Source of the DNA: Tenericutes bacterium HGW-Tenericutes-2
Lineage (GTDB): Bacteria; Bacillota_I; Bacilli_A; Acholeplasmatales; Acholeplasmataceae
Assembly: GCA_002839095.1 (NCBI GenBank)
Contig: PGXL01000007.1
Span: 62,001 to 126,000 of the forward strand
Length of the DNA stretch: 64,000 nt
Direction of reading: 5' to 3'
Numbering within the stretch: the first letter of the stretch is position 1; every line of letters begins with the position of its first letter. The position numbers and the translations under genes are program-made. The notes under the pieces are model-generated. The model had not been told where the DNA came from. It saw only the letters and a list, made by a program, of their open reading frames with translations, and did not search any database. Positions 1 to 64,000 of the stretch are shown here, in pieces.

Positions 1-874
1 TTAATCTATTGAATTGTTCATTATTAACTATTGTATCCTTAGGAGCTTTAATATATCCGGTTTGCATACCAATTTCAATAGCACGCTCCATGCTTCGACC
101 AAATACAGCAACCTTTCTACCATTTAAGACAGAAGATTCAATAATTTGTTGAATACGATACATATTCGAAGCAAAAGTCGCAATAATGATTCTACCTGGC
201 ATTCTAGAAAATAGTTCATTAATTGATTTTCCAATTTTACTATCTGATTGAATCAGTTCATCACGTTCTGCATTGGTTGAGTCACTCATCATACAAAGTA
301 CACCTTCACTACCGATAGCAGCAAGCTTATCAAATTCACAGCTAGGTCCTACTGGTGTAAAGTCGATTTTAAAGTCTCCCGTATGAAATAAAATTCCCTG
401 TGGAGTTCTAAAAACAAAACCAAACATATCAGGAATAGAGTGATTCATACGAATAAATGATAGCTCTACATTTTTAAATTGATATTTGTAATAGCTTTTA
501 TATTCTTCAATTTGAGGAGATTTGATATCAGGATGCTCTAATAATTTATATTCAATAAAGTCAACAGCAATCCCTGCTGCATAAATTTTTGGAATATTGA
601 TTTTTTTAAGTAAGTAAGGTATACCACCAATGTGGTCTTCATGAGCATGCGTGATAAAAAGACCCACGATACGATCCTGGTTTTCTACTAAATATGTATA
701 ATCAGGAATGACATAATCAATTCCTAGTAAGTGTTCATCAGGAAATAAGATACCTGCATCCACAATAAAGATTTGATTTTCTATTTCATAGATGTATGTA
801 TTTTTTCCAACTTCTCCGAGTCCCCCTAGTGCAAAAATGCCGAGTTCACCGGTATTAAGTAACGGATTTTTCAT
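1..874 (-). CDS. RNase J family ribonuclease (partial, 3' end outside window)
   Basis: Metallo-beta-lactamase/beta-CASP RNase, probably RNase J1 or J2, acting in mRNA decay and rRNA maturation in the cytoplasm. Reading left from ATG at 874, the protein begins MKNPLLNTGELGIFALGGLG, the usual RNase J opening. It carries the metal-binding HAHEDHIGG motif at about residues 75-83 and an HTGDFK segment that supplies further metal ligands. About 291 codons are present; the family is usually 550-600 aa, so roughly the C-terminal half lies outside the window. The start is fixed by the site GGAGGATT on the minus strand at 880-887. J1 and J2 cannot be told apart from this part. Confidence 0.93.
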   Translation of the reverse strand, partial: MKNPLLNTGELGIFALGGLGEVGKNTYIYEIENQIFIVDAGILFPDEHLLGIDYVIPDYTYLVENQDRIVGLFITHAHEDHIGGIPYLLKKINIPKIYAAGIAVDFIEYKLLEHPDIKSPQIEEYKSYYKYQFKNVELSFIRMNHSIPDMFGFVFRTPQGILFHTGDFKIDFTPVGPSCEFDKLAAIGSEGVLCMMSDSTNAERDELIQSDSKIGKSINELFSRMPGRIIIATFASNMYRIQQIIESSVLNGRKVAVFGRSMERAIEIGMQTGYIKAPKDTIVNNEQFNRL

Positions 875-952
875 TGTTTAATCCTCCAGCAGCGAATATT
901 TCATATCTATTGTATAATAAAACTTGGAAAAATGGTAGTGTAATACTTAATA

Positions 953-961
953 TGCTATAAT
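953..961 (+). promoter_or_regulatory. Extended -10 promoter for the HAD phosphatase gene
   Basis: TATAAT at 956-961 is preceded by TGC, giving an extended -10 element. A GAGGTGG ribosome site and the ATG at 978 follow closely. No good -35 is visible, as is usual for extended -10 promoters. Confidence 0.55.
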
Positions 962-977
962 ATTTTAGAGGTGGCAC

Positions 978-1754
978 ATGAAAACGATTATATTCTTTGA
1001 CGTAGATAACACCTTGTATAATAATACACTGGGTCTCGTTCCAATTCAAACCATCAAGCTTCTAAAAGAATTATCCAATAAAAAAGATGTAATATTGGGG
1101 CTAGCAACGGGAAGAGGTTTAAAGAAACTAGAGATTATACAAGATCTATTATACCTATTCACATACAAAGTTCTTATTAATGGATCAGTCATCTTTAAAA
1201 ATGATGAAATGATTTTTGAGCTGCCTATCAAAAATGAAGATATTGATGAAGTGCTCACTATTACCAAAGGTAATGATTTCAATGTTGGTATGGTAGGTAT
1301 CTATGATGAAGCAGTCAATTACTGGGATGAACGCGTTAGCTATGGCATGAAAGCACTGAGAGGTATTTTTCCAAAGGTTGATGAAGACTTCCATTTGAAG
1401 AATAAGGTATATCAACTATGGCTTTTTGCAGACAGAGAAGAAAAGCTCTATGAGATTGCTAAGAAAATGCCTAAATTTCAAATCTATCCATGGCATAAAG
1501 GTGGGGCAGATTTCATCTATCCATTTATGAATAAAGCATATGGAATTAAAAAAGCAATTGAGCATGAAGAAAATTTTCAGCTGATTTGTGTCGGAGATGG
1601 TGCAAACGATATCCAAATGATCGAGATGGCTGATATCGGAATTGCTATGGACAACACTAGATTTGATGAATTAAAAGAAAAAGCCGATCATATTGCTCCT
1701 CATATCAAGGAAGATCAGCTTTACGATTTTTTTAAGTCGATTGGTCTAATTTAG
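978..1754 (+). CDS. HAD-superfamily Cof-type phosphatase
   Basis: Cytoplasmic phosphatase of the haloacid dehalogenase superfamily, Cof/YkrA type. Such enzymes hydrolyse sugar phosphates or flavin/nucleotide phosphates; the substrate cannot be inferred here. The nucleophile motif DVDNTLYNNT is at residues 8-17 and motif IV, CVGDGANDIQMIEMADIGIAM, near residues 200-220 (GDGANDI supplies the Mg-binding Asp residues). The length of 258 aa is normal for Cof proteins. It is preceded by an extended -10 promoter and a GAGGTGG site. Its 3' end overlaps the tail of convergent coaD by 23 bp, so the two transcripts are antisense to each other at their ends. Confidence 0.88.
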   Translation: MKTIIFFDVDNTLYNNTLGLVPIQTIKLLKELSNKKDVILGLATGRGLKKLEIIQDLLYLFTYKVLINGSVIFKNDEMIFELPIKNEDIDEVLTITKGNDFNVGMVGIYDEAVNYWDERVSYGMKALRGIFPKVDEDFHLKNKVYQLWLFADREEKLYEIAKKMPKFQIYPWHKGGADFIYPFMNKAYGIKKAIEHEENFQLICVGDGANDIQMIEMADIGIAMDNTRFDELKEKADHIAPHIKEDQLYDFFKSIGLI

Positions 1755-2229
1755 GACGTAGTTTATCTTGTACATCCTTAATAATTTCTTTTGGAACATA
1801 GGGTGAAATATCAGCATGATGTATTATTAATTCCTTAATTGCAGAAGAAGATACGAAATGGTTTCTAGAGGATGGAAATAAAATAATGGTTTCAATATTT
1901 CTATTTAGGTTTCTATTGAATTGATACAATGCATATTCATTCTCATAATCTGGAATGTTTCTAAGGCCACGAATCATTAAATCAATATCATTTTTTTGGG
2001 CATAACGCACCACAAGATCAGTCGTCGATGTTACAATAATATTAGGAATATCATTTGTCACTCGTATAATCATTTCAATACGTTCTTCAGTACTAAATGT
2101 TGGTATCTTCTTGTAGTTATCTGCGACAACAACATGAAGCTCATCAACAAAACGTGATGCACGTTTGATAATATCTAAGTGTCCAATAGTCAGAGGATCA
2201 AATGTTCCAGGATACACAGCTTTTTTCAT
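1732..2229 (-). CDS. coaD: Phosphopantetheine adenylyltransferase (CoaD)
   Basis: Catalyses ATP + 4'-phosphopantetheine to dephospho-CoA, the penultimate step of coenzyme A synthesis. The sequence starts MKKAVYPGTFDPLTIGHLDI, with the nucleotidyltransferase T/HxGH-type motif (TIGH) at residues 15-18. The family signature continues with LMIRGLRNIPDYENE near residue 85 and VSSSAIKEL near residue 130. The length of 165 aa is typical. It is a single gene read leftward from a divergent intergenic region shared with the membrane protein at 2299; a TATACT-like -10 on the minus strand is visible near 2250. No companion RsmD gene is adjacent, unlike many Firmicutes. Confidence 0.96.
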   Translation of the reverse strand: MKKAVYPGTFDPLTIGHLDIIKRASRFVDELHVVVADNYKKIPTFSTEERIEMIIRVTNDIPNIIVTSTTDLVVRYAQKNDIDLMIRGLRNIPDYENEYALYQFNRNLNRNIETIILFPSSRNHFVSSSAIKELIIHHADISPYVPKEIIKDVQDKLRPKLDQST

Positions 2230-2298
2230 AGTTTTACCTCATTTCATATTTAGTATAACATTAAAATATAAAAATAAATCACAAAGGAGTATTAAAAA

Positions 2299-2691
2299 AT
2301 GAACGTTTATCGCAAAAGTCTTGTTATTCAATTATTACTGTTTATCGTGTTCTTTATTATGGGTGCAAACCTAATTGTTGGGGCATACCTAGGGGCAACC
2401 ATGGGATGGATTAATTATGTCTTACTCGGTGTCTTAATTGCGTTTGCAGTTTTCGGTTTTGTTCTTTACAAAAAGGAAGATCCAAGAATTGTTGTAATGA
2501 CTCCAAAGGAAATGAATTTAATTAAGTATTTACTTTATGGCTATTTCTTTGTTTACATTGTTCACATGATTCTACCTTCAATCCTTACTACTGTAGATCA
2601 AAAAATGTTAAGTTTAGTTGTTGGTATTATCCTAATGGGAATTGCATCATACGGAGTAAACATGCAATTGAGATTACTTAAGCAAAAATAA
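2299..2691 (+). CDS. Small integral membrane protein, unknown function
   Basis: A 130-aa protein not recognised as a member of a named family. It has four hydrophobic segments, roughly residues 8-28, 33-53, 75-98 and 103-120, so it is probably a four-helix inner-membrane protein with both ends inside. The middle loop is charged (YKKEDPRIVVMTPKEM). The start is supported by AAAGGAG ten bases upstream of ATG. It stands alone between divergent coaD and a hairpin terminator at 2699-2719. Function cannot be inferred. Confidence 0.7.
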   Translation: MNVYRKSLVIQLLLFIVFFIMGANLIVGAYLGATMGWINYVLLGVLIAFAVFGFVLYKKEDPRIVVMTPKEMNLIKYLLYGYFFVYIVHMILPSILTTVDQKMLSLVVGIILMGIASYGVNMQLRLLKQK

Positions 2692-2698
2692 TCAATTG

Positions 2699-2719
2699 GG
2701 ATGCAACTTGCATCCTTTT
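2699..2719 (+). terminator. Rho-independent terminator after the 130-aa membrane protein
   Basis: Stem GGATGC / GCATCC with loop AACTT, followed by TTTT. It begins 8 bases after the stop codon of the membrane protein gene. Confidence 0.75.
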
Positions 2720-2737
2720 CTTTTAAATTGGTATAAT
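2709..2737 (+). promoter_or_regulatory. Promoter of aldo/keto reductase gene
   Basis: TTGCAT (2709-2714) and TATAAT (2732-2737) are separated by 17 bases. The -35 element lies inside the right arm of the preceding terminator. TAGGAGG follows just before the ATG at 2759. Confidence 0.65.
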
Positions 2738-2758
2738 AAAGTATAGGAGGATTGAAAT

Positions 2759-3589
2759 ATGAAAACATTAACAGATACTTACAAACTACACAATGGCGTA
2801 TTAATGCCAAAGATTGGATTTGGAACATGGCAGGTTCCAAGTGGGGATATCGCCTACGAATCCGTGGCAATGGCTCTAAAAAATGGATATCGACACATTG
2901 ACACAGCAGCTGCATACAGAAATGAAGCATCTGTAGGTCAAGCAATTCGTGACTCAAAGATACCAAGAGAAGAAATCTTTGTAACAAGTAAGCTTCAGTC
3001 ACACATTAAGAGCTATGATGAAACATTAAAGGCTTTTGATCAAACAATGATTGAACTAGGCTTAGATTATCTTGATCTATACTTAATTCATGCACCATGG
3101 CCATGGAATGAAATTGGTAAGGATTGTAGAGAAGGAAATATTCAAGCCTACAAGGCAATGGAAAAGATTTATAAGAGTGGAAGAGTGAAGGCAATTGGAG
3201 TATCCAATTTTGATGTGAAAGACTTAAAGAATATTATGGACAATTGCGAAATTGTTCCTCATGCAAATCAAATCGCATTCTTTATCGGTAACAACCAAGA
3301 AGAAACAGATAAATTCTGCAAAGAACATAACATTTTAGTTGAAGCATACTCACCACTTGCAATTGGCTATGCATTATCCAATGAACATATCATTAAGATG
3401 GCTGAGAAATATCAAAAAACTCCTGCTCAAATATGTATTCGTTACTGTATTGAAAAGGGGACTGCACCACTTCCTAAATCAACAAAGGAACATCGTATCG
3501 TAGAAAACTCTCAAGTAGATTTCAAGATGGATAAAAAGGATATTGAATTCCTTGACACCATTAAAGATGATCCAAGAAAGTGGAATTAA
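2759..3589 (+). CDS. Aldo/keto reductase
   Basis: NAD(P)H-dependent cytosolic oxidoreductase of the AKR5-like bacterial group (2,5-diketo-D-gluconate reductase-like); the natural substrate is unknown. The catalytic tetrad is visible: Asp in GYRHIDTAAAYRNE (about residue 47), Tyr in the same segment, Lys in VTSKL (about 78), and His in LYLIHAPWP (about 111). The cofactor-binding end holds PLPKSTKEHRIVEN, the usual K-S-x-x-x-R pattern that binds the NADP 2'-phosphate. The length of 276 aa is normal. It is a single-gene unit between its own promoter and a bidirectional terminator. Confidence 0.93.
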   Translation: MKTLTDTYKLHNGVLMPKIGFGTWQVPSGDIAYESVAMALKNGYRHIDTAAAYRNEASVGQAIRDSKIPREEIFVTSKLQSHIKSYDETLKAFDQTMIELGLDYLDLYLIHAPWPWNEIGKDCREGNIQAYKAMEKIYKSGRVKAIGVSNFDVKDLKNIMDNCEIVPHANQIAFFIGNNQEETDKFCKEHNILVEAYSPLAIGYALSNEHIIKMAEKYQKTPAQICIRYCIEKGTAPLPKSTKEHRIVENSQVDFKMDKKDIEFLDTIKDDPRKWN

Positions 3590-3604
3590 TTAAGTAAATA
3601 TAAG

Positions 3605-3638
3605 AAAAGGATGAAATCAATCATGATTCATCCTTTTT
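3605..3638. terminator. Bidirectional terminator between convergent genes
   Basis: AAAAGGATGAA pairs with TTCATCCTTTTT across a short loop. The A-run and T-run flanks let it serve the aldo/keto reductase (+) and the YfcC-like transporter (-). Confidence 0.8.
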
Positions 3639-3655
3639 GTTTTACTCTGATTTAC

Positions 3656-5089
3656 TTAATACCCAATCCAAACTGCAATTACAAGGAAGATAATGGTGAG
3701 TAGTAGTGTAATGAATTGTAATTTATAGGTGAATTTAAACCATTTTTGATAGCTTACACCAGCAATCGATAATCCAATTAAAAGAACACCATTGGTTGGA
3801 AATATTACATTGGTATAGCCATCACCAAAGACAAATGCTAAAATTGCAAGCTCTTTACTTATACCAATTAATGAAACTAAAGGAAGCAGTAATGGCATAA
3901 TTAGGAATGCTTTAGCTGATGCAGAGCCAATAAAAAACTGAATAATAAGAACTAATAAATAGATAAATAGGATTCCAACAATTGCTGATCTTCCATTTAA
4001 TAGAGTGGCTAGATAATAAAGTATCGTATCCATGATCATCGCTTCAGTAATAATGTGCTTCACACTAACTGCTAGCATAATTAACACAAATGCTGGAGCA
4101 ACACTGATCATTCCACTTAAAAATGTTTTTGCAGTGAATTTAATACTTTTGGAAACGATAATTCCAGCAATAAACCCACCAAATAAGAAGATAATTGCCA
4201 TAATTGGAATTGATGGTATCGATAAATCAAAGAAAAGCTCTGCTAGACCTGCACCAATAATTCCGACAAATAAAATCGCGAACATCCACATAAAGGACTT
4301 AAATACAGTTTTTTCATTAGAGAAGGGTAAACTTTGGTTTAAATCGAACTCCTTTGATTTATTCAAATCACTTTCGTATGTCATTGAACTTGAAGGATTT
4401 TTCTCTATCTTTTTAGCATATCTTACTAAAAAGGTTGATAAGAGTAAATACATGATGATGAATATGAAGATTCTATAAAGTGCACCACTTAAAATATTCG
4501 TATTTGCGAGCGTAGATGCAATACCTATTGAGAATGGGTTAGTGACTGCAGATGCGAAACCAAATCCAGCAGCAAGCAAGCACATACCAATTCCTGTTAA
4601 GGTATCCCAACCCATCGATAGGGATAAAATAATCAAAATAGGAAGTAGTGCCATGGATTCCTCAAAGATTCCGAAAAAGGCACCAAACATCATAAATATT
4701 AGGGTAACCATGCGTAGCAGTAAATACTTATTATCCTTAAATCTTACGATTAATTTCTTTATTACAACAATAATTCCACCGGTTTTATCCATAATAGCGA
4801 ATGTGCCACCTAGGATGATTAAAAATAAGCCAATGACGATTATGTTTAATGCATCTGGTCCCCATAAAACCTCAAAAGGTGCAGTAAACCATCTCCAGAT
4901 AGGATAATTGACATTATCTAGCCAGGCAAAGCTATTTGGTATCACATTACCATCTATATCTCTTAAGTACGCTCCTGAAGGGATAAATAGGGTCATGATT
5001 CCAGCAATAACGATAAGACCGAGTAAAATGTATACGACACTTAGAAAAGCTTTTTTACTAATATGAAGCACATTAGGCTGTTCAGTCAT
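3656..5089 (-). CDS. YfcC/DcuC-family membrane transporter
   Basis: Polytopic inner-membrane protein of the YfcC family in the DcuC/ion-transporter superfamily. Characterised relatives move dicarboxylates, amino acids or peptides; the substrate is not determinable here. It has about twelve hydrophobic segments and the family hallmarks SGAYLRDIDGNVIPNSF near residue 35, a WGPDALNIIVIGLFLIILGG segment, and the C-terminal FVFGDGYTNVIFPTNG re-entrant-like motif. ATG at 5089 is preferred over the in-frame TTG at 5092 because GAGGT lies at proper spacing. It starts about 20 bp behind the PaaK-like ligase gene on the same strand, so it is probably the last gene of that operon. Confidence 0.85.
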   Translation of the reverse strand: MTEQPNVLHISKKAFLSVVYILLGLIVIAGIMTLFIPSGAYLRDIDGNVIPNSFAWLDNVNYPIWRWFTAPFEVLWGPDALNIIVIGLFLIILGGTFAIMDKTGGIIVVIKKLIVRFKDNKYLLLRMVTLIFMMFGAFFGIFEESMALLPILIILSLSMGWDTLTGIGMCLLAAGFGFASAVTNPFSIGIASTLANTNILSGALYRIFIFIIMYLLLSTFLVRYAKKIEKNPSSSMTYESDLNKSKEFDLNQSLPFSNEKTVFKSFMWMFAILFVGIIGAGLAELFFDLSIPSIPIMAIIFLFGGFIAGIIVSKSIKFTAKTFLSGMISVAPAFVLIMLAVSVKHIITEAMIMDTILYYLATLLNGRSAIVGILFIYLLVLIIQFFIGSASAKAFLIMPLLLPLVSLIGISKELAILAFVFGDGYTNVIFPTNGVLLIGLSIAGVSYQKWFKFTYKLQFITLLLTIIFLVIAVWIGY

Positions 5090-5108
5090 CAAAATACCTC
5101 TTTTCTAT

Positions 5109-6425
5109 TTATAAAGTCTCAGTGATAAATCGTTTAAACTTATTTTTGTCCTTAGGTAATTCAATTTTTTTTATTTGAATCGCTATCTCTGCGTTTAAAT
5201 CTATTTTTTTTAATTCATCATGAATTCTAGACTCTAAAATTTGAGTTGGAAAGTCTTCTGGAGTATCAATAGATATTAGAAGATGGCCAACTTGAGTTTG
5301 ATGTACTTGGAATTCTCTAATGAGATCACTTTCTGTAATAATCCATCTTGCAAATAGATCAGGGAATACATATTTTTTTTCATGATTTGAATTATAGAAG
5401 TAGAGTAAATCATCTCTTCTACCAATAATTCTTTCGATGGTTCTAAAGTTTGATCCACAGCTACAAGGCTCATCTAAGACAATCATATCATTCATTTCAT
5501 AGCGAATCAGTGGCTGAGCATAGTTGATTAAGTTTGTAATAATCATTTGATGACCTACAACATGAGGCTTTTTAATTTCCTGATGATTTTCATCATAGAG
5601 CTCAACAAATACTAAATCCTCATTAATATGAAGTTTTCCATGCTTACAAGCAGAAGCCATTTGTCCCTCAGATGCCTGATAGATTTCAATCACTTTCGTT
5701 TGGAAGGTATCTTCAAATAATTTCTTATCTTCAATAGTGAGGACTTCAGCATAGGTAACTATTTTTTTGAGTTTTATTTTTAAATCTGCTTTTAATGGAA
5801 CTAGAAAACGTATTAAAGATGGTGGAGCCATTAAGATATTGACCTTTTTTTCATTCATCGCTTCAATAATCAAGGATGGATTCGTCATGGTCGATAAGTA
5901 GTTTAATTTAATAAACGGTGCATTGATATCATTGAAGCCTTGAGAAAATACACGTAAGCAAAATAATATTCTCATTGGTAAATCGAATATCGATAAACCG
6001 CTTCTAGCTAAAAAAACTGCTGGAAGTCTTTTCGTCATTTTCTTAGGTGTAATATAGATTCCTTTATTTCCAGAGGTTCCACTAGATAATCCAACGACAT
6101 ATCGATCTTGATAGTAGCCTAAATAATCCTTTTCGATCTCTTTTTTGATTGCATATGCCAATACATCATCCTTATCGATACCACAAGTATTGAGCGAGCT
6201 AAAGTTATCCATCATGCTCTCTTTATTAATCGTTGGGAGTTTTTTTATGTCTTCAAGGCTTTTATAGGGCAAATTCTGAAATTTTTCAGCATAAAATAAA
6301 CTATTTCTTTTTGCATAGCTAATCACTTGCTTCAATGATTTGAGTTGCAGTTTAGTTATTTTTTCTTGACTAAATCTCTTTTGATGCTTATTTAAAAGTA
6401 AATAATCACGAATGGATTGAATCAT
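5109..6425 (-). CDS. PaaK-like adenylate-forming acyl-CoA ligase
   Basis: ANL-superfamily enzyme related to phenylacetate-CoA ligase and coenzyme F390 synthetase. These enzymes activate a carboxylic acid as an acyl-adenylate and usually pass it to CoA. The AMP-binding loop GLSSGTSGNKGIYITP is near residue 112, the YQASEGQM motif near 250, and GRRDDLLYF near 345 (the flexible-hinge region). The 438 aa match the PaaK class. The start has GGAG six bases upstream and overlaps the end of the membrane acyltransferase by 20 bp, which implies translational coupling. The likely shared role is supply of an activated acyl group to that acyltransferase; the acid is unknown. Confidence 0.8.
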   Translation of the reverse strand: MIQSIRDYLLLNKHQKRFSQEKITKLQLKSLKQVISYAKRNSLFYAEKFQNLPYKSLEDIKKLPTINKESMMDNFSSLNTCGIDKDDVLAYAIKKEIEKDYLGYYQDRYVVGLSSGTSGNKGIYITPKKMTKRLPAVFLARSGLSIFDLPMRILFCLRVFSQGFNDINAPFIKLNYLSTMTNPSLIIEAMNEKKVNILMAPPSLIRFLVPLKADLKIKLKKIVTYAEVLTIEDKKLFEDTFQTKVIEIYQASEGQMASACKHGKLHINEDLVFVELYDENHQEIKKPHVVGHQMIITNLINYAQPLIRYEMNDMIVLDEPCSCGSNFRTIERIIGRRDDLLYFYNSNHEKKYVFPDLFARWIITESDLIREFQVHQTQVGHLLISIDTPEDFPTQILESRIHDELKKIDLNAEIAIQIKKIELPKDKNKFKRFITETL

Positions 6426-7635
6426 CTAGTTCTCCTTTGAGTTTGATTAGCTTAGAGCTAGATCCAAAACGACTCAGTAATGACGAATGCACCCACTCAA
6501 TACCATATTTATATTGTTTCTTTTGCCAGAAGTAAAGTAGAAATCCCCATAAAGTTGCTAAAAATAAACCGTATAAAATAGCTCCAGGAATTCCAAGACT
6601 AAAATCAAAGAATAAATTGATGAACTTAAAAAGAAGTGCACTAACAACGGATTCTATAAAAAATACTGTTAGTCCAGCTACACCAAATCTAGATAGAAAG
6701 ACTGAAACCACATTTTTCTTATGATCATTTTTATCGTAAACTTGATGAGCAAAAAGAACCATTAGTGTGAATAAACCAATTTGAATAACCATAATAAAAT
6801 ACCAGGTAGGATCAATTGCACGCTCTAGCATCGTTTCTGGAGCCAAAATATAGCCTACAACACCAACTACAAGATAGCTTATAGAAACGATGAGCATTCT
6901 TTTTTTCATCGCTTTAAAATCAAGATGATAAAGCATGACTCCAATCCATGCACCAAACAATGCGAATGCAAAGAATGGAAGAATTGGGTTGTTTTTAGCA
7001 ACAAACCAATTTAGTAGCAGTAATAGTCCGTAATGATTATTATCAAGTGCGGTTATATATAGATTGTATAAAGGAATTCTTACATAAGATAAAATCATGA
7101 AAATGGTAGAACCAATGAGTAAATAATTGGTTATCTTAGGATTTTTTAAATGCTTTTTGATTAGCTTAAATAAAAGTCCAAGTAAAATCACATTCATACC
7201 AAGCATTACCAAACTATCGACATATAATACTCTAGTTAGTGTCAAAGCTTGAAAGCTACCTTGATTGATTAAGGATACGAATAAGCTTTCATCCATACTT
7301 CTAGATTCAAATAAGATGATGCCAGGACCTGTGAAGATAAAATAGAGGTAAGCGATGATTAAAAGAAAGATTCCGCTCATCATCATATACTTTGATCTAT
7401 ATTGAGTTGGGTTATCCATATGATTGAGGTATGATATGGTGTGCGATATACCTGAAATCATCGCGAATAATCCAGCAAACATCAATAAAAAACCAATCAA
7501 AGTAATGATTAAAGAGGGATTATCTAAATCAATATCATAGATATCTTTATAAAAGTAGAAGGCAGTATGCAAAACAAGTACCATAAAGATACCTAAGCCC
7601 CTTAGAAAATCCAAACTGAAATAATGTTTTTTCAC
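6406..7635 (-). CDS. Multi-pass membrane acyltransferase (acyltransferase-3 / HGSNAT-like)
   Basis: Integral membrane protein with about ten hydrophobic segments. The N-terminus carries SLDFLRGLGIFMVLVLHTAF, the FLRGLAI....H pattern shared by the acyltransferase-3 and heparan-glucosaminide acetyltransferase-like families. Such enzymes transfer acyl groups to sugars or lipids at the membrane. The start is GTG at 7635 with GGAGGAT eight bases upstream. It is first in a three-gene leftward operon with the PaaK-like ligase and the YfcC-like transporter. The acceptor is unknown; in a wall-less organism a glycolipid or polyprenyl lipid would be plausible, but this is inference. Confidence 0.72.
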   Translation of the reverse strand: MKKHYFSLDFLRGLGIFMVLVLHTAFYFYKDIYDIDLDNPSLIITLIGFLLMFAGLFAMISGISHTISYLNHMDNPTQYRSKYMMMSGIFLLIIAYLYFIFTGPGIILFESRSMDESLFVSLINQGSFQALTLTRVLYVDSLVMLGMNVILLGLLFKLIKKHLKNPKITNYLLIGSTIFMILSYVRIPLYNLYITALDNNHYGLLLLLNWFVAKNNPILPFFAFALFGAWIGVMLYHLDFKAMKKRMLIVSISYLVVGVVGYILAPETMLERAIDPTWYFIMVIQIGLFTLMVLFAHQVYDKNDHKKNVVSVFLSRFGVAGLTVFFIESVVSALLFKFINLFFDFSLGIPGAILYGLFLATLWGFLLYFWQKKQYKYGIEWVHSSLLSRFGSSSKLIKLKGELDDSIHS

Positions 7636-7697
7636 TGAATTATCCTCCGAAATGTATGTTTATCTTAAATATATCATATTCAGAGCACTTTGAATAT

Positions 7698-7723
7698 AAA
7701 AAACCGATACGCTTTTGTATCGG
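7698..7723 (-). terminator. Terminator of the zinc operon
   Basis: On the minus strand CCGATAC, loop AAAAGC, GTATCGG, then TTTTTT. It lies just past the stop codon of zur, the last gene of the znu operon. Confidence 0.85.
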
Positions 7724-7734
7724 TCTTATCTTAA

Positions 7735-8109
7735 TTATTCTTGATTCAATTGGCAGGCTTCACAATAGCCATAAACCGTCATATCATGATGTGTGATTTT
7801 GAAGTGGTGCTCGCTTGCTACTTGATCTGCTATATGATCTAAATGACAATCAATTTCATACATTTTTTGACACCCTAGACAAATCATATAATGATGGTGG
7901 TCTTTTTTATTAATGTAATAATATGAGGTATTCTTCATATTACTTTTAGAAACTAAGCCTTGAATGAAAAATGTATCAAGTGTTCGATAAACGGTTGATA
8001 AATTCATGGTGTGATCGGGAAGCTCTAATAATATCATTTCAGCACTTTTAGGCTGTTCTGTTTTCGCAAGCAAATCTAGAATCATTTTTCTTTGTTTTGT
8101 CATTCTCAT
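7735..8109 (-). CDS. zur: Fur-family zinc-responsive repressor (Zur-like)
   Basis: DNA-binding metalloregulator of the Fur family (124 aa). It has an N-terminal winged helix (MRMTKQRKMILDLL, then HTMNLSTVYRTLDTFFIQGLV), a metal-sensing HHHYMICLGCQ segment, and a second CEAC pair (GYCEACQ), the four structural-zinc cysteines of Zur/PerR/Fur proteins. It is called Zur rather than Fur because it is the last gene of a znuA-znuC-znuB operon and a palindrome typical of Zur boxes is present twice before znuA. It overlaps znuB by 4 bp (ATGA). The circuit would be autorepression in zinc-replete cells. Confidence 0.85.
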   Translation of the reverse strand: MRMTKQRKMILDLLAKTEQPKSAEMILLELPDHTMNLSTVYRTLDTFFIQGLVSKSNMKNTSYYYINKKDHHHYMICLGCQKMYEIDCHLDHIADQVASEHHFKITHHDMTVYGYCEACQLNQE

Positions 8110-8921
8110 GTTAATTTTCTCCTTAAGATATATTTCACTACGAATAGGGATAGTAGCAATAGAGCATAAATAACAACAATCGTTGATCCAACAGGTATTT
8201 CTAATGGATGCGCAATAAATATTCCCATGACAACAATAACAAATGATGAAATAATTCCAAATATAAGTGTATTTTTAAAGCTTTTCGTCAGTTGACTAGC
8301 AATGACAGATGGAAAGACAACTAATGCTGAAATGAGTAAAGTACCAATTGTTCTTACTCCAACAACGATAAAGAATGCTGTAAGTCCTGCTAATAAATAG
8401 CCTAAAATTTGAACATTGACCTTAGAAAATTTTGCATAATTTTGATCATATGTGATCATAAATAATTTTCTATAGAAAACTAAAACAAATATACTGATCA
8501 AGATTGTAATGATAATCGATAAAACCATATCTGCAGTCGTCGCAGTAAAGATATTTCCAACAAGCATGCTTTCAATTGAAATATTGAAACCTTGTCCCTT
8601 TTTGACTAAAATCAAACCAATCGCAAATGATACCGATGAAACGAGTCCAATTGCAGCATCTGCATTTATTGTTTTTGTTTGTGAAAGGTACTTAATTAAT
8701 AAGGAAGCTAGTATAACAAATGGAATTGCGATATAAAGCGGTTGACTAGATAGTAAAACTCCTAATATAATACCAGCAAAGCTAACATGTGCAAGTCCAT
8801 CAGCAATCATTGCTTGTTGATTTAAAACAAGATATGGTGATAGAAGTGCTGCCGATAAGGCAAGTGCAATACCAATAATAATCGCATTTTGAATAAATCC
8901 ATATTGTAGGAAATCAAGCAT
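8106..8921 (-). CDS. znuB: Zinc ABC transporter permease (ZnuB-like)
   Basis: Permease of the metal-uptake ABC-3 family with about eight hydrophobic segments. Family features include the DGLAHVSFAGIILG stretch early in the protein and RTIGTLLISALVVFPSVIA near residue 200. The start chosen is ATG at 8921 (MLDFLQYGF), not the longer upstream reading: AGGGGG lies nine bases before it, it overlaps the end of znuC by 8 bp, and this gives a normal 271-272 aa length. It pairs with ZnuC and is followed by zur with a 4-bp overlap. Confidence 0.92.
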   Translation of the reverse strand: MLDFLQYGFIQNAIIIGIALALSAALLSPYLVLNQQAMIADGLAHVSFAGIILGVLLSSQPLYIAIPFVILASLLIKYLSQTKTINADAAIGLVSSVSFAIGLILVKKGQGFNISIESMLVGNIFTATTADMVLSIIITILISIFVLVFYRKLFMITYDQNYAKFSKVNVQILGYLLAGLTAFFIVVGVRTIGTLLISALVVFPSVIASQLTKSFKNTLIFGIISSFVIVVMGIFIAHPLEIPVGSTIVVIYALLLLSLFVVKYILRRKLT

Positions 8922-9582
8922 GATGATGCCCCCTATGCTCATAAGCATGGAATGCTTTATATGAACCAAAGAATTTAACCGTTTGGTCAACATACATTGT
9001 TAAGCAATCTTCTTTGACTGCATCTGTTAAATCATGAGTGACATGGATAATCGTCATTTGATTTTCAAGCTGTAATTTATGTAATAGCTGATAAAACTTT
9101 TCTCTGAATGAAGGATCTAAAGCAGAAGTTGGCTCATCAAGAATCAGTAAATCTGGTTTTGAGATTAAAGCACGAATGATAAAGACTCTTTGTTGTTGAC
9201 CACCAGATAAATAAGCCATACTTTCTTTAGCTAATTGAGGTATTTCCATCACTTTTAACCATTCAGTGATCAAGTCACAATCCTCTTTCGATGGAATTAG
9301 TTTTTGTTTAGCAAATCCACTATAGATGACTTCTCTAACTGTCATTGGCAAATTAGTTTTTGTATTTAGCTTCTGAGGTAAATACCCCATTCTTAAGCTA
9401 TCATTGAGAATTAAACCATTAGAAGGTTTTAATAAGCCAACAAGTAATTTGACAAGTGTTGTTTTCCCACTACCATTTGGCCCAACAATATGAAGGAAAT
9501 CACCTTTGCTTAATTTGAAATTGACATCATGTAATGCTTGAAACTTACCAAAAGAAACAGAAACATCCTTATATTCAATCAT
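8914..9582 (-). CDS. znuC: Zinc ABC transporter ATP-binding protein (ZnuC-like)
   Basis: ABC ATPase that powers metal import through ZnuB. Walker A GPNGSGKTT is at residues 34-42, the signature LSGGQQQR near 125, Walker B LLILDEPTSALD near 145, and the switch His in IIHVTHD near 180. It ends with RGHHHA, a short histidine tail that could touch metal. It lies 3 bp after znuA and overlaps znuB by 8 bp. The stop codon is TGA, one of the signs that UGA means stop in this genome. Confidence 0.93.
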   Translation of the reverse strand: MIEYKDVSVSFGKFQALHDVNFKLSKGDFLHIVGPNGSGKTTLVKLLVGLLKPSNGLILNDSLRMGYLPQKLNTKTNLPMTVREVIYSGFAKQKLIPSKEDCDLITEWLKVMEIPQLAKESMAYLSGGQQQRVFIIRALISKPDLLILDEPTSALDPSFREKFYQLLHKLQLENQMTIIHVTHDLTDAVKEDCLTMYVDQTVKFFGSYKAFHAYEHRGHHHA

Positions 9583-9585
9583 GGT

Positions 9586-10560
9586 TTATACTGAAGTACT
9601 ATTAAGAACCAGTTTTAAATGATCAAAATTCATTTGTAGCAAGGAACTATAAGTTACTCCTTCCTCCATTTCAGCTTTTGTAATATTATGATATCCATGC
9701 AGAACCAATAAAGTCAACTCAAAATTATCCTTAGCAAGCTCGCTCTTTATTTTGTTAGCAGCTTTAGGCTCAACAAGCTCTTCGATAAATAAGAAATTTG
9801 TGTTCGCGCTTTTCACTTGATTCACAAAGCTTATCAGTTCAGCACTTGTTAAATCAGCATCTGGCTTGAAATCTGTAAATAAAGATACGATATGTAGGTG
9901 ATATCTAGCTGCAAACGCTCCTAAAGCATTATGTCCAGCAAAATAAATAGTAGAATCTTCGTAATCTTCTAAATACTCACTCATTTCATGATGAATTTCT
10001 TCTAGTTCTTCAATATATGCATGTGCATTTGCTGTATAGAATGAAGCATTCTCAGGATCAATTTCGATGATTTTCTCTAAAATAGCTTCAATTAGCTGCA
10101 TAGCTGTTGTAGGATCTGTCCAATAATGAATTCTATTTTCTTCCTCATGGTCATGATCATCTTCAGCAAGTTGATAGCTAAGCTTTGTTAGATGACCTAG
10201 ATGTTCATCATGATCATCATGCTCTACTAATTCATACACAGTAGAAAGGTTAAGGACAATTGTGTTTTCGCCACCAATTTTCGTTTCATCCTTGATCCAT
10301 GGATCTATTTCTAGGCTTGTAAAAATAAATAATTTAGATTCCTTTATTGCTACAATATCTCTACTCGTAGCTTCATAATCGTGAATTTCTGCTCCAGGTG
10401 GAATCAGTAAACTCACTGTCATTTTGTCTCCAACAATTTGTCTTGCGAAGTCATATTGCGGGAACATTGTCGTTACAATGTCCGCTTTCTTGCTATTCGT
10501 ACAGGACGCAAGAAATAATAGTGTTATAATTAATAATGTAATGCTTGCAAATTTTTTCAT
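9586..10560 (-). CDS. znuA: Zinc-binding lipoprotein (ZnuA-like)
   Basis: Extracellular solute-binding component of the metal uptake system (cluster A-I family, 324 aa). The signal peptide ends in the lipobox LLFLASC, so Cys20 is probably lipidated and the protein anchored to the outer face of the membrane. It carries the metal ligands of the family: His in GAEIHDYEA (about 59), His in HIVSLFTD/GHNALGAF, and the acid in the C-terminal domain. A His/Asp/Glu-rich loop (EHDDHDEHLGH and EDDHDHEEE, residues about 115-145) is typical of zinc- rather than manganese-binding members. The operon is controlled by two Zur-box palindromes. Confidence 0.92.
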   Translation of the reverse strand: MKKFASITLLIITLLFLASCTNSKKADIVTTMFPQYDFARQIVGDKMTVSLLIPPGAEIHDYEATSRDIVAIKESKLFIFTSLEIDPWIKDETKIGGENTIVLNLSTVYELVEHDDHDEHLGHLTKLSYQLAEDDHDHEEENRIHYWTDPTTAMQLIEAILEKIIEIDPENASFYTANAHAYIEELEEIHHEMSEYLEDYEDSTIYFAGHNALGAFAARYHLHIVSLFTDFKPDADLTSAELISFVNQVKSANTNFLFIEELVEPKAANKIKSELAKDNFELTLLVLHGYHNITKAEMEEGVTYSSLLQMNFDHLKLVLNSTSV

Positions 10561-10576
10561 ATCTATCTCTCCTTGT

Positions 10577-10591
10577 TGCGAATCATTCGCA
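10577..10591. promoter_or_regulatory. Zur box 1 (perfect palindrome)
   Basis: TGCGAATCATTCGCA is a perfect 7-1-7 inverted repeat between the znuA promoter and its start codon, close to the consensus of Fur-family zinc operators. Confidence 0.8.
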
Positions 10592-10599
10592 GTAATAGT

Positions 10600-10635
10600 A
10601 TAGCATATTAAATTCTATTTGCAAATAATTCGCAA
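10600..10635 (-). promoter_or_regulatory. znu operon promoter with Zur box 2
   Basis: A second copy of the palindrome (TTGCAAATAATTCGCAA, 10619-10635) differs from the first by one base. On the minus strand a TATACT -10 lies 16 bases downstream of TTGCAA, so the operator overlaps the -35. Two boxes bracketing the promoter would block polymerase when Zur is zinc-loaded. Confidence 0.65.
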
Positions 10636-10682
10636 TAAATAATAAAAGTCATTATATTTCTCTATAAAACAACTTAAAAAAA

Positions 10683-10711
10683 TTGAATTCTTATAGAATA
10701 AATGTTATAAT
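10683..10711 (+). promoter_or_regulatory. rimP-nusA-infB operon promoter
   Basis: TTGAAT (10683-10688), 17-base spacer, TATAAT (10706-10711), with TG upstream giving an extended -10. It is the only good promoter visible before rimP and probably serves the whole translation cluster. Confidence 0.75.
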
Positions 10712-10723
10712 GAAGACCTAAAC

Positions 10724-10753
10724 ATGAGTGGGATGATGATTTCCACTCATTTT
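10724..10753 (+). promoter_or_regulatory. Leader hairpin before rimP
   Basis: ATGAGTGG pairs with CCACTCAT (10724-10731 with 10743-10750), followed by TTTA. It starts about six bases after the expected transcription start, so it forms the very 5' end of the operon mRNA. It may be an attenuator-like hairpin or an mRNA-stabilising structure; the U-run is short, so strong termination is doubtful. Confidence 0.5.
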
Positions 10754-10765
10754 ATTGAGGTCAAT

Positions 10766-11206
10766 ATGAATTTAGAAAAAATGAAAGAAAAGTTAATACC
10801 AATATTAAATAAAAGTAATCTCACAATCTACTCCATCCGAACTAAAAAAGAGTTTGGTGAAAAGATAGTTGAGATACTAATCGACACGGATATGATGGAT
10901 ATCAATGAATTAGAAAAGATTCATCTTGAGTATATTGATACGCTCACGGATGATGATATGGATCCTGATTATTTTCTTGAATTGTCATCAGTAGGTGCTG
11001 AAAGACCTTTGAAGACAAAAGAAGATGTTATAAAAGCAGTCGGTAAGTATGTTTACTTAGAGTCACAAAAATTAAAAGGGTTTGGAACACTGCTTTCATT
11101 TGTCGATGATATACTATTATTAGAGATTAATGAAAAAGGTCGTATAAGAAAAATAGAAATCAAGTTTGATGACGCAAAGAAAATGCGTACTGCCATCAAG
11201 TTTTAG
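10766..11206 (+). CDS. rimP: Ribosome maturation factor RimP
   Basis: Assists maturation of the 30S ribosomal subunit. The N-terminal alpha/beta domain contains VEILIDTDMMDINELEKIH and the LELSSVGAERPL motif (compare the family LEVSSPGLERPL) at about residues 70-80, followed by the C-terminal SH3-like domain. The start is set at ATG 10766 (MNLEKMKEK), because GAGG lies just before it; the longer in-frame ATG at 10724 lies within the leader hairpin. First gene of the conserved rimP-nusA-ylxR-ylxQ-infB-rbfA order, with nusA 9 bp downstream. Confidence 0.93.
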   Translation: MNLEKMKEKLIPILNKSNLTIYSIRTKKEFGEKIVEILIDTDMMDINELEKIHLEYIDTLTDDDMDPDYFLELSSVGAERPLKTKEDVIKAVGKYVYLESQKLKGFGTLLSFVDDILLLEINEKGRIRKIEIKFDDAKKMRTAIKF

Positions 11207-11215
11207 GAGGATATC

Positions 11216-12286
11216 ATGATCAGTAAAGAATTTTTTAAAAACATTGAAGCGGTTGCTGACGAAAAAGAATTAACACATGAACAAGTCTTAGAAGCATTTG
11301 TTCAAGGCATGATCGCTGGATGCAAAAAAGCACATGATGTGCGTTCTTGCCGTGTTGAAATTAAGGAAGAAAAGAGTGAAATTCTTGTCTATAAACAACA
11401 TCTAGTTGTCGAAGAATATTCGATGGATGCTGATAAGAACTATTCACAAATTTTAATCGATGAAGCGAAAGTAATCAATTCGCGTGCTAAAGTCGGTGAT
11501 GTCATTGAAGAAAAAATCGATCCAAAGGATTTTGGACATTTTGCTGTGCGTGATTTCAAGAGCAGACTCAATGAAACCTTAATTAACATGCAAAAGGAAA
11601 ATTTATACAAGCACTTCAAGAAATTCGAGCACGAAATGATTTCTGCACGTGTTATTGATGTTGCAGATGAGCATTATCGTCTAGATATAGGTAAGGACTT
11701 AACAACACTATTACCAAAGAAAGAAGCACTTCCAAAGGATAAATTCCATGTAGGTGACTATGTGAGAGTTTATGTATCTGATGTTGAAATGAAAACAAAA
11801 TGGCCAAAGGTCTTCGTCAGTCGTTCTCATCCATCATTAATCATTCGTCTTTTAGAAAGCTTTATTCCAGAAATTAAGGATGGAATTATCGAAGTCATGG
11901 GTATTTCTCGTGATCCAGGTGACCGTTCGAAAATCGGTGTAAAATCAAATGATCCAAAGGTAGATCCTATCGGAGCCTGCGTTGGTGAAGGTGGTTCTAG
12001 AATTCGTGAAATTGTTAAAGCTTTATCCGATGAAAAAATCGATTTATTCCGTTGGAGTGACAATGAAAAGGAATTAATTGCTAATGCACTACAGCCTGCT
12101 GAGGTCATTGCCGTAACAAGAGTCAATCCTAAGGAAAAAAATGCACTAGCAATCGTGCCAAATGATCAGTTATCACTAGCTATTGGTAAGTTAGGACAAA
12201 ATGTTAAACTCGCTGTTCAAGCATGCGGTTGGAGCATTGATATTAAATCAGAAGAAATGGCTCAAGGCGAAGGCATCCTATATTAA
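11216..12286 (+). CDS. nusA: Transcription elongation factor NusA
   Basis: RNA polymerase-associated factor for pausing, termination and antitermination. It has an N-terminal polymerase-binding domain (ISKEFFKNIEAVADEKELTH), an S1 domain near residues 135-200 (ISARVIDVADEHYRLDIGK), and two KH domains: GISRDPGDRSKIGVKSND, then DPIGACVGEGGSRIREIV near 245-265, and later LSLAIGKLGQNVKLA. At 356 aa it ends after the KH domains and lacks the acidic repeats of proteobacterial NusA, as in most Firmicutes. AGGAGG lies five bases before the ATG. Confidence 0.97.
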   Translation: MISKEFFKNIEAVADEKELTHEQVLEAFVQGMIAGCKKAHDVRSCRVEIKEEKSEILVYKQHLVVEEYSMDADKNYSQILIDEAKVINSRAKVGDVIEEKIDPKDFGHFAVRDFKSRLNETLINMQKENLYKHFKKFEHEMISARVIDVADEHYRLDIGKDLTTLLPKKEALPKDKFHVGDYVRVYVSDVEMKTKWPKVFVSRSHPSLIIRLLESFIPEIKDGIIEVMGISRDPGDRSKIGVKSNDPKVDPIGACVGEGGSRIREIVKALSDEKIDLFRWSDNEKELIANALQPAEVIAVTRVNPKEKNALAIVPNDQLSLAIGKLGQNVKLAVQACGWSIDIKSEEMAQGEGILY

Positions 12287-12315
12287 TATATAATCCTTAA
12301 GAAAGGGTGATGTCA

Positions 12316-12582
12316 GTGACAAAGGTCAAAAAAATACCATTAAGAACATGCGTTGTATCTAAAGAAGTACTACCTAAAAAGTCTTTAGTTAGAATCGCAG
12401 CAACCAAGGAAGGTGTCGTTTCCATCGATTTAGTTGGAAAAGCCCCAGGACGTGGTGCATATTTAAAATTAAGTAAAGAAGTTATTTTACTTGCAAAGAA
12501 AACGAAGGCACTCGATCGTAAGCTAGAGGCAACAGTTCCAGATGAAATTTATGATGAACTGTTAAAAATTGCAAATGAATAA
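12316..12582 (+). CDS. rnpM: YlxR-family protein (RNase P modulator RnpM)
   Basis: Small nucleic-acid-binding protein always found between nusA and the L7Ae-like gene; the B. subtilis homologue has been described as an RNase P modulator. The hallmark PLRTCVVSKEVLPKKSLVRI is at the N-terminus and GKAPGRGAYL near residue 50 (the GRGAY motif). The start is set at GTG 12316 (reading MTKVKKIPL), since GAAAGGG at 12301-12307 gives correct spacing; the in-frame ATG at 12310 is too close to that site. It overlaps ylxQ by 8 bp. Confidence 0.88.
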   Translation: MTKVKKIPLRTCVVSKEVLPKKSLVRIAATKEGVVSIDLVGKAPGRGAYLKLSKEVILLAKKTKALDRKLEATVPDEIYDELLKIANE

Positions 12583-12865
12583 CACAATCGGATTAGCACG
12601 TAGAGCTAAAAAGGTAACCGTTGGTACAGATATGACGATAACTGCGCTTAGAAATGGGAAGTTATCCTTAATTATCATGGCAACCGATGCCTCACACACA
12701 ACAAAGAAAAAAGTTTATGACAAAGCCAAAACATATAATGTTGAGGTTATTGAACAATTATCGTCATTTGAAATTTCAAATGCACTAGGCAAAGACGACA
12801 TCAAAGTGATTGGAATAACCGATAGGGGGTTTAGTCAATTATTGATGGATCAGAGAAGGAAGTGA
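12575..12865 (+). CDS. ylxQ: L7Ae-like K-turn RNA-binding protein YlxQ
   Basis: Ribosomal L7Ae/L30e/S12e/Gadd45-family protein thought to bind kink-turn RNA; its exact role is not settled. The NTIGLARRAKKVTVGTDMTI opening and SLIIMATDASHTTKKKV segment (residues 30-48) match the family. The start is ATG 12575, inside the end of rnpM (8-bp overlap), which implies translational coupling. The length of 96 aa is normal. infB follows after 4 bp. Confidence 0.9.
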   Translation: MNNTIGLARRAKKVTVGTDMTITALRNGKLSLIIMATDASHTTKKKVYDKAKTYNVEVIEQLSSFEISNALGKDDIKVIGITDRGFSQLLMDQRRK

Positions 12866-12869
12866 TTTT

Positions 12870-14738
12870 ATGCCAGCACCAAAGAGATTCAATAGTAATA
12901 ACAGCAATGCAAAGAAAAAGCCGGATGTTAAAAAACAAACGAATTATCCTAAAAGGGATGTAAGACCTGTTGTAGCAAAACCAGTAGGTGAAAGAATATT
13001 TATTTATAAGCCTGAAATGAATGTCGCTGATGTAGCCTTAGGTTTAGGGTTAAGCAATGCAGCAATGATCAAAAAATTAATGCAATTAGGATTAATGGCA
13101 AGCATCAATCAAGTCATCGATAGAGACACGATTGAAGTCATCGCACTTGATGAAGGATATAAGGTTGAAGATGAAGTCATCACTGACGTTACACGTTATG
13201 ATGAAATGGAATTAGTTGATGATCCAAAGGATATGGTCAAAAGACCTCCTATCGTTACAGTCATGGGACACGTTGACCATGGTAAGACAACTTTATTAGA
13301 TGCGATTCGTAAATCTAGAGTCGTTGAAGGCGAAGCTGGTGGGATCACTCAGCATATCGGTGCCTATCAAGTCATCCGTAATGGAGAAGCTATTACTTTT
13401 ATCGATACTCCAGGTCACGCCGCTTTCACTGAAATGCGTGCACGTGGTGCAAAGGTAACAGATATCGTTATTTTAGTCGTTGCAGCTGATGATGGCGTGA
13501 TGCCACAAACCATTGAAGCGTTAGATCATGCGAAAGCAGCTAAAGTTCCAATTGTTGTTGCAGTCAATAAAATGGATAAATCTTCAGCAAATCCAGACCG
13601 TGTTATGACTGAACTCTCTGAGCATGGATTAATCCCAGAAGCATGGGGTGGAAAAACACCTTATGTCCATGTGTCAGCATTAAGAAAACAAGGTTTAGAA
13701 GAGCTTCTAGATGTTGTTCAATTGATTAGTGAAATCGAAGAGTTCAAGGCGAATCCTAAGCGTTTAGCAAAGGGAACAGTGATTGAAGCTCAATTAGATA
13801 AAGGTCGTGGAGCAGTAGCAACTCTCATTGTTGAAACTGGTACACTGCATGTCGGTGATTATATCGTTATCGGTAATACCTATGGTAAAGTCAGAACGAT
13901 GCAAGATGACCTAAAGAAGAGATATAATGAAGCGATTCCTTCACAGCCAATTGAAATTACAGGCTTGAATGAAGTGCCTCAAGCTGGCGACATTTTCATG
14001 GCCTTTAAGGATGAAAGAGTCACTAGAGATATCGCGAACGAACGTCAATCTAGACAAAAGGATACTGAAAATAAATCAGTGAAGAAGACATCATTAGATT
14101 CAATGTTTGGTGAAATGGAATCTACTGAAAAGGAATTAAACATTATTATTAAAGGTGATGTTCAAGGATCAATTGAAGCACTTAAGGGATTACTAGAAAA
14201 TATCGATGTCAGTGGTTTTCATGTGAATGTTGTTAGATCATCTGTCGGTGCGATCACTGAAAGTGATGTAACGCTGGCTTCTGCATCTAAAGCAATCGTT
14301 ATTGGATTTAATGTTAGACCATCATCTGCTGTTAAGCAGGTTGCTGATCAACAGGGTGTTGAAATAAGATTATATAGTATTATTTACCGTGTTCAAGAGG
14401 ATGTTGAAGCTGCTCTTAAGGGTATGCTTGCACCAACATTTGAAGAAATCGTTACAGGAACTGCTGAGGTTAGAGAAACCTTCAAGGTTTCAAAGATTGG
14501 TACCATTGCAGGTTGCTATGTAACAGACGGTTTAATTAAACGCGATGCGTTAGTTCGCGTGCTTAGAAACTCAGTGGTTGTATATGAAGGTAAACTTGCA
14601 TCTCTTAAGAGATTTAAGGATGATGCAAAGGAAGTTAAATACGGCTATGAATGTGGTCTTTCCATTGAAAATTTCAATGATTTAAAAGTGGGAGACGTCA
14701 TCGAAGCATCACAAATGAAGGAAGTTGAGGTAGACTAG
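12870..14738 (+). CDS. infB: Translation initiation factor IF-2
   Basis: GTPase that places initiator tRNA on the 30S subunit. It has a short basic N-terminus, an IF2-N domain ([24 protein letters not shown]), then the G domain with G1 [12 protein letters not shown] (about 135), G3 DTPGHAAF (about 180), G4 NKMD (about 234) and G5 SAL, followed by domains II-IV ([51 protein letters not shown]). At 622 aa it is shorter than E. coli IF-2 (890 aa) because the N-terminal extension is small, as in Mollicutes and some Firmicutes. Confidence 0.98.
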
Positions 14739-14739
14739 T

Positions 14740-15081
14740 ATGTCAATTACAACAGATCGTTTAGCAAGTTTGATTCAAAGAGAATTAGCATCTATTGTTA
14801 ATCAAGAAGTGAAGGATAAGAGCTTTGGTTATATTAACTTAACAGAAGTTAAAGTCACTAAGGATGTTTCATTTGCTACTATCTATTACACGATTTTATC
14901 TGATGATCCAAAGATTATCGAAAAGTCAAAGGTATCTATAGATGAAGCGAAAGTAACAATCCGTATGGAGCTTGCCAAGAAAATTAATAATATTAGAAAG
15001 ATTCCTGATTTAATATTTAAATATGATGAAGCACTTGCCTATGGCAATCATATTGACAAGATTCTAAAAACAATAAAGTAA
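14740..15081 (+). CDS. rbfA: Ribosome-binding factor A
   Basis: KH-fold protein that binds the 30S subunit during late 16S rRNA maturation. MSITTDRLASLIQRELASIV is the usual start, followed by LTEVKVTKDVSFATIYYTI and the IPDLIFKYDEALAYGNHIDKIL C-terminus. The 113 aa are normal. It starts 1 bp after infB and is the last gene of the cluster; its stop codon lies inside the stem of the terminator. Confidence 0.95.
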   Translation: MSITTDRLASLIQRELASIVNQEVKDKSFGYINLTEVKVTKDVSFATIYYTILSDDPKIIEKSKVSIDEAKVTIRMELAKKINNIRKIPDLIFKYDEALAYGNHIDKILKTIK

Positions 15082-15098
15082 CCTCGGTTACTTTTTTT
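15076..15098 (+). terminator. Terminator of the rimP-rbfA operon
   Basis: AAGTAAC, loop CTCG, GTTACTT, with a seven-T run. The rbfA stop codon TAA is in the left arm. Confidence 0.85.
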
Positions 15099-15132
15099 GT
15101 AATTCTGATGGTATAATAAAGTGGGTGAAAGC

Positions 15133-17448
15133 ATGTACGCAAAGGTCATTGTTGATATCAAACACGAAGATGTGAATCATTCTTTTGATTATATAGTTCC
15201 GGAACAATTTGGAGCTTTTTTAGAGCGTGGTATGCGTGTTTTAGTACCCTTTGGTAATCAAAATAGACTTGGCTATGTGATTGAAATTATGAAGGAAAGC
15301 TTAGATGCGACCAAAATGATTTTAGAGGTTTTAGATGCATATCCAACCATTGATGAAGAACTGTTTATTTTAATCCAAAATATACTGAAATACTCTCCTA
15401 GTCTTTATAGTGAGGTTTTTGCTGCAGTTATTCCTTCGGAATTGCTAGTAAGCTATCACAAGGTTGTAAAGATAATCGATTCTAAAAAATGCCCTCATGA
15501 ATTTCTTCCCTTTTTTAATACGAAGGGCATTTGGAATTTAACTCAACAGGATCAAATATATTATCCAAAGCTAAAAAGACTTAAGGATCAAAAAGTGATA
15601 TCTGTTGAGACAATTATTAAAGAAAAGGGCTCTGAAAAAACAGAGACCATATATACACTCAATTTAGACCATCACTACAATAGAATTGAAGCCTATCAAA
15701 ATGTCTTAGATTTCTTTTTAGATAACGAAGAAGTATCAAGAAAAGAATTACTTGATGTTGGTATTTCAACATCAACGATTACGACTTTAATTAAACATCA
15801 AGTTCTTATTCCAGCAGAAAAAGCAGTGTTTAGAGAAATCAAACACCACTTCGATTTAGAGGATAAAAAAGTTATCTTAACAGATGAGCAGGATTACGCT
15901 AAAAATGAAATTGTTAAGTCGATAGGGAAAAGACATACCTTCTTATTAAAGGGAATAACAGGCTCAGGTAAAACGGAAGTCTATATTGAAGCAATGGAGC
16001 ATGTACTATTAAAAAATAAAAAAGTATTAATTCTAGTTCCAGAAATTACCTTAATTGCTCCAATGGCAAAGCGTTTAAAATCAAGATTTAAGGATGTTGC
16101 CATTTATCATAGTGCGCTATCCAAGGGTGAGCGCTATGATCAATATAAAAAAATTCAATCCAATCAAGCATCCATTGTTTTAGGAACGAGAAGTGCAATA
16201 TTCCTGCCTATTGATCATTTAGGATTAATCATTATTGATGAAGAGCATGACCAATCCTATGAGCAGCTAGAAGGTGTTATTTATGATGCTAGAGAAATAG
16301 CTCTACAAAGAAGTATCTATCACCATGCACCTTTAGTTTTAGGTAGTGCAACACCAAGTGTAAACACGATGTATAAGGCAACTCAAGATGAATATACACT
16401 CCTGGAGTTAACTAGAAGACCATTTGATGCAATACTACCTATTATTTGGTTAGTGGATATGAAGGATGAATTAAAGAAGAAAAATAGTTCGATTTTTTCA
16501 AAGTCTCTACTTGAGGGTATGAAAAAAAGAATTGAAAATAAGGAACAAACCATATTACTTTTCAATCGAAAGGGATATTCTCCCTTTGTCTTATGCAGAA
16601 GCTGCGGAGATGTTCCAACATGTCCACACTGTGATATTTCTTTAACCTATTATAAGGATAGACAGCTTTTAAAATGTCATTATTGTGGATATGAAAAACC
16701 ATATCAAGCAACCTGCGAGGTTTGTAGTGAACCTAAGGTCAAGGAATTTGGTGCAGGAATAGAATATGTTGAAGCTGAACTCAAAAAAGCCTTACCTAAA
16801 GCAAGAGTACTACGTATGGATCATAACGTTACTCGAACCAAAGGAAGTCATGAAATCATTTGGAATAAATTTAATAATGAAGAGGCTGATATTCTTTTAG
16901 GTACCCAAATGATTGCTAAGGGATTAGATTTTCCTAAGGTAACCCTAGTTGGTGTCTTAATGGCAGATTTACTCCTTAAGGTGCCATCCTATAGAGCATC
17001 AGAGAATTGCTACATGCTGCTTGCTCAAGTCACTGGTCGATCAGGAAGATTTCTTCCAGGTGAAGCAATTATTCAAGGCTATAACCTAGATCATTACGCA
17101 ATCAAGAGTGTCAGTGAAGGATATGATAACTTTTATAGAGAAGCACTATACAATAGAAAATTATCTAGCTACCTTCCATTTAAAAATACCTCACAAATTC
17201 TTGTTTCAGGAATGAATTTCCTAAAGACATATCAACATGCCTTTATGCTTAAAAAAATGCTTTCAGGTCAATCTATTGATGTTTTAGGACCTACTCAAGC
17301 AATCATTAAGAAGATTAAGGATCATTACCGATTTACCCTCACGATTAAGTACGAAGACATAAATTATAAAAAGCTTTTTGAATTGATAAAGAGCTTTGAT
17401 CAAGACCCATATCAGGTCAGATATTATCCGACCTTAGATATTGTTTAG
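15133..17448 (+). CDS. priA: Primosomal replication protein N' (PriA helicase)
   Basis: 3'-5' DNA helicase that restarts stalled replication forks. An N-terminal 3'BD domain (MYAKVIVDIKHEDVNHSFDY) leads to helicase motifs: LLKGITGSGKTEVYIEAMEH (Walker A near 275), LIIIDEEHDQSYEQ (DEEH near 370), GSATPSV, and TGRSGRF near 635. The zinc module CRSCGDVPTCPHC ... CHYCGYEKPYQATCEVC, near residues 485-530, supplies eight cysteines. The ATG at 15133 is chosen over the in-frame GTG at 15121, because the -10 TATAAT (15112-15117) would place the transcript start at or past 15121. fmt follows 11 bp later. Confidence 0.96.
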   Translation: MYAKVIVDIKHEDVNHSFDYIVPEQFGAFLERGMRVLVPFGNQNRLGYVIEIMKESLDATKMILEVLDAYPTIDEELFILIQNILKYSPSLYSEVFAAVIPSELLVSYHKVVKIIDSKKCPHEFLPFFNTKGIWNLTQQDQIYYPKLKRLKDQKVISVETIIKEKGSEKTETIYTLNLDHHYNRIEAYQNVLDFFLDNEEVSRKELLDVGISTSTITTLIKHQVLIPAEKAVFREIKHHFDLEDKKVILTDEQDYAKNEIVKSIGKRHTFLLKGITGSGKTEVYIEAMEHVLLKNKKVLILVPEITLIAPMAKRLKSRFKDVAIYHSALSKGERYDQYKKIQSNQASIVLGTRSAIFLPIDHLGLIIIDEEHDQSYEQLEGVIYDAREIALQRSIYHHAPLVLGSATPSVNTMYKATQDEYTLLELTRRPFDAILPIIWLVDMKDELKKKNSSIFSKSLLEGMKKRIENKEQTILLFNRKGYSPFVLCRSCGDVPTCPHCDISLTYYKDRQLLKCHYCGYEKPYQATCEVCSEPKVKEFGAGIEYVEAELKKALPKARVLRMDHNVTRTKGSHEIIWNKFNNEEADILLGTQMIAKGLDFPKVTLVGVLMADLLLKVPSYRASENCYMLLAQVTGRSGRFLPGEAIIQGYNLDHYAIKSVSEGYDNFYREALYNRKLSSYLPFKNTSQILVSGMNFLKTYQHAFMLKKMLSGQSIDVLGPTQAIIKKIKDHYRFTLTIKYEDINYKKLFELIKSFDQDPYQVRYYPTLDIV

Positions 17449-17459
17449 GAGATGATGAA

Positions 17460-18389
17460 ATGAAAGTAGTAATGATGGGAACACCAAAATTTGCTGTTCC
17501 AATACTTGAAATGCTTTATAAGAAGCATACGGTTTTACTCGTTGTTACACAACCCGATAAGCCTACAGGAAGAAAAAAAATACGAACAGAGTCGTCAGTC
17601 AAGATTAAAGCTAAAGAATTAGGAATCGAAGTTTTTCAACCTGAAAAATTAAAAACAGATTACAAACGAATTATTGATTTAAAGCCAGATTATATTATTA
17701 CTGCAGCCTATGGTCAGATGCTACCTAAGGAATTATTAGATCAAATACCTGCTATTAACGTACACGGTTCCATTCTACCTAGATATCGTGGTGGAGCACC
17801 AATCCAATATGCTTTATTTGATGGGCTAAAGGAAACTGGTGTAACCGTCATGTATATGGCATATCAGATGGATAGTGGAGATATTATTAAGCAGGAAGTT
17901 GTTCAAATCTATGAAAATGATAATTATCTAAGCTTGAGTGATCGAATGAGTATTGTTGGTGCGAATTTATTGGATTCAGTTTTAAATGATATTTCTCAAG
18001 GCATTAAGCATCGTATCCCTCAAAATCCAGATAAAGTATCGTTTGCATATACCTTAAAACGTGAGGATGAGTTTATTTCGTTTCACCAATCTACTGAATC
18101 TATTATCAATAGAATCAAAGGTTTATCACCTGAACCAGGTGCACACTCAATCTTAAAAAATAGTATTATCAAATTTTATAGAGCTCAAAAAAGTGATATA
18201 ATAGACAGTAAAGCAGTTCCTGGAACTGTGCTCCAATCGAAAAAAAGACTCATTATTAAAACGTTGGATTCTTCGATTGAAATATTAGAAATTCAAGTGC
18301 CAGGTAAAAAAATAATGCATATTAAAGATTTTTTAAATGGTCAGACCATCATTTCAGATAATGATGTATTCATAGAAGGGAGCAAATAA
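17460..18389 (+). CDS. fmt: Methionyl-tRNA formyltransferase
   Basis: Transfers a formyl group from 10-formyl-THF to initiator Met-tRNA. The N-terminal transferase domain begins MKVVMMGTPKFAVPILEML and carries NVHGSILPRYRGGAPIQ (catalytic Asn/His with the SLLP-like element) near residue 105, then MDSGDII near 140. The C-terminal tRNA-binding domain is present, giving a normal 309 aa. It is co-directional with priA and the YutG-like gene (2-bp gap), probably one operon. Confidence 0.96.
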   Translation: MKVVMMGTPKFAVPILEMLYKKHTVLLVVTQPDKPTGRKKIRTESSVKIKAKELGIEVFQPEKLKTDYKRIIDLKPDYIITAAYGQMLPKELLDQIPAINVHGSILPRYRGGAPIQYALFDGLKETGVTVMYMAYQMDSGDIIKQEVVQIYENDNYLSLSDRMSIVGANLLDSVLNDISQGIKHRIPQNPDKVSFAYTLKREDEFISFHQSTESIINRIKGLSPEPGAHSILKNSIIKFYRAQKSDIIDSKAVPGTVLQSKKRLIIKTLDSSIEILEIQVPGKKIMHIKDFLNGQTIISDNDVFIEGSK

Positions 18390-18391
18390 TC

Positions 18392-18961
18392 ATGTCAGAA
18401 AAAAAGGCTAAAAAACTTATTTATACGAGACAAGAAATGTTCGAGCTCAATAAGAAGTTGTTATTGAAAAGAGGAGTTACCCTAGAAGCGATTGCAGAAA
18501 TAAGCTTTAAGCAACAAGCAAAATATACAGATAATATTACAAGAGATATTTGTTTAGAGTCTGTTGAAAAGATTTTATCACTTCGTGATGTTTTCCATCA
18601 TGTTCAGCTCGCAGCTGAAATTGATCGACTTGCTGAAGAAGGCATGTTTCAAGGTCCAATCCAAGATATTATTTATGAGGATTTAGGATTATTTGGAATT
18701 GATGAAACCATGGGACTTGATGTATCAGGTTTATATGGAACGATTGGTCAAACAAATTTTGGTGATATCGATGTGAATAAGCATGGTATTGTTAAAAGAT
18801 TAAATGATGCTGGTAAAGAAGATGGTATTTGTCATACATTCTTAGATGATATCGTAGGAGCGATTGCTGCTGCTGCATCGACTAGAGTTGCACAAGTCAT
18901 GAGCGAAGAAACTGCACATGAAGAAACAGGTTTAAAGCGTTTTTCAATATTTGATCTATAA
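18392..18961 (+). CDS. Phosphatidylglycerophosphatase A-like protein (YutG type)
   Basis: Resembles the PgpA-like/YutG group, which in Firmicutes is proposed to dephosphorylate phosphatidylglycerol phosphate. Visible family segments are FKQQAKYTDNITRDICLESV, YEDLGLFGIDETMGLDVSGLYG and HTFLDDIVGAIAAAASTRVA (acidic residues likely bind metal). Unlike E. coli PgpA it has no strong membrane segments. The length is 189 aa. GGGAG lies upstream of ATG and it follows fmt by 2 bp. Confidence 0.8.
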   Translation: MSEKKAKKLIYTRQEMFELNKKLLLKRGVTLEAIAEISFKQQAKYTDNITRDICLESVEKILSLRDVFHHVQLAAEIDRLAEEGMFQGPIQDIIYEDLGLFGIDETMGLDVSGLYGTIGQTNFGDIDVNKHGIVKRLNDAGKEDGICHTFLDDIVGAIAAAASTRVAQVMSEETAHEETGLKRFSIFDL

Positions 18962-18979
18962 ACAAGAAGAGGGATTAAT

Positions 18980-20290
18980 TTGGGGAAATCTAGAAAATAT
19001 AGCATTTGGAATTTAAAAGCACTTGGTAAAGATATATTTGCTAGATTTTTTGGCTTTGAGCAGGGTGTAGATATCACCGATGATGTTGCAGTGCTTTATA
19101 GAAGAAATGTTGTTATTAAAAATATCGTCTTTGTATCCAACTTAATGTATTCGATTATCTTATTTTTATTATCACTTTCTACACAAGGTCAGGTCGCAGA
19201 TTGGGTTGTTGCATTTGTTGCGTTCCCACTCACCTATGTCATCAATAAATTCTTAAAAAAATTAATTAACATGGATCCCCATGATAAGACCAAGCAATCT
19301 GTAGCAATGTATGTTGCTGCATTTTATATCTTCTTTTCATCTATCTTAATTTATGCAAGATTATATGAAAAGGAATATTTTGAAACTGCAGCTTATATTT
19401 TGATGTATTATGCAGTTGTTGTTATCTCTTTATACCAAGAGCGTAAGCTGTTAAGCTCAAGCTTTCAAGGGTTACTTGCACTGCTTACCGTGATTCATTT
19501 TATATGGACCTATAGCATTCAAGGACTTGTTGGTGAGGAAACGATTATTCAATTTTTACCAAGATTTGTTAGAATGCCAGAGTTCTCCGATATTTTACTA
19601 AGAACGTTACTATTTATATTATTCTATTTCGTTGTTTACGCAATTGTCTCTATGGGGCAATACATGCAAGAAGAGAGAAAACAAGAATTAATTAAAAGAA
19701 GACAGGTTCAAGGCGATTTCTCACATATCGTTGGTGACCTATTTTCAGTCGTATTTTCAAGCTCCTATACCTTAATGGATAAAAGACATGCCTATCAGGT
19801 TCAGCAAATGAGTGAGAAGCTTGCTGATTATGTAGGATTATCTATGCAAAAAAAGACTGAAATGAATCAATATGCAATGATCCACTTGCAGTACCAAGAA
19901 ATTAAAAATTTACTCAATGATATGAATTCATTTGACGAAAAATCGTATGACATCTTAAAGGAAAAAACAGAGCTAGGATCTAAAATAGCGAAGCGTATGC
20001 AGCTCGCTCAAAAATGTGAAGATATTGCTAGAGCACATATCGAGGATACAGCTAATGAAAAGTTCCTAAAGGAAATGCTTGTTATTCAACCTGAGATCGA
20101 AGCACAAATCATTTTACTTGCGGATCTATACATCACCATGAGAGGACCGAAGCCTTATAAAAGACCAATGGCGCATAACATTGTCTTGAAATCATTTCAA
20201 AGTGAATTATCCAATTATTTTGATTATGATTTAAAGGAAAGATTTCTAAAATTTAATGACGAGTTTGCCGAAATGTATAATAATTTCTAG
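18980..20290 (+). CDS. Membrane protein with degenerate HD-GYP-like domain
   Basis: A 436-aa protein starting at TTG (AGAAGAGGG upstream). Residues about 45-215 hold five or six hydrophobic segments; residues about 235-430 are soluble. The soluble part aligns by eye with HD-GYP phosphodiesterases: RHAYQVQQMSEKLADYVGLS, then AMIHLQYQEI where HD-GYP has LLHDIGKI, then ARAHIED, and ILLADLYITMRGPKPYKR where HD-GYP has VADVYDALTSDRPYK. The metal-binding HD is HL and the GYP motif is missing, so it is probably catalytically dead and may be a sensor or scaffold. This is the reader's comparison, not a database hit. It lies 18 bp after the YutG-like gene. Confidence 0.65.
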   Translation: MGKSRKYSIWNLKALGKDIFARFFGFEQGVDITDDVAVLYRRNVVIKNIVFVSNLMYSIILFLLSLSTQGQVADWVVAFVAFPLTYVINKFLKKLINMDPHDKTKQSVAMYVAAFYIFFSSILIYARLYEKEYFETAAYILMYYAVVVISLYQERKLLSSSFQGLLALLTVIHFIWTYSIQGLVGEETIIQFLPRFVRMPEFSDILLRTLLFILFYFVVYAIVSMGQYMQEERKQELIKRRQVQGDFSHIVGDLFSVVFSSSYTLMDKRHAYQVQQMSEKLADYVGLSMQKKTEMNQYAMIHLQYQEIKNLLNDMNSFDEKSYDILKEKTELGSKIAKRMQLAQKCEDIARAHIEDTANEKFLKEMLVIQPEIEAQIILLADLYITMRGPKPYKRPMAHNIVLKSFQSELSNYFDYDLKERFLKFNDEFAEMYNNF

Positions 20291-20316
20291 TAACCATAAA
20301 AACCAATTTATATCGC

Positions 20317-20345
20317 TTGACATATTTAAACTATTCATGTATTAT
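20317..20345 (+). promoter_or_regulatory. metK promoter
   Basis: TTGACA (20317-20322), 17-base spacer, TATTAT (20340-20345). The expected start near 20352 precedes the riboswitch. Confidence 0.75.
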
Positions 20346-20375
20346 AAATCGGTAATAAAAAAATAATAAGTATCA

Positions 20376-20470
20376 CTTATTCAGAGCTACGGAGGCCAGT
20401 GACCGACGAAGTAGCAGCAACCTATTCAATTAGGTGCTTCCCACGAGGGGTAAAAGACCCATCAATAAGG
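20376..20470 (+). ncRNA. SAM-I (S-box) riboswitch aptamer
   Basis: Matches the S-box core by eye: CTTATTCAGAG at the P1 5' side, GGAGG, CCGACGAAG, GCAGCAACC, a P3-like hairpin, and AATAAGG closing P1. It lies directly before metK (S-adenosylmethionine synthetase), the classic target. S-adenosylmethionine binding stabilises P1 and turns the gene off by termination. Confidence 0.92.
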
Positions 20471-20486
20471 AAAAATACCAATAATG

Positions 20487-20513
20487 GCGCTTTTCCTTGA
20501 GAGAGCGCTTTTT
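20487..20513 (+). terminator. Riboswitch expression platform: terminator/antiterminator
   Basis: The terminator is GCGCT / AGCGC followed by TTTTT (20487-20513). A competing antiterminator pairs AAGGAAAA (20467-20474, sharing the 3' arm of P1) with TTTTCCTT (20491-20498, inside the terminator loop). Ligand-bound P1 would sequester the AAGG and let the terminator form. Confidence 0.8.
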
Positions 20514-20539
20514 ATATGCAAAAAGAAAGGAAATAAAAC

Positions 20540-21688
20540 ATGAGAAAATTATTTAGCAGTGAATCAGTAACAGAAGGACATCCAGACAAAGTCGCAGATT
20601 TTATCTCTGATTCCATTTTAGATGCAGTTCTTGAACAGGATCCAAATTCAAGAGTTGCTTGTGAAACAGCAGTAACCACAGATTATGCATTACTTTTTGG
20701 TGAAATTACAACGAATGCAGTCATCAACTTCGAGGAAGTCGTAAGAAATGCAATCCATTATATCGGTTATAACAAAAAGGAATATGGATATAATGCTGAT
20801 GATGTTGTTGTTGATGTCAGAATTAAACCTCAATCTCCAGATATCGCAATGGGTGTTGACGAAAAAGAAAATAAGGAACAAGGTGCAGGTGATCAGGGCT
20901 TGATGTTTGGCTATGCATGCAATGAAACCATCAATTTAATGCCACTACCTATTGATTTATCTCATCGCTTAGCAAAACGCTTAAGTGAAGTTAGAAAACA
21001 AAACATTATTCCAGGACTACGTCCAGATGGAAAAACTCAAGTGACCGTAGAATATGATGAAAATAATCACCCAGTTTCTATTCACACAGTCGTACTATCC
21101 ACACAGCATGATGAAGAATGGAATCAAGAGGATCTTAAAAAGGAAATTCATACACATGTATTAACTCCTATTCTAAAGGGATATGATACAACGAATACCA
21201 TTTATCAAATCAATCCAACTGGAAGATTTGTAATGGGTGGTCCACATGGTGATGCTGGACTAACAGGTAGAAAAATCATTGTCGATACCTATGGCGGATA
21301 TGCAAGACATGGTGGTGGAGCATTTTCAGGTAAGGATGCATCTAAGGTTGATAGAAGTGCTGCCTATATGGCAAGATATATCGCTAAGAATGTTGTCGGA
21401 TCTGGAGTCGCTGATCAATGTGAAATCCAAATTGCATATGCAATTGGTGTAGCTGATCCAGTCAGTGTTTCTGTAAACACATTTGGTACTGAAAAAGTAG
21501 CTGTAGAAAAAATCTATGATGCAATTATCAAAAACTTTGATTTAAGACCATCAGCAATTATTAAAACTTTAGAATTGAAGCGTCCTATATTCGCTAAAAC
21601 AGCTGCATACGGACATTTCGGTAGAGAAGAAGATACATTCAGTTGGGAAAAGTTGAATAAGATTGATATTTTTAGAAATCTATTATAA
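20540..21688 (+). CDS. metK: S-adenosylmethionine synthetase
   Basis: Makes S-adenosylmethionine from ATP and methionine in the cytoplasm. Residues [19 protein letters not shown] open the protein (His and Asp bind ATP/metal), with [12 protein letters not shown] near 116 and [19 protein letters not shown] (P-loop-like) near 258. The 382 aa are typical. Controlled by the S-box riboswitch just upstream. GAAAGGA precedes the ATG. Confidence 0.98.
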
Positions 21689-21708
21689 AATAATCAGTAG
21701 GTGATTAT

Positions 21709-22611
21709 ATGAGCAATCTAGAAGTTCTAGAAAAAAAAAGATTAGACATTTTTAGAAAATACGATAAAGAACAGCGCACTGGCATTATATTAATTGTGAT
21801 TGCGTTACTGATTGCTATTGCAGCATTTCTTGCTGAACTTCAAGCTCTCTTTTTTGTGGCGGGGTTGATTGCCTTTATTGCGTTTATTTTCTTTGGAATT
21901 GCACAAAGGCATGTTCAGACATTTAGAACACTAATTAAGTCAGAATTAATTCTAACTTTATTAAAAGAACAGTTTGAAAATGTGACCTATGATGCAAGAG
22001 GATTTATTCCATCTTCAACTATTGTATCAACAGGAATGGTTAAGAGACCAGACCGCTTCCATGGTGAAGATTATATAAGAGGAACCTATAAAGGTGTTAA
22101 TTTCCAGGTTTCTGATGTTGACCTAAAGGAAAGAGTTGAAACCAGAGATTCTAAGGGTAATGTACACGTATCCTATCAAACCTATTTCAAGGGTAGATGG
22201 TACATCTATCAATTTGAAAGAAGATTTAAAGATGTGTTAAAGATTTGTGAAGGCCGTGGCTATCAGGTCAATACCAAAGGGTTAACAAAAATTGACACCG
22301 AAAGTATTGAGTTTAATAAAAAGTTTTCCATTTATGCTTCAACACAAGAATATGGATTTTATCATATTACCTCTTCAATGATTGAAAAACTGATGGAGCT
22401 TGAAAAGCTTCATCGAGGATCTATCTTATATTATTATGCAGGAAATGAATTACACATTGGTGTCAATGACAGAAGAGACTATATGGAATTATCAGTCAAA
22501 ACACCAATTAATGAAGATTCACTCAAAACATTTATGGGTGATATTGATCTAATACCAGCAATTATCAATGAATTGCGATTAGATAGTTCGAAGTTTAAGA
22601 ACCCTCTTTAG
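21709..22611 (+). CDS. DUF3137-family membrane protein
   Basis: A 300-aa protein with two adjacent hydrophobic segments near the N-terminus (residues about 25-65) and a soluble C-terminal part. The pattern YIRGTYKGVNFQVSDVDLKE...FKGRWYIYQFERRF matches the DUF3137 family, of unknown function. It lies 15 bp upstream of lemA, a common pairing; the two may act at the membrane together, but no biochemical role is established. Confidence 0.75.
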   Translation: MSNLEVLEKKRLDIFRKYDKEQRTGIILIVIALLIAIAAFLAELQALFFVAGLIAFIAFIFFGIAQRHVQTFRTLIKSELILTLLKEQFENVTYDARGFIPSSTIVSTGMVKRPDRFHGEDYIRGTYKGVNFQVSDVDLKERVETRDSKGNVHVSYQTYFKGRWYIYQFERRFKDVLKICEGRGYQVNTKGLTKIDTESIEFNKKFSIYASTQEYGFYHITSSMIEKLMELEKLHRGSILYYYAGNELHIGVNDRRDYMELSVKTPINEDSLKTFMGDIDLIPAIINELRLDSSKFKNPL

Positions 22612-22626
22612 GAAGGAGAGAAAAAA

Positions 22627-23184
22627 ATGACAGGATTGTATATTGGTTTAGGCGTAGGTTTATTAGTTATTATTGTTTTAGGATGGGTAATCAGCACCAT
22701 CAATTCATTCAGAAGAATGCTTGTCAAAATCGATGAATCTGAATCAAGCATCGATGTTGCCCTCACTAAGCGTTTTGATTTACTCTCAAAAATGTTTTCT
22801 GCTGTTAAAGGCTACATGAAGCATGAACAGGAAACATTAACTAAAGTTGTTTCAATGAGACAACCTAGTCACGGTGCTCCAATGGCTGAAAAGCAAGAGT
22901 TCGCAAACGAAGTGACTAGAGGTCTTCAAGCAATTAATGTAGTTGTTGAACAATACCCAGATTTGAAAGCATCTCAAAATGTTGGTAAGCTTCAAGACGC
23001 TTCAGTAGAAGTTGAAGAAAACCTACAAGCAGCAAGACGTGTCTACAATTCAAACGTATCCTACTACAACCAAAAAGTTGTTGTATTTCCAAGCAATATC
23101 ATTGCGAATTGGAAGAAGTTTGAAAAACGTGCATTCTTTGAAGCAGAAGCAATTAAAAGAGAAGACGTTAAATTTGATTTCTAA
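22627..23184 (+). CDS. lemA: LemA family protein
   Basis: LemA-family membrane-anchored helical protein of unknown molecular role. One N-terminal membrane helix (GLYIGLGVGLLVIIVLGWVI) is followed by a long coiled-coil region with VKIDESESSIDVALTKRFDLLSKM and ARRVYNSNVSYYNQKVVVFPSNIIA, the family hallmark. The 185 aa are normal. AGGAAGGAGAG lies upstream of the ATG. Probably co-transcribed with the DUF3137 gene. Confidence 0.93.
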   Translation: MTGLYIGLGVGLLVIIVLGWVISTINSFRRMLVKIDESESSIDVALTKRFDLLSKMFSAVKGYMKHEQETLTKVVSMRQPSHGAPMAEKQEFANEVTRGLQAINVVVEQYPDLKASQNVGKLQDASVEVEENLQAARRVYNSNVSYYNQKVVVFPSNIIANWKKFEKRAFFEAEAIKREDVKFDF

Positions 23185-23284
23185 GAAGATGCCATTGGCG
23201 TCTTTTTTTTTAGAATACCTTTATAAGGCGATTATAAACAAATGAATGAATGGATGAGCTCAGTCTTTAATCCATTCTTTTTTT
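23185..23284 (+). terminator. Tandem terminators after lemA
   Basis: First, AGATGCC ATT GGCGTCT with a nine-T run (to about 23211). Second, GAATGGAT (23248-23255) pairs with ATCCATTC (23270-23277) and is followed by seven T. Both point rightward and isolate lemA from secA. Confidence 0.75.
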
Positions 23285-23385
23285 ATCTTTTTTTAAATTA
23301 TGTTAAAATCCCATAAACAGTGAAATCGCTTGTAAAAATACCTGTATTATAGTAATATAATAAAGAACGTAAAGGATGTGTAGCT

Positions 23386-25854
23386 ATGTTAAAAAAATGG
23401 TTTGATCCAGGTAAAAGAGAAATTAAAGACGCTAAAAAAATAGCTGATGTTGTATTTTCTCTTGAAGCTGATATGGAGAAATTATCAGATGTTGAGCTAA
23501 CCGCAAAAACATCATTATTTAAAGAAAGATATAAAAATGGAGAATCGCTAGAAAGTTTGATGCCAGAAGCTTTTGCTGTTGTAAGAGAAGCATCTCGACG
23601 TGTAACTAAGCTTTTTCCATATTATGTACAGGTATTAGGAGCAGTTGCAATATTTCATGGTAATATCGCTGAAATGAGAACCGGTGAAGGTAAAACATTA
23701 ACAGCAGTTATGCCAGCGTATTTAAGTGCTTTAAATGGTGAAGGTGTTCACATCGTTACCGTAAACGAATACCTAGCAAAACGTGAAGCAGAGGGAGACA
23801 TTGGCGATTTGTTTCGTTTTTTAGGTTTGACAGTTGGTCTAAACCTAAGAGAATTAACAAGAGATCAAAAAAAGGATGCATATGATTGCGATATCCTATA
23901 TTCAACAAACTCGGAATTAGGATTTGATTACCTTCGTGATCATATGGTTTTATATGCTAAGGATATGGTTGCTCAACGTGGACTCAATTACGCAATTATC
24001 GATGAAGTCGACTCCATCTTAATTGATGAAGCAAGAACTCCATTGATTATTTCGGGTGGATCTAAAAATAACCATAATTTATATCAGGCTGCAGATCGTT
24101 TCTCTAAATCTCTACGTGATGAAGATTATGAAATTGATTTAGAATCAAAGAGTATTGCTTTAACTCCTTCAGGGATTAAAAAGGCAGAACAAATTTTCCA
24201 ATTAGAAAACTTATATGACTTAAAGCATGTTACACTCGTCCATCATATTAATAATGCACTTCGTGCCAATCATATTATGGCAAGAGATAAGGAATATGTC
24301 GTTGATAATGATGAAGTCTTAATTGTTGACCAGTTTACTGGACGTATTTTAAGAGGACGTCAATTTTCTGAAGGGCTTCACCAAGCCTTGGAAGCTAAGG
24401 AAGGCGTTCAAGTTAAGAAAGAAACCGTTACGGTTGCTACGATAACATATCAGAATTTCTTTAGAATGTATAAAAAGCTTTCTGGTATGACAGGTACTGC
24501 AAAAACAGAGGAAGAGGAATTCCGCGACATCTATAATATGGACGTTGTTGAAGTTCCAACCAATGCTCCTGTCATTAGAAAAGATGAACCTGATTATATC
24601 TATGCAAGCTTAGAAGAAAAATTTAAGGCACTAGTTGATGAAGTTGAAGCAAGATATAAAATTGGTCAACCGATGTTAATTGGTACTATTGCAGTTGAAA
24701 CATCAGAGGATTTATCAAGAATGTTAAAAGCAAGACGTATACCTCATGAAGTATTGAATGCGAAGAATCATGAAAGAGAAGCTGAAATTGTTGCTAAAGC
24801 AGGTCTATTAGGCTCTGTGACGATTGCAACCAACATGGCTGGTCGTGGTACGGATATTAAGCTTGGAGCAGGTGTAGTTGAGCTTGGTGGTTTAGCAGTT
24901 ATTGGTAGTGAACGTCATGAATCCAGACGTATTGATAATCAGCTACGTGGTCGTGCTGGACGTCAGGGTGACCCTGGTTACTCAAGATTCTATTTATCTG
25001 CTGAAGATGAATTGATGATGCGCTTCGGTGGCGATACCTTCAAAAGAAGAATTGAAATGCTAGAAAGACTCAATACGACAGGACAACCGTTATCCTCTAA
25101 ATTATTCTCAAGATTTGTGACAAGTGCACAAAAGAGAATTGAAGGAAATAACTATGATTCACGTAAGAATGTCTTAAAATATGATGATGTACTACGTAAG
25201 CAAAGAGAAATTATTTATAAGGAACGTCGTGATGTTTTAACATTACCATCAATTGAAGATCAAGTAAGAAACACTGTGAGAAATAGTCTATCTTCAACAC
25301 TACAACAATTTATTCATCCAGTTGGAAAAAATCAATTCAATATCGATGATGACAACATCATCGCAACCTTTAATGGTAATATTTTCATGCCAAACACTTT
25401 AATCAAAGAAGAAATCGAAAAGATGGATGAAAATGAGTTAAAGGATTATATTCTTGAGTTAGCAGATGAAGAACTAGACCGTAAAAAGAGTCAAGTTCCA
25501 CCTGAAGTCTTTAATGAATTCTTGAAAGTCGTTATGCTAAGAGTGATTGATACCTATTGGATGCGTCATATTGACACAATGAGTGAACTCCGTCAGGGTG
25601 TATCCTTGCAGGCTTATGCACAACAAAGTCCACTAGTAATTTATCAAAAGCAAGGTCTTGAAATGTTCAATGAAATGGTCAAAAACATTTCTAATGACAT
25701 TGCAAGATACGCAATTCGTGCTCAAATTCAATATAATGTTGAACGTGAGGCAGTTGTGAAAAATACGCAAACCAATGAAGGTCGTTCAGATGCAAGACCA
25801 AAGAAACCAAAAGTAAGAAAAATTAGGGACAAGAGAAATCAACCTTGGCGTTAA
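23386..25854 (+). CDS. secA: Protein translocase motor SecA
   Basis: ATPase that drives preproteins through SecYEG. Walker A GEGKTL sits in MRTGEGKTLTAVMPAYLSAL near residue 100, the DEVD box in YAIIDEVDSILIDEARTPLIISG near 205, and TNMAGRGTDIKL plus QLRGRAGRQGDPG (motifs V and VI) near 485-525. The 822 aa are normal for Firmicutes. The C-terminus lacks the cysteine-rich zinc/SecB-binding tail and ends in a basic stretch (RPKKPKVRKIRDK). It is followed by prfB, the usual secA-prfB order. Confidence 0.98.
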   Translation: MLKKWFDPGKREIKDAKKIADVVFSLEADMEKLSDVELTAKTSLFKERYKNGESLESLMPEAFAVVREASRRVTKLFPYYVQVLGAVAIFHGNIAEMRTGEGKTLTAVMPAYLSALNGEGVHIVTVNEYLAKREAEGDIGDLFRFLGLTVGLNLRELTRDQKKDAYDCDILYSTNSELGFDYLRDHMVLYAKDMVAQRGLNYAIIDEVDSILIDEARTPLIISGGSKNNHNLYQAADRFSKSLRDEDYEIDLESKSIALTPSGIKKAEQIFQLENLYDLKHVTLVHHINNALRANHIMARDKEYVVDNDEVLIVDQFTGRILRGRQFSEGLHQALEAKEGVQVKKETVTVATITYQNFFRMYKKLSGMTGTAKTEEEEFRDIYNMDVVEVPTNAPVIRKDEPDYIYASLEEKFKALVDEVEARYKIGQPMLIGTIAVETSEDLSRMLKARRIPHEVLNAKNHEREAEIVAKAGLLGSVTIATNMAGRGTDIKLGAGVVELGGLAVIGSERHESRRIDNQLRGRAGRQGDPGYSRFYLSAEDELMMRFGGDTFKRRIEMLERLNTTGQPLSSKLFSRFVTSAQKRIEGNNYDSRKNVLKYDDVLRKQREIIYKERRDVLTLPSIEDQVRNTVRNSLSSTLQQFIHPVGKNQFNIDDDNIIATFNGNIFMPNTLIKEEIEKMDENELKDYILELADEELDRKKSQVPPEVFNEFLKVVMLRVIDTYWMRHIDTMSELRQGVSLQAYAQQSPLVIYQKQGLEMFNEMVKNISNDIARYAIRAQIQYNVEREAVVKNTQTNEGRSDARPKKPKVRKIRDKRNQPWR

Positions 25855-25866
25855 GGAGGTACTTTT

Positions 25867-26967
25867 TTGGAAACGTATGAAGTTAATAAAATATTATCTT
25901 TATTTGAAGAGAGTATCAATGATTTAAACAAAGCGCTAAATCCTAATAAGCTAGAAGAAGAGTATAAGAAGCTCAATCTTCAAATGCAGGAACCAAATTT
26001 TTGGTCAAATACCAATTTAGCTAAAAAAACTTCAAAGGAAGCAATGGAAATTCGTCAAAAGCTTGACGATTTCTTTGCTTTAGAAAAAAAGTATAAAAAT
26101 CTTGTTGAATGGTTTTCAGTTAGTGAAGAGGGTACTGAGGAATGGGTCATTTTAGAAAATGACATTGAAGCTCTGCAAAAGGAGCTAAAGGCATTTGAAA
26201 TAGAAACCCTACTTAATGGACCCTATGACAATAGTAACGCAATTATAGAATTACATCCAGGAGCTGGAGGCACAGAATCTCAGGACTGGGCAGACATGCT
26301 TTACCGCATGTATACAAGATATGCACAACGAAGAAAATATAAAGTAGAAATTCTTGATTATCAATCTGGTGAAGAAGCTGGAATTAAGAGTGTTACTGTA
26401 CTCGTTAAAGGACCCTACGCTTATGGCTATTTAAAGGCAGAGCGTGGAGTACATCGATTGGTTAGAATATCTCCCTTTGACTCCAATGCGAGAAGACACA
26501 CATCGTTTGCATCGCTTGATGTTATCCCTGAAATCAATGACGATATTGAAATCGATATTAAGGATGAGGATATCAAAATCGATGTTTACAGAAGTGGTGG
26601 AGCAGGTGGACAGTCGGTTAATACAACAGATTCCGCTGTAAGAATTACCCATCTACCAACAAATATTGTCGTCACATGTCAAAATGAGCGTAGTCAATTA
26701 AAGAATAAAGAAGCTGCAATGACTGTGTTAAAATCAAAATTAGTTCAAGAAGAAATCAAAAAACAAGAAGAAAACATTAGAGCAATCAAGGGTGAACAAA
26801 AAGAAATTGGCTGGGGTTCACAAATCAGATCTTATGTCTTCCATCCATACCAAATGGTAAAAGACCATCGCACCAATTATGAAGTCTCTCAAGTCGATTT
26901 AGTTATGGACGGAGAAATTGATGGATTTATCAATGCTTATTTAAAAGCAGGTGACAATCATGAATAA
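25867..26967 (+). CDS. prfB: Peptide chain release factor 2
   Basis: Terminates translation at UGA and UAA. SPF (RISPFDSNARRHTSF) near residue 200 is the RF-2 codon-recognition tripeptide, and GGQ (SGGAGGQSVNTTDSAVR) near 243 is the catalytic motif. The start is TTG at 25867 with AAGGAGG upstream. The whole 366-aa protein lies in one frame, so the programmed +1 frameshift found in many prfB genes is absent. Its presence shows that UGA is used as a stop codon. It overlaps the YitT-like gene by 8 bp. Confidence 0.96.
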   Translation: METYEVNKILSLFEESINDLNKALNPNKLEEEYKKLNLQMQEPNFWSNTNLAKKTSKEAMEIRQKLDDFFALEKKYKNLVEWFSVSEEGTEEWVILENDIEALQKELKAFEIETLLNGPYDNSNAIIELHPGAGGTESQDWADMLYRMYTRYAQRRKYKVEILDYQSGEEAGIKSVTVLVKGPYAYGYLKAERGVHRLVRISPFDSNARRHTSFASLDVIPEINDDIEIDIKDEDIKIDVYRSGGAGGQSVNTTDSAVRITHLPTNIVVTCQNERSQLKNKEAAMTVLKSKLVQEEIKKQEENIRAIKGEQKEIGWGSQIRSYVFHPYQMVKDHRTNYEVSQVDLVMDGEIDGFINAYLKAGDNHE

Positions 26968-27820
26968 AGCAAAAAGACGTGAAATTTTAGAAATCACAGT
27001 AGGTGTTATCCTACTTTCCTTAGGTTTCTATTTTTTCTTATTACCTTTAGGTTTAGTCATTGGTGGTGTGATGGGGGTAGCTGTCTTAATTCAAGATAAA
27101 ATACCAGTCAGTACATTTATGTACATAGCAAATATCATACTCCTCATCATCGGTGGAATATTCTTAGGTAAAGTGTTTTTCTTCAAGACAGTTTATGCAA
27201 CCTTATTATCTCCAACACTTGTTTTTATACTTGAAAAAACAATTGATTCTAATTATTTTATGAGACATATGAATGAAAGTCCTCTTTTAATCGGAGCAAC
27301 CTTTGGAGGTTTATTTATTGGTGCAGGACTTGGAATCGTTGTTAGAAATAATGGAACTACTGGTGGAATTGATGTAGTGCAGCGTATCTTAAATAAATTT
27401 TTAAATATACCATTTTCTACAGCAATGTATTTTACCGATGGAGCAGTTATTTTTATCGCCATGCTGATTAATTTCCAATTAGGACTTTATGCAGTAGGTT
27501 CAATGATCATTATTGGTATTATCGTTGATCGATTAGCAATCGAGGGTAAAGCAGGCTATACAGTCTTCATTGTGAGCTCTAATAGTGATTTACTACAACA
27601 AAAAATATATGAAAAAATAGATCGAGGATTAACTAAGGTTAAGGTTGTTGGTGGTTACTCGAAACAAGATAAAGAATTAATTATATGTACAGTAGATCGA
27701 AGAGAATTATATCCATTTAAGATGATTATCAAGGAAACAGATCCAACAGCATTTACATTTGTTACCAAGACTAAAGAAGCCTTGGGTCAAGGCTTTTCTA
27801 GGGAGGATGCGAAATGGTAG
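26960..27820 (+). CDS. YitT family membrane protein
   Basis: Member of the YitT/DUF161 + DUF2179 family: five hydrophobic segments in residues about 8-205, then a soluble domain (AGYTVFIVSSNSDLLQQKIYEKI...). The glycine-rich GLVIGGVMGVAVLIQ and NNGTTGGIDVVQRIL motifs are characteristic. Function unknown; a transport role is often suggested. ATG 26960 is preferred to the in-frame GTG at 26951 and overlaps the stop of prfB. It overlaps the S41 peptidase by 7 bp. Confidence 0.85.
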   Translation: MNKAKRREILEITVGVILLSLGFYFFLLPLGLVIGGVMGVAVLIQDKIPVSTFMYIANIILLIIGGIFLGKVFFFKTVYATLLSPTLVFILEKTIDSNYFMRHMNESPLLIGATFGGLFIGAGLGIVVRNNGTTGGIDVVQRILNKFLNIPFSTAMYFTDGAVIFIAMLINFQLGLYAVGSMIIIGIIVDRLAIEGKAGYTVFIVSSNSDLLQQKIYEKIDRGLTKVKVVGGYSKQDKELIICTVDRRELYPFKMIIKETDPTAFTFVTKTKEALGQGFSREDAKW

Positions 27821-29319
27821 AGAAAAAATTAGGAATCTTATTTTTAGTAAGTGTCATCCTTGCATTTCTTGCAGGTTTTTTCTCATCAAGAATTTTACCT
27901 GAGGTACCTGTTGGAAGTGGTGATAATATGTTTAATCTCATCACTGAAAGCTTTGAAAGATACTACTATTATGATATTGATGAAAAGGAAGAACTTGATG
28001 CATTCATTGAGTCAATGCGTGCAACGATTAGCTCCTATGCAAGATCGAATAACGATCCTTACACAAGACTGGTTTCAACACCACTCAATACGACTCCATC
28101 GGATAATGAATCATTTGTTGGTATAGGAATTAACTTAGTCTTTGAAGGTAATAACATTAGAATAACGAATGTAATCTATGGTAGCGCAGCACATCAAGTC
28201 TTATATCCAAATGATTTAATTGTTGGTATTGTAGTGGATGGTACTGAAATACTATTTGAAGATTTAGTAGGTGAAACTGAAGTTTTAAGCTATCTACAAG
28301 GTGAATTAGGTGATACAAAGAGACTTATGGTTTTATCACCTGAATCCATATCAGCAGTCTATAAAGATATAACATATAGTGAATTTGCTACACCTTCAGC
28401 CTATACTCTTGATTTAGGAGAAAGTAATATTGCTTATATCAAGATTACGCAGTTCGCTGCTGAAATTGAAGGTGTTTCATTAGGTACTGCGAGAGTATTT
28501 TCTGAAATTCTAAAAACACTTGAACAAACAACCCTATCAGGACAAAATAAAACATTAATTCTAGATTTAAGAGATAATCCGGGTGGATCTTTATCTGCAC
28601 TTCATAATCAAGGGATTAGTGGTGCATTCCCAGGTATAGTTCAACAGCTTTTAGTAAGAGATTTAGATAACCCAGCATTTACAATGGTTCCTAAGAGCGG
28701 AAAAGTTCAGACGTTCATAGGAGGCTTAAGTGCTCCAAAGCCGTATGATATAAAGGTTTTAGTGAATGAAAACTCTGCCTCAGCAGCTGAAGTATTAGCC
28801 GCTGCATTAAATACAAGAGGTGGATACGAGCTTTTCGGTGAAGAAACCTATGGCAAGGGAGTTTATCAAAACCAAGTTAGATTAAAGGACATCCAAGGTG
28901 TTCGTTATTCACTTGCATACACCGAAGGTGAATGGTTTTATGATGGTGGTAAAAATGTCGCTAACGATCCTTTAGTTGTTGCAACAATCGCTCAATCTGG
29001 TGTAAAAGCCATCGATATTCCATTATTTGTTGAAACACTATCCTTGGATATGGTTTCATATTCACTAACGACTTACCAGGATTTTCTAAACTATAGACTT
29101 GGATTAACTGGCATAGATATGCTTAGAACCGATGGCTATTTTGATCAAAAGACCTTAGATGCAGTGATTGCTTATAATACGATTCATGCAATGGGTGTTA
29201 CCAATCAAATTACCTATGAAACATCTAAGATCATCTTTGATGAATATCTAGAAGATATGCGAGATGTTTCTTTAGATATCCAGCTTCAGGAACTAATTTC
29301 AATCATTAAAAATAGCTAA
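27814..29319 (+). CDS. S41 family (CtpA-like) carboxy-terminal protease
   Basis: Membrane-anchored serine protease facing outward: one N-terminal helix (ILFLVSVILAFLAGFF), a PDZ domain (residues about 100-165, GIGINLVFEGNNIRITNV), the S41 catalytic domain with LILDLRDNPGGSL (about 248), Ser in VNENSASAAEVLAAAL (about 322), and Lys in GEETYGKGVYQ (about 348) forming a Ser-Lys dyad. The C-terminus (DGYFDQKTLDAVIAYN) resembles a peptidoglycan-binding-like repeat, notable if the organism is wall-less. It lies in the prfB-yitT-recX run. Confidence 0.9.
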   Translation: MVEKKLGILFLVSVILAFLAGFFSSRILPEVPVGSGDNMFNLITESFERYYYYDIDEKEELDAFIESMRATISSYARSNNDPYTRLVSTPLNTTPSDNESFVGIGINLVFEGNNIRITNVIYGSAAHQVLYPNDLIVGIVVDGTEILFEDLVGETEVLSYLQGELGDTKRLMVLSPESISAVYKDITYSEFATPSAYTLDLGESNIAYIKITQFAAEIEGVSLGTARVFSEILKTLEQTTLSGQNKTLILDLRDNPGGSLSALHNQGISGAFPGIVQQLLVRDLDNPAFTMVPKSGKVQTFIGGLSAPKPYDIKVLVNENSASAAEVLAAALNTRGGYELFGEETYGKGVYQNQVRLKDIQGVRYSLAYTEGEWFYDGGKNVANDPLVVATIAQSGVKAIDIPLFVETLSLDMVSYSLTTYQDFLNYRLGLTGIDMLRTDGYFDQKTLDAVIAYNTIHAMGVTNQITYETSKIIFDEYLEDMRDVSLDIQLQELISIIKNS

Positions 29320-29320
29320 T

Positions 29321-30073
29321 ATGAAGAAAATAGAAAATGTAAAAAAACTAAAGAAAATCTATCAGATTGAAGTAAGTGAGCAAATCTATCCAATAGAGCC
29401 TGAAATTTATATCAAATTTCATTTAAACAGTGGAATAGAACTAGAAGATAAGATTTGGAAAGAACTTTTATTAGAAAATGACTACCTAAGATATTATAAA
29501 TTAGGGATTATTAAGCTTAAAAAAATGCTTACCAAATATGAAATGAAAAACTATCTCCTATCCCAGGGAGCTAGCGAAGGTATCATCAAACAGGTTATTT
29601 CAAAATTTGTTGAAAGAAAATATCTTGATGATTTATCGTATGCTAAAGATTATGTCCAAATGAAGAAATATCAATATGAACCTTTAGTATTAGAACACCA
29701 ACTCAAAGAAAAGGGAATCGATTTTGATTTAATTCAAGAACAAATTGAAAAAATAGATGAACATGAAATTCTATCACTTCAAATTCCTAAAAAGCTAGCA
29801 TCAATTAAGAATAAGTCCATGAGACAAGCTTTAATCACTGTAAAGACTCATTTCATACGAAATGGATATTCGAATCATACTGTATCTAGCATTCTAGAAA
29901 ATTCATCAAATGCCTATCAGGGTGATGAGATGAAGCTTTTACAAAAGGATTATGATAAGCTATTTAATCGTTTATCTAAAAAGCTCAGTGGCTATGAGCT
30001 GAAAAATTCAATCAAAGAAAGGCTATATCAAAAAGGATATAAGCTTGAAGATATTCAGAAAGTCCTTAACTAA
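29321..30073 (+). CDS. recX: Regulatory protein RecX
   Basis: RecX family inhibitor/modulator of RecA filaments. All-helical 250-aa protein with repeated three-helix units: ESKYEMKNYLLSQGASEGIIKQVISKFVERKYLDD-type module, then LKEKGIDFDLIQEQIEKI and IKERLYQKGYKLEDIQKVL at the C-terminus. It starts 1 bp after the S41 peptidase stop with no strong site of its own, so coupling is likely. recA is not in this window. Confidence 0.85.
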   Translation: MKKIENVKKLKKIYQIEVSEQIYPIEPEIYIKFHLNSGIELEDKIWKELLLENDYLRYYKLGIIKLKKMLTKYEMKNYLLSQGASEGIIKQVISKFVERKYLDDLSYAKDYVQMKKYQYEPLVLEHQLKEKGIDFDLIQEQIEKIDEHEILSLQIPKKLASIKNKSMRQALITVKTHFIRNGYSNHTVSSILENSSNAYQGDEMKLLQKDYDKLFNRLSKKLSGYELKNSIKERLYQKGYKLEDIQKVLN

Positions 30074-30131
30074 AACATTTGTCTCGTATCGTGGTAAAAT
30101 CATGATAAGAGATTTTTTTATGGAGGATTTT

Positions 30132-31616
30132 ATGAAGCTTTGGAAAAATGGATATTTTCACACCATGGAAGACCCAAAAACAACCTATCATTCGATGGCA
30201 ACCGATCATGGTTTAATTATTGGCTTTGATGATGATATTAAAGATCTTAAGTTTGACCGCGAAATTGATTTAAACAAAGCACACGTCTATCCTGGATTTG
30301 TAGATGCGCATCTACATCTTTTAGGCTATGGACAAATGCTACTTAGACCAAATCTCTCCCATCTAAAAACAAAAGAAGAGATTCTATTCGAACTTAAAAA
30401 ACTATTTAAAAATGAAAAGCTATTTGTTGAAGGCTATAGAGAATGTGGTATTACGAAAGATGATTTAAATCAAATATCAGTTGAGCATCCAATTCTTTTA
30501 AGACATAATGACTATCACAGCTTAACGGTTAACGATAAGGTATTATCACTTGCTGGAATAACACATCAAACAGGAGTTTTAACAGAAGAGATTGCTCAGC
30601 ACGCAATTGACTCATTTCCTAAATATAGTCAAAAAGAAGTCGAAAAGATACTAACACATTCTCTAAAAAACTTATATAAATATGGAATTACTGGTGGTCA
30701 TTCTGATGATTTATATTATTTCAATGGCTTTGATGAAACAGTTTCAGTTTTCGAAAATGTTTTAGATAAGTTCCCATTCCGTGCACATTTACTCATGCAT
30801 CATATGACCATAGATGATTTTAAAAAATCTGGAAGAACATATTTAGATCAAACCTACTACTTACAGCTTGGTGCGGTTAAGATGTTTTATGATGGAACGA
30901 TTTCCTCTAAAACAGCGTTAATGAAAAAGCCTTACGCAAATTCAAATAATTATGGTCAAAACGTGAATGGAAAAGAAAACTTCATTGAAATCGTTAAAAA
31001 GGCAAGAGGATATCACCTACCAATCGCAGTTCACGTCATTGGAGATCAAGGTCTAGATGAGGTGATTGAAATTATTAAAATGTATCCTCCAAAAATGTAT
31101 CATCATGATCGTTTAATTCATACACCATGGATAGCTAAGGAAACGATAGAAGAGCTTAAGAAATTAAGAGTTTCCCTAGATATTCAACCACAATTCTTAT
31201 CCAGTGATCTGCCTTGGGCACTAGACTTTTTTCAAGCTACTCCTGACTTAGTCTTTCCTTGGAAAACATTACTAGATGCAGGTTTAAATCTAGCTGGAAG
31301 CAGTGATGCTCCTGTAGAAATACCCAATCCTCTTTTAGGTATTCATGCCTCTGTATTTAGAGAATCCTCTCATGATGGAAAACCTTATTTTTTAGAAGAA
31401 AGCCTATCAAGATTTGAAGCAATCTCGATGTATACGATAGGAGCTAACTACTCTACAGAGCATAAAAATAGAGGTTATTTAAAGGTGGGTTATGTTGCTG
31501 ATTTATCCATTTTCAAGCATGATTTACTCAGCATGCACAAGGATAAATTCAAGGAAGATATAGTTGAAATGACCGTTATAGATGAAAGAATTGTCTATGA
31601 CAAAAATAAAGTGTAG
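30132..31616 (+). CDS. Amidohydrolase family protein (YtcJ-like)
   Basis: Metal-dependent hydrolase of the amidohydrolase_3/YtcJ group; substrate unknown. HVYPGFVDAHLHLLGYG (DAHLH metal site) is near residue 55, LPIAVHVIGDQGLDEVIE near 300, RLIHTPWI near 330, and AGSSDAPVEIPNPLLGIHASV near 395 (the catalytic Asp). The start is ATG 30132 with GGAGG at 30123-30127; the open frame extends upstream into recX but lacks support. The 494 aa are slightly short for the family (about 530). Confidence 0.85.
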   Translation: MKLWKNGYFHTMEDPKTTYHSMATDHGLIIGFDDDIKDLKFDREIDLNKAHVYPGFVDAHLHLLGYGQMLLRPNLSHLKTKEEILFELKKLFKNEKLFVEGYRECGITKDDLNQISVEHPILLRHNDYHSLTVNDKVLSLAGITHQTGVLTEEIAQHAIDSFPKYSQKEVEKILTHSLKNLYKYGITGGHSDDLYYFNGFDETVSVFENVLDKFPFRAHLLMHHMTIDDFKKSGRTYLDQTYYLQLGAVKMFYDGTISSKTALMKKPYANSNNYGQNVNGKENFIEIVKKARGYHLPIAVHVIGDQGLDEVIEIIKMYPPKMYHHDRLIHTPWIAKETIEELKKLRVSLDIQPQFLSSDLPWALDFFQATPDLVFPWKTLLDAGLNLAGSSDAPVEIPNPLLGIHASVFRESSHDGKPYFLEESLSRFEAISMYTIGANYSTEHKNRGYLKVGYVADLSIFKHDLLSMHKDKFKEDIVEMTVIDERIVYDKNKV

Positions 31617-31705
31617 AAATATTCATTTTTAAGGCATAACATTTGATTTACATTGATTTATATTGTTAAAATACATGTAATCATTGAAAAAAAGGATGAT
31701 CTAAA

Positions 31706-32353
31706 TTGAAATTAGAGTTTTGGCTTGATTACATCAGTCCAATCTGCTACAAACAGCATCAAGCAATTGAACTATTATTCAAGAAATATAAATTTAATGA
31801 CCTTGAACTTCTCTATCGAAGCTATGAGATGATTCCAAAATTTGAACCCAGTGAAGATTGCAATTTTCATCGTGTTTTAGCGCAGCATCATGTGTTAACA
31901 CTAGATGAAACCAAGGAATTGTTTAAGGATGTCCCTAAGGATTTAAAGCCTGTCAAGGTAATCGATGCACACCGGTTATCTCATCTTGCTAAAAAATCAG
32001 AAAAGGCATTTGAATTCAACCAAATGGTTTTTAAATATTATTATGAACTCAAAAAGGATATTAGTAAAAAGGAAGTTTTAATTGAGATATCCTCTAAAGT
32101 CGGATTAAACTTAGAAGAAGTAGAATATGTATTATCATCGGATAGATATCAAGAATCCGTGTCCCTAAATAGGGAAAATGCGATACTAAAGGGTATCTTT
32201 GAAGTCCCTCATCTACGAATTGATGGCAAAATTAGACTAAAAAATTATCATACAGATGATCAAATCATCGAAGCTTTAAACATGGTATCAGCTACATATA
32301 ACAAGACAGATTACTGTGAAGGTGAGAATTGTGAAAGAAAGAAGACCAGATGA
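31706..32353 (+). CDS. DsbA-family thioredoxin-fold protein (FrnE-like), single active-site Cys
   Basis: Cytoplasmic 2-hydroxychromene-2-carboxylate/DsbA-like isomerase family (215 aa). The N-terminus EFWLDYISPICYKQHQAIE aligns with FrnE proteins, whose motif is DxxCPWCYIG. Here the first Cys is Ser (SPIC), leaving one thiol. The later FEVPHLRIDGKIRLKNYHTDDQI is the family cis-proline region (VPHLRI in place of VPTFVI). Two extra Cys are at the end (DYCEGENCERKK). The start is TTG 31706 with AAAGGATGAT upstream. Likely not a classical dithiol oxidoreductase. Confidence 0.75.
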   Translation: MKLEFWLDYISPICYKQHQAIELLFKKYKFNDLELLYRSYEMIPKFEPSEDCNFHRVLAQHHVLTLDETKELFKDVPKDLKPVKVIDAHRLSHLAKKSEKAFEFNQMVFKYYYELKKDISKKEVLIEISSKVGLNLEEVEYVLSSDRYQESVSLNRENAILKGIFEVPHLRIDGKIRLKNYHTDDQIIEALNMVSATYNKTDYCEGENCERKKTR

Positions 32354-32363
32354 GTCTTTTTTT
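32339..32363 (+). terminator. Terminator overlapping the end of the FrnE-like gene
   Basis: AGAAGAC, loop CAGATGA, GTCTTTTTTT. The stop codon TGA is in the loop. Confidence 0.6.
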
Positions 32364-32433
32364 CTTATTATGATAGTGTTTTTATATAATTTGTGGTATA
32401 GTATATAAGGTTTAAAAAGAATTGAGGAAAAAG

Positions 32434-34182
32434 ATGAATATTTTATTTAGTGATTTACAGATTTTACAAGAAACAAAAACTGCAATTGAGGCATTAGGAT
32501 TGGTTGAAACCACGTCGATACAACACCACGCAATCCCAAAAATGCTAGAGAAAAGGGATTTAATTGGCCAGGCACAGACGGGTACAGGAAAGACATTCGC
32601 TTTCGCAATACCTATCCTAGAACAAATTGACACAGAAGATAAAAACATTCAAGCATTAGTCATTTGTCCTACAAGAGAACTAACGCTACAAGTATATAAG
32701 GAATTTCTTAAGCTAATTAAATTTAACAAGGCTGTTAAGATTACATCAATTTATGGTGGGGAATCTTACAACAAACAATTTAAGGCATTAGCCGAGCATC
32801 CACAAATTGTGGTTGCAACACCAGGTCGTGCAATCGACCATTTAGAAAGAGGAACTCTAAACTTTTCAAGTCTTAAAGTTCTTGTTATGGATGAAGCAGA
32901 TGAAATGCTGAAAATGGGTTTCCAAGAGGATTTAGAGAAACTTCTTAAGGATACTCCATCGACTAGACAGACTGCTTTATTTTCAGCTACTATACCTGCT
33001 TTTATCAAGAAGGTTGCTGAAAAATATCTGAAGAATCCTGAGATTATTAAAATTGAGACACCAACGGTTACCGTATCGAAAATTGATCAATTTTATTACA
33101 ATGTCAAGAAATCTGATAGAGATCAACTAATGCTAAGACTACTAGATTTTTATGAACCAATCTCTGCAATTATATTTGCGAATACAAAGATAGATGTTGA
33201 TAATTTATCAGCATTCCTTCAAAAGCACAATTATGAAGCAGATGCACTTCATGGAGATTTAAAGCAAAGCCAAAGAGACTATGTCATGGGTCGTTTTAGA
33301 TCAAAAAGATTAAAGTACTTGATTGCTACTGACGTTGCAGCAAGAGGACTTGATATCTCACACGTTGACATGATTATCAATTATGAGATTCCTTTCGAAG
33401 ATGAGCTTTATGTTCATAGAATCGGTCGTACAGGAAGAGCAGGAAAAGCAGGTGTTTCTATCTCGCTTGTTTATCCAAGTATGAGAGGTAAGCTTCAAAT
33501 GATCGAAAGATACATCAAGGCGAAGCTTACGGAAAGAGAAATTCCAACTGAAGAAGAAATCAATCAAAGAAGAGAGCAAAGAAATTACGCTCAAATCCTA
33601 GATATGGTTGTTAAAAATGAAGTGAACTACGATGAAATTATCGGAAAACTTCATGAAGATGGCTTTGAGGATCAAGATATCATTTCAGCTCTATTATCTA
33701 AAGTAATGGTTGAAAAGAAAACATACGATCATCTTGAAGCACCAGCTAAAAAGAGAAATGATGCATACTCAGATCCAAGAAGTTCAAGAGACTCACGTGG
33801 TGGAAGATCAGATTCAAGATCAAGAGGACCTAGAGATTCTAGGGATTCAAGAGATTCAAGAGGACCTAAATCAGGTGAATCAAGAGAAAATCGTCCTGCA
33901 AGAACATATGATTCTTCAGAGCCAAGATCAAGAGGAGTAGAAGGTCCTTACAAAAATGCAATGATTAATTTAGGTAAGCAAGATGGACTTCGTCCAGTAG
34001 CACTTCTTGACTATTTGAAGAAAAATGCAGACCTATTTCCAAAGAATATTGGCGATATCACTATCTATCCACAAGAAACAGAATTCCAAATTCATCCAGC
34101 AGCAATTAAGCGTTTAGATGAAGTAAATAACAAGCTCTTCAATGGTAAGAAGATAAAGATTACCATTTTAGGCAACAAATAA
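32434..34182 (+). CDS. DEAD-box ATP-dependent RNA helicase (CshA/DbpA-like)
   Basis: RNA helicase for ribosome assembly or mRNA decay. Q motif near 25 (TTSIQHHAIPKML), Walker A AQTGTGKTFAF near 48, PTRELT near 84, DEAD in LVMDEADEMLKMGF near 154, SATIP near 187, and HRIGRTGRAG near 330. An Arg/Ser/Asp-rich low-complexity linker (residues about 445-500, repeated SRDSRDSRGP) leads to a DbpA-type RNA-binding domain (INLGKQDGLRPVALLDYL...). The start is ATG 32434 with GAGGAAAAAG before it; the TTG at 32422 is rejected. The C-terminal domain suggests rRNA binding. Confidence 0.93.
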   Translation: MNILFSDLQILQETKTAIEALGLVETTSIQHHAIPKMLEKRDLIGQAQTGTGKTFAFAIPILEQIDTEDKNIQALVICPTRELTLQVYKEFLKLIKFNKAVKITSIYGGESYNKQFKALAEHPQIVVATPGRAIDHLERGTLNFSSLKVLVMDEADEMLKMGFQEDLEKLLKDTPSTRQTALFSATIPAFIKKVAEKYLKNPEIIKIETPTVTVSKIDQFYYNVKKSDRDQLMLRLLDFYEPISAIIFANTKIDVDNLSAFLQKHNYEADALHGDLKQSQRDYVMGRFRSKRLKYLIATDVAARGLDISHVDMIINYEIPFEDELYVHRIGRTGRAGKAGVSISLVYPSMRGKLQMIERYIKAKLTEREIPTEEEINQRREQRNYAQILDMVVKNEVNYDEIIGKLHEDGFEDQDIISALLSKVMVEKKTYDHLEAPAKKRNDAYSDPRSSRDSRGGRSDSRSRGPRDSRDSRDSRGPKSGESRENRPARTYDSSEPRSRGVEGPYKNAMINLGKQDGLRPVALLDYLKKNADLFPKNIGDITIYPQETEFQIHPAAIKRLDEVNNKLFNGKKIKITILGNK

Positions 34183-34223
34183 TCGAAAAAAATAGAAAAT
34201 ATGTCTAATTCATGTTACAATTA

Positions 34224-34245
34224 ATATGAAATTCATATTTTTTTA
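34224..34245. promoter_or_regulatory. Palindrome before the jetABC-like operon
   Basis: ATATGAA-A-TTCATAT is a 7-1-7 inverted repeat followed by seven T. It could terminate the helicase transcript or act as an operator: a TACAAT -10 with TG upstream (about 34211-34221) would start transcription inside it. Confidence 0.45.
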
Positions 34246-34270
34246 TTTTATTAAAATAAAGGAGGATCAG

Positions 34271-35653
34271 ATGGCACATCTGTTTGAAACAATACACAGT
34301 AATTTTTTTAGTGTGCTTTCCTCCCCTAACAAAAAGACATACATCGATTGTATTTTTATTATTTATCATGCTATTGATACGATAGAAGATGCTTTTCAGG
34401 GGGATAGAGAATATATCGTTCAAAGGCTCATTGATTACTTCGATGAAGAACCTGGTGATGAATTCCTCGATGTTGAAGATGATGAACCTGCAAGAACTTC
34501 AAGACAAAAAGCAGTTCATGTGATTAATGTTTTAAAAAAGAATGGATGGCTCGGTGAAGAAGAACTCGGAGATTATAAAACATCCTTAAACCTATTTGAT
34601 TATTCCATACAAATTATAGATATTTTAGAAAGTATTCAAGAGAATCGCCAAAGCGAATATACAGGTGAAATTTTCACTGTGTATTCTCTTTTGACTTCAT
34701 TTGCTATTGAAGAAGGTATTGGTGTTTTAGAGCAAGCCTATCAAAAGACAAATGACATTTTAAGAAAACTAAAATCTTTAAAAGCAAATATTTATAGATA
34801 CTACTACGATATTACTAAAAAGCAATCTAAGCATGATTTAAAGCATTTACTTGAAAAGCTTTTGATTGAATACAAGCAAAACTTCTTTGATTCAGCTTAT
34901 TACAATTTAAAAACAACAGATAGCCTACCAAGATACAAAAGAGCTATATTGGAATCCATCAATAAAATTCAAAATACTGAAGAAACCATGGAAAAATTAG
35001 CAGCAATGGTGATGAAGGTTAAGAGAATTGAGGATTATAATGAAGCCTTCCATTATGTGGAGGATAGACTAAGATATATTACAGATAGCTTTACTGCCTT
35101 AGAGCATTTAATTCTAGCAATTGATAGGAAAAATGAACAGTATATTACAGCTGCAGCTTCAAAGATTATGTTCTTTACGAATCAATCAGATGATATTGAG
35201 GGAATATTCAATCGTTTATTTAGAGTCATCATGTCGAATAAAATCGAAGACTACTCAAGATTGTTTAACATCACACAGGCAAGAAATCTAGACACCTACT
35301 CCTTGTATAATCAAAGAAGAGCAAGAATCGAACCTGTTTCTGAAGAAATATTCTTCGAGGATGATATGATTTCTGATGAATACAGAAAAGAAAAAATCAA
35401 AGCGTTACTTAAAAACAATATTTATGGCAAAAAGGATATCGATGAGCACGTTAAGAACTTGTTAAATGGTGAAAAATCGATTGAGGCTGCTCATATAAAC
35501 CTAGAAACACAGGAAGACTTTATAAAATTAATCTTAATATTCTTATTTTCAAAATCTGTTGGGATGCACTACGACATTGAAATGTTGGGCAAAGAATGTA
35601 AAAACAATGACATAACCTTTCAAAACTTTAGAATTAAAGAGGTGAGACGATGA
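34271..35653 (+). CDS. jetA: JetA/MksF-like kleisin subunit (DUF5716-type)
   Basis: First gene of an SMC-like complex resembling Wadjet JetABC and bacterial MksBEF. The 461-aa, mostly helical protein would be the kleisin (MukF-like) that bridges the SMC heads. It is assigned from operon order and general resemblance to the DUF5716/JetA group (MAHLFETIHSNFFSVLSSPN at the N-terminus, INKIQNTEETMEKLAAMVMKVKRIEDYNEA in the middle), not from a catalytic motif. The start is ATG 34271 with AAAGGAGG upstream. It overlaps the next gene by 4 bp (ATGA). Confidence 0.75.
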   Translation: MAHLFETIHSNFFSVLSSPNKKTYIDCIFIIYHAIDTIEDAFQGDREYIVQRLIDYFDEEPGDEFLDVEDDEPARTSRQKAVHVINVLKKNGWLGEEELGDYKTSLNLFDYSIQIIDILESIQENRQSEYTGEIFTVYSLLTSFAIEEGIGVLEQAYQKTNDILRKLKSLKANIYRYYYDITKKQSKHDLKHLLEKLLIEYKQNFFDSAYYNLKTTDSLPRYKRAILESINKIQNTEETMEKLAAMVMKVKRIEDYNEAFHYVEDRLRYITDSFTALEHLILAIDRKNEQYITAAASKIMFFTNQSDDIEGIFNRLFRVIMSNKIEDYSRLFNITQARNLDTYSLYNQRRARIEPVSEEIFFEDDMISDEYRKEKIKALLKNNIYGKKDIDEHVKNLLNGEKSIEAAHINLETQEDFIKLILIFLFSKSVGMHYDIEMLGKECKNNDITFQNFRIKEVRR

Positions 35654-36288
35654 ATAAAACTCAAGCACTTAAAGCATTTAGTGATGAATACATCATGATG
35701 AAGGAAGGCGAAAAGTCTACCTTTTCCAGAATTGTCAATAAGCTTCTTCAAGTGAATTTTATAACAAAAAGAAAGCCTGGAGACACAAATGATTACCGCT
35801 TTATACTTGCCTTTAAGGAAGTATTTGAAGCATTCTTTGTATTATCAGACTTTACTTTGAATATTAAAAGGGAAGATGAAGTTGTCTACATTCAAAATGA
35901 TAACTTATTCAATCATTTACGCTTAAGAAAAACTGAAAGTGTTTTACTTTTAGTCATTCGTATCATTTACCAACGTAAAAAGGATTTTGTAACACTAGAT
36001 GAAAATGTTGAAATATTCTTAAATGAAATTCATGAGGAATTGACAAGAATTGGATATCTAGATCATAAAAGAATTACAAAAGATAAACTTAAACCTGCAT
36101 TAATATTTTTAAGAAACTATAACATTATCGATTATATCGACAAGGGTCTACATGATGATGCAAGAATCAAGATTTATCCAACGATTCTTTACGTTACCAA
36201 TTTAGACTCTATCAAAGAAATCGTTCAAAAGCTTGAAGGATATATGGAAGGGGGAGGTGAAGACATTGAAGAAACTGACGAAGATTAA
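35650..36288 (+). CDS. jetB: JetB/MksE-like subunit (DUF4194-type)
   Basis: A 212-aa, mostly helical, winged-helix-like protein, the expected KITE (MukE-like) subunit that joins the kleisin. Segments such as RHLRLRKTESVLLLVIRIIYQRKKDF (here NHLRLRKTESVLLLVIRIIY) and LKPALIFLRNYNIIDYID match the DUF4194/JetB style. Start at ATGA overlapping jetA by 4 bp; the end overlaps the start of the SMC gene by about 23 bp. The three genes are therefore translationally coupled, as for subunits made in fixed ratio. Confidence 0.78.
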   Translation: MNKTQALKAFSDEYIMMKEGEKSTFSRIVNKLLQVNFITKRKPGDTNDYRFILAFKEVFEAFFVLSDFTLNIKREDEVVYIQNDNLFNHLRLRKTESVLLLVIRIIYQRKKDFVTLDENVEIFLNEIHEELTRIGYLDHKRITKDKLKPALIFLRNYNIIDYIDKGLHDDARIKIYPTILYVTNLDSIKEIVQKLEGYMEGGGEDIEETDED

Positions 36289-39200
36289 ACTAGTTAACTG
36301 GCATTTGTTTTCTAACCAAACCATAGAAATTAAAGACAATGCATTAATTTCAGGTGAAAATGGATCAGGTAAATCGACTTTACTCGATGCAATGCAGTAT
36401 CTATTCGTAGGTGGAAGAAGCGGATCTAAGTTCAATATCGCAGCAACCGATGATGCAAAGCGTACCCTTGAGGGATATGTAAGAGGAAGAATTGGTGCTG
36501 AAAATAAAGAATATTTAAGAAATGGCGATGTCATTTCTCATTTAGCCTTAGAGTTCTATGATGAACAAAGTAAAAAATACTCTGTGATTGGGGTTATTTT
36601 AGATTTACCTAAATTATCGCAGCTTAAAGAAAGATTTTATCTTTTAGATAATGTCTCTATTCACGATGGTCTATTCCTTGAAAAGAAGTATCCAAGAGAC
36701 TTTAAGAGCATGAAGGCTTACCTAAAGAGCATTGATGTCGAATTTCAGCCATTCGAATCCCAAAAGAAATATCGAGATGCACTCGCTAGATTCTTTGGTA
36801 TGGATGCAACCAAGTATGCGAAAATATTACCAAAAGCACTTGCCTTTCGATCAATTGACCTACAGGCTTTCGTTTTTGAGTTCCTTTTAGATGATGATCC
36901 AATCGATATTCAATCCTTGAAAAACAACGTTGCGCAGCTTAAAAAAGTAGAAGCACAAATTAAAAAGGATAAGGAAAAGCTTGAAAAACTTGATACCATC
37001 ATCAAGCTTGGTGAAGAAATCACCTTAAATAAGGAACAAAAGGATATCAATCAATTAATCGACCAATTAAACTGGGTTGAAAAAAGAGAGTCCTTTATTA
37101 AGGAAAACGAGATTAAACTCACTCAAATAGAGAAAAAGCTTGATTATTTGAGAGATGCTAAGGGTCAAATTGATGATCAAATCGAAGAAACGGATACAGC
37201 AATCTTAAATTTAGAGCGTGCTAAAAACGATTCTGACTTGTCTAGAACATTATCTCAATATCAGGAATCACTTCAAAAGAAAGCGCATGAGTATGAGTCC
37301 CAAAAGGAAGCACTTTCTCAGGTTAAAGAATTGCTTGTAAAGGAATTTAATACGATTAAGGAATTAACCAATCTATTACCAAATCAGGCAATGAAGGCTT
37401 TCGTTTCCTATTTTCAATCCAATGAAGATAGTCTTTCAGCATCAGAGTTGTCTGAAAATTTATCCAATCTAAATACTGAAGTTCAATCCTACTCACAGGC
37501 TTATTTTGCAGAAAAAGAAAGAACTGAAACTGATAAAAGAGAATTATCTGAGCAAATTCGAATATCTCAAAATAGAATCAACCAACTTAAACGTCATGTA
37601 AAAACCTATCCATTCTATGTTGAAAATCTAATCAATGCATTAAATGAAGGTTTATCAAGTCACTATCAAAAGGAAGTTAGAGTTAGACCATTATGTGAAT
37701 TGATTGAAATCTCTGATGAACGTTGGAGAAATGCTGTTGAAGGATTTTTGAACACACAACGCTTTGATATCATTGTTGATCCAAGCTATTTTAATGACGC
37801 ACTTGATATATATGAGCAAGTTAAGGTTGAACAAAAGATTTACGGTGTAGGTCTAGTGAATACTCAAAAATTAACTGCCTATGAGCAATTAACTCCTGGT
37901 ACATTAGCAGATAAAGTTACCAGTGAACATACCTATGCGAGATATTATGTCAATATGTTACTTAACAATACATTTTGTGTAGAAAACGTTCATGACCTAA
38001 AAAACTATAACAGATCAATTACACCAAGCTGCATGACTTACTCTAACCATACAGCACGTCAAATCAACCCTAGAACCTATGAGGTTCCGTTTATAGGGAA
38101 GCAAGCGACTACAATGCAAATGAGTATGGAAGAAAGAAATCTAAGTGCTCTAGAAGCGAAAATGAATAAGATTTATGATCTATCCGATAAAAACGATAAG
38201 ATTATGAAGCTGCTATCGCAAAGTAAGAGTAATCAGCTTGTACACCAAGGCCAAATTAGATACTTTGATTTAATTAAGCAAACAAGAAAAGAATACACTC
38301 AAATCGAAGAACAAATTTTATCACTTGGCAAGGATAAAAATCTTGCTAAGCTTGAAGAGCAAATTGAAAAGGCGAAAGTAAGTCGTAGACAGCTTCGATT
38401 TGATTCGGATAAGCTTGTTGGAGAAATCGCGACGAATCGTGATGAAAGACAACGCATTCTTGATTATATTGAAGAAATCAAGGGGAAACTGGACGAATTT
38501 ACGATTGCACAACGCGTGCTAGCTCAAAAGCATCCAGAAAAATTAAGTCTTGCAAATACACAATTTTATGCACTGAAGATGAGACATAAGCATGATCATG
38601 ATGCGATTAGTCAATACTTGGCACAATCTACAGTATCACTCAATAGCCAAGTGATTAAAGCTGAAGCGGATTTAGTGAACCAAATGAAATTCTATATCAT
38701 AACATTCCATTTTGGTGCAGCTCCTCAAATCGATCATTTAATTTATTTCGAACAAGAAGCACAAATGATTAGAAATAATAATTTAGTTCGTTATGAAAAT
38801 GAAGCTTCAGAATTACGTAGAAATTCAGAAATAGGCTTTAAGGAAGAATTTGTTGGTAAACTTAGAGCAAGTATTGAAAATGCTCAGCAGCAAATATCAG
38901 AGCTTAACTTTGCATTAACGGATAAGACATTCGGATCTGACTCCTATCAATTGATCTATAAGGCAAGTGATAATCCAGATTATAAGCTATACTATGAAAT
39001 CATTATGGGTACAGATGCAATCCATAAGCATACTTTATTTACTGAAGGTTTAACAAAGAAGAATGAGCAAATCTTAATGGAGTTGTTTGATAAGATCGCT
39101 TCCAATGATCCTGAGTATGATATGCTAACCTATAAATTCCTTGACTATAGAAACTACATGAGCTACGATATTGAAGTTACCAATAAGAATGGGAATAAAT

Positions 39201-39541
39201 CCTATTTCTCTAAGGTTTCTAAGGAAAAGAGTGGTGGGGAAACCCAAGTACCATTCTATATCGTTATCGCTGCATCCTTCCAGCAACTTCTAACAAAGAA
39301 TAGACGTGTCGACTCAGGTTGTATCGTTTTATTCGATGAAGCATTCAATAATATGGATGAATCTAGAATTGATGCAATGATGAAGTTTTATAATAGCTTA
39401 AGTATTCAATTATTTATTGCAGTGCCACCTCAACGTGTATCGAATATTATCAATTACGTCAGCACAAGCTTAGTCATTGTTAAGGACAATGATTACGCAA
39501 TTGTTGAAACCTTTAAAGACGAAAGACAAATTCGAGTATAA
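36266..39541 (+). CDS. jetC: JetC/MksB-like SMC-type ATPase
   Basis: A 1,091-aa SMC/MukB-like ATPase. Walker A GENGSGKSTLLDAM is at residue about 27-40; long coiled-coil segments cover about 210-450 and 640-800 with a hinge-like region near 460-600; the ABC signature SKEKSGGETQVPF is near 990 and Walker B CIVLFDEAFNNMD near 1018. The start is TTG 36266 (reading MKKLTKIKLVNWHLF) because GGGAGGTGA sits at correct spacing; the upstream ATG at 36233 lies inside jetB without a site. No jetD nuclease gene follows: a hairpin and pepC come next. Confidence 0.88.
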   Translation: MKKLTKIKLVNWHLFSNQTIEIKDNALISGENGSGKSTLLDAMQYLFVGGRSGSKFNIAATDDAKRTLEGYVRGRIGAENKEYLRNGDVISHLALEFYDEQSKKYSVIGVILDLPKLSQLKERFYLLDNVSIHDGLFLEKKYPRDFKSMKAYLKSIDVEFQPFESQKKYRDALARFFGMDATKYAKILPKALAFRSIDLQAFVFEFLLDDDPIDIQSLKNNVAQLKKVEAQIKKDKEKLEKLDTIIKLGEEITLNKEQKDINQLIDQLNWVEKRESFIKENEIKLTQIEKKLDYLRDAKGQIDDQIEETDTAILNLERAKNDSDLSRTLSQYQESLQKKAHEYESQKEALSQVKELLVKEFNTIKELTNLLPNQAMKAFVSYFQSNEDSLSASELSENLSNLNTEVQSYSQAYFAEKERTETDKRELSEQIRISQNRINQLKRHVKTYPFYVENLINALNEGLSSHYQKEVRVRPLCELIEISDERWRNAVEGFLNTQRFDIIVDPSYFNDALDIYEQVKVEQKIYGVGLVNTQKLTAYEQLTPGTLADKVTSEHTYARYYVNMLLNNTFCVENVHDLKNYNRSITPSCMTYSNHTARQINPRTYEVPFIGKQATTMQMSMEERNLSALEAKMNKIYDLSDKNDKIMKLLSQSKSNQLVHQGQIRYFDLIKQTRKEYTQIEEQILSLGKDKNLAKLEEQIEKAKVSRRQLRFDSDKLVGEIATNRDERQRILDYIEEIKGKLDEFTIAQRVLAQKHPEKLSLANTQFYALKMRHKHDHDAISQYLAQSTVSLNSQVIKAEADLVNQMKFYIITFHFGAAPQIDHLIYFEQEAQMIRNNNLVRYENEASELRRNSEIGFKEEFVGKLRASIENAQQQISELNFALTDKTFGSDSYQLIYKASDNPDYKLYYEIIMGTDAIHKHTLFTEGLTKKNEQILMELFDKIASNDPEYDMLTYKFLDYRNYMSYDIEVTNKNGNKSYFSKVSKEKSGGETQVPFYIVIAASFQQLLTKNRRVDSGCIVLFDEAFNNMDESRIDAMMKFYNSLSIQLFIAVPPQRVSNIINYVSTSLVIVKDNDYAIVETFKDERQIRV

Positions 39542-39544
39542 TGA

Positions 39545-39570
39545 AAAGATGGCCCAATAAGGCCATCTTT
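39545..39570 (+). terminator. Hairpin after jetC
   Basis: AAAGATGGCC, loop CAATAA, GGCCATCTTT: a perfect 10-bp stem with a weak U-run. It closes the jet-like operon and leaves 22 bp before the pepC ATG. A TATAAT at 39537-39542 just before it means it could instead be in the pepC leader. Confidence 0.6.
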
Positions 39571-39592
39571 ATCCATAGAAAAGGGGATAGAA

Positions 39593-40918
39593 ATGAATAA
39601 AATAAGCTTTGATGATTTAACAAAATATCAGGAAAACTATGATCAGAAACCAGTTCAGAATGCACTGAGAAGAGTGCTAATGAAAAATGAATTATCTACA
39701 CTTTTTGATAAACAGGAACAAAAGAGTTTAACTCAGTTTAAATTTTCAAATGAAATCAAAACATTACCGGTTACCTATCAAAAGCAAAGTGGAAGATGCT
39801 GGATTTTCGCAGGCTTAAATTTATTAAGAGAAATCATAGCAAGCAAATATGATCTCAAAGATTTTGAGCTTTCTCAAAACTATACAGCATTTTATGACAA
39901 GCTAGAAAAGATTAACTATTTCATTGAAATTATGGATGATTTTCTAGAAGTTGATCAAGACGATCGCACGCTTCAGCATATCCTAAAGACAGGCATTCAA
40001 GATGGTGGACAATGGGATATGTTTGTATCCTTAATCGAAAAATATGGAGTTGTTCCTAAGGAATCCATGGTTGAAACTTCATCATCTTCAAGCACTGCAT
40101 TTATGAATAAGCTAATCAATGTGAAGTTAAGATTATATGCTGCAGATGCAAGACGATTAAAGCATGCTGGTAAAGAAAGTGATATACCTAATTTGAAGTC
40201 AAAAACCTTAAATGAACTCTATACATTCTTAACAACTAATTTTGGTGTGCCACCAAAAACATTTGATTTTGAATATGTTGCAAAAGATGAATATCATATT
40301 ATTAAAAATTTAACTCCTCAATTATTCTATAAAGAACATGTTGGCGATATATTAAAGGATTATGTATCAATTATTCATGCACCAACTAAGGATAAACCAT
40401 ATATGAAGACCTATTCAGTCGCTTATCTTGGTAATGTCATTGGTGGCAGAGATATTAAATATTTAAACCTTGAAATGAAGGATTTAAAGGGATTAGTGCT
40501 AAAGCAGCTACTCAATAAGGAACTTGTTTGGTTTGGTGCTGATGTCTCACGCTATGGAGATAAGGTTTCAGGAGTTTGGGATGATGAATCCTATGATTTC
40601 GAAAACATGCTAGAAATGAATTTATTCATGACAAAGGAAGACGAACTAGACTACAGTCAGGGTTCGATGAACCACGCTATGGTAATTACAGCAGTCAATA
40701 TGTCTGATGAAAAGCCAAACCGCTGGAAAATTGAAAACAGCTGGGGAGATGCAAATGGACAAAAGGGCTACTATCTAGCTTCAGACACGTGGTTTGATAG
40801 ATATGTTTATCAAGCGGTTATTCATCAAAAATACTTAACAGAAGAAATGCGTAAAGCATGGAAGAAGGACCCAAAGATTTTAAAGCCATGGGACCCTATG
40901 GGATCTCTTGCAAAATAA
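39593..40918 (+). CDS. pepC: Aminopeptidase C (bleomycin hydrolase family, C1B)
   Basis: Cytoplasmic cysteine aminopeptidase (441 aa), which forms hexamers in relatives. Catalytic Cys is in KQSGRCWIFAGLNLLREI near residue 69, His in GSMNHAMVITAVN near 362, and Asn in WKIENSWGDANGQKGYY near 384. The C-terminus follows the papain-fold end of the family. AAAAGGGGAT precedes the ATG. Stand-alone gene ended by a strong terminator. Confidence 0.95.
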   Translation: MNKISFDDLTKYQENYDQKPVQNALRRVLMKNELSTLFDKQEQKSLTQFKFSNEIKTLPVTYQKQSGRCWIFAGLNLLREIIASKYDLKDFELSQNYTAFYDKLEKINYFIEIMDDFLEVDQDDRTLQHILKTGIQDGGQWDMFVSLIEKYGVVPKESMVETSSSSSTAFMNKLINVKLRLYAADARRLKHAGKESDIPNLKSKTLNELYTFLTTNFGVPPKTFDFEYVAKDEYHIIKNLTPQLFYKEHVGDILKDYVSIIHAPTKDKPYMKTYSVAYLGNVIGGRDIKYLNLEMKDLKGLVLKQLLNKELVWFGADVSRYGDKVSGVWDDESYDFENMLEMNLFMTKEDELDYSQGSMNHAMVITAVNMSDEKPNRWKIENSWGDANGQKGYYLASDTWFDRYVYQAVIHQKYLTEEMRKAWKKDPKILKPWDPMGSLAK

Positions 40919-40924
40919 ATATAT

Positions 40925-40949
40925 TAAAGAGCTTCGGCTCTTTTTTTTA
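40925..40949 (+). terminator. Terminator of pepC
   Basis: AAGAGC, tetraloop TTCG, GCTCTT with an eight-T run. Confidence 0.88.
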
Positions 40950-40977
40950 TCTAATCTTTTTGTTATAATAAGAAGGC

Positions 40978-41054
40978 CGGGACGTGGCGCAGCTTGGTAG
41001 CGCACTTGCATGGGGTGTAAGGGGTCGCAAGTTCAAATCTTGTCGTCCCGACCA
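40978..41054 (+). tRNA. tRNA-Pro (GGG)
   Basis: Full cloverleaf: acceptor CGGGACG / CGTCCCG with encoded ACCA, D arm GCGC...GCGC, anticodon stem CTTGC / GTAAG with loop ATGGGGT (anticodon GGG at 41012-41014), T arm GCAAG TTCAAAT CTTGT. C1:G72 is typical of bacterial tRNA-Pro. TATAAT lies about 10 bp upstream. Confidence 0.93.
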
Positions 41055-41063
41055 GTATAAAAT

Positions 41064-41090
41064 AAAAAGCGAATTTCTTCGCTTTTTTTG
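41064..41090. terminator. Bidirectional terminator between tRNA-Pro and the DUF4956 gene
   Basis: AAAAAGCGAA, loop TTTC, TTCGCTTTTTTT. It can end the tRNA transcript rightward and the DUF4956 gene leftward. Confidence 0.8.
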
Positions 41091-41094
41091 TTTT

Positions 41095-41778
41095 TCAGTC
41101 CGATGTAAGTGATACATAATCAGAGGTGAGTGTGATGGATAGGTTACCATTTCTAACACGCAGCTCATCTAAGAATGCCTTTTGATCAACATTGTTTTTT
41201 AATTTAATGAGGTAGGTTAATTCAAACATTGTACCAAAATCTGTAGTTTTTACCTTTTGAAGCTGATGGCTATGTACATAAACCTTGAAGACTTCATCAA
41301 AGACATTGGAATAGTTTAAATTTTCAGGTATAACGATTCTTAACTTCGCATGGTTGTTCTTATCCTTATCTAAGTTAAAAGCGTGTAAAAGAAGAAGTAT
41401 AACTGCTATAAAGCCTGTAATGAGCATTGCATAGTCTATATAACCTAATGCAGCAGCAAGACCGATACCAACTGAACTTAAAATATAGGTGATATCCCTA
41501 GAATCTGCAATTGCAGTTCTAAAACGTACCAATGTAAATACACCAGCTAAGCTGAATGCTCTAGCTAAATTGTTAGATACAAGCATAATGATAATTGAAA
41601 TAACAAGTGGCATTAGAAGCAATGTAACTGAGAATGCATGATCATAGACTGTCTTCTTGTGTGTGAACACAAAGACGAAGCTCAGTACACCCCCTAATAC
41701 GGTTGCAGTGATTAAGACAAGCAGGATATTGACGAGCGTTAGCTCAGTCATATCAATAGTGGTAAAGAATGTAGTCAT
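41095..41778 (-). CDS. DUF4956 membrane protein
   Basis: A 227-aa protein with three or four hydrophobic segments near the N-terminus ([41 protein letters not shown]; the glycine-rich [30 protein letters not shown]) and a C-terminal soluble alpha/beta domain. The segment [34 protein letters not shown] is the DUF4956 hallmark. The start has GGAGGATC upstream and overlaps the end of the VTC-like gene by 26 bp. Function unknown; the pairing with a VTC-type polymerase is common in Firmicutes and suggests a partner in polyphosphate or envelope work. Confidence 0.8.
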
Positions 41779-42496
41779 CTGTAGATCCTCCTAGTAGATA
41801 TTGGTGATAAGCTTTCCCATATTTTGAAAAGCTTTGACTGTATAATTCATATTCTGATAATTTTCTTGCAAGCCAGAAGGGAAAGTTATCTTCACTTTTC
41901 ACTTCCATAAGATATAAATCCTTTGATGATAATATTGGATGACCATCATCTTTTGTAAAGTCAATATTTTCGTTTCTAAACAAAATTTGGTGATCAAATG
42001 TAATTCTTAAAGCATCTGAATCTGACATATAAGCAATTCGATCATATCTGATGAATGCACCAGGCTTCGCTTTGTGTATCTTTATGAAATAATCAATTTC
42101 ATTCATGATTTGATTATCTATATAGGTTTCAAATACTGGCTTGATTCCTGATTCCATATACTCTTTAGCTTGCTTATAGGTTAAATTGACTCGTCTTTTA
42201 TTGATTCGACCCTCGAATTTTTTCTTGATTTCAAGAAATACAAGGCTATCATCCTTTAGTGGAAACGTATAAGTTCTTAAGCGTAGCTTATCCTTATAAG
42301 TAGGTTTTTGAATAGAATTTCTGATGATTGAGAAATCATGCGTATCATAATAGATATTATAGATTGTATAAGGGGTTCCATTGATTGAATAAGGATCACT
42401 TATTAAATGCTCACTTATAAATGAAACCAAATCATTTTTTTGCTTGGTGGTAATGATATATTTACGCTCGTAACGATTGAATATCGGTTTAATCAC
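41753..42496 (-). CDS. VTC-domain polyphosphate polymerase-like protein
   Basis: A 247-aa protein of the CYTH/triphosphate-tunnel fold related to yeast Vtc4. The basic tunnel residues appear as NRYERKYIITTKQKND (ERKY), DKLRLRTYTFP (R-x-R), FLEIKKKFEGRINKRRV (E-x-K-K) and PGAFIRYDRIAYMS, then LMEVKSEDNFPFWLARKL. Such proteins polymerise phosphate or bind polyanions. GTG start at 42496 with GGGAGGT seven bases before it. It forms a two-gene leftward operon with the DUF4956 gene. Confidence 0.82.
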   Translation of the reverse strand: MIKPIFNRYERKYIITTKQKNDLVSFISEHLISDPYSINGTPYTIYNIYYDTHDFSIIRNSIQKPTYKDKLRLRTYTFPLKDDSLVFLEIKKKFEGRINKRRVNLTYKQAKEYMESGIKPVFETYIDNQIMNEIDYFIKIHKAKPGAFIRYDRIAYMSDSDALRITFDHQILFRNENIDFTKDDGHPILSSKDLYLMEVKSEDNFPFWLARKLSEYELYSQSFSKYGKAYHQYLLGGSTDDYILYHY

Positions 42497-42777
42497 TTCA
42501 TGTACCTCCCACCCTGGTTTGTAATAAATTTGTATGATTAGTGTATCTTACATGTGAATCCTATATATTATACCACTTTTCGATAGGGATTGACTTAATA
42601 TTATTAGGAAACAAATAGGAAATAGTCTTCATTTTGTTTATAAATGAAAGAATTTTTAGTTATAATAAATACTTTATTCTCTTGTGAGTCATTAGTAGAT
42701 AAAAAAGTAGATTTATTTGTTTTTGATATTAGACAAATAGATTTTAAAATGGTAAAATAATTATCGCGACATGAAGT

Positions 42778-42855
42778 GCACCCGTAGCTCAGTTGGATTA
42801 GAGCATAACCCTCCGAAGGTTAAGGTCGCATGTTCGATTCATGTCGGGTGCACCA
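42778..42855 (+). tRNA. tRNA-Arg (CCG)
   Basis: Acceptor GCACCCG / CGGGTGC with encoded ACCA, D arm GCTC...GAGC, anticodon stem TAACC / GGTTA with loop CTCCGAA (anticodon CCG at 42813-42815), T arm GCATG TTCGATT CATGT. It lies 6 bp before tRNA-Ser. Confidence 0.93.
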
Positions 42856-42861
42856 TCATAT

Positions 42862-42950
42862 GGAGGAATACTCAAGTGGCTGAAGAGGCAGGCTTGGAAA
42901 GCATGTAGGCTGTAAAAGGCGCAGGGGTTCAAATCCCCTTTCCTCCGCCA
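42862..42950 (+). tRNA. tRNA-Ser (GGA), one mismatch in anticodon stem
   Basis: Class II tRNA: acceptor GGAGGAA / TTCCTCC with encoded GCCA, long variable arm, T arm GGGG TTCAAAT CCCC, anticodon loop TTGGAAA (GGA at 42896-42898). The anticodon stem CAGGC / GCATG has one G-A mismatch; GCCTG would pair fully. It is the last core gene before the mobile island. Confidence 0.85.
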
Positions 42951-43059
42951 TGTTTTCAATACGGAGTTTATTTGTTAAATTGCTGAATATATGCCAAAAT
43001 CATGGCTGAATCAGGGGATTTAGCACGATAAACACCTTAATCGATATTAAAAAAAGATG

Positions 43060-43117
43060 AAAAGACAAAGTGAAGTCCTAAAGAATGCATTTTTAGGATA
43101 AAATGGATGTCTTTTTT
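43060..43117 (+). terminator. Nested stem-loop terminator after the tRNA pair
   Basis: Outer stem AAAAGAC / GTCTTTT (43060-43066 with 43109-43115), inner stem TCCTAAA / TTTAGGA (43076-43082 with 43092-43098), then a T-run. Confidence 0.6.
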
Positions 43118-43184
43118 TCTTTTTGCTTCTTTGCTATGGCAAGGGGGATTTGAACTTTAAACACCAATAGTATGACTATCCAAT

Positions 43185-43206
43185 AAAAAAACACTCTCAA
43201 GGAGTG
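43185..43206 (-). terminator. Terminator of the serine recombinase operon
   Basis: On the minus strand CACTC, loop CTTGA, GAGTG, then TTTTTTT. It lies 76 bp past the recombinase stop codon. Confidence 0.75.
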
Positions 43207-43281
43207 CGATATAAGGCGATTTCATACGTGGGGGTTGAAATCCGTCATGGCGGAAATTGGCGGATTAAACATCTTTATGAC

Positions 43282-44940
43282 TTAATAGAATAGAATACCA
43301 TGTGTAGATTGAAACGCTGTCTTTCTAATGTTGTAGGAAACTACACCTGGTAGGTAAAGACTACCTGGGATTTCTATGTTTTCGTAATCGTTCCTCATGC
43401 CTAAAACAAAGATGATTTGATCACGAGATTGAATAATGATTTTTGAGAATAGACTCTTATATGGAAACTCAGATAGCATAGATACTGGCTTTTGATGAGG
43501 TTTCAAGATTTGCTTTATTTCAAGTATAAAAGCATCGACATTCATCTCGGTTATTAGCTTGTTGGTTATCATTGCTTCTGTTATCTTTAGCTCGTACAAG
43601 TCCTTATTGAGTTGAGATAAAACTGTTTGATGAAACTCATCACTTGAATCTTTTATCAGTTCTAGTTTCGATTCTACAGCCTTAATTTTGGCTTGTGTTT
43701 GATTTAAATCGGACTTCGCTTGAATGATTCTGATATCAGAGTTTAAGGCCTCCGTGAGGCTTTTTATGAAGTCGTTTTTGTTTTGAATAATCAGGTTAAT
43801 TTGTTGGATCATCTGCTGATCAATGACATGACACGAGATGGTTTCTGAAATACATTTTTTTTGAAGTTTATTAGAAGAGCACTGTAGATACCGACTTGCA
43901 AACTCACTACCGATCTTGTTAGTCTTCATATTAAAGTTTTTACCACAATGAGGACAGTGTATCAATCCTGTATAAGGTGTTTCTTTACTGAAGGCTACTT
44001 TTAAGTCTTTCTTGTCACTTTTATGATATTTCAGACTTTTTTGCTTTCTTAAAGCTTGAACTTCATCGAACATGTCTATGGATATGATGGCTGGATGAGA
44101 GTTCAATACATAGAATTTGGGTAATGCTCCATTGTTAATAACCTTGTCATTCGATTTGAATGATGGTCTATACGTTTTTTGAAGCATAGCATTCCCTGTA
44201 TATTTTTCATTCTTTAAAATGCCATAGATAGCACTTTTATTCCAGTGTGTGTTACCCAAGGGAGACTTAATGTTGTTATCCTCAAGATACTTGATAATTG
44301 GGGTAGAGCCATATCCTTCAAGAAACATTTCATAGATCTTTTTTACAGTGGAAGCCTCATGTTCGTTGATGATGATGCGACCATGAGAATCATGTTCATA
44401 ACCGAGTACGCGTTTAGTGACCATGTGAAAAATGCCGTTTTCAAATCGTTTGGTATTTCCCCATTTCACATTCTCACTAATCGTTCGTGATTCTTCCTCA
44501 GCCATACCACTTAAGACGGATATAATAAACTCGATTCCTGGATCAAAAGAAGAAATGTTTTCTTTTTCAAAATAGACCTCAATACCGATTCGTTTAAGAT
44601 CTTGAATCGTTTTTAAGCAATCAATTGTGTTTCTGGCAAATCGTGATATTGATTTTGTAAGTATTAAATCGATGAGTCCATGATTAGCAGCAGTGAGCAT
44701 CATATTGAACTGATTTCGTTTCTTCAAGCCAGTGCCACTGATGCCCTCATCTGCATAAACGCCAATGAAATTCCAATTAGGGTTATTAAGTATCTCATTT
44801 GTATAGGTTGAGACTTGGTTTGCAAAACTGTTAAGCTGTGAATCAGAAGCAGTAGATACTCTAGCATAAGCACAAACGTTTTTCTTTTTAGAATTTAGAT
44901 CAAGTCTATCTAGGTTTATAACTTCAATCAATTCGGTCAT
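43282..44940 (-). CDS. Large serine recombinase (second of pair)
   Basis: Site-specific recombinase of 552 aa. The N-terminal resolvase domain has the nucleophile Ser in CAYARVSTASDSQLNSF (residue about 29) and ADEGISGTGLKKRNQF plus LTKSISRFARNT (catalytic Arg residues). A recombinase domain follows (GYEHDSHGRIIINEHEASTVKKIYEMFLEGYG), then a zinc ribbon (LIHCPHCGKNFNM...CSSNKLQKKC) and a C-terminal coiled coil. It overlaps the previous recombinase by 4 bp. Such proteins integrate and excise mobile elements; paired genes occur in SCC-type and related elements. Confidence 0.92.
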   Translation of the reverse strand: MTELIEVINLDRLDLNSKKKNVCAYARVSTASDSQLNSFANQVSTYTNEILNNPNWNFIGVYADEGISGTGLKKRNQFNMMLTAANHGLIDLILTKSISRFARNTIDCLKTIQDLKRIGIEVYFEKENISSFDPGIEFIISVLSGMAEEESRTISENVKWGNTKRFENGIFHMVTKRVLGYEHDSHGRIIINEHEASTVKKIYEMFLEGYGSTPIIKYLEDNNIKSPLGNTHWNKSAIYGILKNEKYTGNAMLQKTYRPSFKSNDKVINNGALPKFYVLNSHPAIISIDMFDEVQALRKQKSLKYHKSDKKDLKVAFSKETPYTGLIHCPHCGKNFNMKTNKIGSEFASRYLQCSSNKLQKKCISETISCHVIDQQMIQQINLIIQNKNDFIKSLTEALNSDIRIIQAKSDLNQTQAKIKAVESKLELIKDSSDEFHQTVLSQLNKDLYELKITEAMITNKLITEMNVDAFILEIKQILKPHQKPVSMLSEFPYKSLFSKIIIQSRDQIIFVLGMRNDYENIEIPGSLYLPGVVSYNIRKTAFQSTHGILFY

Positions 44941-46607
44941 GCAGCTTCACTTCCTAATCTTACAACCTTGTAGTTGATTGAAAATCCTGTCTTATCGTTT
45001 GTAACTGCAGATTCTAGGATTGATGATTTATCACTTGATGATGCATCACCGTTAATGTATATTACAACTTCTGTATTACTGACTTGAACGATTTTCTTGA
45101 TTACCATTTGAAGTGCTTCTCTGCTCAAGTTCATGTCATTCTCTAAGAATGCTTTAAGTTTACTTGTCCTCTCGTTTTGGATATGAAAGGTAGCTAGTTT
45201 ATTTTGCAATTCCATTAAATGTTCCTGGAGTGTTTCAATTTCTTGTTTTTTCATTTCAAATGCTTTGATCAAATACTTATCATTTTGATTACCGGTATCA
45301 GAAATTCTTAAATCAATGAGGGCTCTAATATCATTTTCTTTCGATGCAATTTCAGAGTTTATATCCTTTATTGAATCAAGTATTATTGATGAATCGAAGT
45401 TTTTATTAATAGTTTCTAACAAGTTATTGATTAAAGAAGTTGATGTATAGTTGAGTCTAATTAACGCATCACTACATACCATTTCAAGTGTTTCATTATC
45501 GATTGGTCGATTGTCACATGGAATACGTTCTTTTGATGTGTTTTTACATGTCAAAACCACTCGTTCCTTAGACGTTCCGTAATTGTAATAATTACGATTT
45601 AAAACGCGATTACAACACCCACAAATGACCATACCACTCAATGGAAACTGATTTCCATATCTACTCGAATCGTTGACTTTCGAACGAGTCTTTAAAGTTT
45701 GCTTCACCACTTGGAATAATTCTCTTGAAATGATAGCTTCATGATTATTCTCAATATAATACTGTGGAGCTTGACCCGTATTGATAACCGATTTATGGGT
45801 TAAGTAATCGAGTGTAACGCGCTTTTGAAGTAATACATCACCACAATACTTTTCATTCTTTAAAATGTTCATGATGTTTGCTGGATGCCAAATAACCTCG
45901 TTTCGTCCGTTTTTAATGTTGTTTTCTACCAAGTGCGTTGATATTTCACGGTAAGACATCCCAGAGAGATACAAGTTAAATATCATTTTCACAGTTTTTG
46001 CTTCAACATGATTAATAACTATCTTTCCATTGGCATCTTTATCATATCCAAGAAAACGACTTGTATTGATTCTGATATTGCCATCTTTATACCGTTTTCT
46101 AATACCCCACTTAACATTTTCGCTGATGTTCCTAGCTTCCTCTTGTGCAATCGATGAGAAGATGGTCATCATAAAATCTACTTTAGTATCCTTTGAACTA
46201 ATGTTTTCCTTTTCAAAGAAAACTTCAACATTGATTGCTCTGAGTTCTTGAATGATAGATAAGCAATCGACTGTGTTTCTAGCGAATCTTGATAATGATT
46301 TTACAAGAATTAAATCAATCTTACCCGCTTTTGCATCTTCAATCATTCTTAAAAAGTGAACTCGTTTCTTAGTACCCGTTCCGGATATGCCTTCATCTGC
46401 GTACATATTCACAAATTCCCAATCTTGATTCTCTTTGATTTGTGTAGTGTATTCTTTGATTTGAGCATTATAGGAGTTTAACTGATCCTCTGTGTCAGTA
46501 GAAACTCTCGCATAGGCGCAGACGCGCTTTTTTCTTTTTATAAGATCAGGACGATCAGATGTTAATACTGGGGAAGCATCTATTCTTATAACTTTTCTTT
46601 CATTCAC
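44937..46607 (-). CDS. Large serine recombinase (first of pair)
   Basis: Like its partner but a different protein of about 557 aa: resolvase domain with CAYARVSTDTEDQLNSYNAQI and YADEGISGTGTKKR, LVKSLSRFARNT, recombinase domain FLGYDKDANGKIVINHVEAKTVKMIFNLYLSG, a zinc ribbon (MVICGCCNRVLNR...CKNTSKERIPCDN), coiled coil and C-terminal domain. The start is set at GTG 46607 (reading MNERKVIRID) because GGAGGT lies seven bases before it; an ATG at 46622 and a longer frame to 46664 are less supported. It lies 75 bp after the 49-aa gene. Confidence 0.9.
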   Translation of the reverse strand: MNERKVIRIDASPVLTSDRPDLIKRKKRVCAYARVSTDTEDQLNSYNAQIKEYTTQIKENQDWEFVNMYADEGISGTGTKKRVHFLRMIEDAKAGKIDLILVKSLSRFARNTVDCLSIIQELRAINVEVFFEKENISSKDTKVDFMMTIFSSIAQEEARNISENVKWGIRKRYKDGNIRINTSRFLGYDKDANGKIVINHVEAKTVKMIFNLYLSGMSYREISTHLVENNIKNGRNEVIWHPANIMNILKNEKYCGDVLLQKRVTLDYLTHKSVINTGQAPQYYIENNHEAIISRELFQVVKQTLKTRSKVNDSSRYGNQFPLSGMVICGCCNRVLNRNYYNYGTSKERVVLTCKNTSKERIPCDNRPIDNETLEMVCSDALIRLNYTSTSLINNLLETINKNFDSSIILDSIKDINSEIASKENDIRALIDLRISDTGNQNDKYLIKAFEMKKQEIETLQEHLMELQNKLATFHIQNERTSKLKAFLENDMNLSREALQMVIKKIVQVSNTEVVIYINGDASSSDKSSILESAVTNDKTGFSINYKVVRLGSEAA

Positions 46608-46682
46608 TATGTTGACCTCCATTCTGTCATCACACATATTCGCTCTAAAACAAACTATTATCAAGTCAAATCGATATGGAGT

Positions 46683-46832
46683 TTATTTTGCATAATTCAT
46701 TTGATGTGCTTCAAAAAGAGAAAGTAATGAATCATAGAATTCAATGAATGAAAGTTGACCTTGTTTGTATAGGGTATGTAACATGGTTTTTTTAGTGTGA
46801 TAATCATATAAGTTTTGAGAATCTTGATTCAT
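46683..46832 (-). CDS. Small protein (49 aa) heading the recombinase operon
   Basis: A small gene of 49 aa. It starts MNQDSQNLYDYHTKKTMLHT and ends in FEAHQMNYAK. AAAAGGAG lies six bases before the ATG, which supports real translation. The KKTMLHTLYKQGQLSFIEF part resembles the short SHOCT-like helical motif seen in small proteins near recombinases, but this is only a likeness. It precedes the two serine recombinases on the same strand, so it may be a directionality or accessory factor. Confidence 0.6.
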   Translation of the reverse strand: MNQDSQNLYDYHTKKTMLHTLYKQGQLSFIEFYDSLLSLFEAHQMNYAK

Positions 46833-46851
46833 GAACGCTCCTTTTAAGAAC

Positions 46852-46881
46852 AAAAAATCCTACGCATTGATATACGTAGGA
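46852..46881 (-). terminator. Terminator/attenuator just before the recombinase operon
   Basis: On the minus strand TCCTACG, ten-base loop, CGTAGGA, then TTTTTT. It ends the repressor transcript but lies only about 11 bp before the ribosome site of the 49-aa gene, with no room for a promoter in between. A second small hairpin (GGTCA/TGACC) lies upstream. Confidence 0.75.
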
Positions 46882-46910
46882 CATCTTAGGTCAAATGACC
46901 CATTCACTTT

Positions 46911-46928
46911 TATCGCCATTTCTATTCT
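46911..46928. repeat. 18-bp direct repeat, copy 1
   Basis: CATTCACTTTTATCGCCA, identical to 48461-48478 inside the tyrosine integrase gene. The two copies bracket the repressor and XRE regulator genes. Confidence 0.6.
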
Positions 46929-46971
46929 ATCAAATTCAATAATTTAATGTGACCAACCAGTGTAGACGTTT

Positions 46972-47796
46972 TTAGTAAATTCCTGAAATATTATCTAAAT
47001 CAATAATGACCTTTTTGATTTGACCGAAAAATAAACCTTCAATCTCTTTTAATTTGGCAATTCGTATTTCACCTTCCTGGGTTGAATAATGGAAGTAGTT
47101 ATAGGAATTAAGCAGTTTATCTGAATGCTTTGTTTCTGGATATCTAAAAACAGGACCAACTTTAGTAATGTAGATTCCATCTACACCTTTTAGCATGCAT
47201 GTGATCGTATGATCTAAATCTTTGGTAATGATATCAAAGCTTCGATCGACAATGAGCATTGAGCCTTTTGGAGCGTTCAACGTCATGAGTTCCTGCTGCA
47301 GTTCAACAGCAATAACAGCGTTACTTTTCTCCAACCCTTCATCAAGATGATAATACATGCTATTTTCAGTTTCAATTTCCGTGAGGTAGTCTATTTCCTT
47401 GTATTCACTTATATTTATCGTGTAATCAGAGTAGACATATTTTTTGATTTTATTATCAAATTTATCATTGAAAAAACCTATATCTCTTTTGAGAAGCGCA
47501 TCAGTAGATACATTTAGGTGATTTGCTAGCGCAATAAGGAGTGAAGAGGGGATTTCTCTTTTACCATTTTCATAAGCTGACATACTTGCTTCTGTTGTTT
47601 GAAGCTGAAAGGTATCAATACATTTTTTAACTGTTAATCCTTTAGCTTTTCTATAAGCAGAATCAATACCTTTATATGACCACACTTGCTTATACAAATC
47701 ATGACCAACTTTTATTATATTTTCCATTTGGTCGTTGGCTAGTTTGACTTTCTTTAGCTTATCATTGATTATTTTTTGAGTATCATTTACTGTCAT
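46972..47796 (-). CDS. CI/LexA-like phage repressor
   Basis: A 274-aa regulator. Residues about 40-100 form an XRE-type helix-turn-helix (KCIDTFQLQTTEASMSAYENGKREIPSSLLIALANHLNVS). The C-terminal part (LNAPKGSMLIVDRSFDII...GIYITKVG) resembles the LexA/S24 fold; the Lys of GIYITKV fits the dyad position, but no clear Ser-Met nucleophile is seen, so self-cleavage is doubtful. Divergent from the XRE regulator at 48103, with two inverted-repeat operators between them. Likely keeps the island quiet. AGGAGG precedes the ATG. Confidence 0.8.
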   Translation of the reverse strand: MTVNDTQKIINDKLKKVKLANDQMENIIKVGHDLYKQVWSYKGIDSAYRKAKGLTVKKCIDTFQLQTTEASMSAYENGKREIPSSLLIALANHLNVSTDALLKRDIGFFNDKFDNKIKKYVYSDYTINISEYKEIDYLTEIETENSMYYHLDEGLEKSNAVIAVELQQELMTLNAPKGSMLIVDRSFDIITKDLDHTITCMLKGVDGIYITKVGPVFRYPETKHSDKLLNSYNYFHYSTQEGEIRIAKLKEIEGLFFGQIKKVIIDLDNISGIY

Positions 47797-48102
47797 TGGT
47801 ATTTCCTCCTAATGTATACCATAATTTTAACACACGTATGTCAAACGTGATAAAAATAATGAAAAAAAGACCGAATACATAAACATGTGTTTAAGTTGAT
47901 ATTTACTTGGATTTCCAGTTTGAATGGCTAAATAACGCAGTTTATATGTTCTAATCGTTACCGATAATAATAGTTATCGGGTACTCTATTCATGCAATTA
48001 TCCATGTTTCCAATCAATATTGGATAAAAATGTCATGCGTTAAAATCTAGGTTATCATTAGGTTAACAGTGTTTAACAACATGATAATTAGGAGGATTTT
48101 TA
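47797..48102. promoter_or_regulatory. Divergent operator region between repressor and XRE regulator
   Basis: No gene. It holds three inverted repeats: CACGT-7-ACGTG (47833-47849), CCGATAA-6-TTATCGG (47961-47980), and TCCAAT-4-ATTGGA near 48010-48024. The last ends in TGGATAAAAA. GTTAAC/GTTTAAC repeats and the AGGAGG site of the XRE gene follow. The second repeat recurs before the terminase-like gene. Confidence 0.65.
47961..47980. promoter_or_regulatory. 20-bp inverted-repeat operator, copy 1
   Basis: CCGATAA, six bases, TTATCGG: perfect 7-6-7 repeat. With flanking bases the left half reads AATCGTTACCGATAAT, matching 15 of 16 bases at 51885-51900. Confidence 0.7.
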
Positions 48103-48354
48103 ATGGATTTAAGGATGTATTTAGTAAATGCAAGACAAAGTAAAGGATACTCACAACGAAGAACTGCAAGAGAATCAGGAATATCCTATCAGCACTATGC
48201 CAAGATAGAAAGTGGTGATCGTGGGAAAAAAGTTTCATTTCTAACTATCGGTCGAATAGCGACAGTATTGGGCATATCGCTAGATGATTTATATCAACTT
48301 GAAAAAAGTTATCTTGATGAACTTGAACTTTCCAATGAGTCAAGCAACTATTGA
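48103..48354 (+). CDS. XRE-family transcriptional regulator
   Basis: An 83-aa Cro/CI-type helix-turn-helix protein (LRMYLVNARQSKGYSQRRTA, then ESGISYQHYAKIESGDRGKKVSFLTIGRIATVLGISLDDLY). AGGAGG precedes the ATG. Divergent from the large repressor, so the pair may form a bistable switch such as CI/Cro or Stl/Str. The tyrosine integrase overlaps its end. Confidence 0.9.
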   Translation: MDLRMYLVNARQSKGYSQRRTARESGISYQHYAKIESGDRGKKVSFLTIGRIATVLGISLDDLYQLEKSYLDELELSNESSNY

Positions 48355-49255
48355 TTTTAAGAAGCAAATTGAACTTTATATTCAAAGTTTAGATCTAAAA
48401 GAAATTACAAAGAAATCATATGATGACATTTTACAAAGTTTTTATAGGTACTTGTTAGCACATTCACTTTTATCGCCAAATAAAAAGGATATCTTAGGCT
48501 ATAAGGAATACCTATCAAAGCATGTGAGATCAGCAACGATTCAAAAGACCATTGTTGTCTTAAGGGGTTTCTTTACGTATTTAGATTCAGAAGAGCTCTA
48601 TCGAAACATCATGACTGGTATCAGAGGTGTTTCGATTGAACCAACATTCAAAAGAGCTGCACTCACATTAAGTGAAGTTGAAAAATTGATCAATAAAGCA
48701 AGTGAACTTGCCATATCCATTGAAGGTAAAAGGAACTACGCCATCATCGCATTAATTGCGACGACGGGATTGAGAACTATCGAAGTAGAAAGAGCAAATG
48801 TGAAAGATTTAGTCATGAATAGTGGTGGATACAAACTTTTCATTCAAGGCAAGGGTAAGGATGATAAAGATCTGTATGTAAAAATATCTCGAGATGTTTA
48901 TCAAATTATCATGACGTATTTAATGGATAGAAATGATGATCTTGAACCTTTATTTATTACCCATGGAAGAAATAATTCAAGTGAACGAATCAGAACCAGG
49001 TCTATCAGAGGAATAGTTAAAGAAATATTAAGACAAATCGGTATCGATGATATGAGATATACAGCACATAGTTTAAGACATTCTTTAGCTACCAATTTGA
49101 TACTTCATGGCAATGGAACACTAGAAGAAGCAAAACAGATTTTAAGACATAAGGATATATCAACAACGCAAATTTATAATCACTCACTCGCAAGATCTCA
49201 AAACGATGGTGAGTTGAAAATGAGCAAATTACTATTTAAAGGAAAGGAGCGATAA
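48335..49255 (+). CDS. Tyrosine recombinase / integrase (XerC/D-like)
   Basis: Site-specific recombinase of about 306 aa: N-terminal core-binding domain (SAM-like; ATIDFKKQIELYIQSLDLKEITKKSYDDIL) and catalytic domain with Arg in ATTGLRTIEVERANV, the Lys-containing beta strand GKGKDDKDLYVKI, HSLRHSLATNLI, RHKD and the nucleophile Tyr in TTQIYNHS. The start is uncertain: ATG 48335 or 48317, both overlapping the XRE gene without a clear ribosome site, so coupling is likely. It is a complete set of active-site residues. Confidence 0.9.
   Translation: MSQATIDFKKQIELYIQSLDLKEITKKSYDDILQSFYRYLLAHSLLSPNKKDILGYKEYLSKHVRSATIQKTIVVLRGFFTYLDSEELYRNIMTGIRGVSIEPTFKRAALTLSEVEKLINKASELAISIEGKRNYAIIALIATTGLRTIEVERANVKDLVMNSGGYKLFIQGKGKDDKDLYVKISRDVYQIIMTYLMDRNDDLEPLFITHGRNNSSERIRTRSIRGIVKEILRQIGIDDMRYTAHSLRHSLATNLILHGNGTLEEAKQILRHKDISTTQIYNHSLARSQNDGELKMSKLLFKGKER
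48461..48478. repeat. 18-bp direct repeat, copy 2 (inside integrase gene)
   Basis: CATTCACTTTTATCGCCA, identical to 46911-46928. Confidence 0.6.
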
Positions 49256-49256
49256 C

Positions 49257-49451
49257 ATGAATGATAATGTGGTTTTATATAACGTTAATGACCTTATGAA
49301 GCTGTTAAAAGTGACGAGAGTAACTGTACTCAGATATATTAATCAGAAGAAGATAAGAGCATTTAAAGTGGGTCATAGTTGGTTAGTAACGAAAGACGCA
49401 CTCGATGAATTCATTCGTTTAAGCGAACAGAGTCATGGCTGGAAAACCTAA
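49257..49451 (+). CDS. Excisionase-like helix-turn-helix protein
   Basis: A 64-aa protein of the excisionase/helix-turn-helix family: VNDLMKLLKVTRVTVLRYINQKKIRAFKVGHSWLVTKDALDEFI, the winged-helix pattern of Xis proteins. It lies 1 bp after the integrase with AAAGGAG upstream and overlaps the next gene by 17 bp. Likely directs the integrase toward excision or acts as a regulator. Confidence 0.85.
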   Translation: MNDNVVLYNVNDLMKLLKVTRVTVLRYINQKKIRAFKVGHSWLVTKDALDEFIRLSEQSHGWKT

Positions 49452-50331
49452 ACTAGGACTGGAGTTCTTTTCAGTTGATGTAGATATGAATCGAAACATG
49501 AAAGTAAGAAGATTGATGAGAGAATATGGGACTGAGGGGTATACCATCCTGATGTTCCTTTTGTCTTGGGTCTATGAAAAAGGACAATTTTGGCGATATG
49601 ACAACATTGAAGATGTCATTTTCGGGTTATCTGAATCAACTAATGTGAGTGAAGAACGAATTGAACAGATTATCGATTTTCTAGTTGAGGTAGGTTTGTT
49701 TGATAAAGTTTCATTTAAACTAGGATACTTCACCTCACATGAAATCCAAAGAAGATATTATTACGCAACAAAACGAAGAAAAGTCAGGATTCTTAAAGAG
49801 TGCTGTTTACTAAGCCAAGAAGACATGAACTTGATTGATAGCAAATCTGAATTCAATGATTCAATCCTTGTTAACATAGATACCATTCATGTAAACAAAG
49901 ATGACATGGTTGTAAACAAGCATAGACAAAGTAATAGTAATAGTAAAAGAAAAAAGGATAAAGGAATGATAAATCATGATATTGGATCTGTCGATCCCGC
50001 AACTATTCCATTTAAACTTAATTATTATCTTTTAATTCTAATCAAAAACAATATCGTTACAGGAACAGAAGAATGGATAACCGTATTAAATGACTATCTA
50101 TATACTGTTACAAGCAAGCGGAATAAAGATGATGTTAGAAAGGCAATCTATTACACCATCAAACGCATCAATCACAATCAATGGAAAGATGAACATGGAT
50201 ATGAAATCGTGAATAGAGAACCTTATCTTGAAACAACGATTAATAACAATATCGACTATAACGAATCGGAACCTGAGAGAATTCAAAGGTTAAAAACGTT
50301 TGATTTTATCTTTCATAAAAATACTGAATAA
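49435..50331 (+). CDS. Lin1244/Lin1753-type replication/DnaD-like protein
   Basis: A 298-aa protein. The N-terminus KLGLEFFSVDVDMNRNMKVRRLMREYGTEGYTILMFLLSWVYE matches the Lin1244/Lin1753 (DUF4373) domain common in phage and plasmid replication proteins. The middle is a basic, asparagine/serine-rich linker (KHRQSNSNSKRKKDKG) and the C-terminus is a helical DnaD-like region. It probably helps start replication of the excised element. ATG inside the end of the excisionase gene. Confidence 0.75.
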   Translation: MAGKPKLGLEFFSVDVDMNRNMKVRRLMREYGTEGYTILMFLLSWVYEKGQFWRYDNIEDVIFGLSESTNVSEERIEQIIDFLVEVGLFDKVSFKLGYFTSHEIQRRYYYATKRRKVRILKECCLLSQEDMNLIDSKSEFNDSILVNIDTIHVNKDDMVVNKHRQSNSNSKRKKDKGMINHDIGSVDPATIPFKLNYYLLILIKNNIVTGTEEWITVLNDYLYTVTSKRNKDDVRKAIYYTIKRINHNQWKDEHGYEIVNREPYLETTINNNIDYNESEPERIQRLKTFDFIFHKNTE

Positions 50332-50435
50332 TTATCCACCCCATCACCCAAAATTGAATATCGCAGTTCTACTTATTAGATTTTAATTATAGTACAGTTA
50401 TGATAAAATAAGATGAGACGAAAGGGTGTGGTAAC

Positions 50436-51794
50436 ATGCTTTATGAAGAAAATGAGTCTGTTGAATTAAAAGAGATATTAATTGACAAAGTTAAACATGA
50501 AATATCCGCCTTTATTAATACGAACGGTGGCATTATATATGTTGGCGTTAAAGATGATGGAACAGTTGTTGGAATTCCTCAAAGTGAGAAAGACCAAGTT
50601 GACAGTAAATTAAGTTCATGGATTAGAGATGTCTACTATCCAAACCCCAATCAATTTATTAAGTTCCACTTTAATAGTGACAATGTTTTGGTTATAGAAG
50701 TTTTAAAAGGTGTTCATAAACCTTATTATATAATTGGAAAAGGTCCGGTTCCAGCTGGTGTTTATATTCGAATCGGAAGAAGTACCAGACAAGCTACGCA
50801 AGATGAGATATTACAAATGATGGTTGAATCGAGCGGATATTCGTATGAATCTGATATTTCCAAAATTCAAGATCTTCATTTTTCATCTTTTATCATTCAT
50901 TGTGAAAAGGGAAATCTAGAATTTAGTGCCGATAAATATCAAGCATTGAACTTTTTAACAATAGATAAACGTTTTACCAATTTAGCATTACTTATGAGTG
51001 ATGAAAATCCAATAGAAGTCAAGTTAGCAGTATACAAAGGACTAACCAGTAATGAATTTAAGGTCAAAAAGGAATTTAAGGGATCGTTAGTTTCAATTGC
51101 GACTCAAGTACTTGAATACGCTTCATTGTTTAATGATACATCAGCAAAAATTGTTGATTACCAACCACAAAGAATCGAGATAAAATCGTTTCCTGGCGTA
51201 TCCTTAAGAGAAGCTGTTATTAACGCTTTATGCCACACAGATTATTCTAGACCATCGAATATTAAAGTCGAGTTTTATGATGACAGAGTTGAAATATCTT
51301 CACCAGGTGGAATATTTGGTGGTGTTACACTCGATGACATTTTGCATGGGAAACAAACATTCAGAAATCCTGGACTCATCAACATATTTGGAAAACTGGA
51401 TTTGATTGAAAATTATGGAACAGGATTAAGACGTATCATGGATGCTTATCCACGTTTTGATCAAAGCGTCATTTTTGATGTAAGTAATAGCTTTTTTACA
51501 GTTAAACTTCCGAACATGAATTATCACGACCATGAAGCCAAAGGGGTAAACGGAGTAAATGACGGAGTAAACGGAGTAAATGACGGAGTAAAAAACTTCG
51601 AGTCAATTATTCTTGAAATCATCCAAGATCATCCTGGATTAAGAGTTCCAGGTATATTAGAGATTGCTAAAAAGCAACATCAAGAACTAACAATAAATAT
51701 TGTCGAAAATAGAGTTGCAGATTTAAAGAAAAAATCTTTGATTATGTTTGAAGGGGTTCCAAAAACAGGAGGCTACTTTATTATCAAAAAGTAG
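50436..51794 (+). CDS. AlbA_2 (Schlafen-type) and ATPase-domain regulator
   Basis: A 452-aa putative transcriptional regulator. The N-terminal AlbA_2 domain has NESVELKEI...EISAFINTNGGIIYVGVKDDGTVVGI; the middle contains a GHKL-like ATP-binding part (REAVINALCHTDYSRPSNIKVEFYDDRVEISSPGG, then NYGTGLRRI); the C-terminus is a winged helix. Between them are two 7-residue repeats (GVNGVND twice, then GVK) coded by 21-bp repeats at 51543-51584. GAAAGGGTG precedes the ATG. Role in the island unknown; relatives are linked to antiphage or regulatory functions. Confidence 0.75.
   Translation: MLYEENESVELKEILIDKVKHEISAFINTNGGIIYVGVKDDGTVVGIPQSEKDQVDSKLSSWIRDVYYPNPNQFIKFHFNSDNVLVIEVLKGVHKPYYIIGKGPVPAGVYIRIGRSTRQATQDEILQMMVESSGYSYESDISKIQDLHFSSFIIHCEKGNLEFSADKYQALNFLTIDKRFTNLALLMSDENPIEVKLAVYKGLTSNEFKVKKEFKGSLVSIATQVLEYASLFNDTSAKIVDYQPQRIEIKSFPGVSLREAVINALCHTDYSRPSNIKVEFYDDRVEISSPGGIFGGVTLDDILHGKQTFRNPGLINIFGKLDLIENYGTGLRRIMDAYPRFDQSVIFDVSNSFFTVKLPNMNYHDHEAKGVNGVNDGVNGVNDGVKNFESIILEIIQDHPGLRVPGILEIAKKQHQELTINIVENRVADLKKKSLIMFEGVPKTGGYFIIKK
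51543..51590 (+). repeat. Two in-frame 21-bp tandem repeats
   Basis: Units 51543-51563 and 51564-51584, then a partial third; they encode GVNGVND twice. In-frame length change would shorten or lengthen the linker rather than disrupt the protein. Confidence 0.8.
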
Positions 51795-51843
51795 TTGATA
51801 ATCCATTAGCTCTAGAAATTAAACTTACATAAGAAAAATTGAC

Positions 51844-51870
51844 AACATCAGGCTAACGCTTGGTGTTTTT
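51844..51870 (+). terminator. Terminator after the AlbA_2 gene
   Basis: AACATCAGGC, loop TAAC, GCTTGGTGTT, then TTT. Ten pairs including two G-U pairs. Confidence 0.7.
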
Positions 51871-51892
51871 ATTTCTCTTATACAAATCATTA

Positions 51893-51912
51893 CCGATAAT
51901 CTATGTTAGCGG
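51893..51912. promoter_or_regulatory. 20-bp inverted-repeat operator, copy 2
   Basis: CCGATAA, TCTATG, TTAGCGG: same 7-6-7 layout as 47961-47980 with one mismatch. The preceding bases AATCATTA also match. Confidence 0.65.
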
Positions 51913-52096
51913 ATGTATGAAACATATCATCAGTGATAACGAGACTATTTATACCGTTCAAAATCAACTAATTACATATCAAGTGATTTATGTGTAAATG
52001 TCGCCACTGGTTGTCTATCTTAAAAAAGGAGTCAAATATATAATTAAGAGGTGAGCAAAGGGTGAGCGACTTACCCCCTCTAAAGGAGCAACCATT

Positions 52097-52594
52097 TTGG
52101 CAAGGGTTTTAGATTCGTTTGAACGCTGGGAAAATCAAGGGACACTTAAAGAAAAGTTAAGAACGATTGAAGATCTAGTTTCTAAGAATGTCATCCAAGA
52201 GAAGATTGCTACTGTTTTAGGGATTTCTGAAAAGACATTACAGAAATTAAAAAACAAGCATGTAGAATTTGCTAGAGCATTTGCAAAAGGCGAACTCGAT
52301 ATGAAGGATAACCTCATTGGTGCTATCTATAAAAAAGCCATGGGTTTTGAACATGAAGAGATTCAAACATTAATTGAAGATCAGAATGGTCGTTCTAAGA
52401 AAAAAATAGTAAAGACAAAGAAATATTATCCACCAGATTTAAATAGTGCTAAGTATTTATTGGTGGTTAGGTTTGGCAGATCATTCAATGATAGAAAAGA
52501 TGAGCTCGATCTTATGGAACGAAGATTAGATGAAAAACAGGACGAATGGGTTCTTGATCCTGAGGTAGGAAGAGAGGTTGAATCAGATGATTGA
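52097..52594 (+). CDS. Terminase-small-subunit-like HTH protein
   Basis: A 165-aa protein. A helix-turn-helix near residues 28-50 (NVIQEKIATVLGISEKTLQKLKNKH) is followed by MKDNLIGAIYKKAMGFEHEEIQTLIEDQNGRSKKKIVKTKKYYPPD and VVRFGRSFNDRKDE, the build of phage terminase small subunits and related Xre/transposase-like HTH proteins (ALYKRALGYEYEE... and PDVTAQIFWLKNR). TTG start at 52097 with TAAAGGAG upstream. In a satellite it would steer packaging of element DNA; no large subunit is nearby. Overlaps the next gene by 8 bp. Confidence 0.6.
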   Translation: MARVLDSFERWENQGTLKEKLRTIEDLVSKNVIQEKIATVLGISEKTLQKLKNKHVEFARAFAKGELDMKDNLIGAIYKKAMGFEHEEIQTLIEDQNGRSKKKIVKTKKYYPPDLNSAKYLLVVRFGRSFNDRKDELDLMERRLDEKQDEWVLDPEVGREVESDD

Positions 52595-52955
52595 TATAGA
52601 TAACTTGATGAATGGAAACTTTCCTACTTACTACAAAGCCTTATTAATATCTGACTATACGGATGAAACAACCAATGGCAAACTGATCGGTAGATTAAAA
52701 GAAGATTTCAACAGCATTAAGAATCATGAACTAATCTACATTACTTATCGAAAAGAACTGTTCAATTTCGTAGTAAATGTTTTTAAGTTTGATGATCATC
52801 ATGTCGAGTTAACGCCAATTGAGTCGAGAACCTTCAAAGATATTAACGATGCTACCAAATACGTTAGAAGTATTCAGACTCATATGAGTAAAGAAGTTTA
52901 TATTCATGAAACTCACCCTATAGAGATTCCAGAAGTATTCTATAATAATATTTAA
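52587..52955 (+). CDS. Hypothetical protein (122 aa)
   Basis: Not recognised. A 122-aa acidic protein starting MIDIDNLMNGNFPTYYKALL, with mixed alpha/beta character, no membrane segment or Cys. The ATG at 52587 is preceded by AGAGAGG and overlaps the terminase-like gene by 8 bp, so the two are coupled. It may be an accessory partner. Confidence 0.65.
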   Translation: MIDIDNLMNGNFPTYYKALLISDYTDETTNGKLIGRLKEDFNSIKNHELIYITYRKELFNFVVNVFKFDDHHVELTPIESRTFKDINDATKYVRSIQTHMSKEVYIHETHPIEIPEVFYNNI

Positions 52956-52982
52956 CAGTCTAAAATCGACACAAGATAAAAA

Positions 52983-53026
52983 CAACGCCACTTAAAGGTT
53001 AAATAGCCTTTTTGTGGCGTTTTTAT
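52983..53026 (+). terminator. Terminator after the 122-aa gene
   Basis: AACGCCAC pairs with GTGGCGTT across a long loop, then TTT. Good stem, long loop. Confidence 0.65.
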
Positions 53027-53280
53027 TATTGTTTCGAGTTTTGATTGCCATCTGTATAAATGCTTGACACAAGCCAATATTTAAGAAAACAAATATAATA
53101 CTATTATTATCTACCCCCCCCCATAGACTCAAAATTGTCATTGTTGGGTACCGTACGAGGGGACGTTTAAAATGTGTGGAACCAGATTTTTCAAAATCCA
53201 AAAATGGATTTTACTAAACATATTAATTAGTAAACAAATCAGGGAATATCTTACTTAATATAGGAAAATTAATCTGAAAA

Positions 53281-53289
53281 TGTTATAAT
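53281..53289 (+). promoter_or_regulatory. Extended -10 promoter of the defence operon
   Basis: TATAAT at 53284-53289 preceded by TG one base upstream. TAGTAAACAA copies at 53228-53237 and 53291-53300 flank it; the upstream copy is part of an inverted repeat with TTTACTAA (53210-53217). Confidence 0.6.
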
Positions 53290-53322
53290 CTAGTAAACAA
53301 GTGTTAAATAGGCGGTGGTGGG

Positions 53323-56300
53323 ATGTCGATCGTACTTGATACAAATAAGCGAGGTTCAGTAGGCGAGTACTTAAAAGAACATACGTCAAAAAAAGCAAAG
53401 ATCGATATATCGTCATCTTTTTTTACGATTTATGCTTACGATGAACTCAAAAAAACACTAGACGAATCTGATAAGATCCGGTTCCTTTTTAATGAACCGA
53501 CATTTATAAAACGTTTGGAGACTAATCAAAAAGAGGTTAAAGAATTTCAACTACAAATGATTCAAAGAGAAAAAAACATCTCTGAATTTCCACTTGAAAT
53601 TGGACTGAAGAACAATTTAGACCAAAATCAAGTTGCAAGTAAATGTTATCAATTCATTCAGAGTAAAGCTGAAGTTAAATCAGTTATCAGTTCAGGTATA
53701 ATTGCTTCAAGTAATATTAGCGTTAAAAATACTCAAGGCAAAGAATATTTAATCTCAGGTAATGGCATTAACTTTTCTCTCGATGGACTAGGTTACTCCG
53801 ACAGAAAAAGATGGGATTTTAATACTGTATTAACTGAGAAAAATATCATAGAGGATTATGATTCGTTCTATAATTCTATATGGAACAACCCAAGTCTTGT
53901 CGTTGATGTTAAAGATAAGCTTCTTGAACATATTTCAAATCTATATAAAGAAAATTCACCAGAATTGGTGTATTTTGTAACGCTTTATCATCTGTTCAAT
54001 GAGAAACTGGTCAACATGGATGATATGGCCAAAATCAAGGAAAGAACAGGCATTCATAATACCAAAGTATGGAAAATGCTCTATAACTTTCAACAAGATG
54101 CTGCAGTCGGTGCAATCAAGAAGCTGGAGCTTTATAACGGATGCATCATTGCTGATTCAGTAGGATTAGGAAAAACATTTGAAGCCTTAGCGGTTATGAA
54201 ATACTATGAGTTAAGAAATGCAAGAGTATTGGTGTTAGCACCAAAGAAACTCCGTGGAAATTGGATTGGTTTTAAACAAAATACAAAACTGAATCCACTG
54301 GTTGATGATCGATTTAACTATGATGTTTTGAATCATACGGATTTATCTAGAGAAAACGGATATTCTGGAGACATTGATTTAAACAAAGTGAACTGGGGTA
54401 ATTATGACTTGGTTGTCATTGATGAATCCCACAATTTTAGAAATAACCCAGCGCTTAAGGGCAAAAAAACTAGATATCAAAAATTGATGGAAGAGATTAT
54501 CAAGAGTGGTGTTAAAACAAAAGTATTAATGCTTTCAGCAACACCAGTCAATAATCGACTTGCAGATTTGAAGAACCAAATTATGTTTATCACAGAAGAC
54601 AGAGATGATGCATTTAAAGATAATTTATTTATAGACAGCATTGAAAACACACTTAGGGTTGCCCAATATCGATTTAGTGAATGGTCGAAGCTTCCAAAAG
54701 AAGATCAAACAACAGAAACATTGTTACCGATGCTGGACTATAGTTTCTTTAATTTACTCAACACAGTCACTATTGCAAGAAGTAGAAAGCATATCCAAAA
54801 GTATTATGATACTAAGGATATTGGCGATTTTCCAAATAGACTAAAGCCATTATCAATAAAGACAGAGATTGATCAGAAACATAAGTTCCCAGAGTTAAAT
54901 GAAGTCAACGGATTGATTTCAAAGTTAAACCTACCAATTTACTCACCACTTTTGTATGTTATGCCAGCTAAGATGGATGAATATGAAAAACTCTATGAAC
55001 AAGTGGTTAAAGGTGGACAAGGTAGTTTTAAACAATCAGACCGCGAACGAAACCTAGTTAATTTGATGCGTGTTAATATCTTGAAACGTCTTGAAAGCAG
55101 CGTACATTCTTTTAAAATGACGATTGAACGCATCAAAGACAAGATGGATGTAATGTTATCAAAAATCGAAGTTGGTTTAGATTATCAAGTTGATATTGAT
55201 GATGAAATCGATGATGAAGAAGTTGATGATCTCGAATTAGGAACAAAAGTTAAAGTTAAACTAAAAGACTTAGATATTATTAGATTGAAAGCTGATTTAG
55301 AAGAAGATAAAGTTGCCTTGGAATACTTACTTCAGGTTTCATCAAAAGTAAAAGTAGATGATGATGCAAAGCTTCTTAAACTGAAAGAGCAAATCACTGA
55401 TAAAATCAAGCACCCTTTGAACTCTGGTAATAAGAAAGTCATTGTATTTACTGCATTTGCTGATACAGCCGTCTACTTATATGATAATTTATCAAACTGG
55501 TTATTAAATGAGTTTGGTATCTATTCAGGTATCGTCACGGGCTCACAAGCTACAAAGACAAATGTTCCAAAAGCAAGAAATGATTTTGAAGAGATTCTCG
55601 CACATTTTTCACCAAAATCAAATAAAACCGCTGTGAAACAGGAAATAGACATCTTAATTGCTACTGATTGTATTTCAGAAGGACAAAACCTTCAAGATTG
55701 TGATTACTTGGTTAACTATGATATTCATTGGAATCCAGTGAGAATCATTCAGCGTTTTGGACGAATTGATCGAATTGGGTCTGAAAATAAAGATATACAA
55801 CTTGTTAATTTCTGGCCAAATCTTGAACTCGATGAATATATCAATCTTGAATCACGTGTAAGAAATCGCATGATGATGGTCGACTTATCAGCAACCGGCG
55901 AAGATGATTTACTAAATCCAGAAAGTAAGAACTTGAAGTATCGTAAAGACCAACTAAAACAACTTCAGGATGAAGTCGTTGATCTTGAGGACTTATCAGG
56001 CGGTATCTCAATTACTGATTTGACTTTAGATGATTTCATGATGTCCTTAGATAAGTATCTTAAAGCACATCCTGGATTGTTAGAGTCATATCCTACAGGT
56101 ATATACGGTGTAACAAACATTAATGATAAACTTAGAGATGATGCACATCCAGGAGTTATTTTTTGTCTAAAGCAAAAGAACTTCAATGAAGCGGATAAAG
56201 GGCAAAACTCTTTATATCCATACCATCTAGTTTATGTCAAAAATGATGGTAGCATTTTAGTTAAAAATACAAACCCAAAGAAAATCCTCGATATCTATAA

Positions 56301-56547
56301 AGCGATTTGTACTGGAAAAGATGAGATTATTAAGGAATTAGTGAATGAGTTCAACACTGAAACTAAAAATGGTAATAAAATGGAGAAATATACTTTATTA
56401 CTGGAAAAAGCAATTTTTGATATAAAAGGATATATTGAAGAAAAAGGTATCAAGTCACTCTTTAGACTTGGGAAGTCAACGATCCTCGATAATAAGGTAA
56501 CTGGGTTAAATGATTTTGAACTGGTAACATTCTTGGTGGTCAAATGA
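53323..56547 (+). CDS. SNF2-like helicase with N-terminal PLD-like region
   Basis: A 1,074-aa SF2 ATPase of the SNF2/RapA type, common in defence operons. Residues 1-130 resemble the PLD-like N-terminus of such helicases (KIDISSSFFTIYAYDELKKTL), but no HKD motif is seen. Helicase motifs: IIADSVGLGKTFEALAV (Walker A near 280), VVIDESHNFRNN (DESH near 367), MLSATPVNN near 408, and ILIATDCISEGQNLQDCDYLVNYDIHWNPVRIIQRFGRIDRIG near 775-815. GGTGGTGGG precedes the ATG. First gene of a five-gene operon; overlaps the next by 4 bp. May translocate on DNA during restriction. Confidence 0.85.
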   Translation: MSIVLDTNKRGSVGEYLKEHTSKKAKIDISSSFFTIYAYDELKKTLDESDKIRFLFNEPTFIKRLETNQKEVKEFQLQMIQREKNISEFPLEIGLKNNLDQNQVASKCYQFIQSKAEVKSVISSGIIASSNISVKNTQGKEYLISGNGINFSLDGLGYSDRKRWDFNTVLTEKNIIEDYDSFYNSIWNNPSLVVDVKDKLLEHISNLYKENSPELVYFVTLYHLFNEKLVNMDDMAKIKERTGIHNTKVWKMLYNFQQDAAVGAIKKLELYNGCIIADSVGLGKTFEALAVMKYYELRNARVLVLAPKKLRGNWIGFKQNTKLNPLVDDRFNYDVLNHTDLSRENGYSGDIDLNKVNWGNYDLVVIDESHNFRNNPALKGKKTRYQKLMEEIIKSGVKTKVLMLSATPVNNRLADLKNQIMFITEDRDDAFKDNLFIDSIENTLRVAQYRFSEWSKLPKEDQTTETLLPMLDYSFFNLLNTVTIARSRKHIQKYYDTKDIGDFPNRLKPLSIKTEIDQKHKFPELNEVNGLISKLNLPIYSPLLYVMPAKMDEYEKLYEQVVKGGQGSFKQSDRERNLVNLMRVNILKRLESSVHSFKMTIERIKDKMDVMLSKIEVGLDYQVDIDDEIDDEEVDDLELGTKVKVKLKDLDIIRLKADLEEDKVALEYLLQVSSKVKVDDDAKLLKLKEQITDKIKHPLNSGNKKVIVFTAFADTAVYLYDNLSNWLLNEFGIYSGIVTGSQATKTNVPKARNDFEEILAHFSPKSNKTAVKQEIDILIATDCISEGQNLQDCDYLVNYDIHWNPVRIIQRFGRIDRIGSENKDIQLVNFWPNLELDEYINLESRVRNRMMMVDLSATGEDDLLNPESKNLKYRKDQLKQLQDEVVDLEDLSGGISITDLTLDDFMMSLDKYLKAHPGLLESYPTGIYGVTNINDKLRDDAHPGVIFCLKQKNFNEADKGQNSLYPYHLVYVKNDGSILVKNTNPKKILDIYKAICTGKDEIIKELVNEFNTETKNGNKMEKYTLLLEKAIFDIKGYIEEKGIKSLFRLGKSTILDNKVTGLNDFELVTFLVVK

Positions 56548-57302
56548 ACGATATTCTAGAGTATTTTCATATTCCTAAATCAGGAAAAACAAAACAACGG
56601 ATATCGATAAAAGAGATTATTGATCAACTTAATCCAACGGCTCAAGATAAAAAAAATTTGAATTTGGAAGTAAACTCAATTTATCTTGAAGGCGTATTAG
56701 ATGCACAAACACTAAGAATACCATCTTATGTAAGTGATGAGCATTTATATGAAGCCATATATGTTCTTCAGGTCTCACTTAAGACAGATCAACATTTTTC
56801 ACAAATAAATGAGAAACTACATGCAGCATTTCCAAATCCACTTATAATCGTTTATTTTATAGCTGATATATTAAGAGTATCGCTTGCACCTAAACGAATT
56901 AATAAATTGACTAAAGATAAAACCGTTATTGAAGCAAACTATTCAACCAGTGCTTTTACAATAGACGAAAAGCATGGTAAATTTATGAAATTAATAAACT
57001 TAGGTGAAGTCAAAGCAATAAATCTTAAAGAATTTTATGAAAAACTGACAGACATCACTTATTCTGAAAGATTAATCGAATTGATTGGATCATATCCTAA
57101 TCAAATACCAAAAACAATCGATTTGAAGCATAACATAAAGAAGATTGAAGACGAAAAGGTATCTTTGAATGAACTAAAGGATAAGTACAAGCAAGCATCC
57201 ATGATGTCAGAGAAGATGGATTATCACATGAAAATTGTAAGCAAAGAGCAAGAAATAGAAAGAATCATTTCAGAATTTAAGGAGGAACTGATTAATGAAT
57301 AA
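56544..57302 (+). CDS. DUF4391-type protein
   Basis: A 252-aa protein resembling the DUF4391 family of unknown function, found between helicases and type III methyltransferases. It begins MNDILEYFHIPKSGKTKQRI, has the central KRINKLTKDKTVIEANYSTSAF, and ends in a coiled coil (LKDKYKQASMMSEKMDYHMKIVSKEQEIERI). No catalytic motif is evident. ATGA overlap with the helicase and 8-bp overlap with the methyltransferase imply equal production with its neighbours, so it is probably a structural or adaptor subunit. Confidence 0.75.
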   Translation: MNDILEYFHIPKSGKTKQRISIKEIIDQLNPTAQDKKNLNLEVNSIYLEGVLDAQTLRIPSYVSDEHLYEAIYVLQVSLKTDQHFSQINEKLHAAFPNPLIIVYFIADILRVSLAPKRINKLTKDKTVIEANYSTSAFTIDEKHGKFMKLINLGEVKAINLKEFYEKLTDITYSERLIELIGSYPNQIPKTIDLKHNIKKIEDEKVSLNELKDKYKQASMMSEKMDYHMKIVSKEQEIERIISEFKEELINE

Positions 57303-59229
57303 ATTAGACGGCACAAGTTTAGATTTGGAAAAACTAAATATCGACAAAATCAAAGAATTATTCCCAAATGTTGTGACTGAAGGAAAGATTGATTTTGATA
57401 AACTAAAAATTATTCTAGGTGATCAAATAGATGATACCGTTGAAAAGTACCAATTCACATGGAATGGTAAGAGTAGCACAATTAAGTTGGCCCAATCTCC
57501 ATCAACTGGAACATTGATTCCTTCGAAAGATGATAGTAAGAACTGGGATACCACAGGAAACCTATATATTGAAGGCGATAACCTTGAAGTATTGAAGCAA
57601 CTTCAAAAGACGTACTATGGAAAAATAAAAATGATCTATATTGATCCTCCTTATAACACAGGTGGAGATTTTGTCTATAAAGATGATTTTAAAGATAATA
57701 TACAAAATTACAAAGAACAAACGAAGCAAACATCACGGGCTAACCCTGAGACTAATGGAAGGTTTCATACGGATTGGCTAAATATGATGTACTCAAGACT
57801 AATGCTTGCGAGGAATTTATTGTCAGATGATGGTGCTATTCTAATACATATCGACGAGCATGAAGTATCCAAACTGCAAATTATTTGCTGCGAAATATTT
57901 GGATCTGACAACGAATTGGGACTTGTTGTATGGGATAAAAGAAATCCTAAAGGTACCACTATCGGGGTTGCTTATCAACACGAAAGTATATTGGCTTTCT
58001 GCAAAAATAGAACATCTTTTGCAAATACTATTTTCACAAAAAAGAAAGAAAACGCAGAATCTATGCTTAATTTTGTAAAAGCACTTAAATCACAAAACGG
58101 TTCAATTAACGAAGCCGTTAAAACTAAATATAAGGAGTGGCTTAAAACAAATAAGAATGACTTCAGTGGAGGTGAATTAGCATATAATCTCATTGATAAT
58201 AACGGGGATATATACAGAATAGTATCCATGGCAGCACCTGATAAACCCGAAACAAGATCACACCGTCCTCTAATCCATCCATTGACAAAGAAACCATGCC
58301 CTACTCCAGCAAAAGGATGGAGATTTACTGATGAAACTATGGATGACTTGTTGCTTAACGGAAAAATAGAATTTGGGGTAGACCATACAACACAACCAAA
58401 TCAACGATATTACCTTAAGGAAAATATGGAAGAATCAGTATCCTCATTAATTTACTACGGAGGAAGTGATGATGCACTAGGATTACCATTTGATAATCCC
58501 AAACCTCTATATATTTCAAAGAGGCTTGTGTATACCGTTAGCAAAGACAAAGAGTCGTTAGTTCTTGATTTCTTCTCTGGTTCAGCAACTACAGCTCACG
58601 CAGTAATGCAACTCAATGCTGAAGACGGTGGAAATAGAAAATTTATCATGGTCCAGTTACCAGAATTAACAGACGTGACCTCAGAAGCCTATAAAGCAGG
58701 ATATAAGAACATTTGTGAAATTGGAAAAGAACGTATCCGTAGAGCGGGTGATCAGATCAAACAGGAGTTAATTGATAAGAAAAACAAAGCTGGTCTACTT
58801 GATGACAACATCGTTGATCCAGAAACTTTTGATAATGGATTTAAGGTATTCAAACTTGAATCTACGAATATCATTCCTTGGGATGGAACTATCAAATTTG
58901 ATGAAGATACTATTTTTTCACAAACAGAAGTCATCAAAGAGGATAGAACTAGTCTTGATGTCTTATACGAAATCATGCTTAAGTATGGTGTGTTTGACAA
59001 GCCTGTTGAATTGATTAAGGTTAATGGTAAAACAATGTATAGCATTGCTAAAGGCTATTTAATCGTATGTCTTGATAACAATATCTCACTAGAAGATGTC
59101 AAAGAGATTGGCAAATTAAAACCATGTAATGTGATATTCAAAGAATCCGGATTTAGAAACGATAATGACAAGATTAATGCAACATATACATTAGAAAAAC
59201 TTGGTGTCGAAGAAGTTAAAAGCATCTAG
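57295..59229 (+). CDS. mod: Type III restriction-modification methyltransferase (Mod), beta class
   Basis: N6-adenine DNA methyltransferase of 644 aa. Motif IV DPPYNTGGDFVYKDDF is near residue 117 and motif I DFFSGSATTAHAVMQLNAEDGG near 425; this IV-before-I order is the beta class used by type III Mod proteins. The region between (about 200-400) would hold the target recognition domain. The C-terminus (about 520-644) is likely for Res contact. Motifs are intact, so methylation is expected. AAGGAGG lies before the ATG. Followed by res after 11 bp. Confidence 0.93.
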   Translation: MNKLDGTSLDLEKLNIDKIKELFPNVVTEGKIDFDKLKIILGDQIDDTVEKYQFTWNGKSSTIKLAQSPSTGTLIPSKDDSKNWDTTGNLYIEGDNLEVLKQLQKTYYGKIKMIYIDPPYNTGGDFVYKDDFKDNIQNYKEQTKQTSRANPETNGRFHTDWLNMMYSRLMLARNLLSDDGAILIHIDEHEVSKLQIICCEIFGSDNELGLVVWDKRNPKGTTIGVAYQHESILAFCKNRTSFANTIFTKKKENAESMLNFVKALKSQNGSINEAVKTKYKEWLKTNKNDFSGGELAYNLIDNNGDIYRIVSMAAPDKPETRSHRPLIHPLTKKPCPTPAKGWRFTDETMDDLLLNGKIEFGVDHTTQPNQRYYLKENMEESVSSLIYYGGSDDALGLPFDNPKPLYISKRLVYTVSKDKESLVLDFFSGSATTAHAVMQLNAEDGGNRKFIMVQLPELTDVTSEAYKAGYKNICEIGKERIRRAGDQIKQELIDKKNKAGLLDDNIVDPETFDNGFKVFKLESTNIIPWDGTIKFDEDTIFSQTEVIKEDRTSLDVLYEIMLKYGVFDKPVELIKVNGKTMYSIAKGYLIVCLDNNISLEDVKEIGKLKPCNVIFKESGFRNDNDKINATYTLEKLGVEEVKSI

Positions 59230-59240
59230 GGGGGATATTG

Positions 59241-62200
59241 ATGAAATTAAAATTTATTGATCAGCAATATCAATCCGATGCTGTTGAATCTATTGTGAAT
59301 ATATTTGAAGGATCTAAAGTAAAAGATTCTCTTTTTACCATCGACATTTCTAGAGGTAAAGGCTTAACGGAATTAGTTGAGTATCGAACTGAAGGTGTTG
59401 GGGTAACTTATGAATTAGGGTTTGCCAACAAACTACTATTAGATAATGCAGAATTATTAGCCAATGTTCGTAAGATACAAGAAAAAAATGGCATTCTAAA
59501 AAGTACGGATATTAATGGCAGAAACTTTACCATTGAAATGGAAACTGGAACAGGTAAAACGTATGTATACACCAAGACTATCCTAGAACTCCATAAACGA
59601 TATGGCTTTACAAAGTTTATTATCGTTGTCCCAAGTATTGCGATTAAAGAAGGGGTCTATAAGAGTTTTCAAATCACAGAAGACCATTTTAAGCTCAAAT
59701 ATGATAACGAGATTTATAACTACTTCGTCTATGATTCAAGTAAATTAACTCAAATTCAAACATTCGCTACAAGTTCAAATATTGAAATCATGATTATCAA
59801 TATCGACGCATTCAGAAAGAGTTTTGATGATCCTGAAAAAGAAACGAAAGCGAATATTATCCACCGTGCGAGTGATAAGTTAAGTGGTAATAAACCAATC
59901 GACTTAATTTCCAGTACAAACCCTATTGTAATCATCGATGAACCACAATCTGTAGATAATACACCTAAAGCGAAAGATGCGATTAAATCGTTAAATCCTT
60001 TATGCACTTTACGCTATTCAGCAACGCATCGTGAGTTATATAACTTGATGTACCGCTTAACACCTGTCGATGCATACCAGGAAAATCTAGTTAAGCACAT
60101 TGAAGTATCTTCACTTCAAAGTGATGAAACGACAGCTAAACCTTATGTCAAACTAATATCGATTAATGATAAGAACGGATTTTCAGCAAAACTGGAGATT
60201 AATGTTTTAAAAAGCGATGGTTCTATTACTAAAGGAACAGTAACTGCCAAGATTGGTGAGGATTTATGGGAAAAATCTGGTGGTGTGGACTACTATAAAG
60301 AAATGAATTACATCCTTGATGATATCGGAACATTTGAAGATGTTGAATACATCTATTTTGCCAATGGCGTTACAGTGAATAAAGGTGAAGCAGTTGGTGA
60401 AGTCAATCAAGATGCGATAAAGCGTGCTCAAATCAGAGAAACGATTGAGCTTCATTTAAAAAAAGAAGAAACCTACTTAAAGCATGGCATTAAAGTTTTA
60501 AGTTTGTTTTTCATTGATCAAGTTGATAAATATAGAGTCTATGATACTAGCGGACAACAACTCAAAGGTCAATATGGTATTTGGTTCGAAGAAGAGTTTA
60601 ATAAGCTCATCAACGGTCGTTTTAAACGTCTTAAAGATACGTACGGCAACTCTATATCATATGACCCAGAAAAGATTCATGACGGCTATTTCTCTGTTGA
60701 TAACAAAGGCAGAGCAAAAGATACAAAAGGTGATTCTATTGCTGATGAATCGACCTATGAACTCATCATGCGTGACAAAGAACGCCTATTAAGTATTGAA
60801 GAACCTAAACGTTTTATATTCTCTCATTCGGCTTTAAAAGAAGGATGGGATAATCCAAACGTTTTTCAAGTTTGTACATTAGTAGAAACTCAAGATACTA
60901 TGACCAAAAGACAAAAAATAGGTCGTGGGTTACGTATATGTGTCAATCAAGATGGTGATCGGATTAATGAACCTAAGTTTAATATTTTGAGTGTAGTTGC
61001 CAATGAATCCTATAAAGACTTTGCAAGTGGTCTACAAAGAGAACTTGAATCAGATGCAGGATATAAATTTGGAATTATTGAGAAAGCAAGTTTTGCTGGA
61101 ATGGAACTTACAACTCCTTATGGCGTTGAAATTACTCTTTCTCAAGAAGATTCAGCTAAAATCTATGCACAACTGAAATCAAAAGGCTATCTTAAATCAA
61201 ATGGCAAGATTGATGATAAGTTTTTTAGTGATGTCCAAAACAATGAATTTAAACTACCAGATGAGTATATAGTATTTCAAGATAAAGTGATAACAATGAT
61301 TAAGAAGTTATCACGTGAAATTGAAATTAAGAATGTAAATAAAAAAATAAAAGTCAGCATCAATAAAAAGATATTTTTATCAGATGCTTTTAAAGATATG
61401 TGGAATAGAATTAAGCGTAAAACCCTTTATTCAGTAGAAATGGACATCGATAAATTTAAAGAAGATGCCATTGATAAATTAAAGGTTATGCCTAAAATCA
61501 TAGCTGAAAAGATTGAACGTGAAAGAACGAAGCTAAATATTACAAGTGGTGGGGTCATTCAAGAAGGATCCACACGATATGGTTCAGTTGGTGACATCAA
61601 CGAGTTTGATACAATCATTTATCCAGACTTTATCAGAAGACTTCAAGATGCGACACACTTACTACGTTCTACCATTATTGAAGTCATAAAAGAATCAGGT
61701 AGACTATCTGAATTTTATGATAATCCGGAGTCGTTCATAAAGAATGTTTCTTCAATATTGAACCAGGTGAAAAAGTCTAACTTGTCAAAAGGACTAAAAT
61801 ACTATCAATCAGATGAATATTTTGTACAAGAGGATGTTTTTGATGATACTGATCTTTATGGATATAAGGATAAAAACATCATTGATATTTCTGATGAGAA
61901 AAATGTATATGATCATGTTATTTTTGACTCGACGATTGAAAAGCAATTTGCAATTGACGCTGAAGAAGATGAAGATGTGACCCTTTACGCAAAACTTCCA
62001 AAGAGATTTACTGTTGATACGCCATTTGGCACTTATAATCCTGACTGGATAGTTGTTATACAATCTAGTGGTGAAGATAAACTCTACTTTGTTGCTGAAA
62101 CAAAAGGATCTGAAAAGGATGAAGAATTGAGAGAAAGAGAAAGTAATAAGATTCTATGTGGTAGAAAACACTTCGAAGTACTTGATACTGAGGTTAAGTT

Positions 62201-62243
62201 TGAAGTTGTCAGCAAGTTAAAAAGTTTAAAATATGATGGTTAG
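59241..62243 (+). CDS. res: Type III restriction enzyme (Res) helicase-nuclease
   Basis: A 1,000-aa subunit. Walker A METGTGKTYVYTKTI near residue 100, IVIIDEPQSVDN (DEPQ) near 230, RYSATHRE near 257, HSALKEGWDNPNVFQVCTLVE near 530, KRQKIGRGLRI near 560. A C-terminal PD-(D/E)xK nuclease is present: FDSTIEKQFA, TPFGTYNPDW and FVAETKGSEKDEEL (near 892-955), so the catalytic Asp, Glu and Lys are intact. ATG 59241 with AGGGGGGA before it is preferred over the TTG at 59238. With Mod it forms a full type III system. Confidence 0.93.
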   Translation: MKLKFIDQQYQSDAVESIVNIFEGSKVKDSLFTIDISRGKGLTELVEYRTEGVGVTYELGFANKLLLDNAELLANVRKIQEKNGILKSTDINGRNFTIEMETGTGKTYVYTKTILELHKRYGFTKFIIVVPSIAIKEGVYKSFQITEDHFKLKYDNEIYNYFVYDSSKLTQIQTFATSSNIEIMIINIDAFRKSFDDPEKETKANIIHRASDKLSGNKPIDLISSTNPIVIIDEPQSVDNTPKAKDAIKSLNPLCTLRYSATHRELYNLMYRLTPVDAYQENLVKHIEVSSLQSDETTAKPYVKLISINDKNGFSAKLEINVLKSDGSITKGTVTAKIGEDLWEKSGGVDYYKEMNYILDDIGTFEDVEYIYFANGVTVNKGEAVGEVNQDAIKRAQIRETIELHLKKEETYLKHGIKVLSLFFIDQVDKYRVYDTSGQQLKGQYGIWFEEEFNKLINGRFKRLKDTYGNSISYDPEKIHDGYFSVDNKGRAKDTKGDSIADESTYELIMRDKERLLSIEEPKRFIFSHSALKEGWDNPNVFQVCTLVETQDTMTKRQKIGRGLRICVNQDGDRINEPKFNILSVVANESYKDFASGLQRELESDAGYKFGIIEKASFAGMELTTPYGVEITLSQEDSAKIYAQLKSKGYLKSNGKIDDKFFSDVQNNEFKLPDEYIVFQDKVITMIKKLSREIEIKNVNKKIKVSINKKIFLSDAFKDMWNRIKRKTLYSVEMDIDKFKEDAIDKLKVMPKIIAEKIERERTKLNITSGGVIQEGSTRYGSVGDINEFDTIIYPDFIRRLQDATHLLRSTIIEVIKESGRLSEFYDNPESFIKNVSSILNQVKKSNLSKGLKYYQSDEYFVQEDVFDDTDLYGYKDKNIIDISDEKNVYDHVIFDSTIEKQFAIDAEEDEDVTLYAKLPKRFTVDTPFGTYNPDWIVVIQSSGEDKLYFVAETKGSEKDEELRERESNKILCGRKHFEVLDTEVKFEVVSKLKSLKYDG

Positions 62244-62311
62244 ATAGGTTTTTAGAAAAACAAGTTTTAATGCATTATTCCTTGATGTATTACTGAAAGG
62301 TGCGGGATTTT

Positions 62312-64000
62312 ATGAAAAAAATTGATTTTCATGTTCATACTATATCTACAGATAAGGATGGAAATTTTGAATTTTCATTAGATAATTTGTCGCTGTATAT
62401 TTCAACAAGAGAAATTGATGGAATTGCAATTACAAATCATAACATTTTTAACTATGATCAATTTTCTGAGATTCAGTCCAATTTAGATATTAAAGTATTC
62501 CCTGGTATAGAAATAGATATTGAAAAAGGTCATATGTTAGTAGTTAGTTCAAATAATGCAGATGGAATTGAAAGAATTAGGCATATCAGTGAAAGTATCG
62601 ATGAGGAAATAAAAAATAGTAAATTCATCAGTTTGGAAACGCTACTTACATTATGCAAAAATTTATCTGATTATCTATTTATTCCACATATTGAGGGAAA
62701 GCCTAAATCGATTTCATATGAGACATTGGAAAAGTTTCCAAAAGGTTGTATTTTTTGTGGAGAGGTCCCAAATCAATCTAAGTTCAATTACTTAAAAAAA
62801 GATAAAGACAGTCTATTAACACCAGTTCTTTTCAGTGATTCAAGAATAAGTAAAATAATGATGACTGATCACTTTTCACTTAGACAGACCTATTTAAATG
62901 TTGAGGAATTAGAATTTACAACCATCAGAGCAGCATTAAAGGACAAAGCCAAAGTGTTTTTAGATATCGAGGGCAATGATTTGTTTGATTCAACTGGTGA
63001 TGGAGATTTAATATACCCGGGAATCAATGTGGTAACTGGTAAACGTTCAACTGGAAAAACTGTTTTTTTGAGAAAAATATTTGAGTCGAACGAGAACGTG
63101 AAGTATATTCGACAGTTTGAGTTGGTTCAAAATCAAGACGATGAAGAAAAAGCAATTGAAGAATTCCAAAAAGAAGTGAAACACGATGAGCAAAAATTTA
63201 TAGATAATCATTTAAATCAATTTAAAGACTTAGCTTCAACGATTGCACTAATAGATATTGATTCAAATAGTAAATCATTGTCTAACTATGTCGATAGTTT
63301 ATTGAGCTTTTCTAGCGATACAAGAAAGAAAAATAGTTATGCGAAAACTAAACTATTTACAGAAGATAAGTACCTTCAATTACCTGAGTCTTCATTGAAA
63401 TCTAGTATACAAGCGATAACTACTTTAATTGAAAACATGAAGATTGATGAGGTTCTAAAGAAATATCTATCGGATGTTAATTTCACTGAGTTGTTGAAAG
63501 AACTCATCACAAATGCACGAAAAGAAAAGTATCAAATGAAGTTGAGAGAATATGTAAATAGCGTACTTGATTCTATTCAACCTATTTTGCAATCCAAATC
63601 TGATTCTCCTACGATTACAAATTATGACCAATTGCTTCATATTAAAAATCTTTATAAAGTTTACGGATTTAATAAATTGGTAAAATCAATGAAAACAAGC
63701 AAAATCATTAGTCTAACAAATATGGGAGATTTCACTATTCAAGTAAAACGAAATGCAATTGATTCAGCGGCCACCCTTAAAAAGAAACTAAAAAAACAGT
63801 CAAAAGTTACTCACATTTTTGATTTATATGATAATCCATACGATTATCTTATAAAAATGACGAATGAGGGGATAGCTAATGATGTTGGAATAGAAAAAGC
63901 ATTCTTTGATTTTCAATATGATGTTCTAAATAAATATGGTAAACCTGTTTCTGGAGGAGAGAGATCTGAATTTCGTTTAATGAGAGCATTGAAAGATGCG
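62312..64000 (+). CDS. PHP-domain + ABC-type ATPase (TrlF-like), 3' end outside window
   Basis: At least 563 codons are present. The N-terminus is a PHP phosphoesterase (MKKIDFHVHTISTD; ITNHN; PGIEIDIEKGH; IPHIEGK), with metal ligands visible. Near residue 243 comes VTGKRSTGKTVFLRKI (Walker A), a coiled-coil-rich middle, and at the window end SGGERSEFRLMRALKDA (ABC signature), so Walker B lies outside. The arrangement matches TrlF-family AAA-like ATPases seen next to restriction loci. It starts 68 bp after res on the same strand with AAAGGTG upstream, so probably in the same operon. Nuclease or phosphatase activity is possible, not shown. Confidence 0.8.
   Translation, partial: MKKIDFHVHTISTDKDGNFEFSLDNLSLYISTREIDGIAITNHNIFNYDQFSEIQSNLDIKVFPGIEIDIEKGHMLVVSSNNADGIERIRHISESIDEEIKNSKFISLETLLTLCKNLSDYLFIPHIEGKPKSISYETLEKFPKGCIFCGEVPNQSKFNYLKKDKDSLLTPVLFSDSRISKIMMTDHFSLRQTYLNVEELEFTTIRAALKDKAKVFLDIEGNDLFDSTGDGDLIYPGINVVTGKRSTGKTVFLRKIFESNENVKYIRQFELVQNQDDEEKAIEEFQKEVKHDEQKFIDNHLNQFKDLASTIALIDIDSNSKSLSNYVDSLLSFSSDTRKKNSYAKTKLFTEDKYLQLPESSLKSSIQAITTLIENMKIDEVLKKYLSDVNFTELLKELITNARKEKYQMKLREYVNSVLDSIQPILQSKSDSPTITNYDQLLHIKNLYKVYGFNKLVKSMKTSKIISLTNMGDFTIQVKRNAIDSAATLKKKLKKQSKVTHIFDLYDNPYDYLIKMTNEGIANDVGIEKAFFDFQYDVLNKYGKPVSGGERSEFRLMRALKDA

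What the first reader, a model, noticed from the sequence alone, without database searches (positions are those of the whole stretch)
34271..39541. JetABC/MksFEB-like SMC operon lacking the JetD nuclease
Seen: three overlapping genes with kleisin-, MukE- and MukB-like features, then a hairpin and pepC. Wadjet systems (JetABCD) cut plasmids through JetD, a topoisomerase-VI-like nuclease; none is present here or in the neighbouring core genes. The operon sits among housekeeping genes rather than in an island. Inference: it may be a chromosome-organising MksBEF condensin, or a Wadjet derivative using an unlinked or different nuclease.
Basis: partly seen in the sequence, partly recalled or inferred. 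Interest (0 to 1): 0.6.

Follow-up and report, generated by a model that had tools for sequence, protein, structure and literature searches.

The report
Defence-type condensin that replaced Smc
A three-gene motor complex related to a plasmid-destroying defence system has here lost its DNA-cutting part and is, in nearly the whole bacterial order Acholeplasmatales, the only chromosome-organising complex of its kind left, so it probably took over a basic housekeeping job from the usual Smc machine.

Summary
jetA-jetB-jetC (34271-39541) is an intact type-I JetABC operon. No JetD was found in the 99.9%-complete genome with two profiles. In 160 genomes of the order, ScpA and true Smc are absent from every one, while JetC is strong in 132, and 124 of those have no JetD anywhere. 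The order includes A. laidlawii and most of the reduced, phytoplasma-sized genomes.

In this family the operon keeps the same housekeeping neighbours across genera, evolves under strong purifying selection, and follows a neighbouring gene's divergence. Real JetABCD copies in relatives share no neighbours with each other. In a sister family the JetD-less operon is directly followed by the cell-division gene sepF. A JetC tree and an AU test show that JetD-less copies arose more than once.

Best reading: the operon works as the chromosome condensin in place of Smc-ScpAB, having come from a Wadjet-like ancestor by loss of JetD. In kind this resembles Pseudomonas MksBEF, but here it is apparently the sole condensin. 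That it organises the chromosome is inferred, not shown. Some relatives (family f4, genus g14, about 10 small genomes) seem to have no condensin at all, which cautions against calling it indispensable.

The parts
34271..35653 (+). jetA / mksF: kleisin subunit, 460 aa, ATG with AAGGAGG upstream
   Evidence: PF18982 5.4e-84, PADLOC JetA1 8e-99; sequence
35650..36288 (+). jetB / mksE: KITE subunit, 212 aa, overlaps jetA by 4 nt
   Evidence: PF13835 5e-24, PADLOC JetB1 8e-64
36266..39541 (+). jetC / mksB: SMC-type ATPase, about 1091 aa (first possible start 36233), overlaps jetB
   Evidence: PADLOC JetC1 1073 bits; Walker A GENGSGKS, signature KSGGE, Walker B VLFDEA; family profile matches E. coli GF4-3 JetC 8as8 at 2e-63
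39545..39570 (+). 10-bp hairpin after the operon, probable terminator with a short T-tract
   Evidence: -16.4 kcal/mol, z -3.4; not called by the simple terminator scan
32422..34182 (+). conserved upstream neighbour: DEAD-box RNA helicase (CshA-like); part of the fixed recX-amidohydrolase-dsbA-helicase-jetABC order
   Evidence: Pfam DEAD, Helicase_C, DbpA; synteny
39593..40918 (+). conserved downstream neighbour pepC (aminopeptidase C); not part of the complex
   Evidence: PF03051 1.6e-152; synteny

Best explanation
The operon encodes a complete SMC complex (kleisin JetA/MksF, KITE JetB/MksE, ATPase JetC/MksB) of the type-I Wadjet lineage that has lost the JetD nuclease. It serves as the resident chromosome condensin, doing the work Smc-ScpAB does elsewhere. 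By homology to JetABC and MukBEF it should form a kleisin-bridged dimer of ATP-driven loop extruders that load on chromosomal DNA, extrude loops, compact the nucleoid and help sister chromosomes separate. Without JetD, completing a loop on a small circle has no cutting outcome. Shown: the subunits, intact ATPase motifs, absence of JetD, Smc and ScpA, conservation, fixed housekeeping context, purifying selection, and separate origin of JetD-less clades. Inferred: loop extrusion, chromosomal role, and replacement of Smc-ScpAB.
For: Subunits and motifs. JetD absent from the own genome and from all but 8 of 160 genomes of the order. ScpA in 0 of 160, with the control ringing in 9 of 14 reference genomes. 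Smc over cut-off in 0 of 160, with 10 of 14 controls over it. JetC strong in 132 of 160. In the class, ScpA+ and JetC+ genomes are almost disjoint: of 43 JetA/JetC genomes outside the order only 11 (families f12, f17) also have ScpA. The locus keeps recX-amidohydrolase-dsbA-cshA-jetABC across genera, while 83 neighbour genes of 16 JetD+ copies show no sharing at all. In family f2 JetD-less jetABC is followed at -22 to +68 nt by sepF (PF04472), in most loci with ileS next downstream. dN/dS is 0.02-0.09 for all three genes, and JetC identity tracks the neighbouring helicase's (rho 0.88). Genomes such as G023 (MO-XQ) carry both a JetD-less copy in the housekeeping locus and a separate jetABCD. 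[quoted passage not shown]
Against: No experiment on any member. Some relatives have neither this complex nor Smc-ScpAB (family f4 except two genomes, genus g14, about 10 of 29 small genomes), so a condensin may be dispensable in this group and necessity cannot be argued from absence alone. JetD-less copies also coexist with ScpA in family f12. ScpB was not searched separately. Most genomes are drafts.
Confidence: 0.8

Rival explanations
1. A Wadjet plasmid-defence system that works with an unlinked or unrelated nuclease.
For: The subunits are type-I Wadjet by profile, and JetC keeps the motifs of an active ATPase.
Against: No JetD in the genome with two profiles. No conserved candidate partner beside the operon in this family. 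Near-universal presence and fixed housekeeping locus are unlike defence genes; true jetABCD copies in relatives sit in unrelated contexts and are rare. Genomes holding both kinds keep them separate.
Confidence: 0.07
2. It organises DNA but is an accessory complex (DNA repair, phage or plasmid silencing by compaction without cutting), and chromosome segregation in these wall-less cells runs largely without a condensin.
For: Some relatives lack JetABC, Smc and ScpA altogether. Pseudomonas tolerates loss of both condensins (PMC7485682).
Against: Retention in 132 of 160 genomes including reduced ones of 0.5-0.8 Mb, strong purifying selection, and linkage to sepF in the sister family suggest a core function.
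Confidence: 0.12
3. The direction is reversed: JetD-less JetABC was the older chromosomal complex in this class, and JetD was gained several times to make Wadjet. (This concerns history; it is compatible with the condensin function.)
For: The tree is unrooted and cannot tell gain from loss. The review leaves the origin of Wadjet open (PMC10586767).
Against: JetD follows JetC at -52 to +39 nt in every JetD+ copy examined, including distant Bacillota and Pseudomonadota plasmids, which fits an old four-gene unit losing its last gene.
Confidence: 0.1

Closest known systems
Pseudomonas aeruginosa MksBEF (JetD/MksG-less Muk-like condensin)
   Same: Kleisin, KITE and MukB-like ATPase, no nuclease; [quoted passage not shown]
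   Different: Pseudomonas also has Smc-ScpAB, and MksBEF is described as typically occurring together with another condensin; here neither Smc nor ScpA is found in the genome or the order
Type I Wadjet / MksBEFG (JetABCD: E. coli GF4-3, P. aeruginosa PA14, C. glutamicum)
   Same: JetA1, JetB1 and JetC1 profiles match full length; the family profile hits the solved JetC of GF4-3 and PA14
   Different: No JetD nuclease; fixed housekeeping context rather than variable loci
MukBEF of Enterobacterales and relatives
   Same: A Muk-type complex that replaced Smc-ScpAB in a lineage (PMC10586767)
   Different: Different clade: the window's JetC gave no MukB family match at E 0.001 in Pfam, and JetC is about 1100 aa against 1482 for solved MukB chains; an independent replacement
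Smc-ScpAB of Bacillus and Mycoplasma
   Same: Presumed function
   Different: Absent from all 160 genomes of the order by ScpA and Smc profiles

Membership tests
Wadjet type I (JetABCD) | JetA, JetB and JetC subunits | tested here: met
   PADLOC JetA1 8e-99, JetB1 8e-64, JetC1 1073 bits
Wadjet type I (JetABCD) | JetD Toprim nuclease, in operon or genome | tested here: not met
   PF09983 and a JetD alignment find nothing in the own genome; PF09983 works in 8 relatives
Wadjet type I (JetABCD) | Restricts circular plasmids | not testable with these tools
   Needs transformation or plasmid-loss assays
MksBEF (nuclease-less Muk-like condensin) | MukB-like ATPase, kleisin and KITE in one operon, no MksG | tested here: met
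MksBEF (nuclease-less Muk-like condensin) | Acts on chromosome organisation or segregation | not testable with these tools
   Only indirect: core conservation, sepF linkage in family f2, absence of Smc
MksBEF (nuclease-less Muk-like condensin) | Usually an additional condensin beside Smc-ScpAB or MukBEF (a common trait, not a strict criterion) | tested here: not met
   ScpA 0/160 and Smc 0/160 over cut-off; the only SbcC_Walker_B match in the own genome is this JetC
Smc-ScpAB | Smc and ScpA homologues | tested here: not met

The most novel reading that the evidence does not exclude
A plasmid-defence SMC complex was domesticated as the chromosomal condensin several times in parallel within one bacterial class. 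Each time it lost its nuclease, and in most lineages it made Smc-ScpAB dispensable, so that Acholeplasma and phytoplasma-like bacteria run their chromosomes on a disarmed defence machine.
Probability: 0.55. Interest if true: 0.8.

Novelty: new variant of a known kind. Interest (0 to 1): 0.62.

Why it matters
Condensins are among the most conserved chromosome machines, and MukBEF is the well-known lineage-wide replacement of Smc-ScpAB. A JetD-less Wadjet core as the only condensin of an order would be another, and independent losses of JetD make the path from defence system to housekeeping machine (or back) testable by comparison. It also offers a candidate answer to a stated gap: a review of phytoplasma genomes calls their chromosome-partitioning repertoire sparse and expects hypothetical proteins to fill it (PMC3322544). 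A practical point: defence-annotation tools would call parts of a core chromosome machine 'Wadjet' in these genomes. A. laidlawii is a culturable species in which to test it. In the open-access papers searched, no statement of this replacement was found, but most subscription journals are not covered.

Tried and rejected
1) JetB N-terminal 'IFDR' motif, reported to contact JetD, as a marker of lost JetD binding: a conserved F is commoner in JetD+ copies (12 of 16) than JetD-less ones (25 of 54), but phylogenetically independent pairs give no signal, and the PDB alignments do not cover that N-terminus. Inconclusive, not used. 2) A conserved fourth gene replacing JetD: none in this family (pepC or ptsI downstream); sepF in f2 is a cell-division protein, not a nuclease. 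3) phmmer of the single JetC against the PDB found nothing; the profile did. 4) Weak Smc hits in the order (best 60 bits against a cut-off of 567) lie mostly in coiled-coil regions or are JetC itself; rejected as Smc. 5) The first AU test had a wrong row list, and the large-set runs with corrected rows did not finish; replaced by a 23-row test.

Full report
What is there. Window 34271-39541 holds jetA, jetB and jetC, overlapping and co-directional, closed by a 10-bp hairpin at 39545-39570 (-16.4 kcal/mol, z -3.4) and followed by pepC. All three match type-I Wadjet profiles over full length. JetC carries intact Walker A, signature and Walker B motifs, and a profile of its family matches the solved JetC of E. 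coli GF4-3 and P. aeruginosa PA14.

Where it comes from. The genome has 2.30 Mb in 52 contigs, 99.9% complete. Nearest JetC proteins are from Acholeplasmataceae. A contig of Peloplasma aerotolerans carries the same jetABC coordinates as G027, which is in the window's genus, so the organism is a Peloplasma-like member of the Acholeplasmataceae (NCBI lineage). G023 has a chromosome of the same length as CP017948.1 (Tenericutes bacterium MO-XQ, 2,067,902 bases). G005 is 1,496,992 bases, and its JetC sits 0.014 from A. laidlawii QMP; the size fits A. laidlawii PG-8A (own knowledge). Genus g11, with genomes of 0.3-0.9 Mb, is taken to be Candidatus Phytoplasma from size and placement only.

JetD is absent. 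PF09983 finds nothing in the own genome, and neither does an alignment of 14 JetD proteins at E up to 10. In the order PF09983 finds JetD in 8 of 160 genomes. In the 16 JetD+ copies examined it directly follows jetC (-52 to +39 nt).

Smc-ScpAB is absent from the order. ScpA: 0 of 160, control ringing in 9 of 14. Smc TIGR02168: 0 of 160 over cut-off, best 60 bits against 567. In the wider class ScpA is found in 117 of 247 genomes, including highly diverged ones in small genomes with TGA-reading frames, so sensitivity is adequate. JetC in the order: strong matches, counted by me as E below 1e-50, in 132 of 160 genomes: all 55 of family f2, all of f3 and f5, 18 of 29 in g11, and all of f1 outside g11 except G021 and the five g14 genomes; plus two of f4. 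Only 8 of the 132 also have JetD.

Class level. Outside the order 43 sampled genomes have JetA or JetC. Thirty-two of them, in families f7, f11, f21, f23 and f24, lack ScpA, and JetD was found in one of those (G223). Eleven, in f12 and f17, have ScpA; several of these carry jetABCD, and f12 genomes carry a JetD-less jetABC, some of them as a second copy. This shows that a JetD-less complex beside Smc-ScpAB exists as a state.

Tree. A JetC tree of 56 proteins (careful, 1101 columns) puts all JetD-less copies of f1, the window's among them, in one clade (100/99). The JetD-less copies of f2, f3, f5, f23 and f24 form another (100/100). Others (f7; f11 with f21; part of f11; f12) lie elsewhere, interleaved with JetD+ copies. 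The JetD label needs 6 changes, and no bootstrap tree has one. Holding the f1 and f2-f24 clades together is rejected (lnL 120 lower, p-AU 4e-54, 23 rows; the grouping was named after a first tree had been seen). So the nuclease-less state arose more than once, even inside the order; the unrooted tree cannot by itself tell loss from gain. JetD+ copies in the order (MO-XQ, f2, f4) fall outside these clades.

Context. In f1 the order recX - amidohydrolase - dsbA - cshA - jetABC, in whole or large part, is shared across genera including A. laidlawii, A. granularum and A. equifetale, with pepC or ptsI downstream. In f2, jetABC mostly lies downstream of ychF and is directly followed by sepF (6 of 6 checked, PF04472 E 3e-8 to 2e-12), in four of the six with ileS next or next but one. 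In f23/f24 it follows dnaK-dnaJ, and in one f7 genome the ribosomal-protein/rpoA genes. By contrast 83 neighbour genes around 16 JetD+ copies show no sharing between any two loci, as expected of defence genes. In the small g11 genome G074 jetA lies about 200 kb or more from jetBC, and other g11 genomes show the same separation, yet both parts are kept.

Selection. dN/dS is 0.02-0.09 for JetA, JetB and JetC in five species pairs (synonymous sites are near saturation in most, so these are rough). JetC identity between genomes follows that of the neighbouring helicase (rho 0.88, 18 genomes). This is vertical inheritance of a functional complex.

Literature. A review states that MukBEF replaced Smc-ScpAB in a gammaproteobacterial ancestor, that P. 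[quoted passage not shown] MksBEF is described as typically occurring with Smc-ScpAB or MukBEF (PMC7485682). For phytoplasmas the partitioning repertoire was called sparse (PMC3322544). A proteome study of three mollicutes including A. laidlawii lists a Smc-like protein in the core proteome (PMC3139596); in A. laidlawii this may be JetC, but the paper does not say so. No paper reporting this replacement was found in the library.

Mechanism. Inferred from homology: a kleisin-linked dimer of SMC motors extrudes loops. In Wadjet, complete extrusion of a small circle triggers JetD; without JetD the same motor compacts and individualises chromosomes. Not shown here.

Main doubt. Family f4 (11 of 13 genomes), genus g14 and about 10 small g11 genomes have neither JetABC nor Smc nor ScpA, and a Walker-B profile finds no MukB-like protein in nearly all of those checked (G148 has a 1028-aa match that was not followed up). 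Condensin may be dispensable in parts of this order, so 'replacement' is well supported by distribution but necessity is unproved.

Verdict. Observation confirmed. Filed as: works like, and fits best as, a nuclease-less MksBEF-type condensin of Wadjet type-I descent. It is not a Wadjet system by the JetD criterion. New is that it appears to be the sole condensin of a whole order and that nuclease-less forms arose repeatedly.

Noticed in passing
window 43282-62243: An element rich in recombinases and defence genes begins about 330 bp after a tRNA-Ser gene (42862-42950) and 3.7 kb downstream of jetC: two large serine recombinases, a tyrosine integrase, an AlbA_2/Schlafen protein, an HKD+Snf2-type helicase with DUF4391, and a type III restriction-modification pair.
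   Followed up: partly
L110, L112, L116, L125, L127, L129 (family f2 jetABC loci): JetD-less jetABC is directly followed by sepF, a cell-division gene, often with ileS downstream: a possible functional link between condensin and division.
   Followed up: partly
G146-G150, G153-G158 (family f4), G081-G085 (g14), G046, G047, G049, G055, G063-G065, G069, G072: Genomes of the same order with no detectable Smc, ScpA, JetA or JetC; they may live without any SMC-type condensin.
   Followed up: partly
L139, L140 (G074 and other g11 genomes): In reduced, phytoplasma-sized genomes jetA is unlinked from jetB-jetC although all are kept.
   Followed up: partly
L146 2732-8324 (NZ_CP143948.1): Agathobacter rectalis plasmid of 252 kb carries jetABC followed by a carbonic anhydrase gene and no jetD beside it: another nuclease-less copy, on a large plasmid in Clostridia.
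   Followed up: no
L083, L085, L087-L090 (family f12): Most of the f12 genomes sampled carry a JetD-less jetABC while keeping ScpA, several of them beside a full jetABCD: a possible intermediate stage.
   Followed up: partly
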